From: Chlorobiaceae bacterium
Lineage (GTDB): Bacteria > Bacteroidota > Chlorobiia > Chlorobiales > Chlorobiaceae
Reading direction: 5' to 3'
Assembly (NCBI GenBank): GCA_016931495.1
Contig: JAFGER010000013.1
Span: 1-56,979 of the forward strand
DNA length: 56,979 bases
The position numbers and the translations under genes are program-made. Below the pieces are notes generated by a model that searched no databases, was not told the DNA's origin, and saw only the letters and a list, made by a program, of their open reading frames with translations. Below are positions 1-56,979 of this stretch, piece after piece. Numbering within the stretch: position 1 is the first letter of the stretch; each line of letters opens with the position of its first letter.

Positions 1-4
1 AAGA

Positions 5-30
5 GGACGGCCACAAGAGCCGTCCCTACA
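5..30. repeat. REP-like palindrome with CCCTACA tail
   Basis: GGACGGC and GCCGTCC form a short stem around a 7-base loop, followed by CTACA. The same design (GC-rich stem ending in CCCTACA or CCCTGTA) recurs at about 1762-1789 and 50207-50240. This suggests a dispersed intergenic palindrome family rather than three unrelated terminators. Confidence 0.45.
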
Positions 31-54
31 GAAGAAAATGACCGGTTTGAATAA

Positions 55-276
55 GAGGCTGTCTCAATGCAGGTTTTCTGTGGTAATTCAAGTTTGCATT
101 TGGTTGTCATTCTGAACGCAGTGAAGAATCCCGTTTTCAGAGATCAACATTAAGTGAATAATTTATTAGACGTTACGAAAGTTCACCGGATTCTTCGCCA
201 GACTTTGTCTGACTCAGAATGACAAAGAGGCCGAGATCGGAAAAACAGATTCATAATAGTCTTTTGAGACAGACTC
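55..276. mobile_element. MITE-like element with terminal inverted repeats and internal palindrome
   Basis: The ends read GAGGCTGTCTCAA (55-67) and, inverted, GAGTCTGTCTCAA (264-276), a 12/13 match. Inside lies a second inverted repeat: TTGTCATTCTGAA with GAAGAATCC (104-132), and GGATTCTTC with TCAGAATGACAA (about 188-225). The TTGTCATTCTGA..GAAGAATC hairpin is a widespread bacterial intergenic repeat. There is no open frame of note inside, so this is a non-autonomous element or hairpin repeat. No clear target-site duplication was seen. Confidence 0.6.
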
Positions 277-314
277 AGTAAATACCCCTTACGACAACAG
301 AACTTTCAACCCCT

Positions 315-827
315 ATGAAATTTCTGAACGATCTTGCAGTCAGGCTCGGCATCACCAGGGCGGAAATGACCGCCGTCACCCTGCTCACCTTTTTCCTCCT
401 GCTTGGCGGAGGGCTGCAATACAGCGGCGCGGTGCAGGACGCCGACAGCGCGATCAGGCGGGCCGAAGCGGCACAATTTTCCGAAGCCGACGTTGACAGC
501 CTTCTCGCCATTGCCCTGAAAGAAAAAAACGCGCCAATGGAGACGGCCGCCACGCCGGTGATGCGCTACAGCGCAGATGAGCCGGTGACGAAAACATCGT
601 CACGGCGCGCCCCGAAAAAGAAGCTGACCGGAAAAATCGCTTTCGGCACGGCCTCGGCCGCGCAGCTTCAGCAAATCCCCGGCGTCGGCCCGGTGATGGC
701 CAGGCGGCTGATCGAGTTCCGCCAGCGAAAGGGGGGAAAAGTCGAACATTTTAACGATTTTCTGGAAGTGAAGGGGATCGGGAAAAAGAAACTCGAACAC
801 CTCAAACAACATCTTATCCTCAACTGA
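315..827 (+). CDS. Helix-hairpin-helix (ComEA-like) protein with N-terminal membrane anchor
   Basis: This 170-residue protein has a hydrophobic segment at about residues 20-42, consistent with a signal anchor. A polar linker follows, then a C-terminal pair of helix-hairpin-helix motifs (IPGVGPVMARRLIEFR and VKGIGKKKLEHLK, about residues 118-168). This is the layout of ComEA-type DNA-binding proteins, which act outside the membrane in DNA uptake. The stop codon overlaps the next gene's ATG by one base (TGATG), so the two are probably co-translated. A role in competence is inferred from family; no other competence genes lie nearby except the PilM-like partner. Confidence 0.7.
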   Translation: MKFLNDLAVRLGITRAEMTAVTLLTFFLLLGGGLQYSGAVQDADSAIRRAEAAQFSEADVDSLLAIALKEKNAPMETAATPVMRYSADEPVTKTSSRRAPKKKLTGKIAFGTASAAQLQQIPGVGPVMARRLIEFRQRKGGKVEHFNDFLEVKGIGKKKLEHLKQHLILN

Positions 828-1696
828 TGAGCAGAAGCCAGATAGCCTGCGCGTTCGACGCCGGAAGCACCACGGTCGCACGCGTCAAATCGACCGGCAG
901 AGGAACATTCACCATGACGATGTGCCGCACCATCGATGGCGGTCTGGATGCGCTTGGCGGCCCGAAAGGCATCCGGCTGGCCAAAAAAGTTGCCTCGATG
1001 CTCAGGGAGTGGCCGGACGAACCGGTGGCGCTCTGCTTTTCGCCGCCGGAAATCCGCACGTTGCCGGCATGGTTCCCGGAGGAGATCACGCCGGGCCGTT
1101 ACCGCGATCTTTGCCGGCTCGAAGCGGGCTACTTTCTCAACGATGTCGAGGCGTGGCGATGGCACGACATGGCTGTGGAGAGCGCTCCGGAGCAGGCCAA
1201 AGGGCTGTTGCGCCGGATGCTGCTGTTCTACCCGGCCGCACCGGCCCGGCTCATCGAGCAGGAGCTGCAACGGCATCGCCCGCTCGGCGCGCAAGGCGTG
1301 CATCTGGAAGCGCTGGCCAGCCTGTCGGCAGGAACCGGAGAGCCGCTGGCGGTGCTGGAACTCGAAACGCGCTACACAGCGCTCTGCCTGTCGGTTGACG
1401 GCCGGATCGGCTACTTCAGGTACTGGCCGGTGAAGGATGCAAGCGAACGGGACTATTTTGCCGTCACGGAGCTGACCTCGGCGCCTCTCGGCGGAGCGAC
1501 CGTCAGGGTGACCGGCCCGGAAGCCAGCCCGAAAACCCTCGAACGCCTCAGCCGCGCAACCTCCCGCAAACTTGAAGCTCTGGAGCTGCACCCCTGGGTA
1601 TCGGCGGAAAAAGGCGCCGTAAAAAGCAAATCACCGACCGCCACCCTTCGCGCCGTCAGCACCGCTATCATGGCGCTGAATGGCACCGCAATCTGA
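827..1696 (+). CDS. PilM/GspL-like actin-fold protein (tentative)
   Basis: This 289-residue protein opens with CAFDAGSTTVARVK, which resembles the first phosphate-binding strand-turn of the actin/ASKHA fold seen in PilM, FtsA and GspL. The middle part (LLFYPAAPARLIEQELQRH, then LEALASL) also looks like the PilM/GspL cytoplasmic domain. There is no transmembrane segment. It is translationally coupled to the preceding ComEA-like gene, and together they suggest a DNA-uptake or pilus remnant. Later ASKHA motifs are weak, so the match is tentative and the protein may not bind ATP. Confidence 0.4.
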   Translation: MSRSQIACAFDAGSTTVARVKSTGRGTFTMTMCRTIDGGLDALGGPKGIRLAKKVASMLREWPDEPVALCFSPPEIRTLPAWFPEEITPGRYRDLCRLEAGYFLNDVEAWRWHDMAVESAPEQAKGLLRRMLLFYPAAPARLIEQELQRHRPLGAQGVHLEALASLSAGTGEPLAVLELETRYTALCLSVDGRIGYFRYWPVKDASERDYFAVTELTSAPLGGATVRVTGPEASPKTLERLSRATSRKLEALELHPWVSAEKGAVKSKSPTATLRAVSTAIMALNGTAI

Positions 1697-1761
1697 CAGC
1701 TACGCCCATCCGTCCTTGCTGTCCCTGCTGTCCTTTTCGTCCTTTCCCCCCCAAAATAAAA

Positions 1762-1789
1762 AGGGCGACCCACCGGTCGCCCCTACAAG
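1762..1789. repeat. REP-like palindrome with CCCTACA tail
   Basis: The stem GGGCGACC/GGTCGCCC surrounds a 4-base loop and is followed by CTACA. It sits between the convergent ends of the PilM-like gene and asd, where it could act as a terminator. It belongs to the palindrome family also seen at about 5-30 and 50207-50240. Confidence 0.5.
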
Positions 1790-1813
1790 AAATTCACCCC
1801 TTCCGCAAAATCC

Positions 1814-2830
<1,017 letters not shown>

Positions 2831-2851
2831 AAAATCAGATGGATGAATGGT

Positions 2852-3895
2852 TTAGTAATTCAGAATCAGCCTGGGCGAATGGTCGTTGAGGTTTTCGCCC
2901 CCCTCCTTCAGCCGCCCCTCGCGGTCGAGCGCCTCGCAGGTGGCCTCGAACTCTCGGAGCAGCTCGACGATCACCGCCGGATCGGCTTCGCGCACCAGCA
3001 GGTTGCGCACCTTCGAAACGCCGGGAAGTCCTTTCAGATACGTTGAATAGTGCCGCCGCATTTCAAGCACGCCATGCTTCTCGCCCTTGTACTCCAGCGA
3101 CAGGCGCAGGTGTTCCCGCGCAGCTTCGATCCGGTCGCGATAGGAGGGCGGCGGCAGGTGCTCGCCGGTTTTGACGAGGCTTTTGGACTGCGCGAAGATG
3201 AAGGGATTGCCGATAGAGCCGCGCCCGATCATGATGCCGTCCGCGCCGGTTTCGGCGAACATCGCCACGGCGTCGTCCGCGTTCCACACATCGCCGTTGG
3301 CGATCAGCGGAATCGAGCACGCAGCCTTCGCCTCGGCGATGCGGCCCCAGTCGGCGCGGCCTTTGTACATGTCGCTCCGCGTCCGCCCGTGCACCGCGAC
3401 CGCCCGGATGCCCGCGTCTTCGAGCCGCCGCACGGTATCGGTGATGTTGATCGAGTCGTGATCCCAGCCGATGCGCGTCTTGGCGGTCACCGGCAGCGAG
3501 ACGGCGTTGACCACCGCCGAGGCGATGGCCGAGAGCTTCTCCGGCTCTTTCAGCAAGGCTGCGCCCGCGCCGCGCCCGGCCACCTTTTTGACCGGGCAGC
3601 CGAAGTTGATGTCGAGATAGTCCGGCTCGTAGGTTTCGGCAATCGCCGCCGCCTCGACCATCGACTCGACCGTGCTTCCGAAAATCTGCACCGCGACCGG
3701 CCGTTCATGCGCGTCCACGGCGAGCTTGCGGATCGACTTCTCCGCGCCGCGCCGCAACGCTTCGGCGCTGATGAACTCGGTATAGACGATGTCCGCCCCG
3801 TGCTGCTTGCAGAGCTGCCGGAAGGCCCGGTCGGTCACATCCTCCATGGGCGCGAGAATGACGGGGCGGTCGATGTCGATGGTTCCGATGCGCAT
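2852..3895 (-). CDS. dusB: tRNA-dihydrouridine synthase (DusB/NifR3 family)
   Basis: This flavoenzyme reduces uridine to dihydrouridine in tRNA D-loops. The protein has 347 residues. An N-terminal FMN-binding TIM barrel (LAPMEDVTDRAFRQL near residue 15) carries the conserved catalytic-cysteine segment INFGCPVKKV. Also present are KTRIGWD, HGRTRSDMYKG and ANGDVWNADDA, all Dus signatures, and the helical tRNA-binding domain fills the C-terminus. The gene starts 15 bases after the recA stop on the minus strand and is probably co-transcribed with it. DusB is the likeliest subfamily. Confidence 0.93.
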   Translation of the reverse strand: MRIGTIDIDRPVILAPMEDVTDRAFRQLCKQHGADIVYTEFISAEALRRGAEKSIRKLAVDAHERPVAVQIFGSTVESMVEAAAIAETYEPDYLDINFGCPVKKVAGRGAGAALLKEPEKLSAIASAVVNAVSLPVTAKTRIGWDHDSINITDTVRRLEDAGIRAVAVHGRTRSDMYKGRADWGRIAEAKAACSIPLIANGDVWNADDAVAMFAETGADGIMIGRGSIGNPFIFAQSKSLVKTGEHLPPPSYRDRIEAAREHLRLSLEYKGEKHGVLEMRRHYSTYLKGLPGVSKVRNLLVREADPAVIVELLREFEATCEALDREGRLKEGGENLNDHSPRLILNY

Positions 3896-3910
3896 GGCGC
3901 TGTGTTCCGT

Positions 3911-4954
3911 TTATTCGGTTGGCGCTCCGGTGAGCGTGTCGCGCACCTGCTGGCGGATCGTGTTGCGCAAGGTCTCGTCCTCCTTGAGCAGACGCTTGAC
4001 GTTCTCGCGCCCCTGCCCGAGCTTTTCGGTGCCGTAGCTGAACCACGCGCCCGCCTTTTTGATGATGCCGAACTCTACGGCCAGGTCGATCAGCTCGCCA
4101 AGGACGGAGATGCCTTCGCCGTAGAGAATGTCGAACTCGGCGGTTTTGAACGGCGGCGCAACCTTGTTTTTCACGACCTTCACCTTGGTGCGGTTGCCGA
4201 CCACCTCTTCGCCATCCTTGATCTGGGCGATGCGGCGAATGTCGAGCCGCACGGAAGAGTAGAACTTGAGCGCCTTGCCGCCGGTGGTGGTTTCGGGGCT
4301 GCCGTACATCACGCCGATCTTGTCGCGAAGCTGGTTGATGAAGATGCAGACGCTGCTCGATTTGGAGATCGCACCGGTGAGCTTGCGCAGCGCCTGGCTC
4401 ATGAGCCGCGCCTGGAGGCCGACGACGCTGTCGCCCATCTCGCCTTCGAGTTCGGCCTGCGGCACCAGCGCCGCCACCGAGTCGATGACGATGATGTCCA
4501 CCGCACCGCTGCGCACGAGCGTCTCGACGATGGAGAGCGCCTGTTCGCCCGACTCGGGCTGGCTCACCAAGAGCGAATTGATATCGACGCCGAGCTTGCG
4601 CGCGTAGGACGGATCGAAGGCGTGCTCCGCATCGACCAGCGCCGCGATGCCGCCCGCCTTCTGCGCTTCGGCGATGGCGTGCAGGGCGAGCGTGGTCTTG
4701 CCGGAGGATTCCGGGCCGTAAATCTCGGTCACGCGGCCTCGCGGAAATCCGCCGACGCCGAGGGCGTAGTCGAGCGCCATCGAGCCGGTCGAGATCGCCT
4801 GCACGTGCATGATGGCCGAATCGTCGCCAAGGCGCATGATCGAGCCTTTGCCGAACTGTTTTTCAAGCGTTTCAATGGCCAGATTGAGCTGCTTGAGCCT
4901 TGCCGGATCGACCGCCGGCTGCGGTTGTGTCTGCTGTGGCGTCTCTTTTTCCAT
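3911..4954 (-). CDS. recA: Recombinase A
   Basis: RecA is the strand-exchange ATPase that also triggers LexA self-cleavage. The 347-residue protein shows Walker [10 protein letters not shown] (residues 80-88), the Walker B strand [12 protein letters not shown], loop L1 [10 protein letters not shown], the L2 region with STSV-like and [10 protein letters not shown] motifs, and the core motif [15 protein letters not shown] Pro/Gln-rich N-terminal leader precedes the first helix. No intein or insertion is present. It heads a compact minus-strand group with dus and asd. Confidence 0.98.
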
Positions 4955-4996
4955 GAAATCCGTAGGGGTATGGTTTGTAAAAAGTTTGTGCCCGGC

Positions 4997-5998
4997 TTAC
5001 AACGCCACGGCGCTTCTGAGCGTTTCGTCAAAAGGCCGGTAGCTGATGCCAAGCTCCTGCACCGAGCGCCGGTTGCTGAACCGCGCCAGGCGGGAGGCCT
5101 GCCGGATGCTTTCGGTACTAACGAACGACGGGCGTCCGGTGAGCAGCGAAAAAAGCTCTCCGCCAGCCCCCGCCACGGCCCCCGCCAGGCCTTTCACCAT
5201 CACCGGCTTGCGGGTGCGGCTGCCGGGCAGGGCGGCGATGCGGCTGAACAGCTCCCGGAACGAGAGGTTCTCGCCGACGATGATGTAGCGCTCCGCCGGC
5301 TGACCCTTCTGCCAGGCGGCCAGAAGAGCATCGGAAACATCCCGGACATCGACAAATCCCGTCGAACCTTCGGGGCAAAACGGCTGCCGGCCCTCGTAAA
5401 TGAGCCGCATCACCTCGTTCGACGAACTGCCGGGCATGCCCGGTTCCGGGTTCCGGCCGATCACCACGCCGGGATTGACCGTCACCACATCGAGCCCTTC
5501 GGCCACGCCGCGGCGGCATTCGAGTTCGGCCAGGTGCTTGGACTCCATATAAACATTGTGGCGCTGCCACTCGGCGAATGCGGAGTGCTCGTTGGACTCA
5601 GGCACGCGCCCGTCCACCGTATCCGAACCGACGGCGGCAATCGAGCTGGTCATTACCATGCGCCTGACGCCGTGCTCAAGGCAGGCATCGACGACGTGGC
5701 GGGTGCCGAGCACGTTGGTGTCGTGCAGGCGGAGGCGGAAGCTCTTCGTGAAGGCGATCATTCCAGCGCAGTGGAACACCGTTTCCATTCCCCTGATCGC
5801 CTCGCCGACAGCGATAGGGTCGTGCAGATCCGCGCGAACGATCTCGACCGGCAAGCCCTTGAGGAAAGAGGCGTCCGAGGCCTCCCTGAGCGCGACCCGG
5901 CACCTGACGCCGTCACCGAACCTGCCGATGAGATCGCGAAGAAGCCGTGAACCTATGTAACCCGTTGCGCCGGTGATGAGTATCGGAGTTGCTGACAT
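4997..5998 (-). CDS. Extended SDR (NAD-dependent epimerase/dihydroflavonol-reductase-like)
   Basis: With the ATG at 5998 the protein has 333 residues and begins with the Rossmann motif ITGATGYIGSRLL. The SDR active site is present as YMESKHLAE (Tyr-x-x-x-Lys). An open frame continues upstream to 6370, but that extension is low-complexity and unlike the family, so the later start is preferred. The gene is divergent from the M16 peptidase. The substrate is unknown; sugar-nucleotide or sterol/flavonol-like reductases share this fold. It is a distant paralogue of the SDR gene at 20307-21308. Confidence 0.8.
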   Translation of the reverse strand: MSATPILITGATGYIGSRLLRDLIGRFGDGVRCRVALREASDASFLKGLPVEIVRADLHDPIAVGEAIRGMETVFHCAGMIAFTKSFRLRLHDTNVLGTRHVVDACLEHGVRRMVMTSSIAAVGSDTVDGRVPESNEHSAFAEWQRHNVYMESKHLAELECRRGVAEGLDVVTVNPGVVIGRNPEPGMPGSSSNEVMRLIYEGRQPFCPEGSTGFVDVRDVSDALLAAWQKGQPAERYIIVGENLSFRELFSRIAALPGSRTRKPVMVKGLAGAVAGAGGELFSLLTGRPSFVSTESIRQASRLARFSNRRSVQELGISYRPFDETLRSAVAL

Positions 5999-6170
5999 GA
6001 ACGATAGCGCTACTGAAAACCTGTTCCGCGTTTCGATTGCCGTGCCGGTCCCGAAGCTTCGGGAATCGCGCGCCCCGTCGATCCGTACAAAAAACCGGAG
6101 GAGCGGCGAACCGGTGGATCCTGCTGAAAATACCGGCATTCGCTGAACCGTTAGCCACGCGATCCGGACC

Positions 6171-7556
6171 ATGCGGCCCGGTGCCGATTTGTTTTTAATG
6201 ATAAGAAGAATAAAACGAATAAACCGTACATTGCACTCAAATCCATCCGCAATCGTGAGAAAAAGTATCGTACCGGCCTCCCCCGGCGCTGACCTGCACG
6301 CCGAACAACGCCTCGCTTCGGGAGACATCAGGAGCGCGACCCTGCCCAACGGCCTGCGCATCGTCACCAATCTGGTGCCCTATGTGCACAGCGTCACCCT
6401 CGGCATCTGGATCAACGCCGGTTCGCGCGAAGACCCCGAGGGCCTTGAGGGGCTTGCCCATTTCATTGAACACGCCATCTTCAAGGGCACCCGCAAGCGG
6501 GACTACATCGAAATCGCCCGCTGCATCGAAGAGGCGGGCGGCTATATCGACGCCTGGACCACCAAGGAGCAGACCTGCCTGTGCGTGCGCTGCCTGCGCG
6601 AGCACCTGCCGCTCGGCTTCGACCTGCTGGCCGATCTGGTCTGCAACCCGCTCTTCCCGGAAGAGGAGCTCGAAAAGGAGCGCGAAGTGGTGCTCGAAGA
6701 GATCGCCAGCGTCAACGATACGCCCGAAGAGCTGATCTTCGAGGAGTTCGACCTCCGCTCGTTCCCCGGCCATCCGCTCGGCGCGCCCATTCTCGGCACC
6801 GAAAAAAGCATCGGACGATTCTCGCGCAAGAAGCTCCGCGCCTTCATGCGCCGCCACTACGTGCCGTCGAAAATGCTGGTGACCGCCGTCGGCAACATCG
6901 ATCACGACGAGCTGGCCCGTCTGGCCGACGCCTGTTTCGGCCACCTCGAAGAGCCTCCGGCTGACGACGAGTCGGTGCGCCGGCTGTTCGACCTTGCGGC
7001 CTACCAGCCCTTTTCGGTGACGCTGAAAAAGCGCATCCACCAGTCGCAGCTCCTGCTCGGCACGATCATCCCGCGAGACGACCGGAGGTTCTGGAGCCTG
7101 ATGGTGCTCAACGCCATGCTCGGCAGCGGCATGAGCTGCCTGCTCAATCTCGAACTGCGCGAAAAGCGCGGGCTGGTCTATCAGGCCTACTCGTCGCTCG
7201 CCTTTCTCGACGAGCTCACCACCTTCAACATCTACGCCGGCACCGACAAGGGCAAAGCGCCGAAAACCCTCGAAACCATCACGGAGCTGCTCGCCGGCAG
7301 GGCGCTGCGGGAACCGGATCCCGCCGACCTCAGGGCGGCCAAGTCCAAAATGCTTGGTTCGCTGATCATGGGCATGGAAAAGATGACCCGGCGCATGTCG
7401 CGCATCGCGCAGGATGTGTTCTACTACGGCAGCATCCAGTCGCCCGCCGAAAAGGCCGCCATGATCGAAGCGGTCACCGAAGCCGATGTGGCCGAAGCCG
7501 CCGCCATGATCAGCATTCCGGAGCGCCTTTCGACGCTGATCTATAAAGCCGGCTGA
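6171..7556 (+). CDS. M16 family zinc metallopeptidase
   Basis: The inverted zinc motif HFIEH (about residues 97-101 in the longest form) is followed about 75 residues later by the acidic segment [12 protein letters not shown] that supplies the third zinc ligand. The single-unit length (about 430-461 residues) and the later [16 protein letters not shown] segment match processing-peptidase-like M16B enzymes (PqqL/YmxG group). The start is uncertain: the first about 30 residues after 6171 are basic and look untranslated, and GTG at 6258 is an alternative. The enzyme degrades or processes peptides; its substrate cannot be told from the sequence. Confidence 0.88.
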
Positions 7557-7703
7557 CGGGCTTTTCAGAAAAAAAAGGAACGGATCTCCACCCTCCGGAC
7601 CGCTCCGCAGAAGCACAAAAAGGAGTGTGTTTCAAAAGGATCGAAAAAATCGTATTATCAAAGCTTTAAATTTTTCAGGACATTCCGCCTGCCTGAACAG
7701 CGC

Positions 7704-7719
7704 CTCCGGACTGCCGGAG
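7704..7719 (+). promoter_or_regulatory. Small hairpin in the trigger-factor leader
   Basis: CTCCGG and CCGGAG form a 6-bp stem with a 4-base loop about 50 bases before the likely start of the trigger factor gene. It has no U-run, so it is not a typical terminator. It may be only a leader structure. Confidence 0.25.
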
Positions 7720-7770
7720 AGTCACGGCAGCACAAGGGATGCCCGGCAACTTAACCGGTCACGAAGAGCC

Positions 7771-9054
7771 TTGCAAAAGAATATCACGAATGTCAGCGAA
7801 ACCGAGCAGCAACTTGAAATCATTCTGACTGCCGAAGAGTACCAGCCCGAATACGACCAGCAGCTCGAAGAGGCGCGCCGGTCGGTCAAAATCAAAGGCT
7901 TCCGCCAGGGGCACGTTCCCGCCGGAATGCTCAAACGCATGATCGGCCCCTCCATCGAGGCCGAGGTCGCCGAAAAGATGGCGTCGAAATATTTCTCCTC
8001 CATCGCCGACGAGGAGAAGATCAATCCGGCCAGCCGCGCCCAGATCGACAACTTCAACTACGGCGACGGCCAGCTCACCATCCGCATTTCCTACGAAATC
8101 CATCCGGAATTCGAACTCAAAGATCTTTCCGCCTACAGCTTCACCCAGGCCGAATACAGCGTGACCGACGAAGATGTCGAGCGCGAAATCAAGCTGATCC
8201 TCAAAGGCCACGGCACGATGGTGACCATCGAGGAAGCGGCCTCTGAAGGCGATACGCTCATCGGCGACGTCACCAGACTCGATGCCGAAGGCAATCCGGT
8301 CGAAAATGCCAAAAACGAGAACCACCACTTCAACCTCGAATACCTGCCCGCCGACAATCCGTTCCGCATGGCGCTGGAAGGCAAGAAGGCCGGAGAGAGC
8401 GTCGAAGTGACCGTTGAGCCGAAACAGGAGGGCGACGAACCCCTGCGCTACCGCGTCGAGGTCAAGGAGGTCAAGCGTCTCGAACTGCCCGAACTGGATG
8501 ACGAACTGGTTAAAGAGATCACCCAGCAGCGTTTTGAGAATGTCGCGGATTTCAAGGCCGATGTCCGGTTGCAGCTCCAGGAGCATTTCAGCTACAAGGC
8601 CGAGCAGGATCTGCTCGAAGCCCTGTCGGCAAAACTGATCGAAGAGCATCCCGTTCCGACCCCGAAAGCGATGGTCGCCTCGTTCCAGAACATGCTGCTC
8701 GAAAATGCCAAGCGCCAGATGGGCGGCCAGCTTCCCCAAGGCCTGAACGAAGCCGGGTTCCTCGAATCGCTGAAACCCAACGCCGAAAAGCACGCCCGCT
8801 GGCTTCTGGTCAGCCAGAAGATCGCAAAGGACAACGACCTGAACGTGAGCGACGAGGACATCAAGGCTTTCGCTGAAAAACAGGCCGAGAAAGACCCGTC
8901 GATGACCGTCGAGCAACTGGTCGGCACCTATATGTCCACCGAGTTCAAGGATTACATCATCGACACGATCCTCAAGGAGAAAATCTACGACGTGATCAAA
9001 TCGAAAGTGACCATCACCAAAGAGGCCACCCCGATTCCGGTGCACGAAAACTGA
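7771..9054 (+). CDS. tig: Trigger factor, ribosome-associated chaperone and peptidyl-prolyl isomerase
   Basis: The N-terminal ribosome-binding domain contains the signature [15 protein letters not shown]. The FKBP-like PPIase domain (about residues 150-235) and the C-terminal chaperone arms follow. The proposed start is TTG at 7771 (then [12 protein letters not shown]), giving 427 residues, the usual size. The frame is open to ATG 7627, but those 48 residues are unlike any trigger factor N-terminus. Trigger factor binds nascent chains at the ribosome exit. An intrinsic terminator follows directly. Confidence 0.93.
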
Positions 9055-9076
9055 TCGGTCGAAATAAACAGTCAGC

Positions 9077-9111
9077 AAAAAAGGCTCATCGGATGATGGG
9101 CCTTTTTTCGT
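9077..9111 (+). terminator. Rho-independent terminator after tig
   Basis: The stem GGCTCATC/GATGGGCC has one G-T pair and a 4-base loop. It is flanked by six A and six T residues, 23 bases after the tig stop. It may also serve the converging acpS gene. Confidence 0.85.
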
Positions 9112-9128
9112 TTCCGAACAGCCGCAGT

Positions 9129-9482
9129 TCAGCGCGGTTCGGCCAGGGCCATGGCCACGGCGGAGTGCCGGTCGTGCGAGATGGAGATGCTGATGCGGCC
9201 CGAGAAGGCGGGTGCGTGAACGGTCACGCAGGGCTTGCCGGCCTCGTCGTTCAGCACCTCGATGGAGTGCCAGCCGAGACCACGCGCAATGCCGGTGCCG
9301 AGCGCCTTGGAGACCGCCTCCTTGGCAGCGAACCGTCCGGCGAGGCTCGCCACGGGATCGGGCTTGGCGAGACACTGCTCCATCTCGGGCCCGGTCAGCA
9401 CCTTCTTCATGAAGGTCTCGCCAAACCGTTCGTAAATGGCCCGTATCCGAGCGATCTCCACGATGTCAACGCCAACTTCCAC
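9129..9482 (-). CDS. acpS: Holo-[acyl-carrier-protein] synthase
   Basis: AcpS transfers phosphopantetheine from CoA to apo-ACP in fatty acid synthesis. The 117-residue protein has the two family signatures: the N-terminal VGVDIVEIARI, with the metal-binding Asp, and FAAKEAVSKALGTG, with the metal-binding Glu and the Lys. It starts 8 bases after the nadC stop, so nadC-acpS is probably one minus-strand transcript. Confidence 0.95.
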   Translation of the reverse strand: MEVGVDIVEIARIRAIYERFGETFMKKVLTGPEMEQCLAKPDPVASLAGRFAAKEAVSKALGTGIARGLGWHSIEVLNDEAGKPCVTVHAPAFSGRISISISHDRHSAVAMALAEPR

Positions 9483-9490
9483 CGCCAGAC

Positions 9491-10384
9491 TCAGCCTCGT
9501 TCGATCTTCATGGAGAGGTCAAGCGCCTTGACGCTGTGCGTCAGCTCCCCGATGGAGATGTAATCGACGCCGGTCAGGGCGATTTCGGCAACGTTGTGCA
9601 GCGTGACATTGCCCGACGCTTCGAGCTTGATGTCGCCGTAACCGTTGGCCCGTACCCAGCGCACGGCCTCGGCAAGGTCATCGACCATGAAATTGTCGAG
9701 CAAAATCATGTCTGGCCGGCAGGTGCAGGCCCTGACCAGCTCTGAAATGCTGCGCACCTCGGTCTCGATCCTGACGTTCACCCCGTGCTCCCGGCAATAC
9801 GCCTTGGCCCGGTTGACCGCCTCCTCGACGCTTCCGGCGGCATCGATGTGGTTGTCCTTGATCAGAATCATGTCGAACAGCCCGAACCGGTGATTGGTGC
9901 CTCCGCCGATCCGCACGGCGTCCTTGTCGTAATAGCGCAGGCCCGGCGCGGTTTTTCGGGTGTCGAGAATGGCCGCGTTGGTGTGGCTGACCCGTTCGAC
10001 ATACATGTTGGTGCGCGTGGCGATGCCCGACATGCGCTGCATGAAATTGAGCGCCGTACGCTCGCCGAACAGAATGGAGGCGATGCGCCCCTTCACTTCG
10101 AGAATATGCTCGCCCGGATAGACCCGTTTGCCGTCCCTGGCACGCTCCGTAAACTCAAGCTCCGGATCGGTCGTCTGGAACACCTGCCTTGCAACCTCGA
10201 TACCGGCGATGATGCCCTCGGCCTTGGCTTCGATATAGCCCACCCCGGTCTGGCCAGGATCGACGGTTGCCTGGGTGGTGATATCCCCCTGGAACCGGTC
10301 TTCTTCGAGTGCGAGCTGCATCGCCTTCAGGCGGCAGGTCTCGAAAAATTCCCTGAAGGCATGATTCGTTCGTTTGTCTGCCAT
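9491..10384 (-). CDS. nadC: Nicotinate-nucleotide pyrophosphorylase (carboxylating)
   Basis: NadC converts quinolinate and PRPP to nicotinate mononucleotide in de novo NAD synthesis. The 297-residue protein has the family hallmarks: ERTALNFMQRMSGIAT, LDTRKTAPGLRYYDKDAVRIGG split across the substrate pocket, HRFGLFDMILIKDNHI, IETEVRS, and ILLDNF near the C-terminal barrel. It is upstream of acpS on the same strand and divergent from folB. The call is confident. Confidence 0.96.
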   Translation of the reverse strand: MADKRTNHAFREFFETCRLKAMQLALEEDRFQGDITTQATVDPGQTGVGYIEAKAEGIIAGIEVARQVFQTTDPELEFTERARDGKRVYPGEHILEVKGRIASILFGERTALNFMQRMSGIATRTNMYVERVSHTNAAILDTRKTAPGLRYYDKDAVRIGGGTNHRFGLFDMILIKDNHIDAAGSVEEAVNRAKAYCREHGVNVRIETEVRSISELVRACTCRPDMILLDNFMVDDLAEAVRWVRANGYGDIKLEASGNVTLHNVAEIALTGVDYISIGELTHSVKALDLSMKIERG

Positions 10385-10583
10385 GACTTGCTCTGTCGAT
10401 GAGAGTTTGAAAAAGGAAGGCCTGTCCGGCGGCCGGACTGTCGATAAAGAAGGTAACAGTTTTTTTGGTATTCAGCACCGCTCCCCGCCGTTTATCGCTG
10501 CGCCAACGCCCGGCGTTGCAAGGGAAACGCGAATAGGTTACATTCCTGCAACAAACCCGGCAACTCCGATTCCGTTATCGACC

Positions 10584-10964
10584 ATGACCCTTCATCACCG
10601 CTCCTGCATCCGGCTCGTCAATGCTGTTTTCTATGCCCGGCACGGCGTTCATGAGGAAGAACGGCGTCTCGGCGGGCGCTACGAGGTTGATGCCGAAGTT
10701 GTTTTCGACAGCACGGAGGCCGCCGCCACCGACGATCTTTCCAAAACCATCGATTACAGCAAGGCTTATGCGATCATCGGGGAGGTCATGACGGCAGGAG
10801 AACCGGCGGCGCTGATCGAAACGCTCGCCGCGCGGGCTGCGACAAGGCTGATCGAAGAGCTGGAGTTGCCGGAAAGCGTCACCGTGAAGGTGCGCAAGCG
10901 CTCGGTGCCGCTTGGCGGGCTGTGCGATTACGCCGAGGCCGAGCACCGGATCGAAAAGAGGTGA
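10584..10964 (+). CDS. folB: Dihydroneopterin aldolase
   Basis: FolB cleaves 7,8-dihydroneopterin to 6-hydroxymethyl-dihydropterin in folate synthesis. The protein has 126 residues from ATG 10584. FYARHGVHEEERRLGGRYEVD is the typical N-terminal pterin-binding strand with the conserved Glu; TIDYSKAYAII and the C-terminal VTVKVRKRS also match. The open frame runs further upstream to 10374, but that stretch crosses the intergenic promoter region. It lies 4 bases before folK, whose product performs the next step. Confidence 0.93.
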   Translation: MTLHHRSCIRLVNAVFYARHGVHEEERRLGGRYEVDAEVVFDSTEAAATDDLSKTIDYSKAYAIIGEVMTAGEPAALIETLAARAATRLIEELELPESVTVKVRKRSVPLGGLCDYAEAEHRIEKR

Positions 10965-10968
10965 AACA

Positions 10969-11493
10969 ATGGAAAAGGTAACGGCTTACATCGGCATCGG
11001 CTCCAATGTCGGCGACCGGCTCGCTTACCTGCAAGGGGCCGTTGACCAGCTTGCAGGAGCTGAACAGACAAGCGTGACGGGCGTTTCGCGGGTGTATATG
11101 ACCGAACCATTCGGCGATCCCGATCAGGAGCGCTACTTCAATGCCGTTGTGGAGCTGCAAACCTCACTCGATCCGGCAGAGCTGCGCGCCCGGTGCAAGG
11201 CAATCGAACATGAGCTCGGACGCCCCGGCGAGTACCTGCGCTGGAGCCCGAGAACCATCGATCTCGACATTCTCCTTTACGGCGGCAAGTGCATCGAAAG
11301 CGACCTGCTCGTCATTCCCCATGCCGAGATGCACCGCCGGAAGTTCGTCCTCGTGCCGCTGCTCGACCTCGCCAATCCGGAACACCCCCGCCTGCGCCGC
11401 CCCATCGCCAACCTGCTTAAAACCTGCGAAGACAACTCGGTTCCAGTAAGACTGTTAAAAGAATTGCAGCTCCGTCCGATCCGTCCGATCTGA
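10969..11493 (+). CDS. folK: 6-hydroxymethyl-7,8-dihydropterin pyrophosphokinase
   Basis: FolK activates the pterin with ATP just before dihydropteroate synthase. The 174-residue protein starts at ATG 10969 behind the AGAGG ribosome site that overlaps the end of folB. Family motifs are IGIGSNVGDRLAYLQ at the N-terminus and RWSPRTIDLDILLYG, which holds the metal-binding Asp-x-Asp. Adjacency to folB gives two consecutive steps of one pathway. Confidence 0.95.
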   Translation: MEKVTAYIGIGSNVGDRLAYLQGAVDQLAGAEQTSVTGVSRVYMTEPFGDPDQERYFNAVVELQTSLDPAELRARCKAIEHELGRPGEYLRWSPRTIDLDILLYGGKCIESDLLVIPHAEMHRRKFVLVPLLDLANPEHPRLRRPIANLLKTCEDNSVPVRLLKELQLRPIRPI

Positions 11494-11516
11494 CAGATTC
11501 GTCCGATCTCCTGGAA

Positions 11517-11549
11517 GCAAAAAAAGCTGCCAATTGGCAGCTTTTTTTG
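11517..11549. terminator. Bidirectional intrinsic terminator
   Basis: AAAAAGCTGCCAATTGGCAGC with a following T-run forms a near-perfect palindrome between the converging ends of folK and the ArsA-like gene. The A and T tracts allow it to work in both directions. Confidence 0.85.
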
Positions 11550-11571
11550 TTTATCTCAGAAATTTCTTCGC

Positions 11572-12726
11572 TCAGTTCGCGAAAGTGATATTCAGCGTTC
11601 CCTGCTCGAAATCGGCGCCTTCGGTCTTGCGTCCAACCAGAACGTTGGGCAGCACGATGCTCTTGCGGAAGTTGTTGATATCGACGAGCAGCTCGTCACC
11701 CTTGATGTTGACCGCAAGCTTGTCAACCTCGACGTTCGGCAGATAGAGGCTGAGCACATACTTGCCGTTGATCTTTTCGAGCGTCTGGGTGCGGTCATTG
11801 GAGTAGAGCACATCGATCGGATTCCTGCCATCGAACAGCTCCTGGCTCAGCTCATAGAGCCTGTCGGTGTTGATGACCTCCTTGGCGGACTGCTTCGCCC
11901 TGAAAATCGGCACGGGATAGAAGCAGTTGTCGATCACTCTGAGATACTTGGTCTGCTGGTCGATGAGGCTTTGCAGATAGGGGTCTGAAGAGTTCTGCGG
12001 CAACACCTTGTTGACCACCGCCGCGTCGAGCTTGTAACCGAACAGGTTGAGATAGGTCTGCACGCGCAGAGCCTCCTTGATGACCATGTTCTCGGGATTG
12101 AGCACAACCCTGAAGGTCGTGATGCTCTTGTCCTGCAACATGCCGTGCAGCTCCTTCATGTGCTCGTTGACCTCCGGCATGAGCTTGAAGATATTCTTCT
12201 TCGGCATGAAACGGTTCAGGAGCGGAGCGGCGAAACCGATCGCCTTGGAGTGCCAGCCGCCGATCTTGTCGGAGTACCAGCCGTAAGACTCAGGCATACC
12301 GAGCAGGCGCATGGTCTCGCCGGTCGGGGCGGCATCGACCACGACGGCATCGTACTTGCCGGATTTTGCCGCCTTCCAGATGTACCGGAGGCTGATCATC
12401 TCCTCCATGCCGGGCACGATGGCCAGCTCTTCGGCCACGACCTCGTTGGCGCCGTCGTGCATGAGAATCGAGGAGAAATAGGAATACAGTTCGGTCCAGT
12501 TTTCCCTGATCTCTGCAAGAACATTCACCTCCATGGCGAAGAGATTCTTCTCGACCTCAAGAGGAGTCGAGCTCAACTCAACGCCGAGCGCATCGGCAAG
12601 GCTGTGGGCCACATCGGTGCTCATGATCAGCACGCGCTTGCCACTGCGGGCGATCGCTGTCGCTGTGGAAGCGGAAACAGTAGTTTTGCCCACTCCGCCT
12701 TTGCCCAGGTAAAGAATGATTCTCAT
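11572..12726 (-). CDS. ArsA/Get3-like ATPase with C-terminal HSP20-like domain (copy 1)
   Basis: This 384-residue protein starts with the deviant Walker [10 protein letters not shown] (residues 8-16). It has the switch I region [10 protein letters not shown], the A-loop type segment [13 protein letters not shown], and [15 protein letters not shown] (Walker B/switch II). The last about 75 residues form beta-strands like the ArsA_HSP20 domain ([18 protein letters not shown]). No CxxC zinc motif was found. It lies downstream of csmC, csmA and the 744-residue gene on one strand. A membrane-protein targeting or assembly role is inferred; arsenite transport is unlikely because no ars genes are near. 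Confidence 0.85.
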
Positions 12727-12794
12727 GGTGCTAAAAAAACTATGGTGAAAACTTGACTAAAACTGAATATTTGTCTCCTTCCGGCTGCTCGCCA

Positions 12795-15029
12795 TCAGGC
12801 TTTTTTACCCCGCCGTTTGGCACGACCGGCCTTTCCGGAAGGGCGGTGCTGCTGTTCGGAGGTTTTCACGACTGATACGTTCCGTACCGGTTCATCGGAT
12901 TCAATGGTCATATACTCTCCTGAACCGGCCAAACGCTCTTCAGGCTCCGGCGTCTGGTCAAGAGCCGCAAAAATCACCTCTTCAGAGAGAACGATCTCAT
13001 CGGCCTCGGCCTCCGGCTCGGTACCGGACGGCTCGACCGGCTCTGCCTCATGCCCCGGCGCGGATGCAGGACTCTCTCCGATGACAGGATGCTCACCGGC
13101 CAGGCTCTCCACTTCCGGCTCCGGCTCAGCCTGAAGCTCCGGCTCCGTAAAAGGGTTCGCCTCGGCCTTCGGCTCTTCGGCTGCTACGATCTGCACCTTT
13201 TTCCTGACTGGCGCTTCCGGTTCGGGTTCGGAGGCGGATTCGGGAACGGACGGCTCGACAGATTCCGGCCCGGGCTCAGATTCAACCTCCAGCACCGCCT
13301 CAATCGCCATCAGCTCGATGACCGGTATCTCTTCTTCCGGTTCGATTTCGAACGCGGCTGCCACTTCCGTCTCTTCCGCTGCCACGATCTGGATTTTCTT
13401 TCTCACCGGAGTTTCCGGCTCAGATTCCGGCTCGGTTTCAGGCGAAACCTCAGCTGCCGGCTCTTCGGCTTTCGAGAGCATGTTGATCGCGCCACGCCGT
13501 TCTTCGTCGTAGCTCATCAGCTTCTGGGCGATTTCGGCTTTCGCACCGCTCCCCTCTTCGGCCCTGATGGCAAGCTTTTTGCGTCGCGCTCCCGTTCCGC
13601 CTTCTGCCGGCTGGCTGGCCGGAGCTGCTGCCGGCGCAGGCTCGACAGGCCCGGGAACCGGCGCTTCACGCTCCGATTCTTCGTAGCTCATCAGCTTCCG
13701 GGCGATCTCGTTGTCGTCCTCCATCCTGATGGCGAGTTTCTTGCGACGGCCACCGGCATCGGCATGGTCATCGTCCTTCGCAGCGCTTCGGTCTGACGAG
13801 CCGCTCTCGTCGCGTGATGCGACCGACTCATCGCCACCGGCAAAAAGACCAGCTCCCGCGCTCTCCTCTTCATCTCTGATGCTGATCTTTTTACGCCGGA
13901 TCGTCGAAGAATCATCTTCTGACTCCTCCTCGAACGGGCTCTTCCTCGGCCTCGAGACGGTACGCTCATCCCGTTCGGACTCGGCGCCTGCCGGAGGCGG
14001 ACTCTTTTTGCCGCCGCCGCTGCCGAGGCCGGTCATCTTGATGATCTTGCCAAGAGAGCCGATCATGCCATCATTCACCACGGCGGTCTTGATGGCATTG
14101 ATGACGAAACGCTCGGCGAGAGGATTGCCGGCAATGTTGGCCAGCAGCTCGTTCAGCGCGGTCAGCACCGTAGCCACATCGCCGGGCACATGCTGAAGAT
14201 CCTTCATCACCTGGTCGCGGAGCTTGAAGGGCGCATCACCAACCATATTTTTGATCTGATCGGCAATCCGCTTCAGCGAAGCCGGATCGGTGGGAAGCAT
14301 CGCTTCGAGGCCGCCGGGCGGAGCAAATGGAGCCCCCGGCCCGGGCATTCCCATCCTGCCGGAACGGGGCCTTTCACCATAGCCTCCAGCCTGTGGCGAA
14401 GGGGGCTGCTGACCCGGATGACCACCCATCGCCCGATACTGTTCGAGCAGATCCTGGCCATACCCGATCCCCGCATCGGGAACCGGCATCTGGGGCGTTT
14501 CAGGCGTTTCGAGCGGAAGGGAAATCATCCTCGGCGGGCAGACGCTTCTGGCCGCCTGAAGAATCCGGGCGGCTGCGTCCGGAGGAATCTCGTGACGGTA
14601 ATTGACTCCGAGATAATCCTGTATGGTCGATTCGACTACCGTCTGGAGCCGGATGATCATTTCAGCTTCGGGAATTTCAACCATGTCGAAAATCACGAAC
14701 ACAGGCTCCTTGCCCTCGCGCCGTATCTTGAGGTTCATGGTCGCAAACGCGCTGTCCTTGTTTCGGCTGTTGACCGAAACCGCGCCGAGAGTAAAGCGGT
14801 CAAGATAATCTTTGGAAGCCCCCCTCGCCCAGAGATAGAGCGCCCTGTCAGAGAAGATCAGGTAGTCCTGATAAACAATATTGCCTACACGCTCCTGGTG
14901 AGACTCGTAAAAAACCCCATCAAAAAAAGCGATGGGAGTCTCCCCTTCGCCCATCAGGCGTTTCTGGAAAAACTCGGTCACATCGCCCAGCTCAGTCTGT
15001 CCCGAGATATAGAGAGAAAAATTAGCCAT
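12795..15029 (-). CDS. Acidic, repeat-bearing protein of the chlorosome gene cluster
   Basis: Not recognised as a known family. It has 744 residues. The N-terminal about 150 residues look folded, possibly PH-like (NIVYQDYLIFSDRALYLWARG, KIRREGKEPVFVIFDMVEI). A Pro/Gly-rich linker follows (about 165-240), then a conserved-looking helical block (about 255-340). From about 345 onward the chain is strongly Glu/Pro-rich and disordered, and carries at least five copies of a short basic motif: RRKKISIRDEE, RRKKLAIRMED, RRKKLAIRAEE, RKKIQIVAAEE, RKKVQIVAAEE. Two copies are followed by ELA/IA-rich RKLMSYEE or QKLMSYDEE. The end is basic (KAGRAKRRGKKA). No signal peptide or membrane span was seen. Confidence 0.75.
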   Translation of the reverse strand: MANFSLYISGQTELGDVTEFFQKRLMGEGETPIAFFDGVFYESHQERVGNIVYQDYLIFSDRALYLWARGASKDYLDRFTLGAVSVNSRNKDSAFATMNLKIRREGKEPVFVIFDMVEIPEAEMIIRLQTVVESTIQDYLGVNYRHEIPPDAAARILQAARSVCPPRMISLPLETPETPQMPVPDAGIGYGQDLLEQYRAMGGHPGQQPPSPQAGGYGERPRSGRMGMPGPGAPFAPPGGLEAMLPTDPASLKRIADQIKNMVGDAPFKLRDQVMKDLQHVPGDVATVLTALNELLANIAGNPLAERFVINAIKTAVVNDGMIGSLGKIIKMTGLGSGGGKKSPPPAGAESERDERTVSRPRKSPFEEESEDDSSTIRRKKISIRDEEESAGAGLFAGGDESVASRDESGSSDRSAAKDDDHADAGGRRKKLAIRMEDDNEIARKLMSYEESEREAPVPGPVEPAPAAAPASQPAEGGTGARRKKLAIRAEEGSGAKAEIAQKLMSYDEERRGAINMLSKAEEPAAEVSPETEPESEPETPVRKKIQIVAAEETEVAAAFEIEPEEEIPVIELMAIEAVLEVESEPGPESVEPSVPESASEPEPEAPVRKKVQIVAAEEPKAEANPFTEPELQAEPEPEVESLAGEHPVIGESPASAPGHEAEPVEPSGTEPEAEADEIVLSEEVIFAALDQTPEPEERLAGSGEYMTIESDEPVRNVSVVKTSEQQHRPSGKAGRAKRRGKKA

Positions 15030-15218
15030 TTACCGCTTCCGGTCACGTTACCTGTAAAATCAGTGAATCATCGATAATCGAACTGACAAAATATGAAAAC
15101 AAAAATAAATTACGTAACACCGAGACGTGATTCGGCAACGGAAGAGCGCCTGAGACACGCAAAGAAGAGCCGGTTCCGGGCAGCAGGAGATGGCGAGAGG
15201 AGTATAGGGGATAAAACT

Positions 15219-15257
15219 AAAAAAGCAGTGACGGCGCAAAACCTGTCACTGCTTTCA
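15219..15257 (-). terminator. Intrinsic terminator downstream of csmA
   Basis: On the minus strand AAAGCAGTGAC and GTCACTGCTTTTTT form an 11-bp stem followed by a T-run, 22 bases after the csmA stop. This should separate the very highly expressed csmCA message from the 744-residue gene. Confidence 0.88.
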
Positions 15258-15278
15258 GAATCTTGTTGAACGGTCTGC

Positions 15279-15518
15279 TTATTTGGCAAACTTCGACTCA
15301 ACTTCTTTGGTCGGAACGGCATAGCCGGAAACCTCGGGTGAAGAACCACGAAGGCTGCCGCCACCCATGGAACCATAGGCATTACGGTTGATCCTCATGG
15401 TGCCTTTGCCCAGCGAATCGAACAGCATACCGACGGTCTCCCAGTGACCCTCGACCATGACTTCGAAAATGCGGCCTGCGGCGGCTAAGATGTCGGTAAA
15501 GACGCCTCCTCCACTCAT
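15279..15518 (-). CDS. csmA: Chlorosome baseplate bacteriochlorophyll a-binding protein CsmA
   Basis: CsmA builds the paracrystalline baseplate of the chlorosome and binds BChl a. It passes energy from the BChl c core to the FMO protein. The 79-residue sequence is essentially the known Chlorobaculum CsmA precursor. The pigment-binding His25 sits in EGHWETVG. The known mature form is about 59 residues after removal of a C-terminal extension, here the [19 protein letters not shown] tail. A strong ribosome site (AAGGAGG) lies 5-6 bases before the ATG. It follows csmC with a 157-base gap and is closed by a terminator. Confidence 0.98.
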
Positions 15519-15675
15519 AACTCCTCCTTTTGGAATTTAATTGACGGAAAAAACAACGTTCAAAAATGAGACTTAAGACAAAAATAAGCGAATAAACGAA
15601 AAAACACAAATTAAAAGATTTTAAGCGCCCTCCTGCCTTTCATCCCGGCCGGACGACGGGGCCGTAGTGAAAATC

Positions 15676-16095
15676 TTATTTTTTCACGGTGGTTTTCTGG
15701 AACGAACCGGCAAGATTCTTGACTGCCTCGGAAGCCGAAACACCAGCGTCACCAACCGCCCTGGCTGCGTTGCCTGTTGCGTTTTCGACGTTCTTGACGG
15801 CATCATTGTACAGGTCACCAGCCGAACGGGAAACATCCTTGACGGTAATGGCAACACGGTCGATGGTCTCGCCCACAACACCGCCAGGACCGCCGAGAAT
15901 GTTGCCGATACCCGACGCATCGACCAGCGAACCGACCGTTCCTGCAACCGTCTCGACAACGCTGCCGGCAATTTCAAGCCCGCCGACAATAGCACTCTGG
16001 CCGGTCAGGAGTACACTTTCGGCAAGAAAAGTGAGCCTGTCGGTGAAATCGAGTTCCTTAAAATCTTTGCGAAGTTTCTGATACGATTCTGACAT
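15676..16095 (-). CDS. csmC: Chlorosome envelope protein CsmC
   Basis: CsmC is one of the chlorosome envelope proteins of the CsmC/CsmD motif family. The ATG at 16095 follows AAGGAGG and gives 139 residues; the frame is open further upstream but without a matching start. The N-terminal part is charged ([19 protein letters not shown]), followed by a glycine/alanine-rich amphipathic middle ([32 protein letters not shown]) suited to a lipid monolayer surface. There is no signal peptide. The order csmC-csmA agrees with the known csmCA operon. Confidence 0.92.
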
Positions 16096-16214
16096 TGTGT
16101 CCTCCTTTATTCCGACCGCCGTCGCGGCCCGGAGTTGCTGTTGTGTGTAAAAAACGGTAATGAGCAAAAAACTAATAAAAAAACACCCTTGCTCAAACAG
16201 GATTCCTCACCGCG

Positions 16215-17432
16215 TCAGGCCTTGTGATACTCCCTGGTCCGGTGATGCTGCCCCTGCTTTTCGAGATCAAACGGGATGTGCAGCCACTTGTCGCGGAAAA
16301 CCGCGTCACCAGGTTCCAGACCGGTGAGGCTGATCGGAAGGGTGATGATCTTGCGCTGGTTGCCGATCTGCACGTACAGTTCGTCGCCGGTGACCCACAC
16401 GTCAATATCGACCGGGTTGGCGAACATGAGCTTGAGCTGCACCTCATAGAGGTCGCCCTTGCGGACAAACTTGATCGGCGGCTCGTCGTACATCATGTCT
16501 GATGGATCGGTATCGCCATACATATCGCGAGCAAACACTTCGAGGGACTTGACGCCGACGATCTCCTGATCGTACATCTTGAGCTTTTTGACCGGAAGCG
16601 GAGAGAACCCCTCTTCGATCTCACCGAGATATTTCTGCTGAATGCCTTTCCACTTTTCGAGGTAACCGCTGTTCTCCTGCGTGTCGAGCAGCTTGTTGAC
16701 CAGCACCATATCGACCTTGAAGCCGTAAAGGTTCAGATAGGTCAGGGCGCGCATGGTCTCCTTGATCGACATCTTCTCGGCGTTCATCACCAGCCTGACG
16801 GTCGATTTGACGTTATCAGTGAGAATCTCGCGGATGTCCTCAAGCTCGTCGAAAACCTGATCGACCGACTCGATGGCATCTTCCGGAGGAATGTAGTAGG
16901 CGATCTTGTCCGACATCTTGGAGAGCGGCTTGCTGAGCGGACGGACAATATATTTGTTGACGTTCTTGACCGCCTTCATGCCCCACGAGAGGGTGTCGGG
17001 CAGCGAAAGAAGGCGAAGCGTTTCGCCGGTCGGCGCCGTGTCGAGCACGAGCGCGTCGTACAGGCCGGCGGATTTGTAGCGTTTGATCCTGAGCAGGGAG
17101 AACAGCTCTTCCATGCCGGGCAGAATCGTCATTTCATCGGCCATGACGCCCGAAACACCCTGGGCCATGAAAATGCGGGTGTAGTACTTCTGTACCGAAT
17201 GCCAGTTCTCCTTGAGGTCAACGTAAGGGTTCACCTCGATGGCGTGCAGATTTTCCTTGATTTTGGTCGGCTCGGCGCCAAGCTGGAGGTTGAAGGAGTC
17301 TGAAAGGCTGTGGGCAGGATCGGTGGAAAGCACGAGCGTGCGATGTCCCATTTCGGAAAGACGGACTGCCGTGGCGGCAGAGACGCTTGTCTTTCCCACA
17401 CCACCTTTTCCAGTAAAAGTTAATATACGCAT
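16215..17432 (-). CDS. ArsA/Get3-like ATPase with C-terminal HSP20-like domain (copy 2)
   Basis: This 405-residue paralogue of the gene at 11572-12726 has Walker [10 protein letters not shown] near residue 10, STDPAHSLSD for switch I, and LVLDTAPTGETLRLL for Walker B/switch II. The C-terminal about 80 residues form an ArsA_HSP20-like beta domain (LKLMFANPVDIDVWVTGDEL). The C-terminal tail is His/Arg-rich. It lies just upstream of csmC on the same strand, so the csm genes are bracketed by the two ATPases. A role in delivering or assembling membrane or chlorosome envelope proteins is plausible but unproven. Confidence 0.85.
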   Translation of the reverse strand: MRILTFTGKGGVGKTSVSAATAVRLSEMGHRTLVLSTDPAHSLSDSFNLQLGAEPTKIKENLHAIEVNPYVDLKENWHSVQKYYTRIFMAQGVSGVMADEMTILPGMEELFSLLRIKRYKSAGLYDALVLDTAPTGETLRLLSLPDTLSWGMKAVKNVNKYIVRPLSKPLSKMSDKIAYYIPPEDAIESVDQVFDELEDIREILTDNVKSTVRLVMNAEKMSIKETMRALTYLNLYGFKVDMVLVNKLLDTQENSGYLEKWKGIQQKYLGEIEEGFSPLPVKKLKMYDQEIVGVKSLEVFARDMYGDTDPSDMMYDEPPIKFVRKGDLYEVQLKLMFANPVDIDVWVTGDELYVQIGNQRKIITLPISLTGLEPGDAVFRDKWLHIPFDLEKQGQHHRTREYHKA

Positions 17433-17679
17433 GAACCAGGCATTGGAAGTTTGTTATACAGCCAAGATCGTAAAGATATACTTCTCCACTCATTCTGCAA
17501 AGCAACATTCACCAACAATCCGCCCCCGCCAAAAAAGATGGCGCCGCAAGCCTCATCCGGAAGGGCCGGTGCATTTGCAAAATCGCCGCCGGGACTCTTA
17601 ATTACGGACAGATTGTGTTCCGGCGTTTTCCCGAATTGTCGCGACTGCCCGAGAGCCGCGACCAACAAAGCTTGCAGCC

Positions 17680-18474
17680 ATGCTCCCATCCAGCACCATC
17701 CGCGACCTCAAAACCCGCATTGCCGGCATCCGCCCGGCCGGCCCGGAGGTCTCGATCATCTCGATGCCCTGCCCGGAAATTGCCGCAACCGCCCGGCCAG
17801 GCAACTTCGTCAATATCAAGATCACCTCGTCGGATCAGCCCTTGCTCCGCCGCCCTTTCTGCATTCACAACGTGGATGGAGAACGGATCGAGGTCATGGT
17901 AAAAAACGTCGGGCGCGGCACGGCGATGCTCTGCGAAGCTGCCTGCGGCGATGACCTGCTGGTGCTCGGACCGCTTGGCAATTCGTTCGGCACCGATCCA
18001 GAAGCGTTCGACGCCGCGCTCTGCGTTTCGGGCGGCATCGGAACCGCGCCGATGCGCTTCCTCGAAACGGCGCTGGCAGACCAGGGAACGCCATTTCACC
18101 ATCTGATCGGCGGAAGAAGCCGCACCGACCTTCTGACCGCCGGCCTCACAAACGTCAGCACCGCAACCGATGACGGCTCGGAAGGCTTCCACGGCAACGT
18201 CGTCCAGTTGCTCGAACACCACCTGGCCAGCCAGAAACCGGACACGCGCTTCAAGGTGTTCGCCTGCGGCCCCAACCCGATGCTCAAAGCGCTGGCCCGC
18301 TTCTGCCGGGATCGCGGTATTCCGTGCGAGCTGTCGCTCGAATCGGTCATGGGCTGCGGCATCGGCATCTGCTATGGCTGCATGGTCGAGCTGCAGAACG
18401 CCGACGGGCAGAAAGAGAGCATCCTGCTCTGCCGCGAAGGTCCGGTCATCAACGGGGAGCGATTTACCGCATGA
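17680..18474 (+). CDS. pyrK: Dihydroorotate dehydrogenase electron-transfer subunit
   Basis: PyrK passes electrons from the class 1B dihydroorotate dehydrogenase PyrD to NAD through FAD and a [2Fe-2S] cluster. The 264-residue protein has the FAD-binding segment LLRRPFCIHN, the NAD-binding glycine motif VSGGIGTAPM, and the C-terminal cluster ligands C226, C231, C234 and C251 (CGIGICYGC...C). There is no pyrD gene beside it in the window. It is divergent from the ArsA-like copy 2. Confidence 0.92.
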   Translation: MLPSSTIRDLKTRIAGIRPAGPEVSIISMPCPEIAATARPGNFVNIKITSSDQPLLRRPFCIHNVDGERIEVMVKNVGRGTAMLCEAACGDDLLVLGPLGNSFGTDPEAFDAALCVSGGIGTAPMRFLETALADQGTPFHHLIGGRSRTDLLTAGLTNVSTATDDGSEGFHGNVVQLLEHHLASQKPDTRFKVFACGPNPMLKALARFCRDRGIPCELSLESVMGCGIGICYGCMVELQNADGQKESILLCREGPVINGERFTA

Positions 18475-18588
18475 TTTGATCAATAAGAAATAATCATGTA
18501 GTTTGCCCGTCAATGCACGAAATCTGAAAGTCCCCGACCCGCAACGCCGGAATCGGAGACAGAACCATAGAAAATCACGCACACCATT

Positions 18589-19089
18589 ATGGCACGAGGC
18601 TTGAACAAAGTTATGCTGATAGGCCACCTCGGCAACGACCCGGAACGGCGCGAAACCGCATCCGGCCAGACCGTCGTCAACTTCAACCTTGCAACCAGCG
18701 AAGGGTTCAAAGACAGCGGCGGCAACTTCCAGGAGCGCACCGAGTGGCACCGGATCGTCGCCTGGGGCAAGCTGGCCGACATTTGCAGCCAGTACCTCAA
18801 GAAAGGCCGCCAGGTCTATATCGAAGGCCGCCTGCAGACCCGCTCGTGGGACGACAGCAAGACCGGCGAAAAGAAGTACGCCACCGAAATCGTCTGCAGC
18901 GACATGCAGATGCTTGGCGGAAGAGAGGGTGGCGGCGGCATGGGCGACTCCTCCTCCGCCTCCTCCTGGTCGCAGGATCGCGCCGCTTACTCACGCCCGT
19001 CGCGCCCCGAACCTTCGTCCGGAGATTACGGCAGCCGCCCTTCGTCGCCCGGCCCGCAGGAGTTCGAAAAGGACGACCTCCCCTTCTGA
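18589..19089 (+). CDS. ssb: Single-stranded DNA-binding protein
   Basis: The 166-residue protein has an OB-fold in the first about 110 residues ([47 protein letters not shown]). A Gly/Ser-rich linker follows, then the acidic tip DDLPF that binds partner proteins. It is followed 25 bases later by holA, so two replication genes lie together. Confidence 0.97.
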
Positions 19090-19114
19090 CCAACGACTTT
19101 GGCAGTGACCCCGC

Positions 19115-20155
19115 ATGGCTGACCTGAAAAAACAGATCGCATCAGGCAAGATCGCGCCGGTCTATTTCTTTCAGGGGCCTGAAAGCTGGCTCAAGGAGGA
19201 GATTGAAACGCAGCTGAAGGCCTCGCTCTTTCCCTCGGAAAGCGAGGCCGCCCTGAACACGATGCTGCTGTACGGCCCGGACGTCACGCTGGGCCAGATC
19301 ATTTCGGCTGCATCGGAGTACCCGATGTTCACCGAAAAAAAACTGGTCATCGTCCGGCAGTTCGACAAGCTGAAGAAAGTGACCGGCAAGACCGAAAGCC
19401 AGCAGCAGGAGGCGTCGCTGGCGCGCTACCTTGCCAATCCGGCCACGTTCGCCGTGCTGGTGCTCGATGCGGACGAGGTCGATAAAAAGGAGCTTGAGAA
19501 GTCGCCGTACAAACAGCTCAAGCCCTTCCAGCACGACTTTCCGGCGGTCAAGCACCCCGACGTCTTTGCCGCCGAGCGTGCGCGCGAGGCTGGTTGGGAG
19601 TTCGACCCCGACGCCCTCAAGACTTTTGCCGGGTACATCGAACCCTCGTCGCGCCTGATCTGTCAGGAGATCGAAAAGCTCACCCTGTACGTCACGGATA
19701 AACGCGCCGAGCGGCGCATCACCCTCGACGACGTCTGCCAGTGCGTCGGGATTTCCAAAAAATACAACGTGTTCGAGCTCGAAAAAGCGCTGGTCGGCAA
19801 GAACCTCCGGCTTTGCAGCGGCATCGCCCTAATGATTATGGAGCAGGAGGGGCAGAAGGAGGGGCTCATGAACATTGTGCGCTACCTGACCACCTTTTTC
19901 CTGCGCGTCTGGAAGCTTCAGACGCCGGGCATGCAGCAACTGTCGCTCAAAGACACCGCCGCCGCGCTCGGCATGTACGGACGGCAGGAGTACTTCGCGA
20001 AAAACTACCTCGACTACGCCCGCCGCTTCAGTCTCCCCGAAACCGAGCGGTCACTGCGCGCCCTGCGCGACGCCGATGCCGCGCTCAAAGGCATTATCCA
20101 GTCACCGGACGACAAGTTCACGTTGCTGAAGATGATGCAGGAAATTTTGGGGTGA
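19115..20155 (+). CDS. holA: DNA polymerase III delta subunit
   Basis: HolA is the clamp-loader subunit that opens the sliding clamp. The 346-residue length is normal for the family. Recognisable parts are [15 protein letters not shown] at the N-terminus, [14 protein letters not shown], the [12 protein letters not shown] strand, [13 protein letters not shown], and the C-terminal collar-domain helices ending [12 protein letters not shown]. It is probably transcribed with ssb. A CAGGAGG/CCTCCTG inverted repeat lies between it and the convergent SDR gene. Confidence 0.9.
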
Positions 20156-20212
20156 GGAAGGAGGAGGAAGACCAGTGGACAGAATGATCGGATAAACAAT
20201 CCCACATTCAGG

Positions 20213-20246
20213 AGGGCTTTGGCCCGACGGACGTTGAACCTCCTGC
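20213..20246. promoter_or_regulatory. Inverted repeat between convergent genes
   Basis: CAGGAGG and CCTCCTG lie about 20 bases apart between the convergent ends of holA and the SDR gene. Without a U-run it is a weak terminator candidate; it may be incidental. Confidence 0.3.
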
Positions 20247-20306
20247 ATGTTCTTCAATTGCCCCGGCTTTCAAGCATGAGAGCATCTCCCCCCATTCATA
20301 ATTTTC

Positions 20307-21308
20307 CTACAGCCAACCCGTCTCTCGGTACCACCGCAGCGTTTCGGCAACCCCTGCGGCCAACGGTATCCGCGCGGTGAATCCGAGCTCCCTTGCTGCT
20401 TTTTCGGGGCTGCATACCCAGTAATCCTGCACCAGCTCGGCGGCCTTGTCGCGGTTGATCAGCGCCGGACGGCCGCTCAGCTTCGCAACGGCTTCGAGCG
20501 CCGTTCCGAGGGCGAACACCAGCGGCCTGGCCAGGCTGATGCGCACGAGCCGCCCGAAACCGAGCACGGGCCGGGCGGCGCCGATCACTTCATCCCAGCC
20601 ATAGCCATGTGGCGAGGTGATGAAGAAGGTCTTTCCGGATCCAGCCTCCGAACGAAGCGCGAGCAGCGTGCCTTCGATCAGGTCATCGACGTGGATCATG
20701 CTGAAACGCTGGCGCCGCCCGGAACCCGCCGAAAGGAGATACCCCTTCTTCATCATGGCGAAAACTTCAAGAATGTCGCGGTCTCCCGGCCCATAGACCG
20801 CCGGAGGCCGGACGATGGTGAGCGGCACGGCTCCGGCCTGACGCCGGGCTGCCTCCTCACCGAGAAGCTTGCTTCGCCCATACGCGCTGACCGGACGCGG
20901 CTGGTCGGACTCACGGACACCCGGCGATGGACTTGAGGCCGGGCCTGCGGCTGCCAGAGACGAGACGAGCAGAAAGCGCCGAAGCTCCGGATTGTGGCGC
21001 TGCACCGCGCCGAGCAGGTTTTCGACCGGCATCACATTGCCCGCGGCGAACCCCGCCTCATCGGCGGCTTTGGTCACCCCGGCAAGGTGGATGATCGCAT
21101 CGACGCCCGCCACCGCCCTGCCGAGCGCAGCGGCATCATCGTAAGCCGCCCGCGCAACCTCGACGCCCTGGCGGCTCGCCCGGGATGAAGCGGCCGCGCT
21201 TTCCGGACGAAGCAGCACCCGCACGCGCTGCCCCTCCGCAACAAGCCTGTCAACCATTCTCGACCCGATAAAGCCGGTCGAACCTGTAACCAGAATCACC
21301 CTGTCCAT
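20307..21308 (-). CDS. Extended SDR (NAD-dependent epimerase/dehydratase family)
   Basis: The 333-residue protein begins with the Rossmann motif [12 protein letters not shown] and has the active site YGRSKLLGE (Tyr-x-x-x-Lys). A C-terminal hydrophobic patch (about residues 245-262) could bind membrane or lipid substrate. It is divergent from a serine-palmitoyltransferase-like gene. In bacterial sphingolipid clusters an SDR of this family (CerR-type) reduces the 3-keto intermediate, so a lipid substrate is a reasonable guess. Sugar-nucleotide activity cannot be excluded. Confidence 0.8.
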
Positions 21309-21474
21309 AACATTCAGCGCATTTTTCTCATTCGATACCGGCAGGATCGTTCACCCCGGAATGGGAGAACCGAAACTCCGTTCAGATAAAAAACATAGGC
21401 CGCTTTATCGGAAAAAAGAAAATTTTAATACATTTCCGTTTCATAGCAGAATCCGCGCCATCTGTTCAGTTGTA

Positions 21475-22758
21475 ATGAACTGGCACGCGGAACCAGGCTT
21501 TCATCAATTTCAAGTGCTCGGCGGAAACGTGGACGCAAAACCGCAACCTGTGGAAAAAGCAAAAGATATTTTTAAGAAGTGCGTTGATTTCACCCTCGCC
21601 GACGAAATCAAGGCTATGGGCCTGTACCCCTTTTTCCGCCCCATCGATGACTCCGAAGGCCCGGTCGTCTCGTTTGGCGGCAGAAAGCTCGTCATGGCCG
21701 GCTCGAACAACTATCTCGGCCTCACCTCCGACCCGAGCGTCAAACAGGCCTCGATCGATGCCATCAAGCGATACGGCACCAGCTGCTCCGGCTCCCGCTA
21801 CATGACCGGAACGGTCAACCTCCATATTGAACTCGAAGAACAGCTCGCCGATTTTTTTGAAAAAGAGCGCTGCCTGCTTTTCAGCACCGGCTACCAGACC
21901 GGCCAGGGCATTATTCCGACCATCGTGCAGCGCGGCGAATATATCGTTTCGGATCGCGACAATCACGCCAGCCTCGTGGCCGCCTCGGTCATGGCGCAAG
22001 GCGGTGGCGCCAACCTCGTGCGCTACAAGCACAACGACATGGCCGACCTTGAGCGCGCACTCAAAACCATTCCCGATTCGGCGGGCCGGATGATCATCTC
22101 CGACGGCGTTTTCTCGGTGTCGGGAGAGATTGTCGATCTGCCCGGTCTGGTGGCGCTGGCCAGGAAATACAACGCACGCATCGTCATCGACGACGCTCAT
22201 GCCGTTGGCGTCATCGGCAGGGGAGGACGCGGCACGCCGTCCGAATTCGGCCTGGTTGACGAGGTGGACCTGATCATGGGCACCTTCTCCAAAACCTTTG
22301 GTTCACTCGGCGGTTACGTGGTGGGCGACAACACGGTGATCAACTACATCAAGCACCACGCCGCGTCGCTTATCTTCAGCGCCTCGCCAACACCGGCAAG
22401 CGTTGCTGCCGTGCTGGCCACGCTCAAGATCATCCGGGAGCAGCCGCAACTGACCGAACGCCTGCTTGCCAACACCGATTATGTTCGCCAGGGACTGCTG
22501 AAAGCGGGTTTCACCCTGATGCCCTCACGCACGGCTATCGTCACCGTGCTGATTGCCGACCAGATGAAAACGCTCCATTTCTGGAAACGCCTTTTCGATG
22601 CCGGTGTTTATGTCAACGCGTTCATCCGTCCCGGCGTCATGCCCGGTCACGAAGCGCTGCGCACCAGCTTCATGGCCACCCACGAAAAAGAGCACCTCGA
22701 CAAAGTCATCGCCGAATTCTCCACGATCGGCCGCGAACTGGGCATCATAGAAGCCTGA
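21475..22758 (+). CDS. PLP-dependent alpha-oxoamine synthase, serine-palmitoyltransferase-like
   Basis: This fold-type I enzyme condenses an amino acid with an acyl-CoA. Motifs are [23 protein letters not shown], the substrate-stacking His in [29 protein letters not shown] and the PLP lysine in [13 protein letters not shown]. The long substrate loop and PFFRPI near the start favour serine palmitoyltransferase over BioF or KBL. The start is uncertain: ATG 21475 (427 residues) or GTG 21529 (409 residues, preceded by GGCGGAA). It is followed by a terminator. Product specificity is inferred. Confidence 0.75.
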
Positions 22759-22781
22759 GGCACGGCTTCACATTGCAGCTT

Positions 22782-22816
22782 CAAAAAGCCCTGCTCCTCC
22801 TGGCGGGGCTTTTTTT
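22782..22816 (+). terminator. Intrinsic terminator
   Basis: AAAAAGCCCTGC and GCGGGGCTTTTTTT form a stem with a T-run about 25 bases after the stop of the oxoamine synthase gene. Confidence 0.85.
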
Positions 22817-22904
22817 ATGCCTCCAGAGAACGCTAACCGCAAGGAAACTTTGGAGTTTGCGTTATTTCACCATAAATTTACACGTGCAATGCACTTCCCC
22901 CATG

Positions 22905-23050
22905 TTCATGTGCGACGACGCATACCGATGACCACCAGCCTGTACCGATGAGCAGCATCCGATCGGATGCAACAGCATACCGCAACTGTTCGCAGAATTT
23001 TTCGATGGGCTTTCCCCCGCTTCTTCCGGGAGATGCCCGAGGTTTTTAAC
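22905..23050 (+). promoter_or_regulatory. Possible cobalamin riboswitch upstream of TonB receptor
   Basis: The 327-base gap between 22758 and 23086 contains CCGCAACTGT (22980-22989), preceded by GGATGCAA, both close to the conserved core of cobalamin riboswitches. The element CCGGGAGATGCCCG (23026-23039) resembles a variant B12 box. The order and spacing, and the TonB-dependent receptor downstream, fit the family. The full secondary structure could not be checked by eye, and the box is divergent. Confidence 0.4.
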
Positions 23051-23085
23051 GCTCACGTTACACCAACAACCCAACCCCTCAAATC

Positions 23086-25695
23086 ATGAAAATGCAGCAG
23101 GTCAAGGGCTCAGGCATGAAACGGCTCACCCTGTCGGTCACGATTTTCGCCTCGTCGGTAACTCCGCTGACGACTTACGGCGCGGATGGCGTCCTGAAAG
23201 GCCGGGTCACCGACAAGGCGGACGGAGAAGGCGTCATCGGAGCCGCGGTATCGATCGCCGGCACCAATATCGCCACCGCAACGGATATCGACGGCAACTT
23301 CGTCCTCCGGAACGTTCCAGCCTCGAAACAGCAGAAAGTGACCGTCACCAGCATCGGTTACGCCCCCACCACCCAGGTCATCAACCTTGGCGACGGCCAG
23401 ACTGCCACGCTGAATTTCGCCCTCGGCCAAACCACCATCATGGCCTCGGAAGTCGTTGTTGGCGCCGCTCTTTACAAACAGGATAGGCTTGACGTGCCGG
23501 TGACGGCGAACGTGGTCACCAAAGAACAGATCAAGGAAGAACCCAATCCAACGCTTGATGAGGTCGTTCAAGATGTTCCCGGTGTTGTCGTGAGTCGCGC
23601 CGGCGGAACATCAACCTCGACACTGCAGATCCGCGGCTCGAACACTTATCAGGGCGGAGGTATCGGAACAAGGGTCAATGCGTTCTATGACGGTTTCCCG
23701 ATTAACAATCCCGAAAGCGGCGAAATCGTCTGGCAGTCGGTCAACATGAACGCCGCCGACAAGGTCGAGGTACTCAAGGGCGCAGCCGCAACGCTCTATG
23801 GATCCGGAGCCATGGGAGGTGTCGTGAACGTCTACGGGCACCTGCCGGAAACCATGGAGATCAAAGCTGGAAGCAGCATCGGCTTTTATGACAAGACGCC
23901 GTCGAGTGATGAGAGCGAATATCGTAAAGGCTTCACTCCGATATTCTGGAATACCTATGCCGGTTTCGGGAACAAATCCGGCAAATGGACTTACGACCTT
24001 CTCTACTCACACAGTGACGACGACGGTTACCGTCAGAACGCATGGAACTACATGAATGACATCAAGCTCAAAGCGAGATACGACATTGATTCGAGGCAGT
24101 ATATCCAGCTCAGCTCATTCTACAGCACTATGGTGGGAGGCTATGCCTATCAGTGGGCCTATAACAACAATGTCGCGTTTAATCCAATGGTCACCCCTCC
24201 TTTCACCATTACACAATCGCCCATTCCCAACAGATCATATGATGTCTTTGTGACATTTTCCGGTGTCACATCTTTTGACCCTGATGGGCCTTTCAATCCT
24301 GGCCCTCCTCCATCGGGCTTTATTCCGCCCATCACGCTCTATAACCCATTGTATGACGTATACCGAGATGATCTTATCAATCGCAAAAACGGATTGATTG
24401 GCCTGAACTATGTCAATCTGCTCAGCGATAAACTCTCGCTTGATACGCGTCTGTATTACACTTATAACGCCACTCGTATTGAGTACAACCGGACAGATGC
24501 CGACCAGATTTATCCTACAGGAGGGGGTTATCTTACATCACTATATGGCGCACTTGTTTCCGCTTATGACAATCCGGCTCTCCCCAGCATCAAAATTCCC
24601 GGTCAGTTCAATGAAACAGATGACAACAGGTATGGCGCAGGGGTCAAACTCGACTGGCGCGCAAACGATGCCCATCGATTACTTTTCGGTGTTGATGGCA
24701 ACATCGTCGACACCCGGACAACACAGGTGGCTGTCGAGTATCCGGTAAAAGGAGAATTCCACGACATCCAGGAAAAGAACTTCGCTGCGTTCCTCCAGGA
24801 CGAGTGGAAAATGACTGATAGGCTCACTGCCTTGATGTCTCTTCGTTATGACTGGAGCGGCATCAACAAGGATGAAGTCCAGTTGAAAGACCTCTCTTGG
24901 ATCCCACTCAACAATAAAAGTGTTGATGCCTTGAGCCCCAGGGTGGCCCTCAACTACAGGGTGGCTGATGACATGGCTCTTCGCGCGTCATGGGGCCGTA
25001 GCTTCCGAGCACCGTCGTTATTTGAGCGTTTCGTTCATGAGGCAGGCTTCCTGACTGTTGAACCGAATCCGGATCTCGACAAGGAAACCATGACATCATG
25101 GGAAGCAGGCGTCTTCAAGCAGTTCAGCGATAAAGTCTCACTCGACATAGCCGGGTTTATCAACAACTATGACAACCTTATCGAGTCACGGCCGACCGCC
25201 ATCCCATTTACCTACCAATATGGCAACATCACCAAAGCTCGCATCTGGGGTATTGAGACAAACCTGAACTACAGACCAAACACAGACTGGAACCTGAGTG
25301 TCGGCTACACCTATATGAATGCCAAGAACCGTTCGTTCGATGCCTCTAAGGCAACTGCTACGGAACTGAACAACCCTGATCCGGAATGGCTGCCCTACAG
25401 ACCCGAGCATACGGCTTCGGCCAGCGTGACATGGAAGGCAACAAAAAAGCTGACTCTTAACGTCAACGGACGTTATGTTGGTAAGTACAAAGCTGTTACC
25501 TTCTATACAAACCCTGAGGGTGACAACTACCCTGGCGATTTCGTGGTGTTCAATGCCGGTGTGAAGTACCAGTTCAACAAGAACATTACCGGTACCCTGG
25601 CCTGCAACAACATCAACAACACGCAGTACGAAGAGGCCGAGTGGTTCCGCGCTCCCGGACGCAGCTTCGTGGCCGGTATCGATCTGACGTACTGA
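23086..25695 (+). CDS. TonB-dependent outer-membrane receptor (possible B12/siderophore type)
   Basis: The 869-residue protein has a signal peptide, best read from the second ATG (MKRLTLSVTIFASS...YGA^D). A carboxypeptidase-regulatory-like domain follows (LKGRVTDKADGEGVIGAAVSI to about residue 115), then the plug (residues about 135-255; DVPGVVVSRAGG, LQIRGSN, VEVLKGAAATLYGSGAMGGVVNV). A 22-strand-type barrel fills the rest and ends with the aromatic LTY. Substrate is not evident from sequence. The possible cobalamin riboswitch upstream and BchE, which needs B12, 10 kb downstream support a cobalamin role. The middle of the gene is poorer in GC than its neighbours. Confidence 0.9.
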   Translation: MKMQQVKGSGMKRLTLSVTIFASSVTPLTTYGADGVLKGRVTDKADGEGVIGAAVSIAGTNIATATDIDGNFVLRNVPASKQQKVTVTSIGYAPTTQVINLGDGQTATLNFALGQTTIMASEVVVGAALYKQDRLDVPVTANVVTKEQIKEEPNPTLDEVVQDVPGVVVSRAGGTSTSTLQIRGSNTYQGGGIGTRVNAFYDGFPINNPESGEIVWQSVNMNAADKVEVLKGAAATLYGSGAMGGVVNVYGHLPETMEIKAGSSIGFYDKTPSSDESEYRKGFTPIFWNTYAGFGNKSGKWTYDLLYSHSDDDGYRQNAWNYMNDIKLKARYDIDSRQYIQLSSFYSTMVGGYAYQWAYNNNVAFNPMVTPPFTITQSPIPNRSYDVFVTFSGVTSFDPDGPFNPGPPPSGFIPPITLYNPLYDVYRDDLINRKNGLIGLNYVNLLSDKLSLDTRLYYTYNATRIEYNRTDADQIYPTGGGYLTSLYGALVSAYDNPALPSIKIPGQFNETDDNRYGAGVKLDWRANDAHRLLFGVDGNIVDTRTTQVAVEYPVKGEFHDIQEKNFAAFLQDEWKMTDRLTALMSLRYDWSGINKDEVQLKDLSWIPLNNKSVDALSPRVALNYRVADDMALRASWGRSFRAPSLFERFVHEAGFLTVEPNPDLDKETMTSWEAGVFKQFSDKVSLDIAGFINNYDNLIESRPTAIPFTYQYGNITKARIWGIETNLNYRPNTDWNLSVGYTYMNAKNRSFDASKATATELNNPDPEWLPYRPEHTASASVTWKATKKLTLNVNGRYVGKYKAVTFYTNPEGDNYPGDFVVFNAGVKYQFNKNITGTLACNNINNTQYEEAEWFRAPGRSFVAGIDLTY

Positions 25696-25730
25696 GCGAA
25701 ACTTTTGGCAAAGCCTGCCGGTTCTTTTGC

Positions 25731-25763
25731 GCAAACCCCTCCGTATGGAGGGGTTTGTTTTTT
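25731..25763 (+). terminator. Intrinsic terminator after TonB receptor
   Basis: CAAACCCCTCC and GGAGGGGTTTG form an 11-bp stem followed by a T-run, about 35 bases after the stop. It separates the receptor from bchS. Confidence 0.88.
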
Positions 25764-25895
25764 TGCTGCTGTTAATCAAGGCAGGATTTATTACATTGCG
25801 TAGTCCTGAAAAAACCTCAGAGCGTCACGAAACACGACACAATCCACAATAGAACGGTCGTGACGCCTCACAAACCAAGCACATCACAGATATCT

Positions 25896-28800
25896 ATGGG
25901 CGACAGAATCCGAATTGCCGCGGTTGTCGGAATGGAACAGTGCAACCAGCGCGTCTGGAGAGAAGTGAAAGATTTGGTCAGCCGGCACGCCGAACTGACC
26001 CAGTGGACAGACCAGGATCTTGAACACCAGAATCCTGAGGCCGCCAAGGCCATCCGCGAAGCCGACTGCGTCTTCACCACCCTGATCCAGTTCAAGAACC
26101 AGGCCGACTGGCTTCAGGAACAGATCGACCAGTCGAAAGTCAGGACCGTTTTCGCCTACGAGTCGATGCCTGAAGTGATGCACATGACCAAAGTCGGCAA
26201 TTACGTCGTCTCCGAAGACGGCGGCGGAATGCCCGACATCGTCAAGAAAGTCGCCAAGATGCTCGTCAAGGGCCGCGACGAAGACGCCCTTTACGGCTAC
26301 ATGAAGCTTCTGAAGATCATGCGCACCATGCTGCCGCTGATTCCGAAGAAAGCCAAGGACTTCAAGAACTGGATGCAGGTCTATACCTACTGGATGCATC
26401 CCACCGCCGAAAATCTCGCCTCGATGTTCAACTACATCATGGCCGAGTACTTCGACGTGAACGTAAAAGCCGAAAAGGTTCAGGAGGTTCCGACGATGGG
26501 ATTCTACCATCCCGACGCGCCGGAGTACATGAAAGACCTGAGCCACTACGAAAAATGGCTGCATAAAAAGAATCGCGACGCCAAATCGCAGAACAACATC
26601 GCCATGCTCTTCTTCCGCAAGCACCTCTTGCAGGAGAAAGAGTACATCGACAACACCATCCGCGCCATCGAGGCCAAAGGCCTCAACCCGCTGCCGGTGT
26701 TCGTGATGGGCGTCGAGGGCCACGTGGCAGCTCGCGAGTGGTTCACCCACACCAAAATTGACATGCTCATCAACATGATGGGCTTCGGCTTCGTCGGAGG
26801 CCCCGCCGGCGCAACCACGCCGGGCGCTTCGGCCGCCGCGCGCGAGGAGATTCTCGGCAAGCTCAACGCACCGTACGTCGTCTCCCAGCCGCTCTTCATT
26901 CAGGACATCAACTCGTGGAAAACGCAGGGCGTCGTGCCGTTGCAGTCGGCCATGACCTATGCGCTTCCCGAGATGGACGGCGCGGTCTGCCCCGTCGTGC
27001 TCGGCGCGATCAAGGATGGCCGCCTGCACACCGTGCCCGACCGCCTCGACCGCCTCGCCACGCTGGCCAAGAAATTCTCCGAACTTCGCCACACCGCGAA
27101 CCACGACAAGAAGGTCGCCTTCGTGGTCTATGACTATCCGCCCGGCATGGGCCGCAAAGCGAGCGCCGCACTGCTCGACGTGCCGAAGAGCATCTACAAA
27201 ATGTTGCAGCGCCTCCAGAGCGAAGGCTACAACGTCGGCGAACTTCCGGAGTCGCCGGAAGCCTTGCTCGCCATGCTCGACCGCGCGACCGATTACGAGA
27301 TTCAGGCTCACGAGCCGGACTGCTTCGCGATTGACCGCCAGACCTTCAACGCCATCACCACCGACCGCGAGCGCGAGCGCATCGAGGCACGCTGGAGCGG
27401 CTTCCCCGGCGAAATCGCCCCGGTCGGCGTGGACAAAATGTTCCTCGGCGGACTGACGCTCGGCAACGTTTTCATCGGCGTCCAGCCGCGCCTCGGCATC
27501 CAGGGCGACCCGATGCGCCTGCTCTTCGACAAGGAGAACACGCCGCACCACCAGTACATCGCTTTCTACCGCTGGATCAGCCGCGAGTTCGGCGCGCACG
27601 CCCTCGTGCACGTCGGTATGCACGGCACGGTCGAGTGGATGCCCGGCCTCCAGCTTGGCGTCACCGGCGACTGCTGGCCCGATGCGCTGCTCGGCGAGGT
27701 TCCGCACTTCTACATCTATCCGGTCAACAACCCCAGCGAGGCCAACATCGCCAAGCGCCGCGGTTACGCGACCATGATTTCGCACAACATTCCGCCGCTC
27801 TCCCGCGCCGGCCTGTACAAGGAGCTGCCAACCTTCAAGGAGATGCTCAACGACTACCGCGAGCGCGGCCTCGAAAAGATCGTCGATGTCGAAACCGAAA
27901 TGGCCATCATCGAAAAGGCCGAGAATCTCAACCTCACCGACGACTGCCCGAGGCTTGAAGGCGAACCTTTCAGCGACTACATCAGCCGTTTGTACATCTA
28001 CCTGCTCGAACTTGAAACCAAGCTCATCTCCAACGCGCTGCACGTGTTCGGCGAAACACCGGAACTTTCAACGCAGGTCACCACGATCTCCGAGTACCTG
28101 AAGGTTCGCGGCAACGAGCGCTCGCTGCCATCGGTCATCATGCAGGCGCTCGGCGAAAGCTCCTCCTGGGGCGACTACGCCTCGCTGGCCACCAAAGCCC
28201 GTAAAGGCGATCCGCAGGCGCTCAAGGTCAGGGAGAAGGTCGATGACATCACCAGAGAGTTCATCGAGCAGACCGTTTTCGGCAACTCGAATGCAGGCAA
28301 CGTCTTCAGCGTGCTGACGGGTGGAGCGAAGATCAACGACGACATGGCTGCGGCAATCAGCACCGCATTGCAGGAGGGCGCGGCCCTCAAGCAGGGCTTG
28401 CAGGACAACAGCCACGAGATGCAGAGCTTCGTTCGCGCCCTGAACGGCGAGTACCTGCCCTCCGGCCCCGGCGGCGACCTGGTGCGCGACGGCGCGTCCG
28501 TACTGCCGACCGGCCGCAACATGCACGCCATCGACCCGTGGAGAATTCCGTCCGAGCTGGCCTTCAAGCGTGGCAGGCAGATCGCCGACACCATCATCCA
28601 GAAGCATCGCGACGAGAACAACGGCGAATATCCCGAAACTATCGCCCAGGTGCTCTGGGGTCTGGACACCATCAAGAGCAAGGGTGAAGCCGTGGCGGTC
28701 ATCATCGCGCTCATGGGCGCTGAACCGGCCTACGACGCGCAGAACAAGATCAGCCACTACAAGCTCGTGCCGCTCGAAAAGCTCGGCCGCCCGAGAATCG

Positions 28801-29699
28801 ACGTGCTGATCCAGATCAGCTCGATCTTCCGCGACACCTTCGGCGTGCTTGTCGATCACCTCGACAAGCTGGTCAAAGACGCGGCCAAGGCGATCGAACC
28901 GGCCGAGATGAACAACATCAAGAAGCACGTTGACGAAGCCATCGCGCAGGGCAAAGACTTTGAAAGCGCCACGTCGCGTCTGTTCACCCAGGCCCCAGGC
29001 ACCTACGGCTCACAGATCGACGAGCTGGTCGAGGACTCGGCGTGGGAGTCGGAAGAGGACCTCGACAACATGTTCGTCAAGCGCACCAGCTTCGCCTACG
29101 GCGGCAACCGCTACGGCGACGAGCAGTCCGACATTCTCAAGAACCTGCTCGGCACCGTCGATCGCGTCGTGCAGCAGGTTGACTCGGCGGAGTACGGCAT
29201 TTCCGATATCGACCGCTACTTCTCCTCGTCGGGCGCATTGCAGCTTTCGGCCCGCCGCCGCAATCCGAAAGGCGACAGCGTCAAGCTGAACTACGTCGAA
29301 ACCTACACCGCCGACATCAAGGTGGACGACGCCGAGAAGGCGCTCAAGGTGGAGTTCCGCACCAAGCTGCTCAACCCGAAGTGGTTCGAGGGGATGCTGG
29401 CGCAGGGCCACAGCGGCGCGACCGAGATCAGCAACCGCTTCACCTACATGCTCGGCTGGGACGCCGTCACCAAGGGCGTGGACGACTGGGTTTACAAAGA
29501 GGCCGCCCAGACCTATGCCTTCGATCCGGCCATGCGCGACAAGCTCATGAAGCTCAACCCCAAGGCCTTCAAGAACATCGTTGGCCGTATGCTCGAAGCG
29601 AGCGGCCGCGGCATGTGGGCTGCCGATCCAGACACCATCGAGAAGCTTCAGGAGATCTACTCCGACCTGGAAGATCGCCTCGAGGGCATCGAAGTGTGA
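25896..29699 (+). CDS. bchS: Magnesium chelatase H-subunit paralogue, BchS-like
   Basis: The large porphyrin-binding subunit works with BchI and BchD to insert Mg2+ into protoporphyrin IX. The 1267-residue form from ATG 25896 is preferred over the GTG at 25860. CobN/Mg-chelatase motifs include YESMPEVMHMTKVGNY near residue 90, VHVGMHGTVEWMPGLQLG, YPVNNPSEANIAKRRGYA, LGRPRIDVLIQISSIFRDTF and LNPKWFEGMLAQGHSGATEI. In C. tepidum the paralogue just upstream of bchH-bchM-bchE is BchS, linked to BChl c supply. That assignment is by position and memory, not alignment. Confidence 0.85.
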   Translation: MGDRIRIAAVVGMEQCNQRVWREVKDLVSRHAELTQWTDQDLEHQNPEAAKAIREADCVFTTLIQFKNQADWLQEQIDQSKVRTVFAYESMPEVMHMTKVGNYVVSEDGGGMPDIVKKVAKMLVKGRDEDALYGYMKLLKIMRTMLPLIPKKAKDFKNWMQVYTYWMHPTAENLASMFNYIMAEYFDVNVKAEKVQEVPTMGFYHPDAPEYMKDLSHYEKWLHKKNRDAKSQNNIAMLFFRKHLLQEKEYIDNTIRAIEAKGLNPLPVFVMGVEGHVAAREWFTHTKIDMLINMMGFGFVGGPAGATTPGASAAAREEILGKLNAPYVVSQPLFIQDINSWKTQGVVPLQSAMTYALPEMDGAVCPVVLGAIKDGRLHTVPDRLDRLATLAKKFSELRHTANHDKKVAFVVYDYPPGMGRKASAALLDVPKSIYKMLQRLQSEGYNVGELPESPEALLAMLDRATDYEIQAHEPDCFAIDRQTFNAITTDRERERIEARWSGFPGEIAPVGVDKMFLGGLTLGNVFIGVQPRLGIQGDPMRLLFDKENTPHHQYIAFYRWISREFGAHALVHVGMHGTVEWMPGLQLGVTGDCWPDALLGEVPHFYIYPVNNPSEANIAKRRGYATMISHNIPPLSRAGLYKELPTFKEMLNDYRERGLEKIVDVETEMAIIEKAENLNLTDDCPRLEGEPFSDYISRLYIYLLELETKLISNALHVFGETPELSTQVTTISEYLKVRGNERSLPSVIMQALGESSSWGDYASLATKARKGDPQALKVREKVDDITREFIEQTVFGNSNAGNVFSVLTGGAKINDDMAAAISTALQEGAALKQGLQDNSHEMQSFVRALNGEYLPSGPGGDLVRDGASVLPTGRNMHAIDPWRIPSELAFKRGRQIADTIIQKHRDENNGEYPETIAQVLWGLDTIKSKGEAVAVIIALMGAEPAYDAQNKISHYKLVPLEKLGRPRIDVLIQISSIFRDTFGVLVDHLDKLVKDAAKAIEPAEMNNIKKHVDEAIAQGKDFESATSRLFTQAPGTYGSQIDELVEDSAWESEEDLDNMFVKRTSFAYGGNRYGDEQSDILKNLLGTVDRVVQQVDSAEYGISDIDRYFSSSGALQLSARRRNPKGDSVKLNYVETYTADIKVDDAEKALKVEFRTKLLNPKWFEGMLAQGHSGATEISNRFTYMLGWDAVTKGVDDWVYKEAAQTYAFDPAMRDKLMKLNPKAFKNIVGRMLEASGRGMWAADPDTIEKLQEIYSDLEDRLEGIEV

Positions 29700-29713
29700 T
29701 CGCAAAAGCATGG

Positions 29714-29756
29714 ATAAAAAAAAGAGGGGCCTGGAAACAGCGCCCCTTTTTTTTGC
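29714..29756 (+). terminator. Intrinsic terminator after bchS
   Basis: AAAAGAGGGGC and GCGCCCCTTTTTTTT form a stem-loop with an eight-T run 15 bases after the stop. It implies bchS and bchH are separate transcripts. Confidence 0.88.
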
Positions 29757-30062
29757 CCTATCGACACGATCCCGGCCATTTTTTACGCCACAAACCGCTC
29801 ACACCAACCTCATTGCCAACCACAAGACGGGCGGCCGGTTGTATTTTCATTTTCCGGTTTCATATATTTGAAGGTCACATTTATAGATAGCTGCGCTGCA
29901 CCGCCTCCAGGGCTGCGGCACTCCGGATTCGGCACGAACAGCGGCCTCGATTCCGGAATCATTCATGGCACACCAGACTGGCAACCAGATGCGCAGACAA
30001 TGCCTCCGGTTGCACGACACTCTAAGACAGCGCACTGAAACGAGTTTGATCGAACAAATTCA

Positions 30063-30204
30063 GGGCACCGCTAAAAAGTGTCATGAGCGGCCCGAGCGCA
30101 CGGCGGCAGGAGCGCAGAAAACGGAGCGTACATGGAGTACGTGAGGATTTCGAGCACCACCCAACGCAGCAATCGGAACGCGCAATACGTTTTTAGAGGT
30201 GCCC
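30063..30204. mobile_element. Short MITE with GGGCACC...GGTGCCC ends
   Basis: The left end GGGCACCGCTAAAAA (30063-30077) is matched, inverted, by TTTTTAGAGGTGCCC (30190-30204), with one mismatch in 15. The 142-bp element has a GC-rich centre with the small palindrome CGTAC-ATGGA-GTACG and no coding frame. It lies in the 553-base gap between bchS and the next gene. The remainder of that gap (29757-30062) shows no further recognisable feature. Confidence 0.6.
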
Positions 30205-30252
30205 ATCATTGCTTTACGATTGGCGTCATCTGCGCCTTTTGAGAACCAGTTT

Positions 30253-30657
30253 ATGCAGACCCGAAAACAGACCATCGGCAAAAAGATCCTCCGCGTGTTC
30301 GAGATCGCCCTGTTTTTCGCGATTTCAGCGCTGGGGTACGGCCTCATGCTGAAGGTCTCGTCGTTCAACACCAAATCCAAAAGCCGGGATCGCGACGCTA
30401 TCGCCCTTCAGCGTTCTCTTGAAATGAACAGCATCAAGGCGCTTTCCGGCAAACGCCTCTTTACGAACGAAACAGCCGCCGCACTTTCGCAAGGAAACCC
30501 GACCTCCGGGCACGCCTTTGCGGCCATCCATCCATTGCCGCGCCTTGCGCAGCATCTCCTGTCTGGCAAAGCCCATGCCGCGCCCGTGCTGACAGGCAGC
30601 AACCGGCTGGCTCGCCCCTGCAACCTTCTCGAACAGAATCCCGTCCTGCTGAATTAA
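30253..30657 (+). CDS. Small membrane protein between bchS and bchH
   Basis: Not recognised. From ATG 30253 the protein has 134 residues. A basic N-terminus (MQTRKQTIGKK) is followed by one transmembrane helix (ILRVFEIALFFAISALGYGLML), and the rest is soluble with no known motif and a Pro/Leu-rich end. It sits between two Mg-chelatase large-subunit genes, about 200 bases before bchH. A membrane-anchored accessory role is possible but unsupported; the reading frame could also be a non-conserved small gene. Confidence 0.55.
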   Translation: MQTRKQTIGKKILRVFEIALFFAISALGYGLMLKVSSFNTKSKSRDRDAIALQRSLEMNSIKALSGKRLFTNETAAALSQGNPTSGHAFAAIHPLPRLAQHLLSGKAHAAPVLTGSNRLARPCNLLEQNPVLLN

Positions 30658-30854
30658 ACCGGAACATGGCGGAGCGCTTGCATCCCGCCAACGGAAGTGA
30701 CTGCTGATTCCGCGCTCCCCTGGCGGAACGGCAATCAGCCATGGTACGGCGGCAATCCCTTTGCGTCCGTCATAGCCGCGCCGCCGCGCCGTTCGGGCGG
30801 ACAAGAGCTTTCCGGCAAAGACTTTATCAATGCAGGGCAACAGGATTTTGACCT

Positions 30855-33800
30855 ATGCGCTTTCTGTTCATCACCATGGAGCCGACGAACAACAGCGTGC
30901 TCAAGGCGGCGGCAGCCGAACTGAGCCGCGAGTTCTCGCTCGACCTGAAGGTTTCCATATTCAACCTCGGCATGAATCACTGCCGGGAAACGTGGGAGAA
31001 GCTCGAACGGGAGATTCCATCCGCCGACTTCATCTTCGGCTCGATGCTCTTCAGCGAGGAGATCGTTCGCCCGCTCGAACAGTTGCTCGAAACGGCGACC
31101 TGCCCGATCTGCATGATTACAAGCAACCCGGCGCTCATCAGCCAGACCCGCGTCGGCAGGTTCTCGCTCCAGAAAAGCCCGGAGAATGAAAAACCGCAGG
31201 GCATCTTCAGGCAGCTCGCCTCGAAGCTCAGGCCATCGCACAACGGCAGCGGCGAAAGCCAGCGGCAGCTCTCGCTGGTGCGCAACGTCGGCAAGCTGAT
31301 GAAGCATATCCCCGGCAAGGCGCGCGACATCCACACCTTCATCTCGGCGCACCAGTTCTGGCTGAACGGATCGAAGGAGAACATGAGGCGCTTTCTGTGC
31401 CTCTTGGTGGATCGCTACGTGCCGGGCTATCGCGGCGTGCTGCCGCAGAATGACCCGATCTTCTACCCCGACACGGCGCTCTACCACCCTGACGCCGGCA
31501 AGCCGTTCGCGACCACCTCGGAGCTTCGGGAATGGCAACGCGCGAACCGGCCTGGCAAGGGGGTGGGCAGAGTGGCGATTCTCGTCATGCGAGCCACGCT
31601 GCTCTCCGAAAACATGCTGCACGTCATCAACCTGCTACGCGAACTCGAATCGCGCGATGTGCAGTGCTGCATCGCCTACAGCGGCGGCCTCGATTTCCGT
31701 CCCGCGCTCGAAGGCTTTTTCGATCCGGCAAGTTCGGAGTCGATGCCGGTGGACCTCATCGTCAACGCTACCGGCTTCTCGCTCGTTGGCGGCCCGGCGG
31801 AGACCAAGTCAGCGGAGGCGGTCGGCATTCTGAAGAAAATCGGCGTGCCCTGCTTCAACCTCATTCCGCTCGCCTTCCAGCCTATCAGCCACTGGCGGCA
31901 GAACAACCTCGGCCTGACGCCGCTTCAGACCGCGCTCAGCGTTGCCGTGCCGGAACTCGACGGTGCTATCGAGCCGCACGTCTTCGCGGGGCTCGAAGAG
32001 GGCAGCGACCGAACGTTGCCGCTCGAACCGGAGACCCGCGCCCTGGCCGACCGGATTGACCGCCTGGTGCGGCTGCGGCGGAAAGCCAACGCGGAGAAAA
32101 AGCTCGCCATCGTGCTCTTCAACTTCCCGCCGAACCTCGGCAACGCAGGCACGGCGGCCTTCCTCGATGTGTTCGAGAGCTTGCTGCGATTGATGAAAAA
32201 GCTGAAGGATGACGGATACGCAATCGAGCTGCCGGAGTCAGTCGATGCGCTGCGCGACAAGCTGCTCGAAGGCAACCGGCTACTCTTCGGCACCGACGGC
32301 AACGTGGCGGCGCACTACCCGGTCGAGCAGTACCGGAAGGCGTTTCCGGCTTACGAGCGGATCGAACTCTTCTGGGGCGACGCGCCGGGCGAAATTCTCA
32401 ACGACCGCAACCGCTTCCACATTCTCGGCGCGATGTTCGGCAATCTCTTCATCGGCCAGCAGCCCTCGTTCGGCTACGAGCGCGACCCGATGCGCCTGCT
32501 CATGGCAAAAGACGCCGCGCCGAACCACGCCTTCGCGGCGTTCTACTCGTGGCTCGACCGCGAGTTCCGGGCGGACGCGCTGCTGCACTTCGGCACGCAC
32601 GGGGCGCTCGAATTCATGCCGGGCAAGCAGGTCGGCCTGTCGCAGGAGTGCTGGCCGAAGCGATTGATCGGATCGCTGCCGCACTTCTACTGCTACTGCG
32701 TCAACAACCCGAGCGAGGGCACCATCGCCAAGCGGCGCGGCTTTGCGACGCTGGTGAGCTACATGGCCCCGCCGCTCGAACACGCCGGACTGTACAAGGG
32801 AATGCGCCAACTCCGCGAGCTGGTGGCCGCCTGGCGCAGCCGCCCGTCAGCCGAGGCGCTGGACGAGATTCGCGAGCTGGCCACGACGCTCGACCTCGAT
32901 CTGGCAGACGAAGCGCCGGGCGACGAGGAGTACGTCACCTGGCTGAATAACGAGCTCTACCTGATCGAGGAGCGGATGATTCCGCTCGGCCTGCACGTAC
33001 TCGGCCAAGCCCCGTCAGCCGAGAGTCTTGCCGACAACCTCGCGCTGCTGGTCAGCCACGCGCGGCCCGAACTCGACAACCGCTCGCTGCCCGAACTGGT
33101 CTGCGCTGGCCTGCGCCTCGACTACGACGCGCTCGTCGAGCGGCACGAAGAAAAGATGGAACTGCGCGAATCGTGGCAGAAGGTTACGGCGATCTGCCAC
33201 GAAGCGGTTAGGCGCTTCATCGGTAAACTGCCCGCCACGTTGCCGCATGGCGTCACGACTGCCGCGCTGCTCGAAGGCACGTTGCCCGTGCGCATGAGCG
33301 AAGCTGGCTCGTACCTCCAGCAATCGGCGAACGTCAAGCCGCAGCAGCTCGACAAGCTCTGGCACTTCCTGAACGGCCTGCTTGCCGCCATGCTGGAGAA
33401 TCGCGAAATCGAAGCGGTCACGCAGGCGCTCGCCGGAGCCTACATCCCGCCCTCGCCCGGCAACGACCTGGTGCGCAATCCGGCCATCGTGCCAACCGGG
33501 CGCAACATCCACAGCCTCGACCCCTACAGCATTCCGACCCCCTTCGCCACGAAGGCGGGCGAGCGCTCGGCGGAGGAGCTGCTTGAGCAGTACCGCCGCG
33601 AAACCGGCGAACTGCCCGAATCGATCGCGCTGATCCTCTGGGGAACGGACAACCTGAAAAGCGATGGCGAGGGAGTCGCGCAGGCGCTCGCATTGCTTGG
33701 CGCACGGACGAAGACCGACGAGCTTGGCAAGATCGGCGACGTGGAGCTGATTCCGCTCGAAAAGCTCCAGCGCCCGCGCATCGACATCGTCGTGACGGTC

Positions 33801-34694
33801 AGCGGCATTTTCCGCGACCTGCTCTCGCACCAGGTGCGTCTGATCGACCGCGCCGTGCGGCTCGCGGCAAACGCTGACGAGCCGGAGTCGATGAATTTCG
33901 TCCGCAAGCACGTCCTGCAACAGAGCGACGAACTCGGCATCACGGTGGACGAAGCAGCGGGCCGGATTTACTCCAACGCCCCCGGCAGTTACGGCTCGAA
34001 CGTCAACCACCTGATCGAAAGCAGCACTTGGGAACAGGAGCAGCAGCTCGCCGACGCCTTCGTCAACCGCAAGAGCTTCGCCTTCTCGCCGGAGGGTGAC
34101 TGGCGTGAAAGTCCTGAAATTCTCCGTTCCGCGCTGAAAAATGTTACATTGACCTTTCAGAATATCGACAGTTTCGAGATCGGATTGTCTGATATTGACC
34201 ACTATTATGAGTATCTTGGCGGCGTCTCGAAATCGGTCGAGGTTTTCGGCGGCGCGAAGCCGAAGGTCATGGTCGGCGACGCGGGCGGATTCGGCAAAGG
34301 CCAGAAAATCCGCTCGCTCGAAAGCATGGTCGCCCTCGAAGCCCGCACCAAGCTTCTGAACCCGAAATGGTACGAGGCCATGCTCGAACATGGCTACGAA
34401 GGAGTGAGGGAGATCGAGGCCCACCTGACCAACACCTACGGGTGGAGCGCGACCGCATCGGCGGTAAAGGACTGGACCTACCAGCAATTCACGGAGACCT
34501 TCCTGCAAGACCGCGAGATGCTGGAGCGCATGGCGGCGCTCAACCCCAATGCCACCATGGCGATGACCCGGCGGCTGCTCGAAGCCAATTCGAGAGGCTT
34601 CTGGGAGACCGATGAAGGCACCATCGAACAGTTGCAGGAACTGTACGAAGAACTCGAAACAAGAATCGAAGGCGCGGCGAGCCACCTGATCTGA
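30855..34694 (+). CDS. bchH: Magnesium chelatase H subunit
   Basis: BchH binds protoporphyrin IX and, with BchI-BchD, inserts Mg2+ to start the bacteriochlorophyll branch. It has 1279 residues, starting [19 protein letters not shown]. Shared motifs with the bchS-like paralogue include [71 protein letters not shown] and [20 protein letters not shown]. It is followed 45 bases later by bchM, the gene for the next pathway step, which argues that this copy is BchH itself. The chain is complete, with no frameshift. Confidence 0.9.
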
Positions 34695-34739
34695 ACGGTG
34701 GACGCGGGCGACAACAATCATCAACCACGAAACAGCACC

Positions 34740-35438
34740 ATGAGCAGCCCATCATTCAACGTCGAAGAACACAAGAAGATGCTTCAGTCCTATTTCAATG
34801 GCCAGGGCTTCCAGCGCTGGGCATCGATCTATGGCGACGACAAGCTCTCCACCGTCCGCTCCACCGTGCGGCAGGGCCACGCGGTCATGATGGACAAGGC
34901 GTTTGAATGGCTCCAGAAAACCGGACTGCCCAAAGGCTCGAAAATTCTCGACGCCGGATGCGGCACGGGGCTCTTCACGATCCGCCTCGCCAAGAGCGGC
35001 TACCGCGTCAAGGCGGCGGACATCGCCTCGCAGATGGTGAACAAGACGAAGGAGGATGCCGAAAAAGCTGGCGTGGCGGGCAACATCGAATTTGAAGTAA
35101 GCTCCATCGAGTCGGTCTCGGGTACGTTCGACGCCGTAGTCTGCTTTGACGTACTGATCCACTACCCTGCGGAAGGGTTCGCCCATGCGTTCAGCAACCT
35201 CGCGGGTCTCACCAAGGGGCCGATCATCTTCACCTACGCGCCGTTCAACAACATCCTCGCCTTCCAGCACTGGCTCGGCGGCTTCTTCCCGAAAAAGGAG
35301 CGCCGCACCACCATCCAGATGATCAAGGACAAGGAGATGCAAAGGGTGCTTGGTGAACTGGGTCTCAAGATCGTCAGCCAGCAGAAGATCAGCTTCGGCT
35401 TCTACCACACGATGCTGATGCACGTGGCTCGCCGCTGA
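34740..35438 (+). CDS. bchM: Mg-protoporphyrin IX O-methyltransferase
   Basis: BchM methylates the C13 propionate of Mg-protoporphyrin IX using S-adenosylmethionine, the step before ring-E closure. The preferred ATG is 34740 (232 residues). The SAM-binding motif [16 protein letters not shown] lies near residue 68, followed by [11 protein letters not shown] (motif post I) and [13 protein letters not shown]. The end [12 protein letters not shown] is typical of the family. It lies between bchH and bchE, in pathway order. Confidence 0.95.
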
Positions 35439-35603
35439 ACGGCGCTGATGCTGAATTCAGGCTCAGGAATTTTATGGAATAAGTTGTAAATTAAAAGTCA
35501 AGGAAATTTTTTACCGCATGCACAGTGTTGCATGACAAGCGTGTCATTACATGCCGATACAGTCGAATTCGTACACAACAACCTATCCGGAGGGTGGAAA
35601 CAG

Positions 35604-37244
35604 ATGAAGATTCTGATGATTCAGCCGAATTATCACTCAGGCGGCGCCGAAATTGCAGGCAACTGGACGCCAAGCTGGGTTGCCTACATTGGCGGAGCTC
35701 TGAAGCAGGCTGGCTTCAGTCAGGTGAAATTTGTGGATGCTATGGCCGACGACCTGCCCGATGAAACCATCGAGGAGATCATCCGCAAAAACCAGCCGGA
35801 TGTGGTGATGACCACCAATATCACCCCCTCGATCTTCAAGGCGCAGGATATCATGAAAACCGCCAAGAAGGTCAACAAGAATATCCGCACCATCATGGGC
35901 GGCATCCACTCCACCTTCATGTACCCGCAGGTGCTCACCGAAGCGCCGGAGACCGATTACGTGGTCCGCGGCGAAGGCGAAGAGGTCACCGTCAACCTCA
36001 TGAAGTCCATCGCCGCCGGCACCGACAAGCAGGACCGCGCCAACATCACCGGTATCGCCTACATCGACGACAACGGCCAGGTGTTCGCCACGGCTGCCCA
36101 TCCGGTCATCGAGGATCTCGACACCCTCACCCCGGACTGGAGCCTTTACGACTGGGACAAGTACATCTACACCCCGCTCAACTGCCGTCTGGCCGTGCCG
36201 AACTTCGCCCGAGGCTGCCCCTTCACCTGCACCTTCTGCTCGCAGTGGCAGTTCTGGCGCCGGTATCGCGCCCGCAGCCCGAAGCACTTCGTGGACGAAA
36301 TCGAGATTCTGGTCAAGAAATACAACGTGGGCTTCTTCATCCTTGCCGACGAAGAGCCGACCATCAACAAGCAGAAGTTCGTCTCGCTCTGCCAGGAGCT
36401 CATCGACCGCAAGCTCGACGTCACCTGGGGTATCAACACCCGCGTGACCGACATCATGCGTGACGAAGACCTCCTGCCGTTCTACCGCAAGGCCGGTCTG
36501 GTGCACGTCTCGCTCGGCACCGAGGCAGCCAGCCAGATGAACCTGAACCGTTTCCGCAAGGAGACCACCATCGACGAGAACAAGTACGCCATCAAACTGC
36601 TCCAGAAGAACGGCATCGTGGCGGAAGCGCAGTTCGTGATGGGTCTCGAGCACGAAACCCCGGAGACCATCGAAGAGACCTACCAGCTCTGCAAGGACTG
36701 GGATCCGGATATGGCCAACTGGACGATCTACACCCCGTGGCCCTTCTCCGACCTCTTCAAGGAGCTTGGCGACCGCGTCGAAGTCCGCGACTATTCGCGA
36801 TACAACTTCGTTTCGCCGATCATCAAGCCGGACAACATGGAACGCGAGGATGTGCTCAAGGGCGTGCTGAAATCATACGCGCGCTTCTACGCCCGCAAGA
36901 CCTTCTTCAGCTACCCCTGGATCAAGGATCCGTATGTGCGCAAGTACATGCTCGGCTGCCTCAAGGCGTTCGCGCAGACCACCATCACCAAGCGATTCTA
37001 CGACATCGACCGCGTCAAGACCAAGAACCGCAAGATCGAGATCGACCTCGGCTTCGACCAGTCCAGAATCCTGACGCAGGCCGAGGTGAAGAACCTGAAG
37101 GAGCTGCGCCCCGAAATGGTTGCCGACATGAGCTTCGGCCTCAAGGAAGCCGGCTACCAGCGCGAGCACGACGAACACAACTGGGACGAGTTCGACGAAT
37201 CGACCATCAAGGACCGCACCTCCGACACCGTCCGCAACTGCTGA
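35604..37244 (+). CDS. bchE: Anaerobic Mg-protoporphyrin IX monomethyl ester cyclase
   Basis: BchE makes the isocyclic E ring without oxygen, using a radical SAM centre and cobalamin. From ATG 35604, behind GGAGGGTGG, it has 546 residues. The N-terminal about 150 residues form the B12-binding-type Rossmann domain (PDVVMTTNITPSIF, TIMGGIHSTFMYP). The 4Fe-4S ligands are C205, C209 and C212 in GCPFTCTFCSQW, followed by the radical SAM barrel. The use of BchE rather than an oxygen-dependent cyclase fits a strict anaerobe. A terminator follows. Confidence 0.96.
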   Translation: MKILMIQPNYHSGGAEIAGNWTPSWVAYIGGALKQAGFSQVKFVDAMADDLPDETIEEIIRKNQPDVVMTTNITPSIFKAQDIMKTAKKVNKNIRTIMGGIHSTFMYPQVLTEAPETDYVVRGEGEEVTVNLMKSIAAGTDKQDRANITGIAYIDDNGQVFATAAHPVIEDLDTLTPDWSLYDWDKYIYTPLNCRLAVPNFARGCPFTCTFCSQWQFWRRYRARSPKHFVDEIEILVKKYNVGFFILADEEPTINKQKFVSLCQELIDRKLDVTWGINTRVTDIMRDEDLLPFYRKAGLVHVSLGTEAASQMNLNRFRKETTIDENKYAIKLLQKNGIVAEAQFVMGLEHETPETIEETYQLCKDWDPDMANWTIYTPWPFSDLFKELGDRVEVRDYSRYNFVSPIIKPDNMEREDVLKGVLKSYARFYARKTFFSYPWIKDPYVRKYMLGCLKAFAQTTITKRFYDIDRVKTKNRKIEIDLGFDQSRILTQAEVKNLKELRPEMVADMSFGLKEAGYQREHDEHNWDEFDESTIKDRTSDTVRNC

Positions 37245-37266
37245 TCGTCAGCAAGGATACCAAAAG

Positions 37267-37293
37267 CAAAACCCGCCACTCCGGCGGGTTTTG
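37267..37293 (+). terminator. Intrinsic terminator after bchE
   Basis: CAAAACCCGCC and GGCGGGTTTTG form a perfect 11-bp stem with a 5-base loop 22 bases after the bchE stop. Confidence 0.85.
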
Positions 37294-37404
37294 TGGTTTT
37301 GGGAAAAGCGTTGCATCCTGTTTCACACGATGCGCCCATGCATAAAGCTTTCTGAAACCCGGCATTCACCGGATAAAAATTCGCAGCTGATTGTGAATTT
37401 GAGC

Positions 37405-37438
37405 ACAAAAAAGCCCCGCATCGGTGTTGCGGGGCTTG
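37405..37438 (-). terminator. Intrinsic terminator after hsp20
   Basis: On the minus strand AAGCCCCGCAA and TGCGGGGCTTTTTT form a stem with a T-run, 26 bases after the hsp20 stop. Confidence 0.88.
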
Positions 37439-37463
37439 GGAGGGAATTTTGTTTTCTGGCGAG

Positions 37464-37892
37464 TCAGCTGACGGTGACCTCTTTGCTCTTTTTCTCTTCG
37501 GGCTCCTTCTTCGGCACGACGATTTTGAGAACGCCGTTGTCGTAGTTGGCGCTGATGTTGTCGCTATCGACATTTTCACCGATGGTGAAGCTTCTTGAGA
37601 GGCTGCCCCAGGAGCGTTCTACGCGGTGGTAGTTCTTCTTTTTCTCCTCCTCCTCCTGGGCGCGTTCTGCGCAAATGCTGATAACGTCATCTTCTATGGT
37701 CACCTTTACATCCTCCTTCTTCACGCCCGGAATGTCGGCGGAGAGGTAAATGGCTTTTTCATCTTCACTGATATCCACCTTGAAGGTCGGTGCGATCATC
37801 GAACCCATCGAGCTGATGAACGGCGTGAGCCTTTCGTTAAACACATCTTCAAACATCTTCAGGGGATCCCTTCCATAAAGTTTGAGGTTCAT
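37464..37892 (-). CDS. Small heat-shock protein, HSP20 family
   Basis: The 142-residue protein has the alpha-crystallin domain (about residues 35-130) with VDISEDEKAIYLSADIPGVKKEDVKV and the hallmark GVLKIVVPKK near its end. The N-terminal arm is short, and the C-terminal extension (VTVS) has a degenerate I-x-I-type anchor. As an ATP-independent holdase it binds unfolding proteins. It has its own terminator and is divergent from the cas operon. Confidence 0.93.
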   Translation of the reverse strand: MNLKLYGRDPLKMFEDVFNERLTPFISSMGSMIAPTFKVDISEDEKAIYLSADIPGVKKEDVKVTIEDDVISICAERAQEEEEKKKNYHRVERSWGSLSRSFTIGENVDSDNISANYDNGVLKIVVPKKEPEEKKSKEVTVS

Positions 37893-38120
37893 GGCTATGC
37901 TCCATTTATCTGTTCATAGAAATACTGTCAAACGGCTACTACGAGTTATATCAACGTCTTTCCGACTGCCAAAAATTCCTTTCCGACGCTCTGCGGAATC
38001 ACTTCATCTCGATGGAACGAAAGCGCCACAAAGTGAACTCAGCCGGTTTTCTTGCGCGTATTTTTTTCGCACAGGAGAATTCACATTTCTAAGCACCGAT
38101 TTTTTACATTCATTTTATCA

Positions 38121-38157
38121 CCACAACCCATCCCCCAGCAGTTCCGGTTCGTTGTGG
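38121..38157 (+). promoter_or_regulatory. Inverted repeat in the cas operon promoter region
   Basis: CCACAAC and GTTGTGG are perfect complements separated by 23 bases in the 327-base gap between hsp20 and cas3 (37893-38219). That gap should hold both divergent promoters. The repeat could be an operator or a leader hairpin. Nothing else clear was seen in the gap. Confidence 0.3.
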
Positions 38158-38219
38158 CCCCAATGACCGTTTTGTGTTTTGCATGACAACTTCGCTAAAA
38201 CCTCTCAATCTAACCGCCC

Positions 38220-40802
38220 TTGCGTTACCCCAAAACGAACAAAAAGCCGGATGCTCCGGTTGACCGTCCACTGCTACCGCTTGAAAAATGCCTCGCGAAA
38301 TCACGAAAAATCGATAATGGCCGATCTATTGCCGGGCGAACGGTGCTCGACCACTGCCGCATCGCGGGCGAGGTGGCGCGGGAGCTGATCGCCCGCTCGC
38401 CCGCCTTCCTGCGCGAGCCGTTCTTCCCCGGCGGCTCCGCGCTCATCGCCGCCGGCCACGACCTCGGCAAGGTCTGCCCAACCTTCCAGCAAAAAATCCA
38501 CTCGGCGATTGAAAGCCCCGACCCGGCAATTCTCGACGTGCTGCGCGGCGCTGATCCGTCGCTCGAAAGCCAATGGGGCGGACACGCGGGCGTGAGTGAG
38601 TGCGCGCTCGAAGCGCTGGAAGCGGGCAAATTTATCCCGCAAATCGCCGGTTGCCACCACGGCTACGCGCCAAAGCTCGCTGGCCGCACCGCCGACGCGG
38701 AGTCGTTCGGCGGCCCGGCTTGGCAAGCCGAACGAGCGCGGCTTTTGGAATTGCTGATGGAGGCGACGGGCGAGCGGTTCCCGGACATCCGCGATCCGCT
38801 GCACGCCCGCGTGCTGGCCGGGCTGACCTCCGTAGCGGACTGGATCGGCTCCGGTGCGACGTTCGACGACCCGGCAGTGCCGTGGGAAAACCGCATCGCC
38901 AGCGCCGTCGATGCCGCCGGATTCACGCCGCCGCGCCTCGCGCCAGGGCTGTCATTCCGGGAGATTTTTCCCTTTGAACCGAACCCGATCCAGCGCGGCC
39001 TGATCGAAGCGGCCTGTCGCCCCGGCGTGTACATCCTCGAAGCGCCGATGGGCATCGGCAAAACCGAAGCCGCGCTCTACGCCGCCTACGCCCTCGTTTC
39101 GGCTGGCAAGGCGCGAGGCATCTACTTCGCGCTGCCGACGCAGCTCACCTCCAACCGCATTCACGAGCGGGTCGAGCGCTTTCTCGACAAGGTGCTCGAA
39201 GCGGACTCGCCCCACCGCAACGCGCTGCTCGTGCACGGCAACGCCTGGCTGCGGGAGTTCGATCTCGGCGCGGACGCCGCTCCCGGCTGCTCGTGGTTCC
39301 GGGCGTCGAAGCGCGGCCTGCTCGCCCCCTTCGCCGTCGGCACCATCGACCAAGCGCTGATGGCCTCGATGAATGTCAAACACGGCTTCGTTCGCGCCTT
39401 CGGCTTGGCGGGCAAGGTGGTCATTCTCGACGAAGTGCACAGCTACGACGCCTACACCGGCACCATTCTCGACCGGCTGGTCGAGGAGTTGCGGAAGCTG
39501 CGCTGCACCGTGATTATCCTGAGCGCCACGCTCACCGGCGAGCGGCGGAGCGCTTTGCTCGGCGCGGAGCGAAGCGCGGAAGCGGCCTACCCGCTCATCT
39601 CGGCGCTGCCCGCCGATGCAGGGGAGCCGGTGGAAATAGCGCCGGAAACAACCCCCGGAAACCGCGTCGCCATCCGCCAGACGCTCGACATCGACGAAGC
39701 AATGGACGAAGCGCTCGACCGCGCTGCTTCCGGTCAGCAGGTGCTCTGGATCGAGAACACCGTCACCGAAGCGCAGGAGGCGTTCAAACTCCTCGCCGCG
39801 CGAACTGACGGCATGGAAATCGAGTGCGGCCTGCTCCATTCGCGCTTCATCCACCGTGACCGCGAGGCGCTCGAAGAGGAGTGGGTGACGCGCTACGGCG
39901 CTGATGGCGCGGCGGCGCGGCGCGTGCGGGGACGCATTCTCGTCGGCACGCAGGTGCTCGAACAGTCGCTCGACATCGACGCCGACTTCCTCGTCACGCG
40001 CCTCTGCCCCACCGACATGCTCTTGCAGCGCATCGGGCGCTTGTGGCGGCACGCTTTCCACCAGCGCCCCGCGGGAGCGAGGTGCGAAGCTTGGATCGTC
40101 AGCGCGGAGTTCGAGGCCGCCGAACAAAATCCCGCCGAGGCGTTCGGCAACAGCGCGAAGGTTTACAGCCCCTACGTGCTCTTGCGGACGCTTCAGGCGT
40201 GGAGCGGCGTCGAAACGCTTTCGCTGCCCGGCGACATTCGCGGCCTGCTCGAACGCACCTACGAAGCGAAGCTGGAGAGCAAGGCGATGGCAAAGCACAA
40301 AGCTGACCTCCAGCGGCGAAAAGAGACGCTTGAACGATTCGCGCTTCAGAGCGTCTCGCCGGGTCTCGGCGCAAAACCGGACACCAACGTCAGCACCCGA
40401 TACAGCGACATCGACAGCGTCGAGCTGCTGTTGCTGCAATCGGTCAGCCACGACCACGCGGCGGGCATAACCACGGTGACGCTGCTCGACGGCCAAACGC
40501 TCACCCTGCCGCACGAATTTGCCGCCGGGCAAAAACGGGAGAAGCGCGAACTCGCCGCCAGCCTCGCCACGCAAACGCTTCAGGTGGCCGATTACGCCGC
40601 GCCCGCCGACCCCGGCAGAACCGCGCTCTCGTGGCTCAAGCCCTACTTCTACCTCGGCGATCCGTCGAAGAGCGAAAGCCTGTTGCGCGTCGCCATCGTG
40701 GGCGAAGGCGGCCAACTGAGGCTGCCCGGCGGCGGCGCGGCGTCCGGCGACTACGAACTGAGTTACAACCCGCGACTGGGCTACCAGTACAAAAAACGAT
40801 AA
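38220..40802 (+). CDS. cas3: Type I-E CRISPR nuclease-helicase Cas3
   Basis: Cas3 degrades DNA marked by Cascade. It has 860 residues, close to the E. coli protein. The N-terminal HD nuclease domain shows LDHCRIAGEVA and AAGHDLGK, then GGHAGVSE. The helicase domain has Walker A EAPMGIGKTEAAL, DEVH in VILDEVHSYDAY, LSATL (motif III), QVLEQSLDIDADFLV (motif V) and LLQRIGRLWRH (motif VI). No ATG lies near the N-terminus; the longest start is TTG at 38220, so the exact start is uncertain. It heads the cas operon, 17 bases before cse1. Confidence 0.95.
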   Translation: MRYPKTNKKPDAPVDRPLLPLEKCLAKSRKIDNGRSIAGRTVLDHCRIAGEVARELIARSPAFLREPFFPGGSALIAAGHDLGKVCPTFQQKIHSAIESPDPAILDVLRGADPSLESQWGGHAGVSECALEALEAGKFIPQIAGCHHGYAPKLAGRTADAESFGGPAWQAERARLLELLMEATGERFPDIRDPLHARVLAGLTSVADWIGSGATFDDPAVPWENRIASAVDAAGFTPPRLAPGLSFREIFPFEPNPIQRGLIEAACRPGVYILEAPMGIGKTEAALYAAYALVSAGKARGIYFALPTQLTSNRIHERVERFLDKVLEADSPHRNALLVHGNAWLREFDLGADAAPGCSWFRASKRGLLAPFAVGTIDQALMASMNVKHGFVRAFGLAGKVVILDEVHSYDAYTGTILDRLVEELRKLRCTVIILSATLTGERRSALLGAERSAEAAYPLISALPADAGEPVEIAPETTPGNRVAIRQTLDIDEAMDEALDRAASGQQVLWIENTVTEAQEAFKLLAARTDGMEIECGLLHSRFIHRDREALEEEWVTRYGADGAAARRVRGRILVGTQVLEQSLDIDADFLVTRLCPTDMLLQRIGRLWRHAFHQRPAGARCEAWIVSAEFEAAEQNPAEAFGNSAKVYSPYVLLRTLQAWSGVETLSLPGDIRGLLERTYEAKLESKAMAKHKADLQRRKETLERFALQSVSPGLGAKPDTNVSTRYSDIDSVELLLLQSVSHDHAAGITTVTLLDGQTLTLPHEFAAGQKREKRELAASLATQTLQVADYAAPADPGRTALSWLKPYFYLGDPSKSESLLRVAIVGEGGQLRLPGGGAASGDYELSYNPRLGYQYKKR

Positions 40803-40819
40803 CCCTCATCAACACAGCC

Positions 40820-42379
40820 ATGCAAAACCGTTTCAACCTGATCGACGAGCCGTGGATTCCGGCAATCGGCAAAGGCTTCACGAGCCTCGGTGACATTTTC
40901 AGCGATCCTGAAATTCCCGCCCTCGGCGGCAACCCCGTGCAGAAAATCGCCCTCACCAAGCTGCTGCTCGCCATCGGCCAGGTCGCCTGCACGCCGGAAA
41001 CCACGGAGGCGCTCGAACAGCTCGACGCCGAAACCTTCCGCAATGCCTGCCGCGCCTATCTCGAAAAGTGGCGCGAGAGCTTCTGGCTCTTCGGCGACAA
41101 GCCGTTTTTGCAGATGCCCGCAATTCTTAACTGGATAGAATCTCAACGCGCTGTCGGAATTTTATCTGAAACAAAAGATGCGAAGCAAATTGGGCCAGGA
41201 TTTTATCCAAGTCTTCCGTCAGAAAATGATTCCATTCTGAGTCAGTTCCAGACACTTGAGGCTCAAACAGAAGCCGAAAAAGCGTTATTCATTGTTTCGG
41301 TCATGAACTTCGCTTTTGGCGGAACGCAGATTAACAAGAACATTTATCCATCAGAAGAAAAAGTCAAGGGAAAAGGAAAACCGGCAAAACCCGGACCGAG
41401 TTTAGGACGAAATGGTTATTTGCACACCTTTCTTTTCGGTTCGACAATAACTGATACGCTCATTATGAATCTTCTTTCTCAAGAAGAGATCGACAACTTG
41501 TTATTCTGGGAAAAAGGAATTGGAACTCCACCTTGGGAAAACATGCCTGTCAGCAGAGAATGTGACGTCGCACTATCTCTCAAAAAATCTTACATGGGGA
41601 CTCTTGTATCGCTTTCACGATTCGTCCTTCTGCACGGAGATGGAATTTATTATGTCGATGGGATTCTTTATCCAGCTCATCAACAGGGCTGGTTAGAACC
41701 AAGTATGACGATCGATGATCAGCAAAATCCGCCGAAAGCCATATTGGTCAATCCAGAGAAGCGCCCGTGGCGAGAGCTGGTATCAATCCTTGCTGTTTTC
41801 GATAGCAACAAAAACAACAAGTTTGTTTGTCTGTTCATAAAATACGGTTTGAGCAGATGGCCGAAACGATACAATAAACCTGGAGATAAAATTGGCGTTT
41901 GGTCGGGGGGACTTCAGGTGTCATTTCAAACTGGCGAGCAATATGCAAAAGCTGCTAATGATTTTGTAGAATCATCAGTAGAACTCGACCCCGACATGTG
42001 GGACGACTTATGGTATGATTACTTCTGCAAAGAAATAACTACTCTTGAAGAAATAGCGAGTCAAGTCAAGTATGGAGTAATAAGATATTATGACGCATTT
42101 GAGCCAAAAACAGAAAGAAAGCCCAAAGAAAGAGCTTCAACAATAATGGGAAAAAAAGCTGTAGAGTTATTCTGGCAACTTGCGGAAAGGTTGTCCAAAG
42201 ATATCGCTTACGCTTGCATTCCGGCCAGACATACCGAATCAATCCCCGCAATCAGAAAAAGAATGATTTCTATTGCCAGAGAGTCCTACGACGCCTACTG
42301 CCCGAAGGAGACGGCGCGGCAGATCGATGCGTGGGCGGAGTGCCGTCCCAATTTTGCGAAGCACTTCATCAACAAATGA
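40820..42379 (+). CDS. cse1: Cascade large subunit Cse1 (Cas8e), with low-GC central part
   Basis: Cse1 recognises the PAM and recruits Cas3. The 519-residue protein starts NRFNLIDEPWIPA, the usual Cse1 opening, and has GRNGYLHTF in the loop region and a C-terminal helical bundle. Base use is striking. The ends resemble the rest of the operon (about 67-72% GC in lines I counted), but about 41120-42280 is much poorer (37% and 43% in two 60-base stretches). This looks like replacement of the middle of the gene. It is intact, and its stop overlaps the cse2 ATG. Confidence 0.93.
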   Translation: MQNRFNLIDEPWIPAIGKGFTSLGDIFSDPEIPALGGNPVQKIALTKLLLAIGQVACTPETTEALEQLDAETFRNACRAYLEKWRESFWLFGDKPFLQMPAILNWIESQRAVGILSETKDAKQIGPGFYPSLPSENDSILSQFQTLEAQTEAEKALFIVSVMNFAFGGTQINKNIYPSEEKVKGKGKPAKPGPSLGRNGYLHTFLFGSTITDTLIMNLLSQEEIDNLLFWEKGIGTPPWENMPVSRECDVALSLKKSYMGTLVSLSRFVLLHGDGIYYVDGILYPAHQQGWLEPSMTIDDQQNPPKAILVNPEKRPWRELVSILAVFDSNKNNKFVCLFIKYGLSRWPKRYNKPGDKIGVWSGGLQVSFQTGEQYAKAANDFVESSVELDPDMWDDLWYDYFCKEITTLEEIASQVKYGVIRYYDAFEPKTERKPKERASTIMGKKAVELFWQLAERLSKDIAYACIPARHTESIPAIRKRMISIARESYDAYCPKETARQIDAWAECRPNFAKHFINK

Positions 42380-42930
42380 TAAAACCAACCGTTATGGACA
42401 ACGAAAAAGAGAAGAAAACCGGCAGGCCGGAAAAGTTCGTGGAGTTTGTGATCGGGCTGTGCCAGCGCGACAAAGGAGCCGCCGCCGCGCTTCGCCGCGC
42501 GGACAATCCGGCGACCGAGTACCAGAGCTGGGAGTACCTCGCGGGCTTCAACATCGACCTCGAAAAACCCTACGAGCGCATTCCCTACGCCGCCATCGCC
42601 GCCGCCATCGCGCGGGCCAAAGCGGAGCGCAACGGCTCGGCGGGCATCGGCAAGTCGATCGCCTTTTGCTACGACGACAAAAGCGCCAGCGAGCAGGCCA
42701 AAGCACGGCTCCGGCGGCTGCTTGCCTGCGATTCGGTGGGGGAGGCGTGCCGGATTCTGCGCCCGCTCTTCAGCCTGATCGACTCGAAAGCGGCGGTGAC
42801 GCTCGACTATGCGAAGCTGCTCGACCAGCTCCTCTGGTTCCATCGCGACAGCAACCGCATCAAAACGGCATGGGCGACCGACTTTTACCGCCACGCCGCC
42901 AAAACCGAAAACGAGGAGGTGGAGGCATGA
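42376..42930 (+). CDS. cse2: Cascade small subunit Cse2
   Basis: Cse2 dimerises along Cascade and holds the displaced strand. It has 184 residues, mostly helical. EFVIGLCQRDKGAAAALRRAD near residue 20 and the C-terminal DYAKLLDQLLWFHRDSNRIKTAWATDFYRH are typical of the family. The ATG at 42376 overlaps the cse1 stop by four bases (ATGA); a second ATG lies at 42394. Confidence 0.92.
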   Translation: MIKPTVMDNEKEKKTGRPEKFVEFVIGLCQRDKGAAAALRRADNPATEYQSWEYLAGFNIDLEKPYERIPYAAIAAAIARAKAERNGSAGIGKSIAFCYDDKSASEQAKARLRRLLACDSVGEACRILRPLFSLIDSKAAVTLDYAKLLDQLLWFHRDSNRIKTAWATDFYRHAAKTENEEVEA

Positions 42931-43559
42931 TTGCAACCATTCTCACCCTCAGCCGCAAGGAGGTCAACGCGCTGCGCATGACGGACGATTATTCGCTGCA
43001 CCGCGTCGTTTACAGCCTTTTCGAGGACGTGCGCTCGGAGGCCGAAAAGCGGTCGAGCGTGCCCAGCGGCTTCCTCTTCGCCGACAAGGGGGGCGACGCC
43101 AAAGGCAGGCGAATCCTCATTCTGTCGGACAGGCCGCCGCTGCAACCGGCGCACGGAACGCTGTCTGCGTCGTGGACGGTGCCCGACGAATTTCTCCAGC
43201 ACCGCTTCTACAAGTTCGAGGTGACGCTCAACCCGACGCGCAAGGAGAACAAGAGCGGCAGGCGCGTACCCATCAAAACCCGCGAGGAGGTGGCGGCATG
43301 GTTCGGCGGCAAGTCGCTCTCGTCGTGGGGATTCAGCGTTGACCCCGCCCGGCTCGACGTGCGGATGCTGCCGGTGATGCAATTCAGCAAGCAGGGCGAC
43401 CGTCCCGTCACCCACGGAGCGGCCAGCGTGTCGGGAATGCTGCGCGTCGAAAACCGCGACCTCTTTATCGAAAGCTTCAACAAAGGCATTGGCCGGGGCC
43501 GGGCGTTCGGCTTCGGGCTGTTGCAGATCGAACCTCTCAAGGATGATTCAAACCACTAA
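42927..43559 (+). CDS. cas6e: crRNA endonuclease Cas6e (Cse3)
   Basis: Cas6e cuts the pre-crRNA at the 3' base of each repeat hairpin and stays in Cascade. The 210-residue protein has two ferredoxin-like domains. The likely catalytic His25 lies in YSLHRVVYSLF, and the glycine-rich loop IGRGRAFGFGLLQI lies at the C-terminus. It overlaps cse2 by four bases (ATGA). Its place between cse2 and cas7 differs from the E. coli order, where it follows cas5. Confidence 0.93.
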   Translation: MIATILTLSRKEVNALRMTDDYSLHRVVYSLFEDVRSEAEKRSSVPSGFLFADKGGDAKGRRILILSDRPPLQPAHGTLSASWTVPDEFLQHRFYKFEVTLNPTRKENKSGRRVPIKTREEVAAWFGGKSLSSWGFSVDPARLDVRMLPVMQFSKQGDRPVTHGAASVSGMLRVENRDLFIESFNKGIGRGRAFGFGLLQIEPLKDDSNH

Positions 43560-43572
43560 ACCCCATACCACC

Positions 43573-44622
43573 ATGAACACCATGAACAACAATCCATTCA
43601 AGGGCCAGCGCATCGAGTTCCACATCCTCCAGCCCTTTCCGGTCACCTGCCTGAACCGCGACGACGTTGGCGCTCCGAAAACCGCGACGGTCGGCGGCTC
43701 CACCCGCGCCCGCGTCAGCTCGCAGTGCTGGAAGCGCCAGGTACGCCTCGAAATGCACAATCTCGGCGTGAGGCTCGGCGTCAGAAGCAAAAAGGTCTCC
43801 GACTACGTAGCCAAAGCCTGCGTCGCTCTCGGCGCGGATGAGGAAGCGGCGAAGGCATGCGGAGAGAAGATTGCCGCCGCGTTCAGCAACGACACGCTCT
43901 TCTTTTTCAGCGAAACGGAGGCAGTCGCCTTTGCGCAGTACGCCGCCGAAAAGGAGTTCGACGCCTCGAAGCTGAACGACAAAGAGCTGGCGAAGCTCTC
44001 GAAGAAAACGCTCGATCCGGCCAAGGACGGCCTCGACATCGCGCTGTTCGGGCGGATGGTGGCGCAGGCTGCCGAGCTGAACATCGAGGCCGCCGCGTCG
44101 TTCGCTCACGCCATTTCGACCCACAAGGTGAGCAACGAAGTCGAGTTCTTCACCGCGCTCGACGACCTTGCCGAGGAGCCGGGTTCGGCGCACATGGGCA
44201 GCCTTGAATTCAACTCGGCGACCTACTACCGCTACGTCAGCCTCGACCTCGGCCAGCTTTCGACGAACCTCGGCGGCGCGGAGATCGCCGACGCGGTGGA
44301 GGCGTTCACCAAAGCGCTCTTCCTGGCCGTGCCGAGCGCCCGGCAGACGACGCAGTCGGGCGCGTCGCCGTGGGAGTTCGCCAAAATTTACATCCGCAAG
44401 GGCCAGCGCCTTCAGGTTCCGTTCGAGACCGCCGTCAAAGCGAAGGATGGCGGATTCCTCCAGCCGAGCATCAAGGCGCTCACCGACTATCTCGCCAAAA
44501 AGGAGAAGCTCGCCGGATCGATGTTCGGCAAGGAAAAGGAGTTCGACTTCGGCGTGGACGAAACGTTCAGCATCGACACGCTGGTCGGCGAAATCCGCAA
44601 CTTTATCGAAGCGAAATCATGA
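43573..44622 (+). CDS. cas7e: Cascade backbone subunit Cas7e (Cse4/CasC)
   Basis: Six copies of Cas7e form the backbone that binds the crRNA spacer. It has 349 residues from ATG 43573; a second ATG is at 43582. The N-terminal signature RIEFHILQPFPVTCLNRDD, followed by ARVSSQCWKRQVR, is diagnostic of Cse4/CasC. GSLEFNSATYYRYVSLD and LFLAVPSARQTTQSG follow. It ends overlapping the cas5 start. Confidence 0.95.
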   Translation: MNTMNNNPFKGQRIEFHILQPFPVTCLNRDDVGAPKTATVGGSTRARVSSQCWKRQVRLEMHNLGVRLGVRSKKVSDYVAKACVALGADEEAAKACGEKIAAAFSNDTLFFFSETEAVAFAQYAAEKEFDASKLNDKELAKLSKKTLDPAKDGLDIALFGRMVAQAAELNIEAAASFAHAISTHKVSNEVEFFTALDDLAEEPGSAHMGSLEFNSATYYRYVSLDLGQLSTNLGGAEIADAVEAFTKALFLAVPSARQTTQSGASPWEFAKIYIRKGQRLQVPFETAVKAKDGGFLQPSIKALTDYLAKKEKLAGSMFGKEKEFDFGVDETFSIDTLVGEIRNFIEAKS

Positions 44623-45323
44623 GCAATCCATTCATCCTTTTATGGCTCGAAGCGCCCCTCCAGTCGTGGGGCGCTGATTCGCGCTTCGGGCGGCGCGACA
44701 CGCTCGACTTCCCCACGAAGTCGGGCTTGCTCGGCCTCTTGTGCTGCGCCCTCGGCGCGGGCGGCGAGCAGCGGGAACTGCTCGCCGAAATGGCCCCGCT
44801 CCGCCAGACGGTGCTCGCGTTCCAGCGCGAACGCGGCGAGCGACCGCCGCTCTTGCGCGACTTCCAGATGGTCGGCAGCGGGTACAACAAGAAAGAGCCG
44901 TGGGAATCGTTACTGATTCCAAGAAAAAGCAATGGGGATATTGCGGTGGGCGGCGGCACGAAGATGACCTACCGCTACTATTTGCAGGAGGCCGCCTTCG
45001 CCGCCGCAGTGCAGGTCCCGGCGGCGCGGGCCGGGGAGTTCGCCGAAGCGCTCAAGGCTCCCGTGTGGGACATCTATTTCGGACGCAAGTGCTGCGCGCC
45101 GACCGACCTCGTGTTCCGGGGCTGCTTCGATTCGGAGGCGGAGGCGCTCGATGCGGCCTCTTCAATCGCCCATGAAAAGCGTCTTGCCGAGGCGTTTCGC
45201 GTGCTCGACGGTGTGCATGAGGGCGAGGTCGTGGCGCTGAACGACGTGCCGGTGCAGTTCGGGCCGAAGAAAAAATATCGCCAGCGGCGAGTAACCATAA
45301 TCCACAAAAACGATGAAGAGTAA
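44619..45323 (+). CDS. cas5e: Cascade subunit Cas5e (CasD)
   Basis: Cas5e binds the 5' handle of the crRNA. The 234-residue protein begins with the family signature LLWLEAPLQSWGADSRFGRRD, then PTKSGLLGLLCCALG. The C-terminal RRVTIIHKND overlaps the cas1 start. The ATG at 44619 overlaps the cas7 stop by four bases. Confidence 0.94.
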   Translation: MSNPFILLWLEAPLQSWGADSRFGRRDTLDFPTKSGLLGLLCCALGAGGEQRELLAEMAPLRQTVLAFQRERGERPPLLRDFQMVGSGYNKKEPWESLLIPRKSNGDIAVGGGTKMTYRYYLQEAAFAAAVQVPAARAGEFAEALKAPVWDIYFGRKCCAPTDLVFRGCFDSEAEALDAASSIAHEKRLAEAFRVLDGVHEGEVVALNDVPVQFGPKKKYRQRRVTIIHKNDEE

Positions 45324-46203
45324 CGCACTCGGCAACGAAGGGAATCCGGCGCGGCTTTTGATAAAAGTGACGCGGGAGACCCTTCCGCAGGTCAAGGAAA
45401 AGTATCCGTTTCTGTATCTTGAAAAGGGTCGGATGGAGATTGACGACAGCAGCATCAAGTGGATCGATTGCGACTGCAACGTCGTGCGCCTGCCGGTCGC
45501 CATGCTGAATTGTATTTTGCTCGGCCCCGGAACGACGGTGACGCACGAGGCGGTAAAGGTAATGGCCGCCGCCAATTGCGGCATCTGCTGGGTTGGCGAC
45601 GACAGCCTGATGTTTTACGCGAGCGGGCAGACGCCGACCAGCAACACGCGCAACATGACTCATCAGATGAAGCTCGCGGCCAATCCAACCAAAGCGCTTG
45701 AAGTGGCGCGGAGGCTGTTCGCCTATCGCTTTCCGGACGCGAATCTGGAAAACAAGACGCTGCCGCAGATGATGGGCATGGAGGGGTTGCGGGTGCGGAA
45801 GTTTTACGAAGAGATGGCCGTGAAATACAAGGTCGGCTGGAAGGGGCGGCGGTTCGAGCCGGGTAAATTCGAGATGAGCGACACCACCAACAAGATTCTG
45901 ACGGCGGCCAATGCGGCGCTCTACAGCATCATCATGTCGGCGGTGCACAGCATGGGCTATTCGCCGCACATCGGGTTCATTCACTCCGGAAGTCCGCTGC
46001 CGTTCATTTACGACCTGGCCGATCTTTACAAGCAGCAGGTCTCCATCGACCTGGCCTTTTCGCTCACCGCCGAGATGGCCGGGTATTACGACCGGCACAA
46101 AATCGCCGGAGAGTTCCGGAAGCGCGTCATCGAAATCGACCTGCTGGGCAAGATCGGCCCGGACATCGAAAACATTCTGGGGAAAAAGCAATGCTCGTCG
46201 TAG
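45313..46203 (+). CDS. cas1: CRISPR integrase Cas1 (type I-E)
   Basis: Cas1, with Cas2, inserts new spacers. The 296-residue length is normal for I-E. The N-terminal beta domain is followed by the helical catalytic domain with ANAALYSIIMSAVHSMGYSPHIGFIHSG and LPFIYDLADLYK, which hold the metal-binding His and Asp. The upstream conserved Glu lies in the AALYSII helix region or just before it. It overlaps cas5 by 11 bases. Confidence 0.96.
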   Translation: MKSNALGNEGNPARLLIKVTRETLPQVKEKYPFLYLEKGRMEIDDSSIKWIDCDCNVVRLPVAMLNCILLGPGTTVTHEAVKVMAAANCGICWVGDDSLMFYASGQTPTSNTRNMTHQMKLAANPTKALEVARRLFAYRFPDANLENKTLPQMMGMEGLRVRKFYEEMAVKYKVGWKGRRFEPGKFEMSDTTNKILTAANAALYSIIMSAVHSMGYSPHIGFIHSGSPLPFIYDLADLYKQQVSIDLAFSLTAEMAGYYDRHKIAGEFRKRVIEIDLLGKIGPDIENILGKKQCSS

Positions 46204-46526
46204 TCGCCAATGACCTGCCCCCGGCTGTGAGAGGCCGGATGAAGCTCTGGTTCATCGAACCACGGGCGAACGTTTTTGTGTCGGGCGTGCGGGACAGCCT
46301 GGCCAGAAAGGTGGTTGACTATCTGCACGAGCACTGCCCGCCGAAGAGCGGCCTGATGATTTTCAACAGCTCGAACGGGTGTCCCGGCTACGAGATTTTC
46401 GGCATGGGCGACACGCGCAAAGAGATCACGGAAATTTCGGGCCTGCCGCTCGTGATTGAAAAATCAGCCGAACCGCCACCAGAAAACCCAAACAGATTGA
46501 CGCCAGACGCCCCGAAAGCCCAGTAA
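46191..46526 (+). CDS. cas2: CRISPR adaptation protein Cas2e
   Basis: The protein has 111 residues, longer than the about 95 typical of Cas2e. The body matches the type I-E form (MLVVVANDLPPAVRGRMKLWF, NVFVSGVRD, HCPPKSGLMIF). The last about 20 residues (EKSAEPPPENPNRLTPDAPK) are proline-rich. The stop is only 8 bases before the first CRISPR repeat, so this extension occupies the place where a leader is expected. It overlaps cas1 by 13 bases. Confidence 0.93.
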   Translation: MLVVVANDLPPAVRGRMKLWFIEPRANVFVSGVRDSLARKVVDYLHEHCPPKSGLMIFNSSNGCPGYEIFGMGDTRKEITEISGLPLVIEKSAEPPPENPNRLTPDAPKAQ

Positions 46527-46534
46527 AACCCAGT

Positions 46535-48090
46535 GTCTTCCCCACGCCCGTGGGGGTGTTTCCGTCGATATGATGCACGCGCTTCCACTTCTTTGGTCTT
46601 CCCCACGCCCGTGGGGGTGTTTCGCATCACGAGCAGCGGTTTTCGATTCTCTTTTTGTCTTCCCCACGCCCGTGGGGGTGTTTCCTTTTTTGCTTGGAGG
46701 TAAAGCTGGCGAAAAAAGTCTTCCCCACGCCCGTGGGGGTGTTTCTGTCCTTTTGCTTCCCAGAAAAAAGGGCAGGCTGTCTTCCCCACGCCCGTGGGGG
46801 TGTTTCCATTTCGTTCTGCGCCATCACGCCCCCCTGATAGTCTTCCCCACGCCCGTGGGGGTGTTTCTATCGATATACAGATGATTATCGCCGGGCGAAA
46901 AGTCTTCCCCACGCCCGTGGGGGTGTTTCTCGCTCACCCATCCACGGACGCAGAGCAAAGCCGTCTTCCCCACGCCCGTGGGGGTGTTTCTACTATTCAA
47001 AAGCTGTTCCTGTTCCTTAAAAGGTCTTCCCCACGCCCGTAGGGGTGTTTCCATAAGCGCTCCACCGCCGCCACCGCCGCCACCGTCTTCCCCACGCCCG
47101 TGGGGGTGTTTCCAAAACAAACAAAAGCCATGAAAAACAACACTGGTCTTCCCCACGCCCGTGGGGGTGTTTCCGCTTCAGGCTATGAAGCGTCCGGAAA
47201 CTGGGGGTCTTCCCCACGCCCGTGGGGGTGTTTCTGGAAGTTACAGGGGTAACAACTCACTGGTACGGTCTTCCCCACGCCCGTGGGGGTGTTTCATCAT
47301 TCGCCCTGTTCGCCGACATGGGTACGGGGGTCTTCCCCACGCCCGTGGGGGTGTTTCTACATCGACGTGATCGAAAGCAAGAGAGGGGTGGTCTTCCCCA
47401 CGCCCGTGGGGGTGTTTCCAGATTTGTACATAGATCGTCCACGAGCACCACGTCTTCCCCACGCCCGTGGGGGTGTTTCTCGAATTGCGTTACGCAATGG
47501 CTTTGCAGTCAGGTCTTCCCCACGCCCGTGGGGGTGTTTCTAGGTGAAGTACACATTTTTAAATATTTAGGGGGTCTTCCCCACGCCCGTGGGGGTGTTT
47601 CCTAACATTAGCCGGACACTCGGCGTATTACAAAGTCTTCCCCACGCCCGTGGGGGTGTTTCTTCGATGACGTTGAATGCGTCAATATCGGAAAGGTCTT
47701 CCCCACGCCCGTGGGGGTGTTTCCTCGGCTGGAATGGCAGATTTGGTGAACGAGGCGTCTTCCCCACGCCCGTGGGGGTGTTTCCTTGATCCCCTCTTCC
47801 TTTCGATCAGAATTGTGGTCTTCCCCACGCCCGTGGGGGTGTTTCTTTTTTCTGAAAGATACCACTGTATTTCATCGTGTCTTCCCCACGCCCGTGGGGG
47901 TGTTTCCTCAACAGGAAGTTTTCTGTACATTTCGGCGGCGTCTTCCCCACGCCCGTGGGGGTGTTTCCAGCCGGCCCTTGCTCATCCTCGGGCACTGCGA
48001 GTCTTCCCCACGCCCGTGGGGGTGTTTCTGCGTCGCGTGGAAAAACTGCCCGCTGAATGCGGTCTTCCCCTCGCCCGTGGGGGGGGTTTC
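46535..48090 (+). CRISPR. Type I-E CRISPR array, 26 repeats and 25 spacers
   Basis: The 28-bp repeat starts GTCTTCCCC, has a CCCCACG/CGTGGGG hairpin and ends GTGTTTC. This matches the I-E repeat class read on the plus strand, the same strand as the cas genes. Repeat starts are spaced 61 bases apart except two intervals of 62, so spacers are 33-34 bases. Repeat 9 (47024) has one G-to-A change. The last repeat (48062) is degenerate: A to T in the stem and GGGGTG replaced by an eight-G run, as expected at the trailer end. One spacer after 47085-side repeats (about 47052-47084) is almost pure CCGCCA. Confidence 0.97.
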
Positions 48091-48209
48091 TTTCTAAGAA
48101 AGACTTGACTAAAGAGTACCCACTCATTGCGGATGAAACAAAGAAGGACAACGGAGACGGGTACAAAGTAGCTTTCCAGACCTTAAACGGGATTAACAAA
48201 CAACCATAA
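48091..48209 (+). pseudogene. 3' end of a gene cut off at the last CRISPR repeat
   Basis: Directly after the last repeat a frame reads SKKDLTKEYPLIADETKKDN and continues GDGYKVAFQTLNGINKQP to a TAA at 48207-48209. There is no start codon, and composition is coding-like and AT-richer than the host. The most economical reading is that the array end has replaced or truncated the gene's 5' part. The parent protein is not recognised. Confidence 0.5.
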
Positions 48210-48224
48210 GACAAGAAGAATGAG

Positions 48225-48524
48225 ATGAATATTTCGATTCTTTTGCCGACGCTGCGAAAAAACGCCGAGGGATGGACGATAACCGGAGAAAGAGAAGAGA
48301 TAACGCTCGGAATGAGTCAGGTGCAGTCACTTACCCTTTATTCTGACAAGTTTTGTGACATCATCACAATGACAACCCATCAAGAACAGCAAATATCTCT
48401 AACGTATCCGCGAGAAAAAGGCGCTGCCTGGGCTTATTGCGGTTATGCCTTTCCTGTCAAAGAGTTGTATTCAAAAATGCGTCGCGACTGGTTGCAGGAC
48501 ATGCGCTCCGACGAAGAAACGTAA
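48225..48524 (+). CDS. Unknown 99-residue protein beside the CRISPR array
   Basis: Not recognised. The gene starts 15 bases after the truncated gene's stop, behind AAGAAG-like purines, and probably formed one operon with it. The protein has no signal peptide and no membrane span; it mixes beta-strand segments with charged helices and ends WLQDMRSDEET. Base composition (43% GC in one 60-base line) is well below the cas genes. It lies between the array and an orphan CRISPR repeat. Function cannot be inferred; phage or plasmid origin is possible. Confidence 0.55.
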   Translation: MNISILLPTLRKNAEGWTITGEREEITLGMSQVQSLTLYSDKFCDIITMTTHQEQQISLTYPREKGAAWAYCGYAFPVKELYSKMRRDWLQDMRSDEET

Positions 48525-48591
48525 TCTAGCAATAGAAAAAGCTGCTCAGTATCATCAACTGCCGAACGATTTCTCAGTAAACACAAAAAAA

Positions 48592-48620
48592 TTCATTCCC
48601 AACGCCCGTGGGGGTATTTC
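48592..48620 (+). repeat. Orphan degenerate CRISPR repeat
   Basis: The sequence CATTCCCAACGCCCGTGGGG, followed by GTATTTC, matches the array repeat at most positions: ACGCCCGTGGGGGT is identical and there is a G-to-A in the handle. It lies about 500 bases beyond the last array repeat, in the same orientation, with no second copy nearby. Confidence 0.75.
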
Positions 48621-48802
48621 TCATAGCGCCAATGATGTCAGCGCTGGTTGGTTGGGGGTTGCCAGATGCTGGAGAACACGGGGCCGCGTGGATATATGAA
48701 CGTTTTAATTTAAAATTGAAGGCTTGGCATAGTGACGAACGTGAACCCGGTGCAGAAGAAATGTGGGACACAAGAATTTCAACTTTTTTAAAGCCTACTG
48801 AT

Positions 48803-50044
48803 ATGAGACCTGTGAGAAAAACCATAGCAAGGTCGCTCTTTATGCTCGTCGCGATTTTTTCGTTTGTTCAGAATGCGAATGCAGACGTAATCCGCTCGGT
48901 GATTGACTATATCGACAGGTCACAAATCGCCTCCATCAAGAGCCATAATTACGACAGTCAGAATGCAGCGCTTGTTACGGCTGGCATCCAGGCGGCTTTT
49001 GACGATGGGGTTGGATACATGCCCGCCGGTACGTACAGAACAAACGGGACTCTTATTGCGCAAAATGTCAACGTAAAAGGTGACGGAATGTTTCAAACTT
49101 ATGTTATCGGCGATATTGTGAGCGCAACAGTGCCAGTGCTTGCCGCATGTCGATCAACGCAGGTACGAGACCTGAACATCCAGTTTGCGACAACGCGGAT
49201 CACCGGCACGGAAACCGAAGGGCAGCGCGTCGGTATCGTTACCGGTGCTGAGGGATACTACATGCTGCAACGAGGCGGTGGGATATATAATGTCCGCATT
49301 GAACATGTCGGCACGGCTATCAGTGATCTTGCAGAAAACGACTATGGCCCGTTTTCGGTAACTTTCGACACCATTGAAATCGAAAATCCGTCTTTTCGCG
49401 GAATAGATTTTCGATCATATCAGCGCACTGGTAACTGTTATCGAAACATCTACATTCATGGCGGAGATGGTTTTGGAACAGAAAACTCGCCATATATGAA
49501 TAATCAGGACTGCGGGTTTTATTTATCAGGGCAAGAATCTGAGTCATCAATAGATCAGATAAATGTTGAGTGGGGGCACTGGCGCCGCGCATTCGTTTTC
49601 GACGGCTTGAGCGCCGCAAGCATCGGCACGCTTCATATAGAAGAGGTCACGCTTCGTGATCATAATAGCGCGCTTATCGACTGGAATCACTCCACCGGAA
49701 GGATTCAATCGCTTTCTGTAATTTATTGCCCGATAATCACTTCAGGCTGGTCGGCGATAAACGTTATGGACGCAACCTATGTGCATCATGGTAACGGATC
49801 ATACACAAACAGCCTGTTATCAATCGGCACTTTCAATACGGCAGGTTTGAATGACGGAAAAAAAGTATCATCAGGACATGGAATAAGCTCGCTTGCAGAT
49901 TTTTATTTTGTGATACGAAACAGCAGGGCTCTTGGAAATTTCTCCATGCGGGTAGACAATAAAAACTGGAACACATTCCAGAGAGATACCGCTGTTTATA
50001 GCGCGTGGCCAAAAGACCCGCATAGCAGGATCAGGTGGCGTTGA
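48803..50044 (+). CDS. Secreted right-handed beta-helix (tailspike/pectate-lyase-like) protein
   Basis: From ATG 48803 the protein has 413 residues. A signal peptide is clear: RKTIAR, then SLFMLVAIFSFV, then QNANA^D. The segment NAALVTAGIQAAFDDGVGYMPAGTYRTNGTL resembles the start of phage tailspikes and pectate-lyase-like proteins (AIQAAID...GG.V..PAGTY). The rest has many short strands of the beta-helix kind. The frame is open back to 48608, inside the orphan repeat. GC is about 38% in one line counted, unlike the host. It may bind or cleave polysaccharide; no catalytic residues were assigned. Confidence 0.65.
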   Translation: MRPVRKTIARSLFMLVAIFSFVQNANADVIRSVIDYIDRSQIASIKSHNYDSQNAALVTAGIQAAFDDGVGYMPAGTYRTNGTLIAQNVNVKGDGMFQTYVIGDIVSATVPVLAACRSTQVRDLNIQFATTRITGTETEGQRVGIVTGAEGYYMLQRGGGIYNVRIEHVGTAISDLAENDYGPFSVTFDTIEIENPSFRGIDFRSYQRTGNCYRNIYIHGGDGFGTENSPYMNNQDCGFYLSGQESESSIDQINVEWGHWRRAFVFDGLSAASIGTLHIEEVTLRDHNSALIDWNHSTGRIQSLSVIYCPIITSGWSAINVMDATYVHHGNGSYTNSLLSIGTFNTAGLNDGKKVSSGHGISSLADFYFVIRNSRALGNFSMRVDNKNWNTFQRDTAVYSAWPKDPHSRIRWR

Positions 50045-50047
50045 ACT

Positions 50048-50101
50048 ATGAGCAAGGTATTTGAGACGATAAAGAGATCAACGAAATATCCGGAATTATA
50101 G
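50048..50101 (+). pseudogene. Short reading frame, possible remnant of an HTH/antitoxin gene
   Basis: Four bases after the beta-helix stop a 17-codon frame reads MSKVFETIKRSTKYPEL. The first ten residues resemble the N-terminus of XRE-type antitoxins (M-S-x-x-F-E-S-I-K-R-G-L). It is too short to be functional and may be chance. Confidence 0.25.
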
Positions 50102-50206
50102 AAAAACCGTAAACAGAACAGCCTCTACAACCTTTCCCGCCTATCGCATTCTCCATGCATATTGGAAAACTGCTCCACTCATGTGAAGTTCGGATTCAGC
50201 AGAAAA

Positions 50207-50240
50207 GGGCGACTCCGGCTGATCGGAATCGCCCCTGTAA
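50207..50240. repeat. REP-like palindrome with CCCTGTA tail
   Basis: GGGCGACTC and GAATCGCCC form an imperfect stem, followed by CTGTA. It is the third member of the palindrome family seen at about 5-30 and 1762-1789, here next to the end of the DUF4438-type gene and at the right edge of the low-GC island. Confidence 0.45.
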
Positions 50241-50263
50241 GCACAACAAACCCTTCCGCGCAA

Positions 50264-51148
50264 TCACAGCCTTGTACCGATGCCGAGCAGGTCGGCGATG
50301 TTGGCCTTCGGGTCGATGACCGGGCGGATTTTGGGTGTGGCGCTGGTCATAATGGTCGTCACGCCGGGGCCGTGGCCCGCTTCGCGGCAGTCGCTGTGCA
50401 CCACCACGCCGATGGTGACGGCGCCCTTGCGGTAGGCGCGTCCGTAGCGATTGTCCTGGTCGAGCAGCGCCACGAAGTCGCCGAAGCGGATGCGGTCGAT
50501 GCCAAACTCGCGCACGGCATCGGGGTCGCTGGTCACGATGTCGTAGTCGCCCTTGGCCACGTGCGCCGAGCCGATGCCGGAGCCCATGCAGTAGGCCGGA
50601 ACGAGCGTCGTCACCGGCACTTCGAGCACGCCGTCATCGGCCACGGTGATCTTCATTTTCGCCAGAAGCGACGGATCGAGGTTGAAAAGCGCGACCTCCG
50701 GAAAATCGGTCAGCTTCAGCCCCTGCCCCTTCGAGCGCACCATGATGGTGTCGCCGTACTGCATCTTCTCCTTCACTTCGCGCGGGAAATCGACGATGAT
50801 GTGCTCCGAGCCGCCGTGATGGCCAAGCACCACGCCACGCTCGCCTTTCGCCTCACCGGAGACGATGGTGGCCGTGTTGCCGACGCAGCTCAGCATCTGC
50901 ACGGTGACGTTGGGGTGCTCGTAGGGCTTGTGCGTGTCGGCGGTGCAGCTCACACCCGGCTCGATGTGGTCGCCCTCCCAGCCGAACGCCGGGTCGCCGA
51001 CCTGAAGGTTGAGCGTGATGCCGCCGATCGAGGGCAAAATGAAGGGCGTGCCCTGGTGATCGACCTCCCAGGTGCCGCGGGTTCGAGGCTGGCCGGGCTG
51101 GCACTGGAGCAGAATTTCGACGAGCCGGTTTTCGTTGGTTGCAAGCAT
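50264..51148 (-). CDS. DUF4438-type conserved protein
   Basis: The preferred start at 51148 gives 294 residues ([16 protein letters not shown]...). An upstream in-frame extension to 51262 is hydrophobic and unlikely. The protein is rich in Gly and His ([51 protein letters not shown]). It matches my memory of the DUF4438 family, whose function is unknown. No signal peptide. The clustered His and Asp residues hint at metal or nucleotide chemistry, but that is a guess. Confidence 0.7.
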
Positions 51149-51408
51149 GAAAAAAGCAATCAGAAAGTTGACGGTAAGCGCTGCCAGAAAAGTACCGACA
51201 GGATGATCCAAAGCCAAAAATAGTGAACCCGGAGCAGGTGAGAAAAACAATAAATCCCGCAAAAAGAGAACTTTTTCTTCTTATTCGCCCAAATGCGGCG
51301 TAAAGACTGCGTATCAGATTTTCCTTTATTGGCTTTTTTTATAACATTGATGATTCGAGTTTTTACGATATGCGACATCAGTCGTTTTTATGAATTCATC
51401 CGGTTACT

Positions 51409-52818
51409 ATGACAAGTCAACATTTTCACCATTTTCTGCTGAGGTTGCGACGCTCGGCGCTGTTCCGAAGCCGCTCCCGCCTGTTTCTTCCGGTATCCGT
51501 CCTGCTCGTCGTCCTTTTCTTTTCCGTCAGACTCATTCATTCCGGAAATCCACCCCAAACCGCTTCAGTTTCACCGATTCAGGGCCTCGCCCACTCGCTC
51601 GGCCTTGCCGCTGATGACGAGCTTGGCCTGAACGACGCATCCGACCGGGTAACCATTGATGAGGGCGAACAGGGCCCTTCCGAAACCATCGAAAAGAGAA
51701 CCGTCCAGCGAGGCGACTCGATTTACGATATCCTCAAGGCAGCCGGGCTGACACCGGCGGAAATTCACGAACTGACCTCACAGCTCAAAGGAGACAAGGC
51801 GATCCGGGGATTCAGGGCCGGCAAGAGCTATGAAGTTGAAACGAACAGGAACGGCACCTTCAGCCGTTTCACCTGGCAGGCAAGCCCCAACACCACCATT
51901 CACCTGACCAAAAACCGGGAAACCGGCAAGCTGGAGGTCCAAAAAGAGACCATCGAGTTTGACACCCGGATCGCAACGCTCGAAGGCACCCTTCGCACCT
52001 CGCTTGCCAAAGAGCTGGGCAGCAAAAACCGCCCGGCACTCACCGCGCAACTCAACCGGATTCTCTCGTCGAAAATCAATTTCAGAAGGGATATCCAGAA
52101 CGGAACAACCTACAAAATACTTTATCAGGAGCAGTGGAACGGCAGTCAGTTTGCCGGCACCGGCGACATTCTGGCCGTCGAAATCACCACGAACGGCCGA
52201 AAGGTCAGCGCGTACCAATTCGTCAATGCCAAAGGCAGCAGCGCCTATTACGATGAAAAGGGACGCGCGCTGGCGCAGCAGTCGGGAGGCATGTACATCA
52301 ATCCGTGCAGCTACTCCCGCGTTTCAAGCAGTTTTGGCTACCGCATCCACCCGATTACCAAACGGCGCCAGTTCCATGGCGGCGTCGATCTGGCCGCCCC
52401 CACCGGCACGCCGGTCAAGGCGGTGGCTGACGGGCGCGTCATTTTCCGGGGCCGCAAAGGCAACGCGGGCAATATGGTTACCATCGCTCACGCAAAAGGC
52501 GTGCACACCATGTACCTGCACCTGAGCCGCTTTTCGCCAACTGCCCGCTATGGCAAAAGCGTCAGGCAGGGCGATGTCATCGGATATGTCGGCTCAACCG
52601 GAAGATCAACCGGCCCGCATCTGGACTTCCGGATTGTCAAAAACGGCCGTCCGCAAAATCCGATGGTCGCCCTGAAACAGAAAGCGCCGAGCCGCACACT
52701 CTCCAAAGCGGAACTTGATGGTTTCCTGGCCAAAGTTCAGATGTACCAGGAGCAGTTTGCCCGCACTCCTGTCATGGTTGCCGATGCCTCCACACAAGAG
52801 CGAAACGGGCTTCTCTGA
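51409..52818 (+). CDS. M23 family murein endopeptidase with N-terminal membrane anchor
   Basis: The 469-residue protein has a basic start (HHFLLRLRRSALFRSRSR) and one membrane span (about residues 25-42). An OapA/LysM-like region follows (RTVQRGDSIYDILKAAGLTPAEIHEL, about residues 98-125). The lysostaphin-type zinc domain is C-terminal (about 310-420), with QFHGGVDLAAPTGTPVKAV (H-x-x-x-D) and GPHLDFRIVKNG (H-x-H-like LDF), so the zinc ligands are present. It should cut peptidoglycan cross-links in the periplasm and may be a MepM/NlpD-like growth enzyme. A terminator follows. Confidence 0.9.
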   Translation: MTSQHFHHFLLRLRRSALFRSRSRLFLPVSVLLVVLFFSVRLIHSGNPPQTASVSPIQGLAHSLGLAADDELGLNDASDRVTIDEGEQGPSETIEKRTVQRGDSIYDILKAAGLTPAEIHELTSQLKGDKAIRGFRAGKSYEVETNRNGTFSRFTWQASPNTTIHLTKNRETGKLEVQKETIEFDTRIATLEGTLRTSLAKELGSKNRPALTAQLNRILSSKINFRRDIQNGTTYKILYQEQWNGSQFAGTGDILAVEITTNGRKVSAYQFVNAKGSSAYYDEKGRALAQQSGGMYINPCSYSRVSSSFGYRIHPITKRRQFHGGVDLAAPTGTPVKAVADGRVIFRGRKGNAGNMVTIAHAKGVHTMYLHLSRFSPTARYGKSVRQGDVIGYVGSTGRSTGPHLDFRIVKNGRPQNPMVALKQKAPSRTLSKAELDGFLAKVQMYQEQFARTPVMVADASTQERNGLL

Positions 52819-52843
52819 TGAAGCGCAACGCCGCAGAACAAAC

Positions 52844-52883
52844 AAAAAACCCCGATACGCCTCACCGCTTGTCGGGGTTTTTT
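52844..52883. terminator. Bidirectional intrinsic terminator
   Basis: AAAAAACCCCGA and TCGGGGTTTTTT pair between the convergent ends of the M23 peptidase gene and the ArfB-like gene. Confidence 0.88.
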
Positions 52884-52902
52884 CTTGACGCTTCAACCGC
52901 CC

Positions 52903-53325
52903 TCACTCTTCACGAAGTGCTCTTCTTGAGACCTTGACCTCTCCCCTTTTCGCTTTTTCTTCGAGACGTTTTTCCGTCGAGCTCTTGGTGGGCCTGGTGG
53001 CCCTTCGCGCCTTCTGTTCGACAAGCGCTTTTGCGAGCAGAGCCTGAAAACGTTCGAGCGCATCCTGGCGATTCTTCTCCTGCGAGCGGTAACGCTGCGC
53101 CCTGATGACGATCACCCCGTCCCTTGAAATGCGGTGATCCCGGAGCTGCATGAGCCGCTCCTTGAGTTCGGGGGGAATCGAGGAGGCGCCAATGTCGAAG
53201 CGCAGATGCACCGCGGTTTCGACCTTGTTGACGTTCTGACCGCCAGCGCCCTGCGAGCGCATGGTTCTGATTTCGATCTCCCGTTCGTCAACGGCAAGAC
53301 CGTGCGTGATTTCGATCATGGTCAT
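52903..53325 (-). CDS. arfB: Peptidyl-tRNA hydrolase ArfB (YaeJ-like ribosome rescue factor)
   Basis: From ATG 53325 the protein has 140 residues. The release-factor catalytic motif GAGGQNVNK lies near residue 27, and a basic C-terminal tail (KSSTEKRLEEKAKRGEVKVSRRALREE) can enter the empty mRNA channel. ArfB-like proteins free ribosomes stalled without a stop codon. It overlaps the upstream HAD gene by four bases. The frame is open further upstream, but that stretch is the shadow of the HAD gene. Confidence 0.92.
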   Translation of the reverse strand: MTMIEITHGLAVDEREIEIRTMRSQGAGGQNVNKVETAVHLRFDIGASSIPPELKERLMQLRDHRISRDGVIVIRAQRYRSQEKNRQDALERFQALLAKALVEQKARRATRPTKSSTEKRLEEKAKRGEVKVSRRALREE

Positions 53326-53939
53326 CTCCCGTCTGATTGGTGGTTGCGGGCGGCGAGCCGTGGCGAAGAGAGGGTTTCGGCCCAGCTCCGGAAAACGATG
53401 CTCCCGATGCCAACCACAGCGCTGGCGTCGGCATTGACCTGCCGGTCGTCGATCAGGAGCAGCCCGGAAGCATCGCATCCGGCCAGAGCGAGCGCATGGC
53501 GGAACGCCCCGGGCGAGCGCTTCAGCCAGCCGTGCTCGTAGGAAAGCAGGTAGCGGTTCATCTTTCTCAGCAGTGGGAAACGGTCGAGCAGAAAGGCGAA
53601 ATGGAGCGGATCGGTGTCGCTCATGATCCACAGCTCGTGATGCCGCCCGAGTTGCGCCACCGCTTCTTCGCTGCCCGGCACCGGAGTGAAGATATCCTGC
53701 CAGGCCAGCCGTATCTGGTGAAGCGGCAGGTCGCGCGTCAGCGGATCGGCGGCGATCATGGCAAGGTAGTCGTAAGGCGCAATCTTGCCGGTGTCGTGAC
53801 GATCCTTGAGTTCGCCCTGGCAGTAACGCTCCATGAGAAGAGCCGCTCCGGACTCGACGTCGCGGCAGACCGCCCGGCAGAACGGCATGAAATCAACGCC
53901 GACCAGCACATTGCCGATGTCGAGAAGAATGATGCCCAT
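53322..53939 (-). CDS. HAD-superfamily hydrolase (YihX-like)
   Basis: From ATG 53939 the protein has 205 residues. Motif I is LLDIGNVLVGVD (Asp nucleophile with DxGN, as in YihX-type phosphatases), motif II is LWIMSDTDP, and motif III/IV is LLLIDDRQVNADAS. Helical cap residues lie between. It is likely a small-molecule phosphatase; the substrate is unknown. It is co-translated with arfB (four-base overlap). Confidence 0.85.
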   Translation of the reverse strand: MGIILLDIGNVLVGVDFMPFCRAVCRDVESGAALLMERYCQGELKDRHDTGKIAPYDYLAMIAADPLTRDLPLHQIRLAWQDIFTPVPGSEEAVAQLGRHHELWIMSDTDPLHFAFLLDRFPLLRKMNRYLLSYEHGWLKRSPGAFRHALALAGCDASGLLLIDDRQVNADASAVVGIGSIVFRSWAETLSSPRLAARNHQSDGR

Positions 53940-54089
53940 AACGAACCTGTTCAGTGCAGGCAGGAAAAACCTGCCGACATAAAAATACGAAGAAAGAGCG
54001 TGCCACAAAAAAGCGCCACCTCACGCTTTCGTCAGCCACGGCGATGCCCGCCCAGGTCAGTCCGGCGTATAGCCTGCCCCCGGAAACAG

Positions 54090-54114
54090 TTCTGCCGGGC
54101 TGAACCCGGCAGAA
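54090..54114 (-). terminator. Strong hairpin downstream of WD40 gene
   Basis: TTCTGCCGGG and CCCGGCAGAA form a perfect 10-bp stem with a 5-base loop 30 bases after the WD40 stop. There is no clean T-run on the minus strand, so termination is probable rather than certain. Confidence 0.5.
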
Positions 54115-54143
54115 AAAGGATATGCTGCGGAACGGCGCAAGCG

Positions 54144-55094
54144 TTATCTGATGCCCCAGAGCTTGATCTTGCGGTCGTCGCTGCCGCTGGCGATGGTGCG
54201 GCCGTCGGGCGAAATGTCCACCGATTGCACTTCGAGCGTGTGGCCGCGGTAGCAGTGCAGCTCGACGCCGGCCTTGACATCCCACAGCCTGACCGACTCG
54301 TCGTTGGCGGCGCTGGCCGCCTGGGTTCCGTCGGGGCTGAAGCAGACGCTGCGCACGCCATCTTCATGGCCGGCAAGCGTGTGGATGATCGCGCCGCTGG
54401 CAGCATCGAGAATCTTGACCTTGGCATCGCGCCCGCAAAAGGCGATCAGCGAATCGTCGGGGCTGAAGCAGACCGCGTGGGAAAGGGTATCCTGCGTCTG
54501 GTAGCTGGCAATGTTTTTGCCCGTCGCTGCATCCCAGATGCGCACGACAGGCTCCTCTCCGCAGGAGACCAGCTTCTTGCCGTCGTGGCTCCAGGCGACG
54601 CACTCGATGTATGACTTGTGGCCCAGCAGTTTTGCTGTCTCCTTGCCGCTCTCCACATCCCACAGGCGTATGGTCGTATCGCGCGAGCAGGAGGCAAGAG
54701 TCGTGCTGTCGGGGCTGAAGGCCACCATGCGCACGGCCGTATCGTGGCCCTTGCAGACATGCAGGCAAGCGCCGTTCGAGGCGTCCCAGATTCTGGCCGT
54801 GCTGTCGGTGCTGCCGCTGGCCAGCTTCTTGCCGTCACGGCTGTAATCGACGCACTCCACCCAGGTTTCATGCCCCTTCATGGTGCGGATCGAGCTGCCC
54901 GAAGCCACATCCCAGAGCATCACCAGCTCGTCGAATCCGCCGCTCACCAGTTTCGTGCCATCGGGGCTGAACCTGACGCCGAGCACCCGGTCCAGATGCC
55001 CCTCCATCGTCTTGATGAGATTGATGTCCTCCCTGACCGTCGGACGTTTGAGCTCTTCTTCCTTTTTCCCGAAAATTTTTGACAAGAACCCCAT
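54144..55094 (-). CDS. WD40 repeat beta-propeller protein
   Basis: From ATG 55094 the protein has 316 residues. A short basic/acidic head (MGFLSKIFGKKEEE) is followed by about seven WD40 repeats. Typical blades are VLGVRFSPDGTKLVSGGFDELVMLWD, here split by the family's GH and WD pairs, and MVAFSPDSTTLASCSRDTTIRLWD. One blade has IAFCGRDAKVKILD, a looser copy. It is probably a closed seven-bladed propeller, used as a protein-binding scaffold in the cytosol. Partner unknown. Confidence 0.9.
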   Translation of the reverse strand: MGFLSKIFGKKEEELKRPTVREDINLIKTMEGHLDRVLGVRFSPDGTKLVSGGFDELVMLWDVASGSSIRTMKGHETWVECVDYSRDGKKLASGSTDSTARIWDASNGACLHVCKGHDTAVRMVAFSPDSTTLASCSRDTTIRLWDVESGKETAKLLGHKSYIECVAWSHDGKKLVSCGEEPVVRIWDAATGKNIASYQTQDTLSHAVCFSPDDSLIAFCGRDAKVKILDAASGAIIHTLAGHEDGVRSVCFSPDGTQAASAANDESVRLWDVKAGVELHCYRGHTLEVQSVDISPDGRTIASGSDDRKIKLWGIR

Positions 55095-55208
55095 GAGCGT
55101 ATGATCGTTTATGAATTGCCGCGCCCCGGTTGCTGGCATCGGTGCGCAGAAAAAATTGTCGTTTAATATAAGAAAATTTTACCCTCCAAACCCACTATCC
55201 GCGCCCGC

Positions 55209-56399
55209 TCAGCGCTGCTGGCCGCTCTCCGGCAACGGGTAGCTGCGCCCTTTCCATTGCGGGCCGGAACCGAACGCGGACAGGCGGAAAGAGTTGAGCG
55301 CAATCAGCATCAGCATCACCTGCGAAAGCGCATGCAGCATCGACGGCCACAACGGCTGCCGGAACTTCGCGGCGATCAGGAAACGGATCAGCACGGCGAT
55401 GACGATCTGCGCCAGCGGCAGCCAGAACAGGTCGAGGGAACGCTCACCCTGCAAGGCCGACGAAACCAGGAAGCCATACGGCGCGAGATAGAGAAGCGCG
55501 ACCAGCGCCAGAAGGCCGAACAGCCCGGCGGCATTGTTGCCGAGTCCTGCGTAGAGATTTTTGGAGAATCCGCTCCACACCTCGCCGAGCCCCCGGTACA
55601 TGCGGCAACTGACCGCGTCGGCGCCATCGAAAGCCGCGACACGCCCCCCCGCGCGCTTGACCGCCTTGCAGAGCCAGACATCCTCGACGATGTTGTTGCA
55701 CACCGCACGATGGCCGCCGATGCGCTCGTACGCTTCGCGGTGGAAAAGGATGAACTGGCCGATGGCGTAACAGAATGCAGGCGATGCGCTCCGGCTGACC
55801 TGCGCAATGGGCAGGTAGCTGAAAAGAATGTGATAGACCAGCGGCACGATCAGCTTCTCCCAGAAGCTCGCCATCTGTTGGAACGGCGTCAGCGAAAGCA
55901 TGTCCGCCCCGCTCCGGCCCATCGCCTCGACCGCCCGCGCGAGGGCGTCGGGCCGGTGGCGCGTATCGGCGTCGGTGAAGAGCAGCAGCTCGCCCGACGC
56001 CGCTTCGCCGAGCTGCTGGCAGGCCCACGCCTTGCCGTGCCAGCCCGCCGGCAGCTCGCGACCTTCGAGAATCCGCAGCTTCGAGCCGCCCGGCCCGGCG
56101 GCAAGCTCCCGCAAAGCCGGAAGCGTGCCGTCGCTTGAGTGATCGTCAAGCACGATCACCTCGAAGTCGGCATAGCGCTGGCCGAGCAGCGACGAAACGC
56201 ACGCCCGGATGTTCAGCTCCTCGTTGCGCGCTGGCACCAGCAGCGACACCTTCGGGCGATACGCCTCCTCGCCCGTCACGGCGGGCAGCGCACGCAAATC
56301 GCCAAGGTTCTTCAGCACAATGCCGAGAAACACGAGCAGCGAAGCCAGAATGAAGAGCTGATAGAAGATCATGGTAAAAAAGATGCCAAGCTGGAGCAT
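55209..56399 (-). CDS. cruC: Family 2 glycosyltransferase, probably CruC-type
   Basis: The preferred start at 56399 gives 396 residues; an ATG at 56372 is also possible. It has an N-terminal membrane span, then a GT2 domain with SLLVPARNEELNI, VLDDHSSDGT, FTDADTRH (DxD) and NIVEDVWLCKAVKRAGG (ED), and about three C-terminal spans. In C. tepidum the gene in this neighbourhood is cruC, which glucosylates hydroxychlorobactene in chlorosome carotenoid synthesis. That identity rests on gene position recalled from memory, so the symbol is tentative. Confidence 0.7.
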   Translation of the reverse strand: MLQLGIFFTMIFYQLFILASLLVFLGIVLKNLGDLRALPAVTGEEAYRPKVSLLVPARNEELNIRACVSSLLGQRYADFEVIVLDDHSSDGTLPALRELAAGPGGSKLRILEGRELPAGWHGKAWACQQLGEAASGELLLFTDADTRHRPDALARAVEAMGRSGADMLSLTPFQQMASFWEKLIVPLVYHILFSYLPIAQVSRSASPAFCYAIGQFILFHREAYERIGGHRAVCNNIVEDVWLCKAVKRAGGRVAAFDGADAVSCRMYRGLGEVWSGFSKNLYAGLGNNAAGLFGLLALVALLYLAPYGFLVSSALQGERSLDLFWLPLAQIVIAVLIRFLIAAKFRQPLWPSMLHALSQVMLMLIALNSFRLSAFGSGPQWKGRSYPLPESGQQR

Positions 56400-56439
56400 G
56401 GCGCTCCCTGGAAACCGACAGCAAAAAGCTAACGAAACA

Positions 56440-56477
56440 AAGAGGCTGTTCCGGTTTTGCTCCTGAAACAGCCTCTT
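56440..56477 (-). terminator. Intrinsic terminator after hisG
   Basis: GAGGCTGTT and AACAGCCTC form a 9-bp stem; on the minus strand it is followed by a T-rich stretch. It lies between the hisG stop and the glycosyltransferase start. GAGGCTGT also occurs at the MITE end at 55, probably by chance. Confidence 0.7.
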
Positions 56478-56570
56478 GCAATTCAACTGATGTTCAATCC
56501 CGCGAGAATCGGCAGGCCCTCATCATCTTCGTCCCTGCCGTCCTTTACGTCCTTTTCGTCCTTGCAGTTC

Positions 56571-56979
56571 TCAGTCGATGAGCTTGTTGATATCGTACTC
56601 GAAAATGCCCTCCGCGCCGGCCCGCTTCAGGTCGGGAATCAGGTGACGGACGATCTTCTCGGAGACGATCACCTCAAGCGCCACCCACGCCTTGTCGGCC
56701 AGATCGGAAACGGTCGGCTGGCGCAGGGCCGGAATGCTCGCGATGAGCTTGTCGAGCCCGGCTTTCGGCGCGTTCATCTTGAGGCCCACCTTGCCCTGGG
56801 CGTTGATGGCGCCCTGCAGGAGCATGGCCATGTTCTCGATCTTCTCGCGCTTCCACGGATCTTCCCACGACGCCTTGTTGGCGATCAGCTTGGTGTTCGA
56901 TTCAAGAATCGTCTCGACGATGCGCAGCTTGTTGGCCCGCAGCGACGAGCCGGTTTCGGTCACCTCGACGATGGCGTCG
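56571..56979 (-). CDS. hisG: ATP phosphoribosyltransferase, long form (3' part)
   Basis: HisG catalyses the first step of histidine synthesis. Only the C-terminal about 136 codons are in the window; the frame runs off the right edge ([18 protein letters not shown]). The piece contains the end of the catalytic domain and the HisG_C regulatory domain ([21 protein letters not shown] and following), which binds histidine for feedback control. That domain shows the long, hexameric form, without HisZ. Confidence 0.92.

Follow-up and report, generated by a model that had tools for sequence, protein, structure and literature searches.

Cse1 is the Cascade subunit that reads the PAM and recruits Cas3, and its core is thought to read the DNA of the invader. 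Exchange of a recognition module is known from type I restriction systems, in which the target-recognition domains of HsdS are exchanged by homologous recombination between conserved parts of the scaffold. For CRISPR effector modules, shuffling in situ is described in a 2025 classification paper (Nat Microbiol 2025, PMC12669027, in excerpt), and Cas8e is reported as the Cascade subunit that is least similar between P. aeruginosa and E. coli (PMC8887544, in excerpt). Here we describe a type I-E operon in a Chlorobaculum-group genome (G000, a green sulfur bacterium), in which the greater part of a single subunit gene, cse1, has a history of its own. The window referred to below is the whole stretch of DNA that was analysed (56,979 nucleotides).

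The type I-E locus and its mosaic cse1

The operon is complete, with cas3, cse1, cse2, cas6e, cas7, cas5, cas1 and cas2 and an adjoining CRISPR array, and all eight Cas proteins match the NCBIfam model of their own family over its cut-off. The gene cas6e sits between cse2 and cas7, while in E. coli it follows cas5. In the following list, the six relatives are G009, G019, G015, G020, G005 and G001, all of the same genus.

38220..40802, + strand: cas3, native, 66% GC; TIGR01587 and TIGR01596 over cut-off; 87-89% nucleotide identity to the six relatives
40820..42379, + strand: cse1 (cas8e), 519 codons, frame intact by translation
40820..41121, + strand: cse1 N-terminal end, native, up to about codon 100; 61% GC; 91-95% nucleotide identity to four GC-rich relatives
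41099..41122, + strand: left anchor, codons for KPFLQMPA (94-101), from residue conservation the most likely place of crossover
41122..42281, + strand: low-GC cse1 core, imported, codons 101-487; delimited by identity blocks, 62-63% nucleotide identity, dS saturated
41234..41278, + strand: window residues 139-153, part of the core, which a MAFFT alignment with CasA of E. coli places at the L1 loop of that protein
41348..41389, + strand: core residues 177-190, putatively the glycine loop; suggested by alignments, low model confidence
41930..41950, + strand: putative glutamine-wedge loop TGEQYAK (residues 371-377)
42167..42190, + strand: conserved LFWQLAER codons (450-457), where the native allele of G019 resumes
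42282..42379, + strand: native C-terminal end of cse1, last helix; 90-96% nucleotide identity to the four GC-rich relatives
42287..42337, + strand: right anchor, codons for YDAYCPKETARQIDAWA (490-506), conserved residues; identity resumes here
42394..42930, + strand: cse2, native; TIGR02548 over cut-off; 88-94% nucleotide identity to the six relatives
42930..43559, + strand: cas6e, native; TIGR01907 and PF08798 over cut-off; 89-96% to the six
43573..44622, + strand: cas7, native; TIGR01869 over cut-off; 92-94% to the six
44622..45323, + strand: cas5, native; TIGR01868 over cut-off; 87% to the six
45313..46203, + strand: cas1, native; TIGR03638 over cut-off; 89-94% to the six, the comparison with G009 spanning 374 of 891 bases at the end of the G009 contig
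46191..46526, + strand: cas2, native; TIGR01873 over cut-off; 92-95% to five relatives, as the G009 contig stops before cas2
46535..48090, + strand: CRISPR array, 26 repeats of GTCTTCCCCACGCCCGTGGGGGTGTTTC and 25 spacers, last repeat degenerate

The Cse1 protein matches PF09481 (E 3.7e-57, positions 1-447 of 450, over cut-off) and TIGR02547 casA_cse1 (E 8.1e-138, 460.5 bits against a cut-off of 70.05). The two 180-base tiles that cover 40860-41129 have 62-63% GC, all those over 41130-42299 have 36-46%, and those over 42390-42929 have 60-69%. This agrees with the preliminary description, which had reported abrupt changes in composition near 41120 and 42280 inside one intact Cse1 frame. Its suggestion to follow GC and codon use along the operon likewise bore out the difference, as GC3 is 81% in cas3 and in cse1 codons 1-100 (61% GC) compared to 38% in the core (41120-42280, 42% GC); the C-terminal end has 59% GC. 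The core is the lowest-GC 1161-base tile of the window (41.8%; mean 58.6, s.d. 4.8; step 20 bases).

The steps in GC and GC3 coincide with junctions in identity. Blocks of identity with the four GC-rich relatives stop at 41121 and restart at 42282-42284 in all four, and these limits, which were measured independently of GC, lie within a few bases of the boundaries first proposed. The ends of cse1 are 90-96% identical to these relatives at the nucleotide level, whereas the core shows 62-63% over 761-786 of its 1161 bases with saturated dS; the other cas segments have 87-96% identity and dS of about 0.1-0.4. At the protein level, cas1 is 92-98% and the core 47-49% identical, with flanking sequence in common, and the commonest CRISPR repeat is identical in the window, G019 and the four GC-rich relatives (the G009 contig has no array). 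The swapped core proposed in the preliminary description is thus real.

Three of the eight cse1-bearing genomes of the genus carry the low-GC core and the other five do not. Besides G000, the carriers are two other species (G019 and G009), which are not its nearest kin. Among the 86 of 88 cse1 loci that have both flanks, the three carriers show the three largest core-to-flank GC deficits (-20.8, -19.0 and -16.3), while the difference in the remaining 83 has a mean of -2.0 (s.d. 3.6, minimum -14.2). The carriers' core is under purifying selection (dN 0.01-0.04, dS 0.08-0.30, codons 101-400).

In trees of 50 of the 88 loci (every one of the 20 Chlorobiaceae plus the first 30 of the rest), the carriers form one clade in the core (support 100/100), but are dispersed among GC-rich alleles in the ends, which group irrespective of the core. 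AU tests on core, cas3+7+5 and ends used 35 of the 88 loci, picked after divergence outliers were seen. The carrier clade is rejected on cas3+7+5 (p-AU 3e-4), on bch genes (p-AU 2e-75; 23 of 26 genomes, leaving out G011, G017 and G021) and on rpoB (p-AU 3e-4; 20 of the 24 genomes with an rpoB match, leaving out G006, G017, G018 and G021, and for G009 and G019 only, as G000 had no match). On the ends alone, with 131 columns, it is not rejected (p-AU 0.16). Since the carriers are not monophyletic on the bch, rpoB and cas3+7+5 trees, the core has moved between lineages. The preliminary description had named a core present in all close relatives, with congruent trees, as the finding that would speak against a swap; we find it in three of eight, and core and flanks yield conflicting, supported trees. 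Collectively, these comparisons show cse1 to be a recombination mosaic, in which about 1160 bases are those of a distant low-GC cse1, joined in frame, with the ends and the other cas genes native.

The origin of the low-GC core is unsure. In the core tree it groups next to G029 with a branch length of 1.45 changes per site, and long-branch attraction may be at work. A close donor was not found in protein, GTDB contig, plasmid, phage or IMG/VR searches: the best protein matches beyond the carriers had 61% identity over the whole protein and 51% amino acid identity in the core, identity among the best 80 of 160 listed GTDB contig matches was 93% for the carrier G009 and fell to 56% after it, five of 72,556 plasmid records matched, all below 39%, and neither phage records nor IMG/VR gave a match.

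Structure of Cse1 and the residues that travel with the core

The AlphaFold model of the window Cse1 (pLDDT 83) matches CasA structures. In Foldseek, it matches T. thermophilus CasA 4f3e (E 1.6e-17), and all 20 chains with E of at most 0.001 are CasA/Cse1 or Cascade entries. The predicted helices 396-427, 439-465, 472-493 and 499-508 make up the C-terminal four-helix bundle of the CasA fold.

When solved structures were compared by sequence alone, the match to E. coli CasA extended no further than the N-terminal end, and residues were therefore mapped from a MAFFT alignment, whose register is uncertain between conserved blocks. For the lysine finger and the glutamine wedge, the mapping used what we take to be the E. 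coli residue numbers. Their names and roles follow an excerpt of PMC6546366, and the L1 loop of E. coli CasA is described as plugging into Cas5 and touching the crRNA handle (PMC5965380, in excerpt). The contacts E192 and E280 given in a review were left out, since the K-12 sequence has L and P there. Q374 is invariant among 53 aligned sequences, and the putative wedge loop around it differs by core class ([SA]GDQSVK to TGEQYAK).

The preliminary description had expected the surfaces contacting the rest of Cascade to be kept. This is so for the N-terminal 100 residues, the last helix and R509, which aligns with the Cse2 salt-bridge residue R483 of E. coli, all of which are native. It does not hold for the aligned L1 loop, most of the C-terminal helical bundle or the aligned Cas3-contact residues N376 and T383, which travel with the core. 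The preliminary description also proposed that a swapped core could change target recognition. The wedge-like loop does change with the core, but the first base of acquired spacers does not (see below), and Cas1-Cas2 was not swapped.

Recurrence and junction positions in other type I-E loci

Across 88 cse1 loci, drops of at least 30 points occur in 16-24 of 73 close pairs per segment of cse1 101-487 and in none for any other cas segment with data (58-73 pairs each; segments other than cas2 were compared). With a threshold of 20 points, drops outside the core appear in cas3 1-143 (5/67) and cas7 1-117 (1/73), compared to 22-24/73 in the core. Twelve of the 80 loci from the GTDB contig search had been dropped as second copies of loci already in the set, and because peptides of the window itself served as the search seed, the set is biased towards sequences that have its conserved ends.

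Comparable mosaics are found in Marinospirillum, Microbulbifer, Nitrosospira, Gallionella and Desulfocapsaceae-type loci, and most of them share the left junction. The loci L045 and L081, for example, share 45% amino acid identity in the core but 92% in the ends, 96% in cas7 and 91% in cas3, and their grouping is rejected in the core (p-AU 3e-81), yet supported by 100/100 on cas3+7+5. On the cas3+7+5 tree, core class changes eight times, seven of them forced by starred branches (77 of 88 loci, namely every locus that has two or more of cas3, cas7 and cas5). This part of cse1 seems to have been exchanged on independent occasions in several bacteria that are not related to one another. The K-12-type casA alleles of E. 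coli are uniform and show no such mosaic, as 1111 of 1135 near-match genomes cover at least 80% of the gene in a search that is blind to more divergent alleles. One E. coli match with 4% cover, the only low-cover match opened, was rejected as a swap as it has IS1 in place of casA.

Of the 27 mosaic pairs, 24 have their left junction at residue 100-102. The right junctions form three groups, ahead of YDxxCPxETARQxDAWA, ahead of LFWQLCER, and close to where the helical bundle starts (401-408). Mean residue conservation is 0.89 for residues 92-100 compared to 0.19 for 103-111, and the 9-residue mean centred on 95 reaches the 97th percentile. This conserved block stops where the left junction lies, so that the sharpness of the junction partly reflects where differences become visible. 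In the right anchor, R500, Q501 and W505 are invariant among 53 aligned sequences, and C494, A499, D503, A504 and A506 nearly so. For the 401-408 and 480-489 junction groups, 9-residue means lie at the 17th-24th percentile (centred on 400, 404, 480 and 489). The variable right junctions, two groups of which lie outside highly conserved positions, fit an anchor-driven crossover less well than the left junction does.

Explanations for the exchange and comparison with known systems

The mosaic was made by recombination, and we consider it highly probable that the core is exchanged as a cassette by homologous recombination, perhaps favoured by anti-CRISPR targeting. Incoming DNA would recombine on the left within the highly conserved KPFLQMPA codons and on the right before the YDxxCPxETARQxDAWA or LFWQLCER codons or near the bundle start (401-408), exchanging a core that putatively reads the PAM, separates the strands and recruits Cas3, and the native ends would preserve some of the assembly contacts. 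As a first guess at the driver, the exchange may be favoured by escape from anti-CRISPR proteins that target the core surface, so that a new core would restore immunity with repeats, spacers and Cas1-Cas2 unchanged. AcrIE4-F7 is described as binding the PAM site of P. aeruginosa Cas8e (PMC8887544, in excerpt). A wider claim is that Cse1 residues from about 101 to 487 are the one recombinational cassette of type I-E operons, swapped across genera to alter the PAM-side and anti-CRISPR-facing surface while the assembly ends, spacers, repeats and adaptation genes are kept. This may well be true, but we put it somewhat short of an even chance.

A swap could also be neutral or hitchhiking, with conserved anchors that happen to flank a divergent region and no selection on target reading or anti-CRISPR escape. 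The left junctions do border on one of the most conserved blocks, and the first spacer base is unchanged: it is a pyrimidine in 41 of 43 spacers of the carriers G000 and G019 and in 111 of the 113 spacers from four non-carriers. This constancy speaks against a wholesale change of PAM. This base was used because IMG/VR gave no protospacer match for a direct PAM comparison (two single spacers had no exact match there). Neutrality is at odds with the lack of drops of at least 30 points in the other tested cas segments of close pairs, and with the aligned L1, PAM-side and Cas3-contact residues all lying in Cse1 101-487. We regard a neutral swap as a serious possibility, if a rather doubtful one. 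In another reading, a common ancestor of the three Chlorobaculum carriers acquired the core once, long ago, and passed it on by vertical descent, without any general phenomenon. This would fit the dS of their core, which resembles that of their flanks, and the carrier clade tolerated by the ends alone. This is unlikely given the rejection of that clade on the bch, rpoB and cas3+7+5 trees, a core GC3 that still departs from that of its surroundings, and the repetition of the pattern in several other lineages.

Somewhat less likely still is a conversion of the ends, in which two old cse1 alleles coexisted in the genus and exchange homogenised their ends. It would formally give the same mosaic, with ends that group whatever the core, and both core types do occur at an apparently single site in the genus. 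However, only the core departs from the composition of the operon, which marks the core as the newcomer to these genomes. If, without any recombination, an arms race had made the core evolve much faster than constrained ends, ends more conserved than the core would be expected, as is seen family-wide. However, the unswapped close pairs L063-L058, L081-L093 and L005-L009 lack the step (log-likelihood gain 3-6 compared to 45-166 in 12 mosaic pairs; two carrier pairs gain 19 and 73 from their own junction differences), GC and GC3 change at the same points, and one core is common to distant lineages, in conflict with their cas genes (p-AU 7e-49). Pure rate variation was rejected on these conflicting trees, and the fast-core reading is very improbable. 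An assembly chimera was also rejected and has a negligible probability: G000 is a metagenome-assembled draft of 106 contigs, but the same core and left junction recur in the one-contig genome G019 and in G009, an independent assembly, and the reading frame is open through both junctions.

If exchange within one subunit at recurrent junctions is true, it would help explain how Cas8e diverges fast with the complex still assembling, and would amount to an immune-receptor-like exchange of modules inside a Cascade subunit. The junctions would also show where hybrid Cascades can be fused, as they have been in nature. As it is mainly the core that sets natural chimeras apart from their sisters without the swap, the two allow a comparison of PAM tolerance, Cas3 recruitment and anti-CRISPR sensitivity. 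Among the matches listed (titles and abstract starts of openly licensed PMC papers on cse1/cas8/cas recombination and Chlorobaculum CRISPR/Cse1), exchange of the cse1 core is not described, though an earlier description is possible.

The window Cse1 shares its fold, operon context and C-terminal four-helix bundle with the Cse1 (CasA, Cas8e) of E. coli, T. thermophilus and T. fusca. It differs from them in its chimeric origin, its low identity (13-19% in structural alignments to the 20 Foldseek chains) and the replacement of the E. coli zinc cysteines C140, C143, C250 and C253, which align with T150, E153, K256 and M259. As in the in situ shuffling of effectors described in the sections of PMC12669027 used here, closely related adaptation genes (cas1) stand beside a distant effector at one locus, exchanged in place. 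However, those sections describe the exchange of effector genes, with cas9 as the worked example, while in the window the inner three quarters of one subunit were exchanged: codons 1-100 and 488-519 are native, the junctions recur within cse1, and the remaining cas genes are kept. By analogy, a further parallel is HsdS, in which a recognition module is likewise exchanged between conserved parts of a scaffold, although an effect on specificity is only putative for the window, and its core, unlike the HsdS module, also carries surfaces for assembly (L1) and Cas3 recruitment.

Composition and genomic setting of cse1

The preliminary description reported that base composition changes abruptly within cse1 near 41120 and again near 42280. 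Our data confirm this, as GC falls from 62-63% to 36-46% between both points, and translation shows that the reading frame runs intact across the low-GC core, as was also claimed. The features are:

40820-42379 (+), cse1 (cas8e), 519 codons
41122-42281 (+), low-GC core of cse1, codons 101-487
46535-48090, CRISPR array

No other tile of equal length in the window is as low in GC as the core (41.8% vs a mean of 58.6, s.d. 4.8). Pfam places the protein in Cse1/Cas8e (E 3.7e-57), it matches NCBIfam TIGR02547 (E 8.1e-138), and the top Foldseek match to its AlphaFold model (pLDDT 83) is T. thermophilus CasA (E 1.6e-17). Each of the other seven cas genes exceeds the cut-off of the NCBIfam model for its own family.

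The window is contig 12 in a 2.25-Mb draft genome (G000) with Chlorobaculum as genus neighbours. A cse1 match was found in 19 of 86 family genomes, eight of them in the genus, and three of these eight (G000, G009 and G019, the carriers) have the low-GC core, which is absent from the other five. Identity between the window and its six nearest relatives starts upstream of cas3, at 37001 to 37464. The operon is preceded by bchE, which in G001, G009, G015 and G020 shares a contig with cse1 and is no more than 8 kb from it; the distance is about 14 kb in G019, and in G005 the two are on separate contigs. The operon thus appears to have occupied one site for a long time.

The first repeat follows cas2 after just eight bases (46526-46535); therefore any leader overlaps cas2 or sits at the far end of the array, where the last repeat is degenerate. 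Nearly all spacers in this array and in the arrays of seven relatives start with C or T. A low-GC stretch (about 47%) at 48000-50500 directly follows the array and contains a 478-aa ORF (48608-50044) for which no Pfam or NCBIfam model matched at E 0.001.

The cse1 mosaic within Chlorobaculum

In the GC-rich relatives G001, G005, G015 and G020, cse1 has about 60% GC overall and no step. The window shares 87-96% nucleotide identity with these four in cas3, both cse1 ends (codons 1-100 and 488-519), cse2, cas6e, cas7, cas5, cas1 and cas2, while blastn blocks stop at 41121 in all four and restart at 42282-42284. Within the core, identity is 62-63% over the alignable 761-786 of 1161 bases, and dS, about 0.1-0.4 outside, is saturated. 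The three carriers share 92-95% identity in the core, which is under purifying selection among them, since dN is 0.01-0.04 against a dS of 0.08-0.30 over codons 101-400. The right junction of G019 lies farther left than that of the window, near residue 450 and next to the conserved LFWQLCER motif, and residues 401-455 of G019 are also more divergent (dN 0.17 vs the window).

Two smaller features were also seen. The 3' end of cse1 in G019 (L103 in the set of 88 cse1 loci) has an extra 64 bases, aligned at window 42328 and including a second copy of GCGTGGGCGGAGTGCC, which give a different, longer Cse1 tail and look like a second recombination scar. The GC-rich Chlorobaculum alleles L005 and L006 are 100% identical outside cse1 residues 138-331 and 89% identical inside, a smaller exchange confined to the core and under our mosaic threshold.

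Trees of core and ends were built from 50 proteins. In the core tree the carriers form one clade (100/100) whose branch is 1.45 changes per site long, adjoining G029 (100/97) within Chlorobiaceae (100/99), and a single clade of carriers and GC-rich genus members is disfavoured (p-AU 0.014). The ends tree scatters the carriers, with G000 beside G015 and G020 (97/85), and G009 and G019 beside G001 (97/77), though for the ends alone a carrier clade is not rejected (p-AU 0.16). Such a clade is rejected by cas3+cas7+cas5 (p-AU 3e-4) and by bchE, bchM and part of bchH in 23 genomes (p-AU 2e-75), and rpoB, for which G000 has no match, rejects a clade of G009 and G019 (p-AU 3e-4). The core has thus probably passed from one lineage to another since it was first acquired, or was acquired on several occasions. 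A core donor was not found in the family genomes or 394 genomes of the phylum, among plasmids, phages and IMG/VR, or in GTDB contigs searched with peptide patterns (best 80 of 160 listed).

Recurrence and junctions of the exchange

Pairwise comparison of the 88 cse1 loci revealed this signature in other lineages as well. In Marinospirillum, L045 and L081 agree at 92% in the ends, 96% in cas7, 91% in cas3 and 92% in cas5, but at 45% in the core, with the low stretch at residues 101-401. The core tree unites L045 with L037 and L038 (100/100) and rejects L045 with L081 (3e-81); the cas3+cas7+cas5 tree pairs L045 with L081 (100/100) and rejects the L045-L037-L038 clade (7e-49). Like mosaics were found for Microbulbifer (L038) against Marinobacter or Gilvimarinus, for Gallionella (L056) and a Desulfocapsaceae genome (L036) against Nitrosomonas, and for the Nitrosospira strains L035 and L099. 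The last two, of one genus and different core classes, have about 50% nucleotide identity in residues 100-404 and 82% outside, and are a good pair for experiments. In E. coli strain 1506 (L188, 3288-6417), an IS1 stands in place of casA and a second IS1 splits cas7.

As a control, we counted drops in segment identity below each pair's own median among the 73 close pairs (median segment identity at least 78); cas2 was left out and a two-residue cas3 remnant gave no data. For cse1 residues 101-200, 201-300, 301-400 and 401-487, the pairs with a drop of at least 30 points numbered 24, 16, 19 and 17 of 73; no pair showed one in cse1 1-100 and 488-519 or in the segments of cse2, cas6e, cas7, cas5, cas1 and cas3 (58-73 pairs each). 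At 20 points the core gave 22-24/73, cas3 1-143 5/67 and cas7 1-117 1/73.

A two-breakpoint scan called 27 of the 73 pairs mosaic, although these are not independent of one another. Twelve set a Chlorobaculum carrier against a non-carrier, one joins two carriers (residues 395-489), and two are from other Chlorobiaceae (L017 with L016 and L018); L038 accounts for six, L056 and L036 for two each, and L045-L081 and L035-L099 for one each. On a quick cas3+cas7+cas5 tree of 77 loci, core class changes eight times, seven of them forced by starred branches, compared to one change on the core tree, which follows by construction as cores were split at its deep branch. By lineage there are about six events: Chlorobaculum, L045, L038, L035/L036, L056 with L082, and, more weakly, other Chlorobiaceae. 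L056 and L082 share a third core and are counted once because they are also sisters on cas3+cas7+cas5 (98/99).

The left junction falls at residue 100-102 in 24 of the 27 pairs, and the right junctions at 401-408 (5), 441-450 (10) and 480-489 (12). Mean conservation over the 88 loci is 0.89 at residues 92-100 (KPFLQMPA), 0.19 at 103-111 and 0.83 at 450-458, but only 0.47-0.53 at 400-404 and 480-489; a C-terminal motif just past the latter (500-505) reaches 0.77-0.79. In the AlphaFold model of the window protein, residue 101 opens a helix and residue 396 the C-terminal bundle, whose third helix ends close to the window's right junction. Diverged cse1 genes would recombine homologously, crossing over at the few sites where they remain alike enough for pairing. 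This accounts well for the left junction and the 450 group and less directly for the others, and part of the sharpness of the left edge comes from the point at which differences begin to show. Recombinational exchange of the Cse1 core as a cassette is the best explanation and a very probable one, our confidence being slightly reduced because two of the three right-junction groups lie off conserved positions.

Functional reach of the core and relation to known systems

PMC5965380 describes loop L1 of E. coli Cse1 (130-143) as plugging into Cas5 and contacting the crRNA handle, R483 as bridging to Cse2, and base residues as meeting Cas3. The core contains the aligned counterparts of L1 (window residues of about 139-153) and of the Cas3-contact residues N376 and T383 (396 and 403), whereas R483 aligns with R509 in the native end. 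The PAM readers named in PMC6546366 are a glutamine wedge, a glycine loop and a lysine finger. A wedge-like loop, which we infer to be the counterpart of the E. coli glutamine wedge, reads TGEQYAK in all three carriers. Of the 21 other class II cores, 17 have [SA]GDQSVK, and at least 54 of the 64 remaining loci (11 of those 64 unclassed) have AGEQ[YF]; the glutamine is invariant in 53 sequences. Judged by motif, the core swap changed the type of this loop.

The commonest repeat is identical in the two carriers with an array seen and the four GC-rich relatives. The first base of each spacer, treated here as coming from the PAM on the model of E. coli, is C or T in 41 of 43 spacers of carriers (G000 and G019) and 111 of 113 of non-carriers, and C vs T does not differ between the groups (p 0.28). 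By that analogy the spacers suggest that these I-E systems have a pyrimidine as their PAM-derived base. A wholesale PAM change in the carriers is unlikely because this base is unchanged, though spacer acquisition is the job of the unswapped Cas1-Cas2. We would favour anti-CRISPR escape as the driver, given that the PAM site of P. aeruginosa Cas8e, where three lysines are essential, is bound by AcrIE4-F7 (PMC8887544).

Among the matches listed for cas or cse1 recombination and for Chlorobaculum CRISPR in a library of openly licensed papers, none describes exchange of the cse1 core. What seems new is that the exchange takes place within one Cascade subunit, that its junctions recur, and that in our sample it is limited to this part of the operon. 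In-place shuffling of effector modules is known, with cas9 exchange as the example in PMC12669027; there effector genes are exchanged, here the inner part of a single Cascade subunit.
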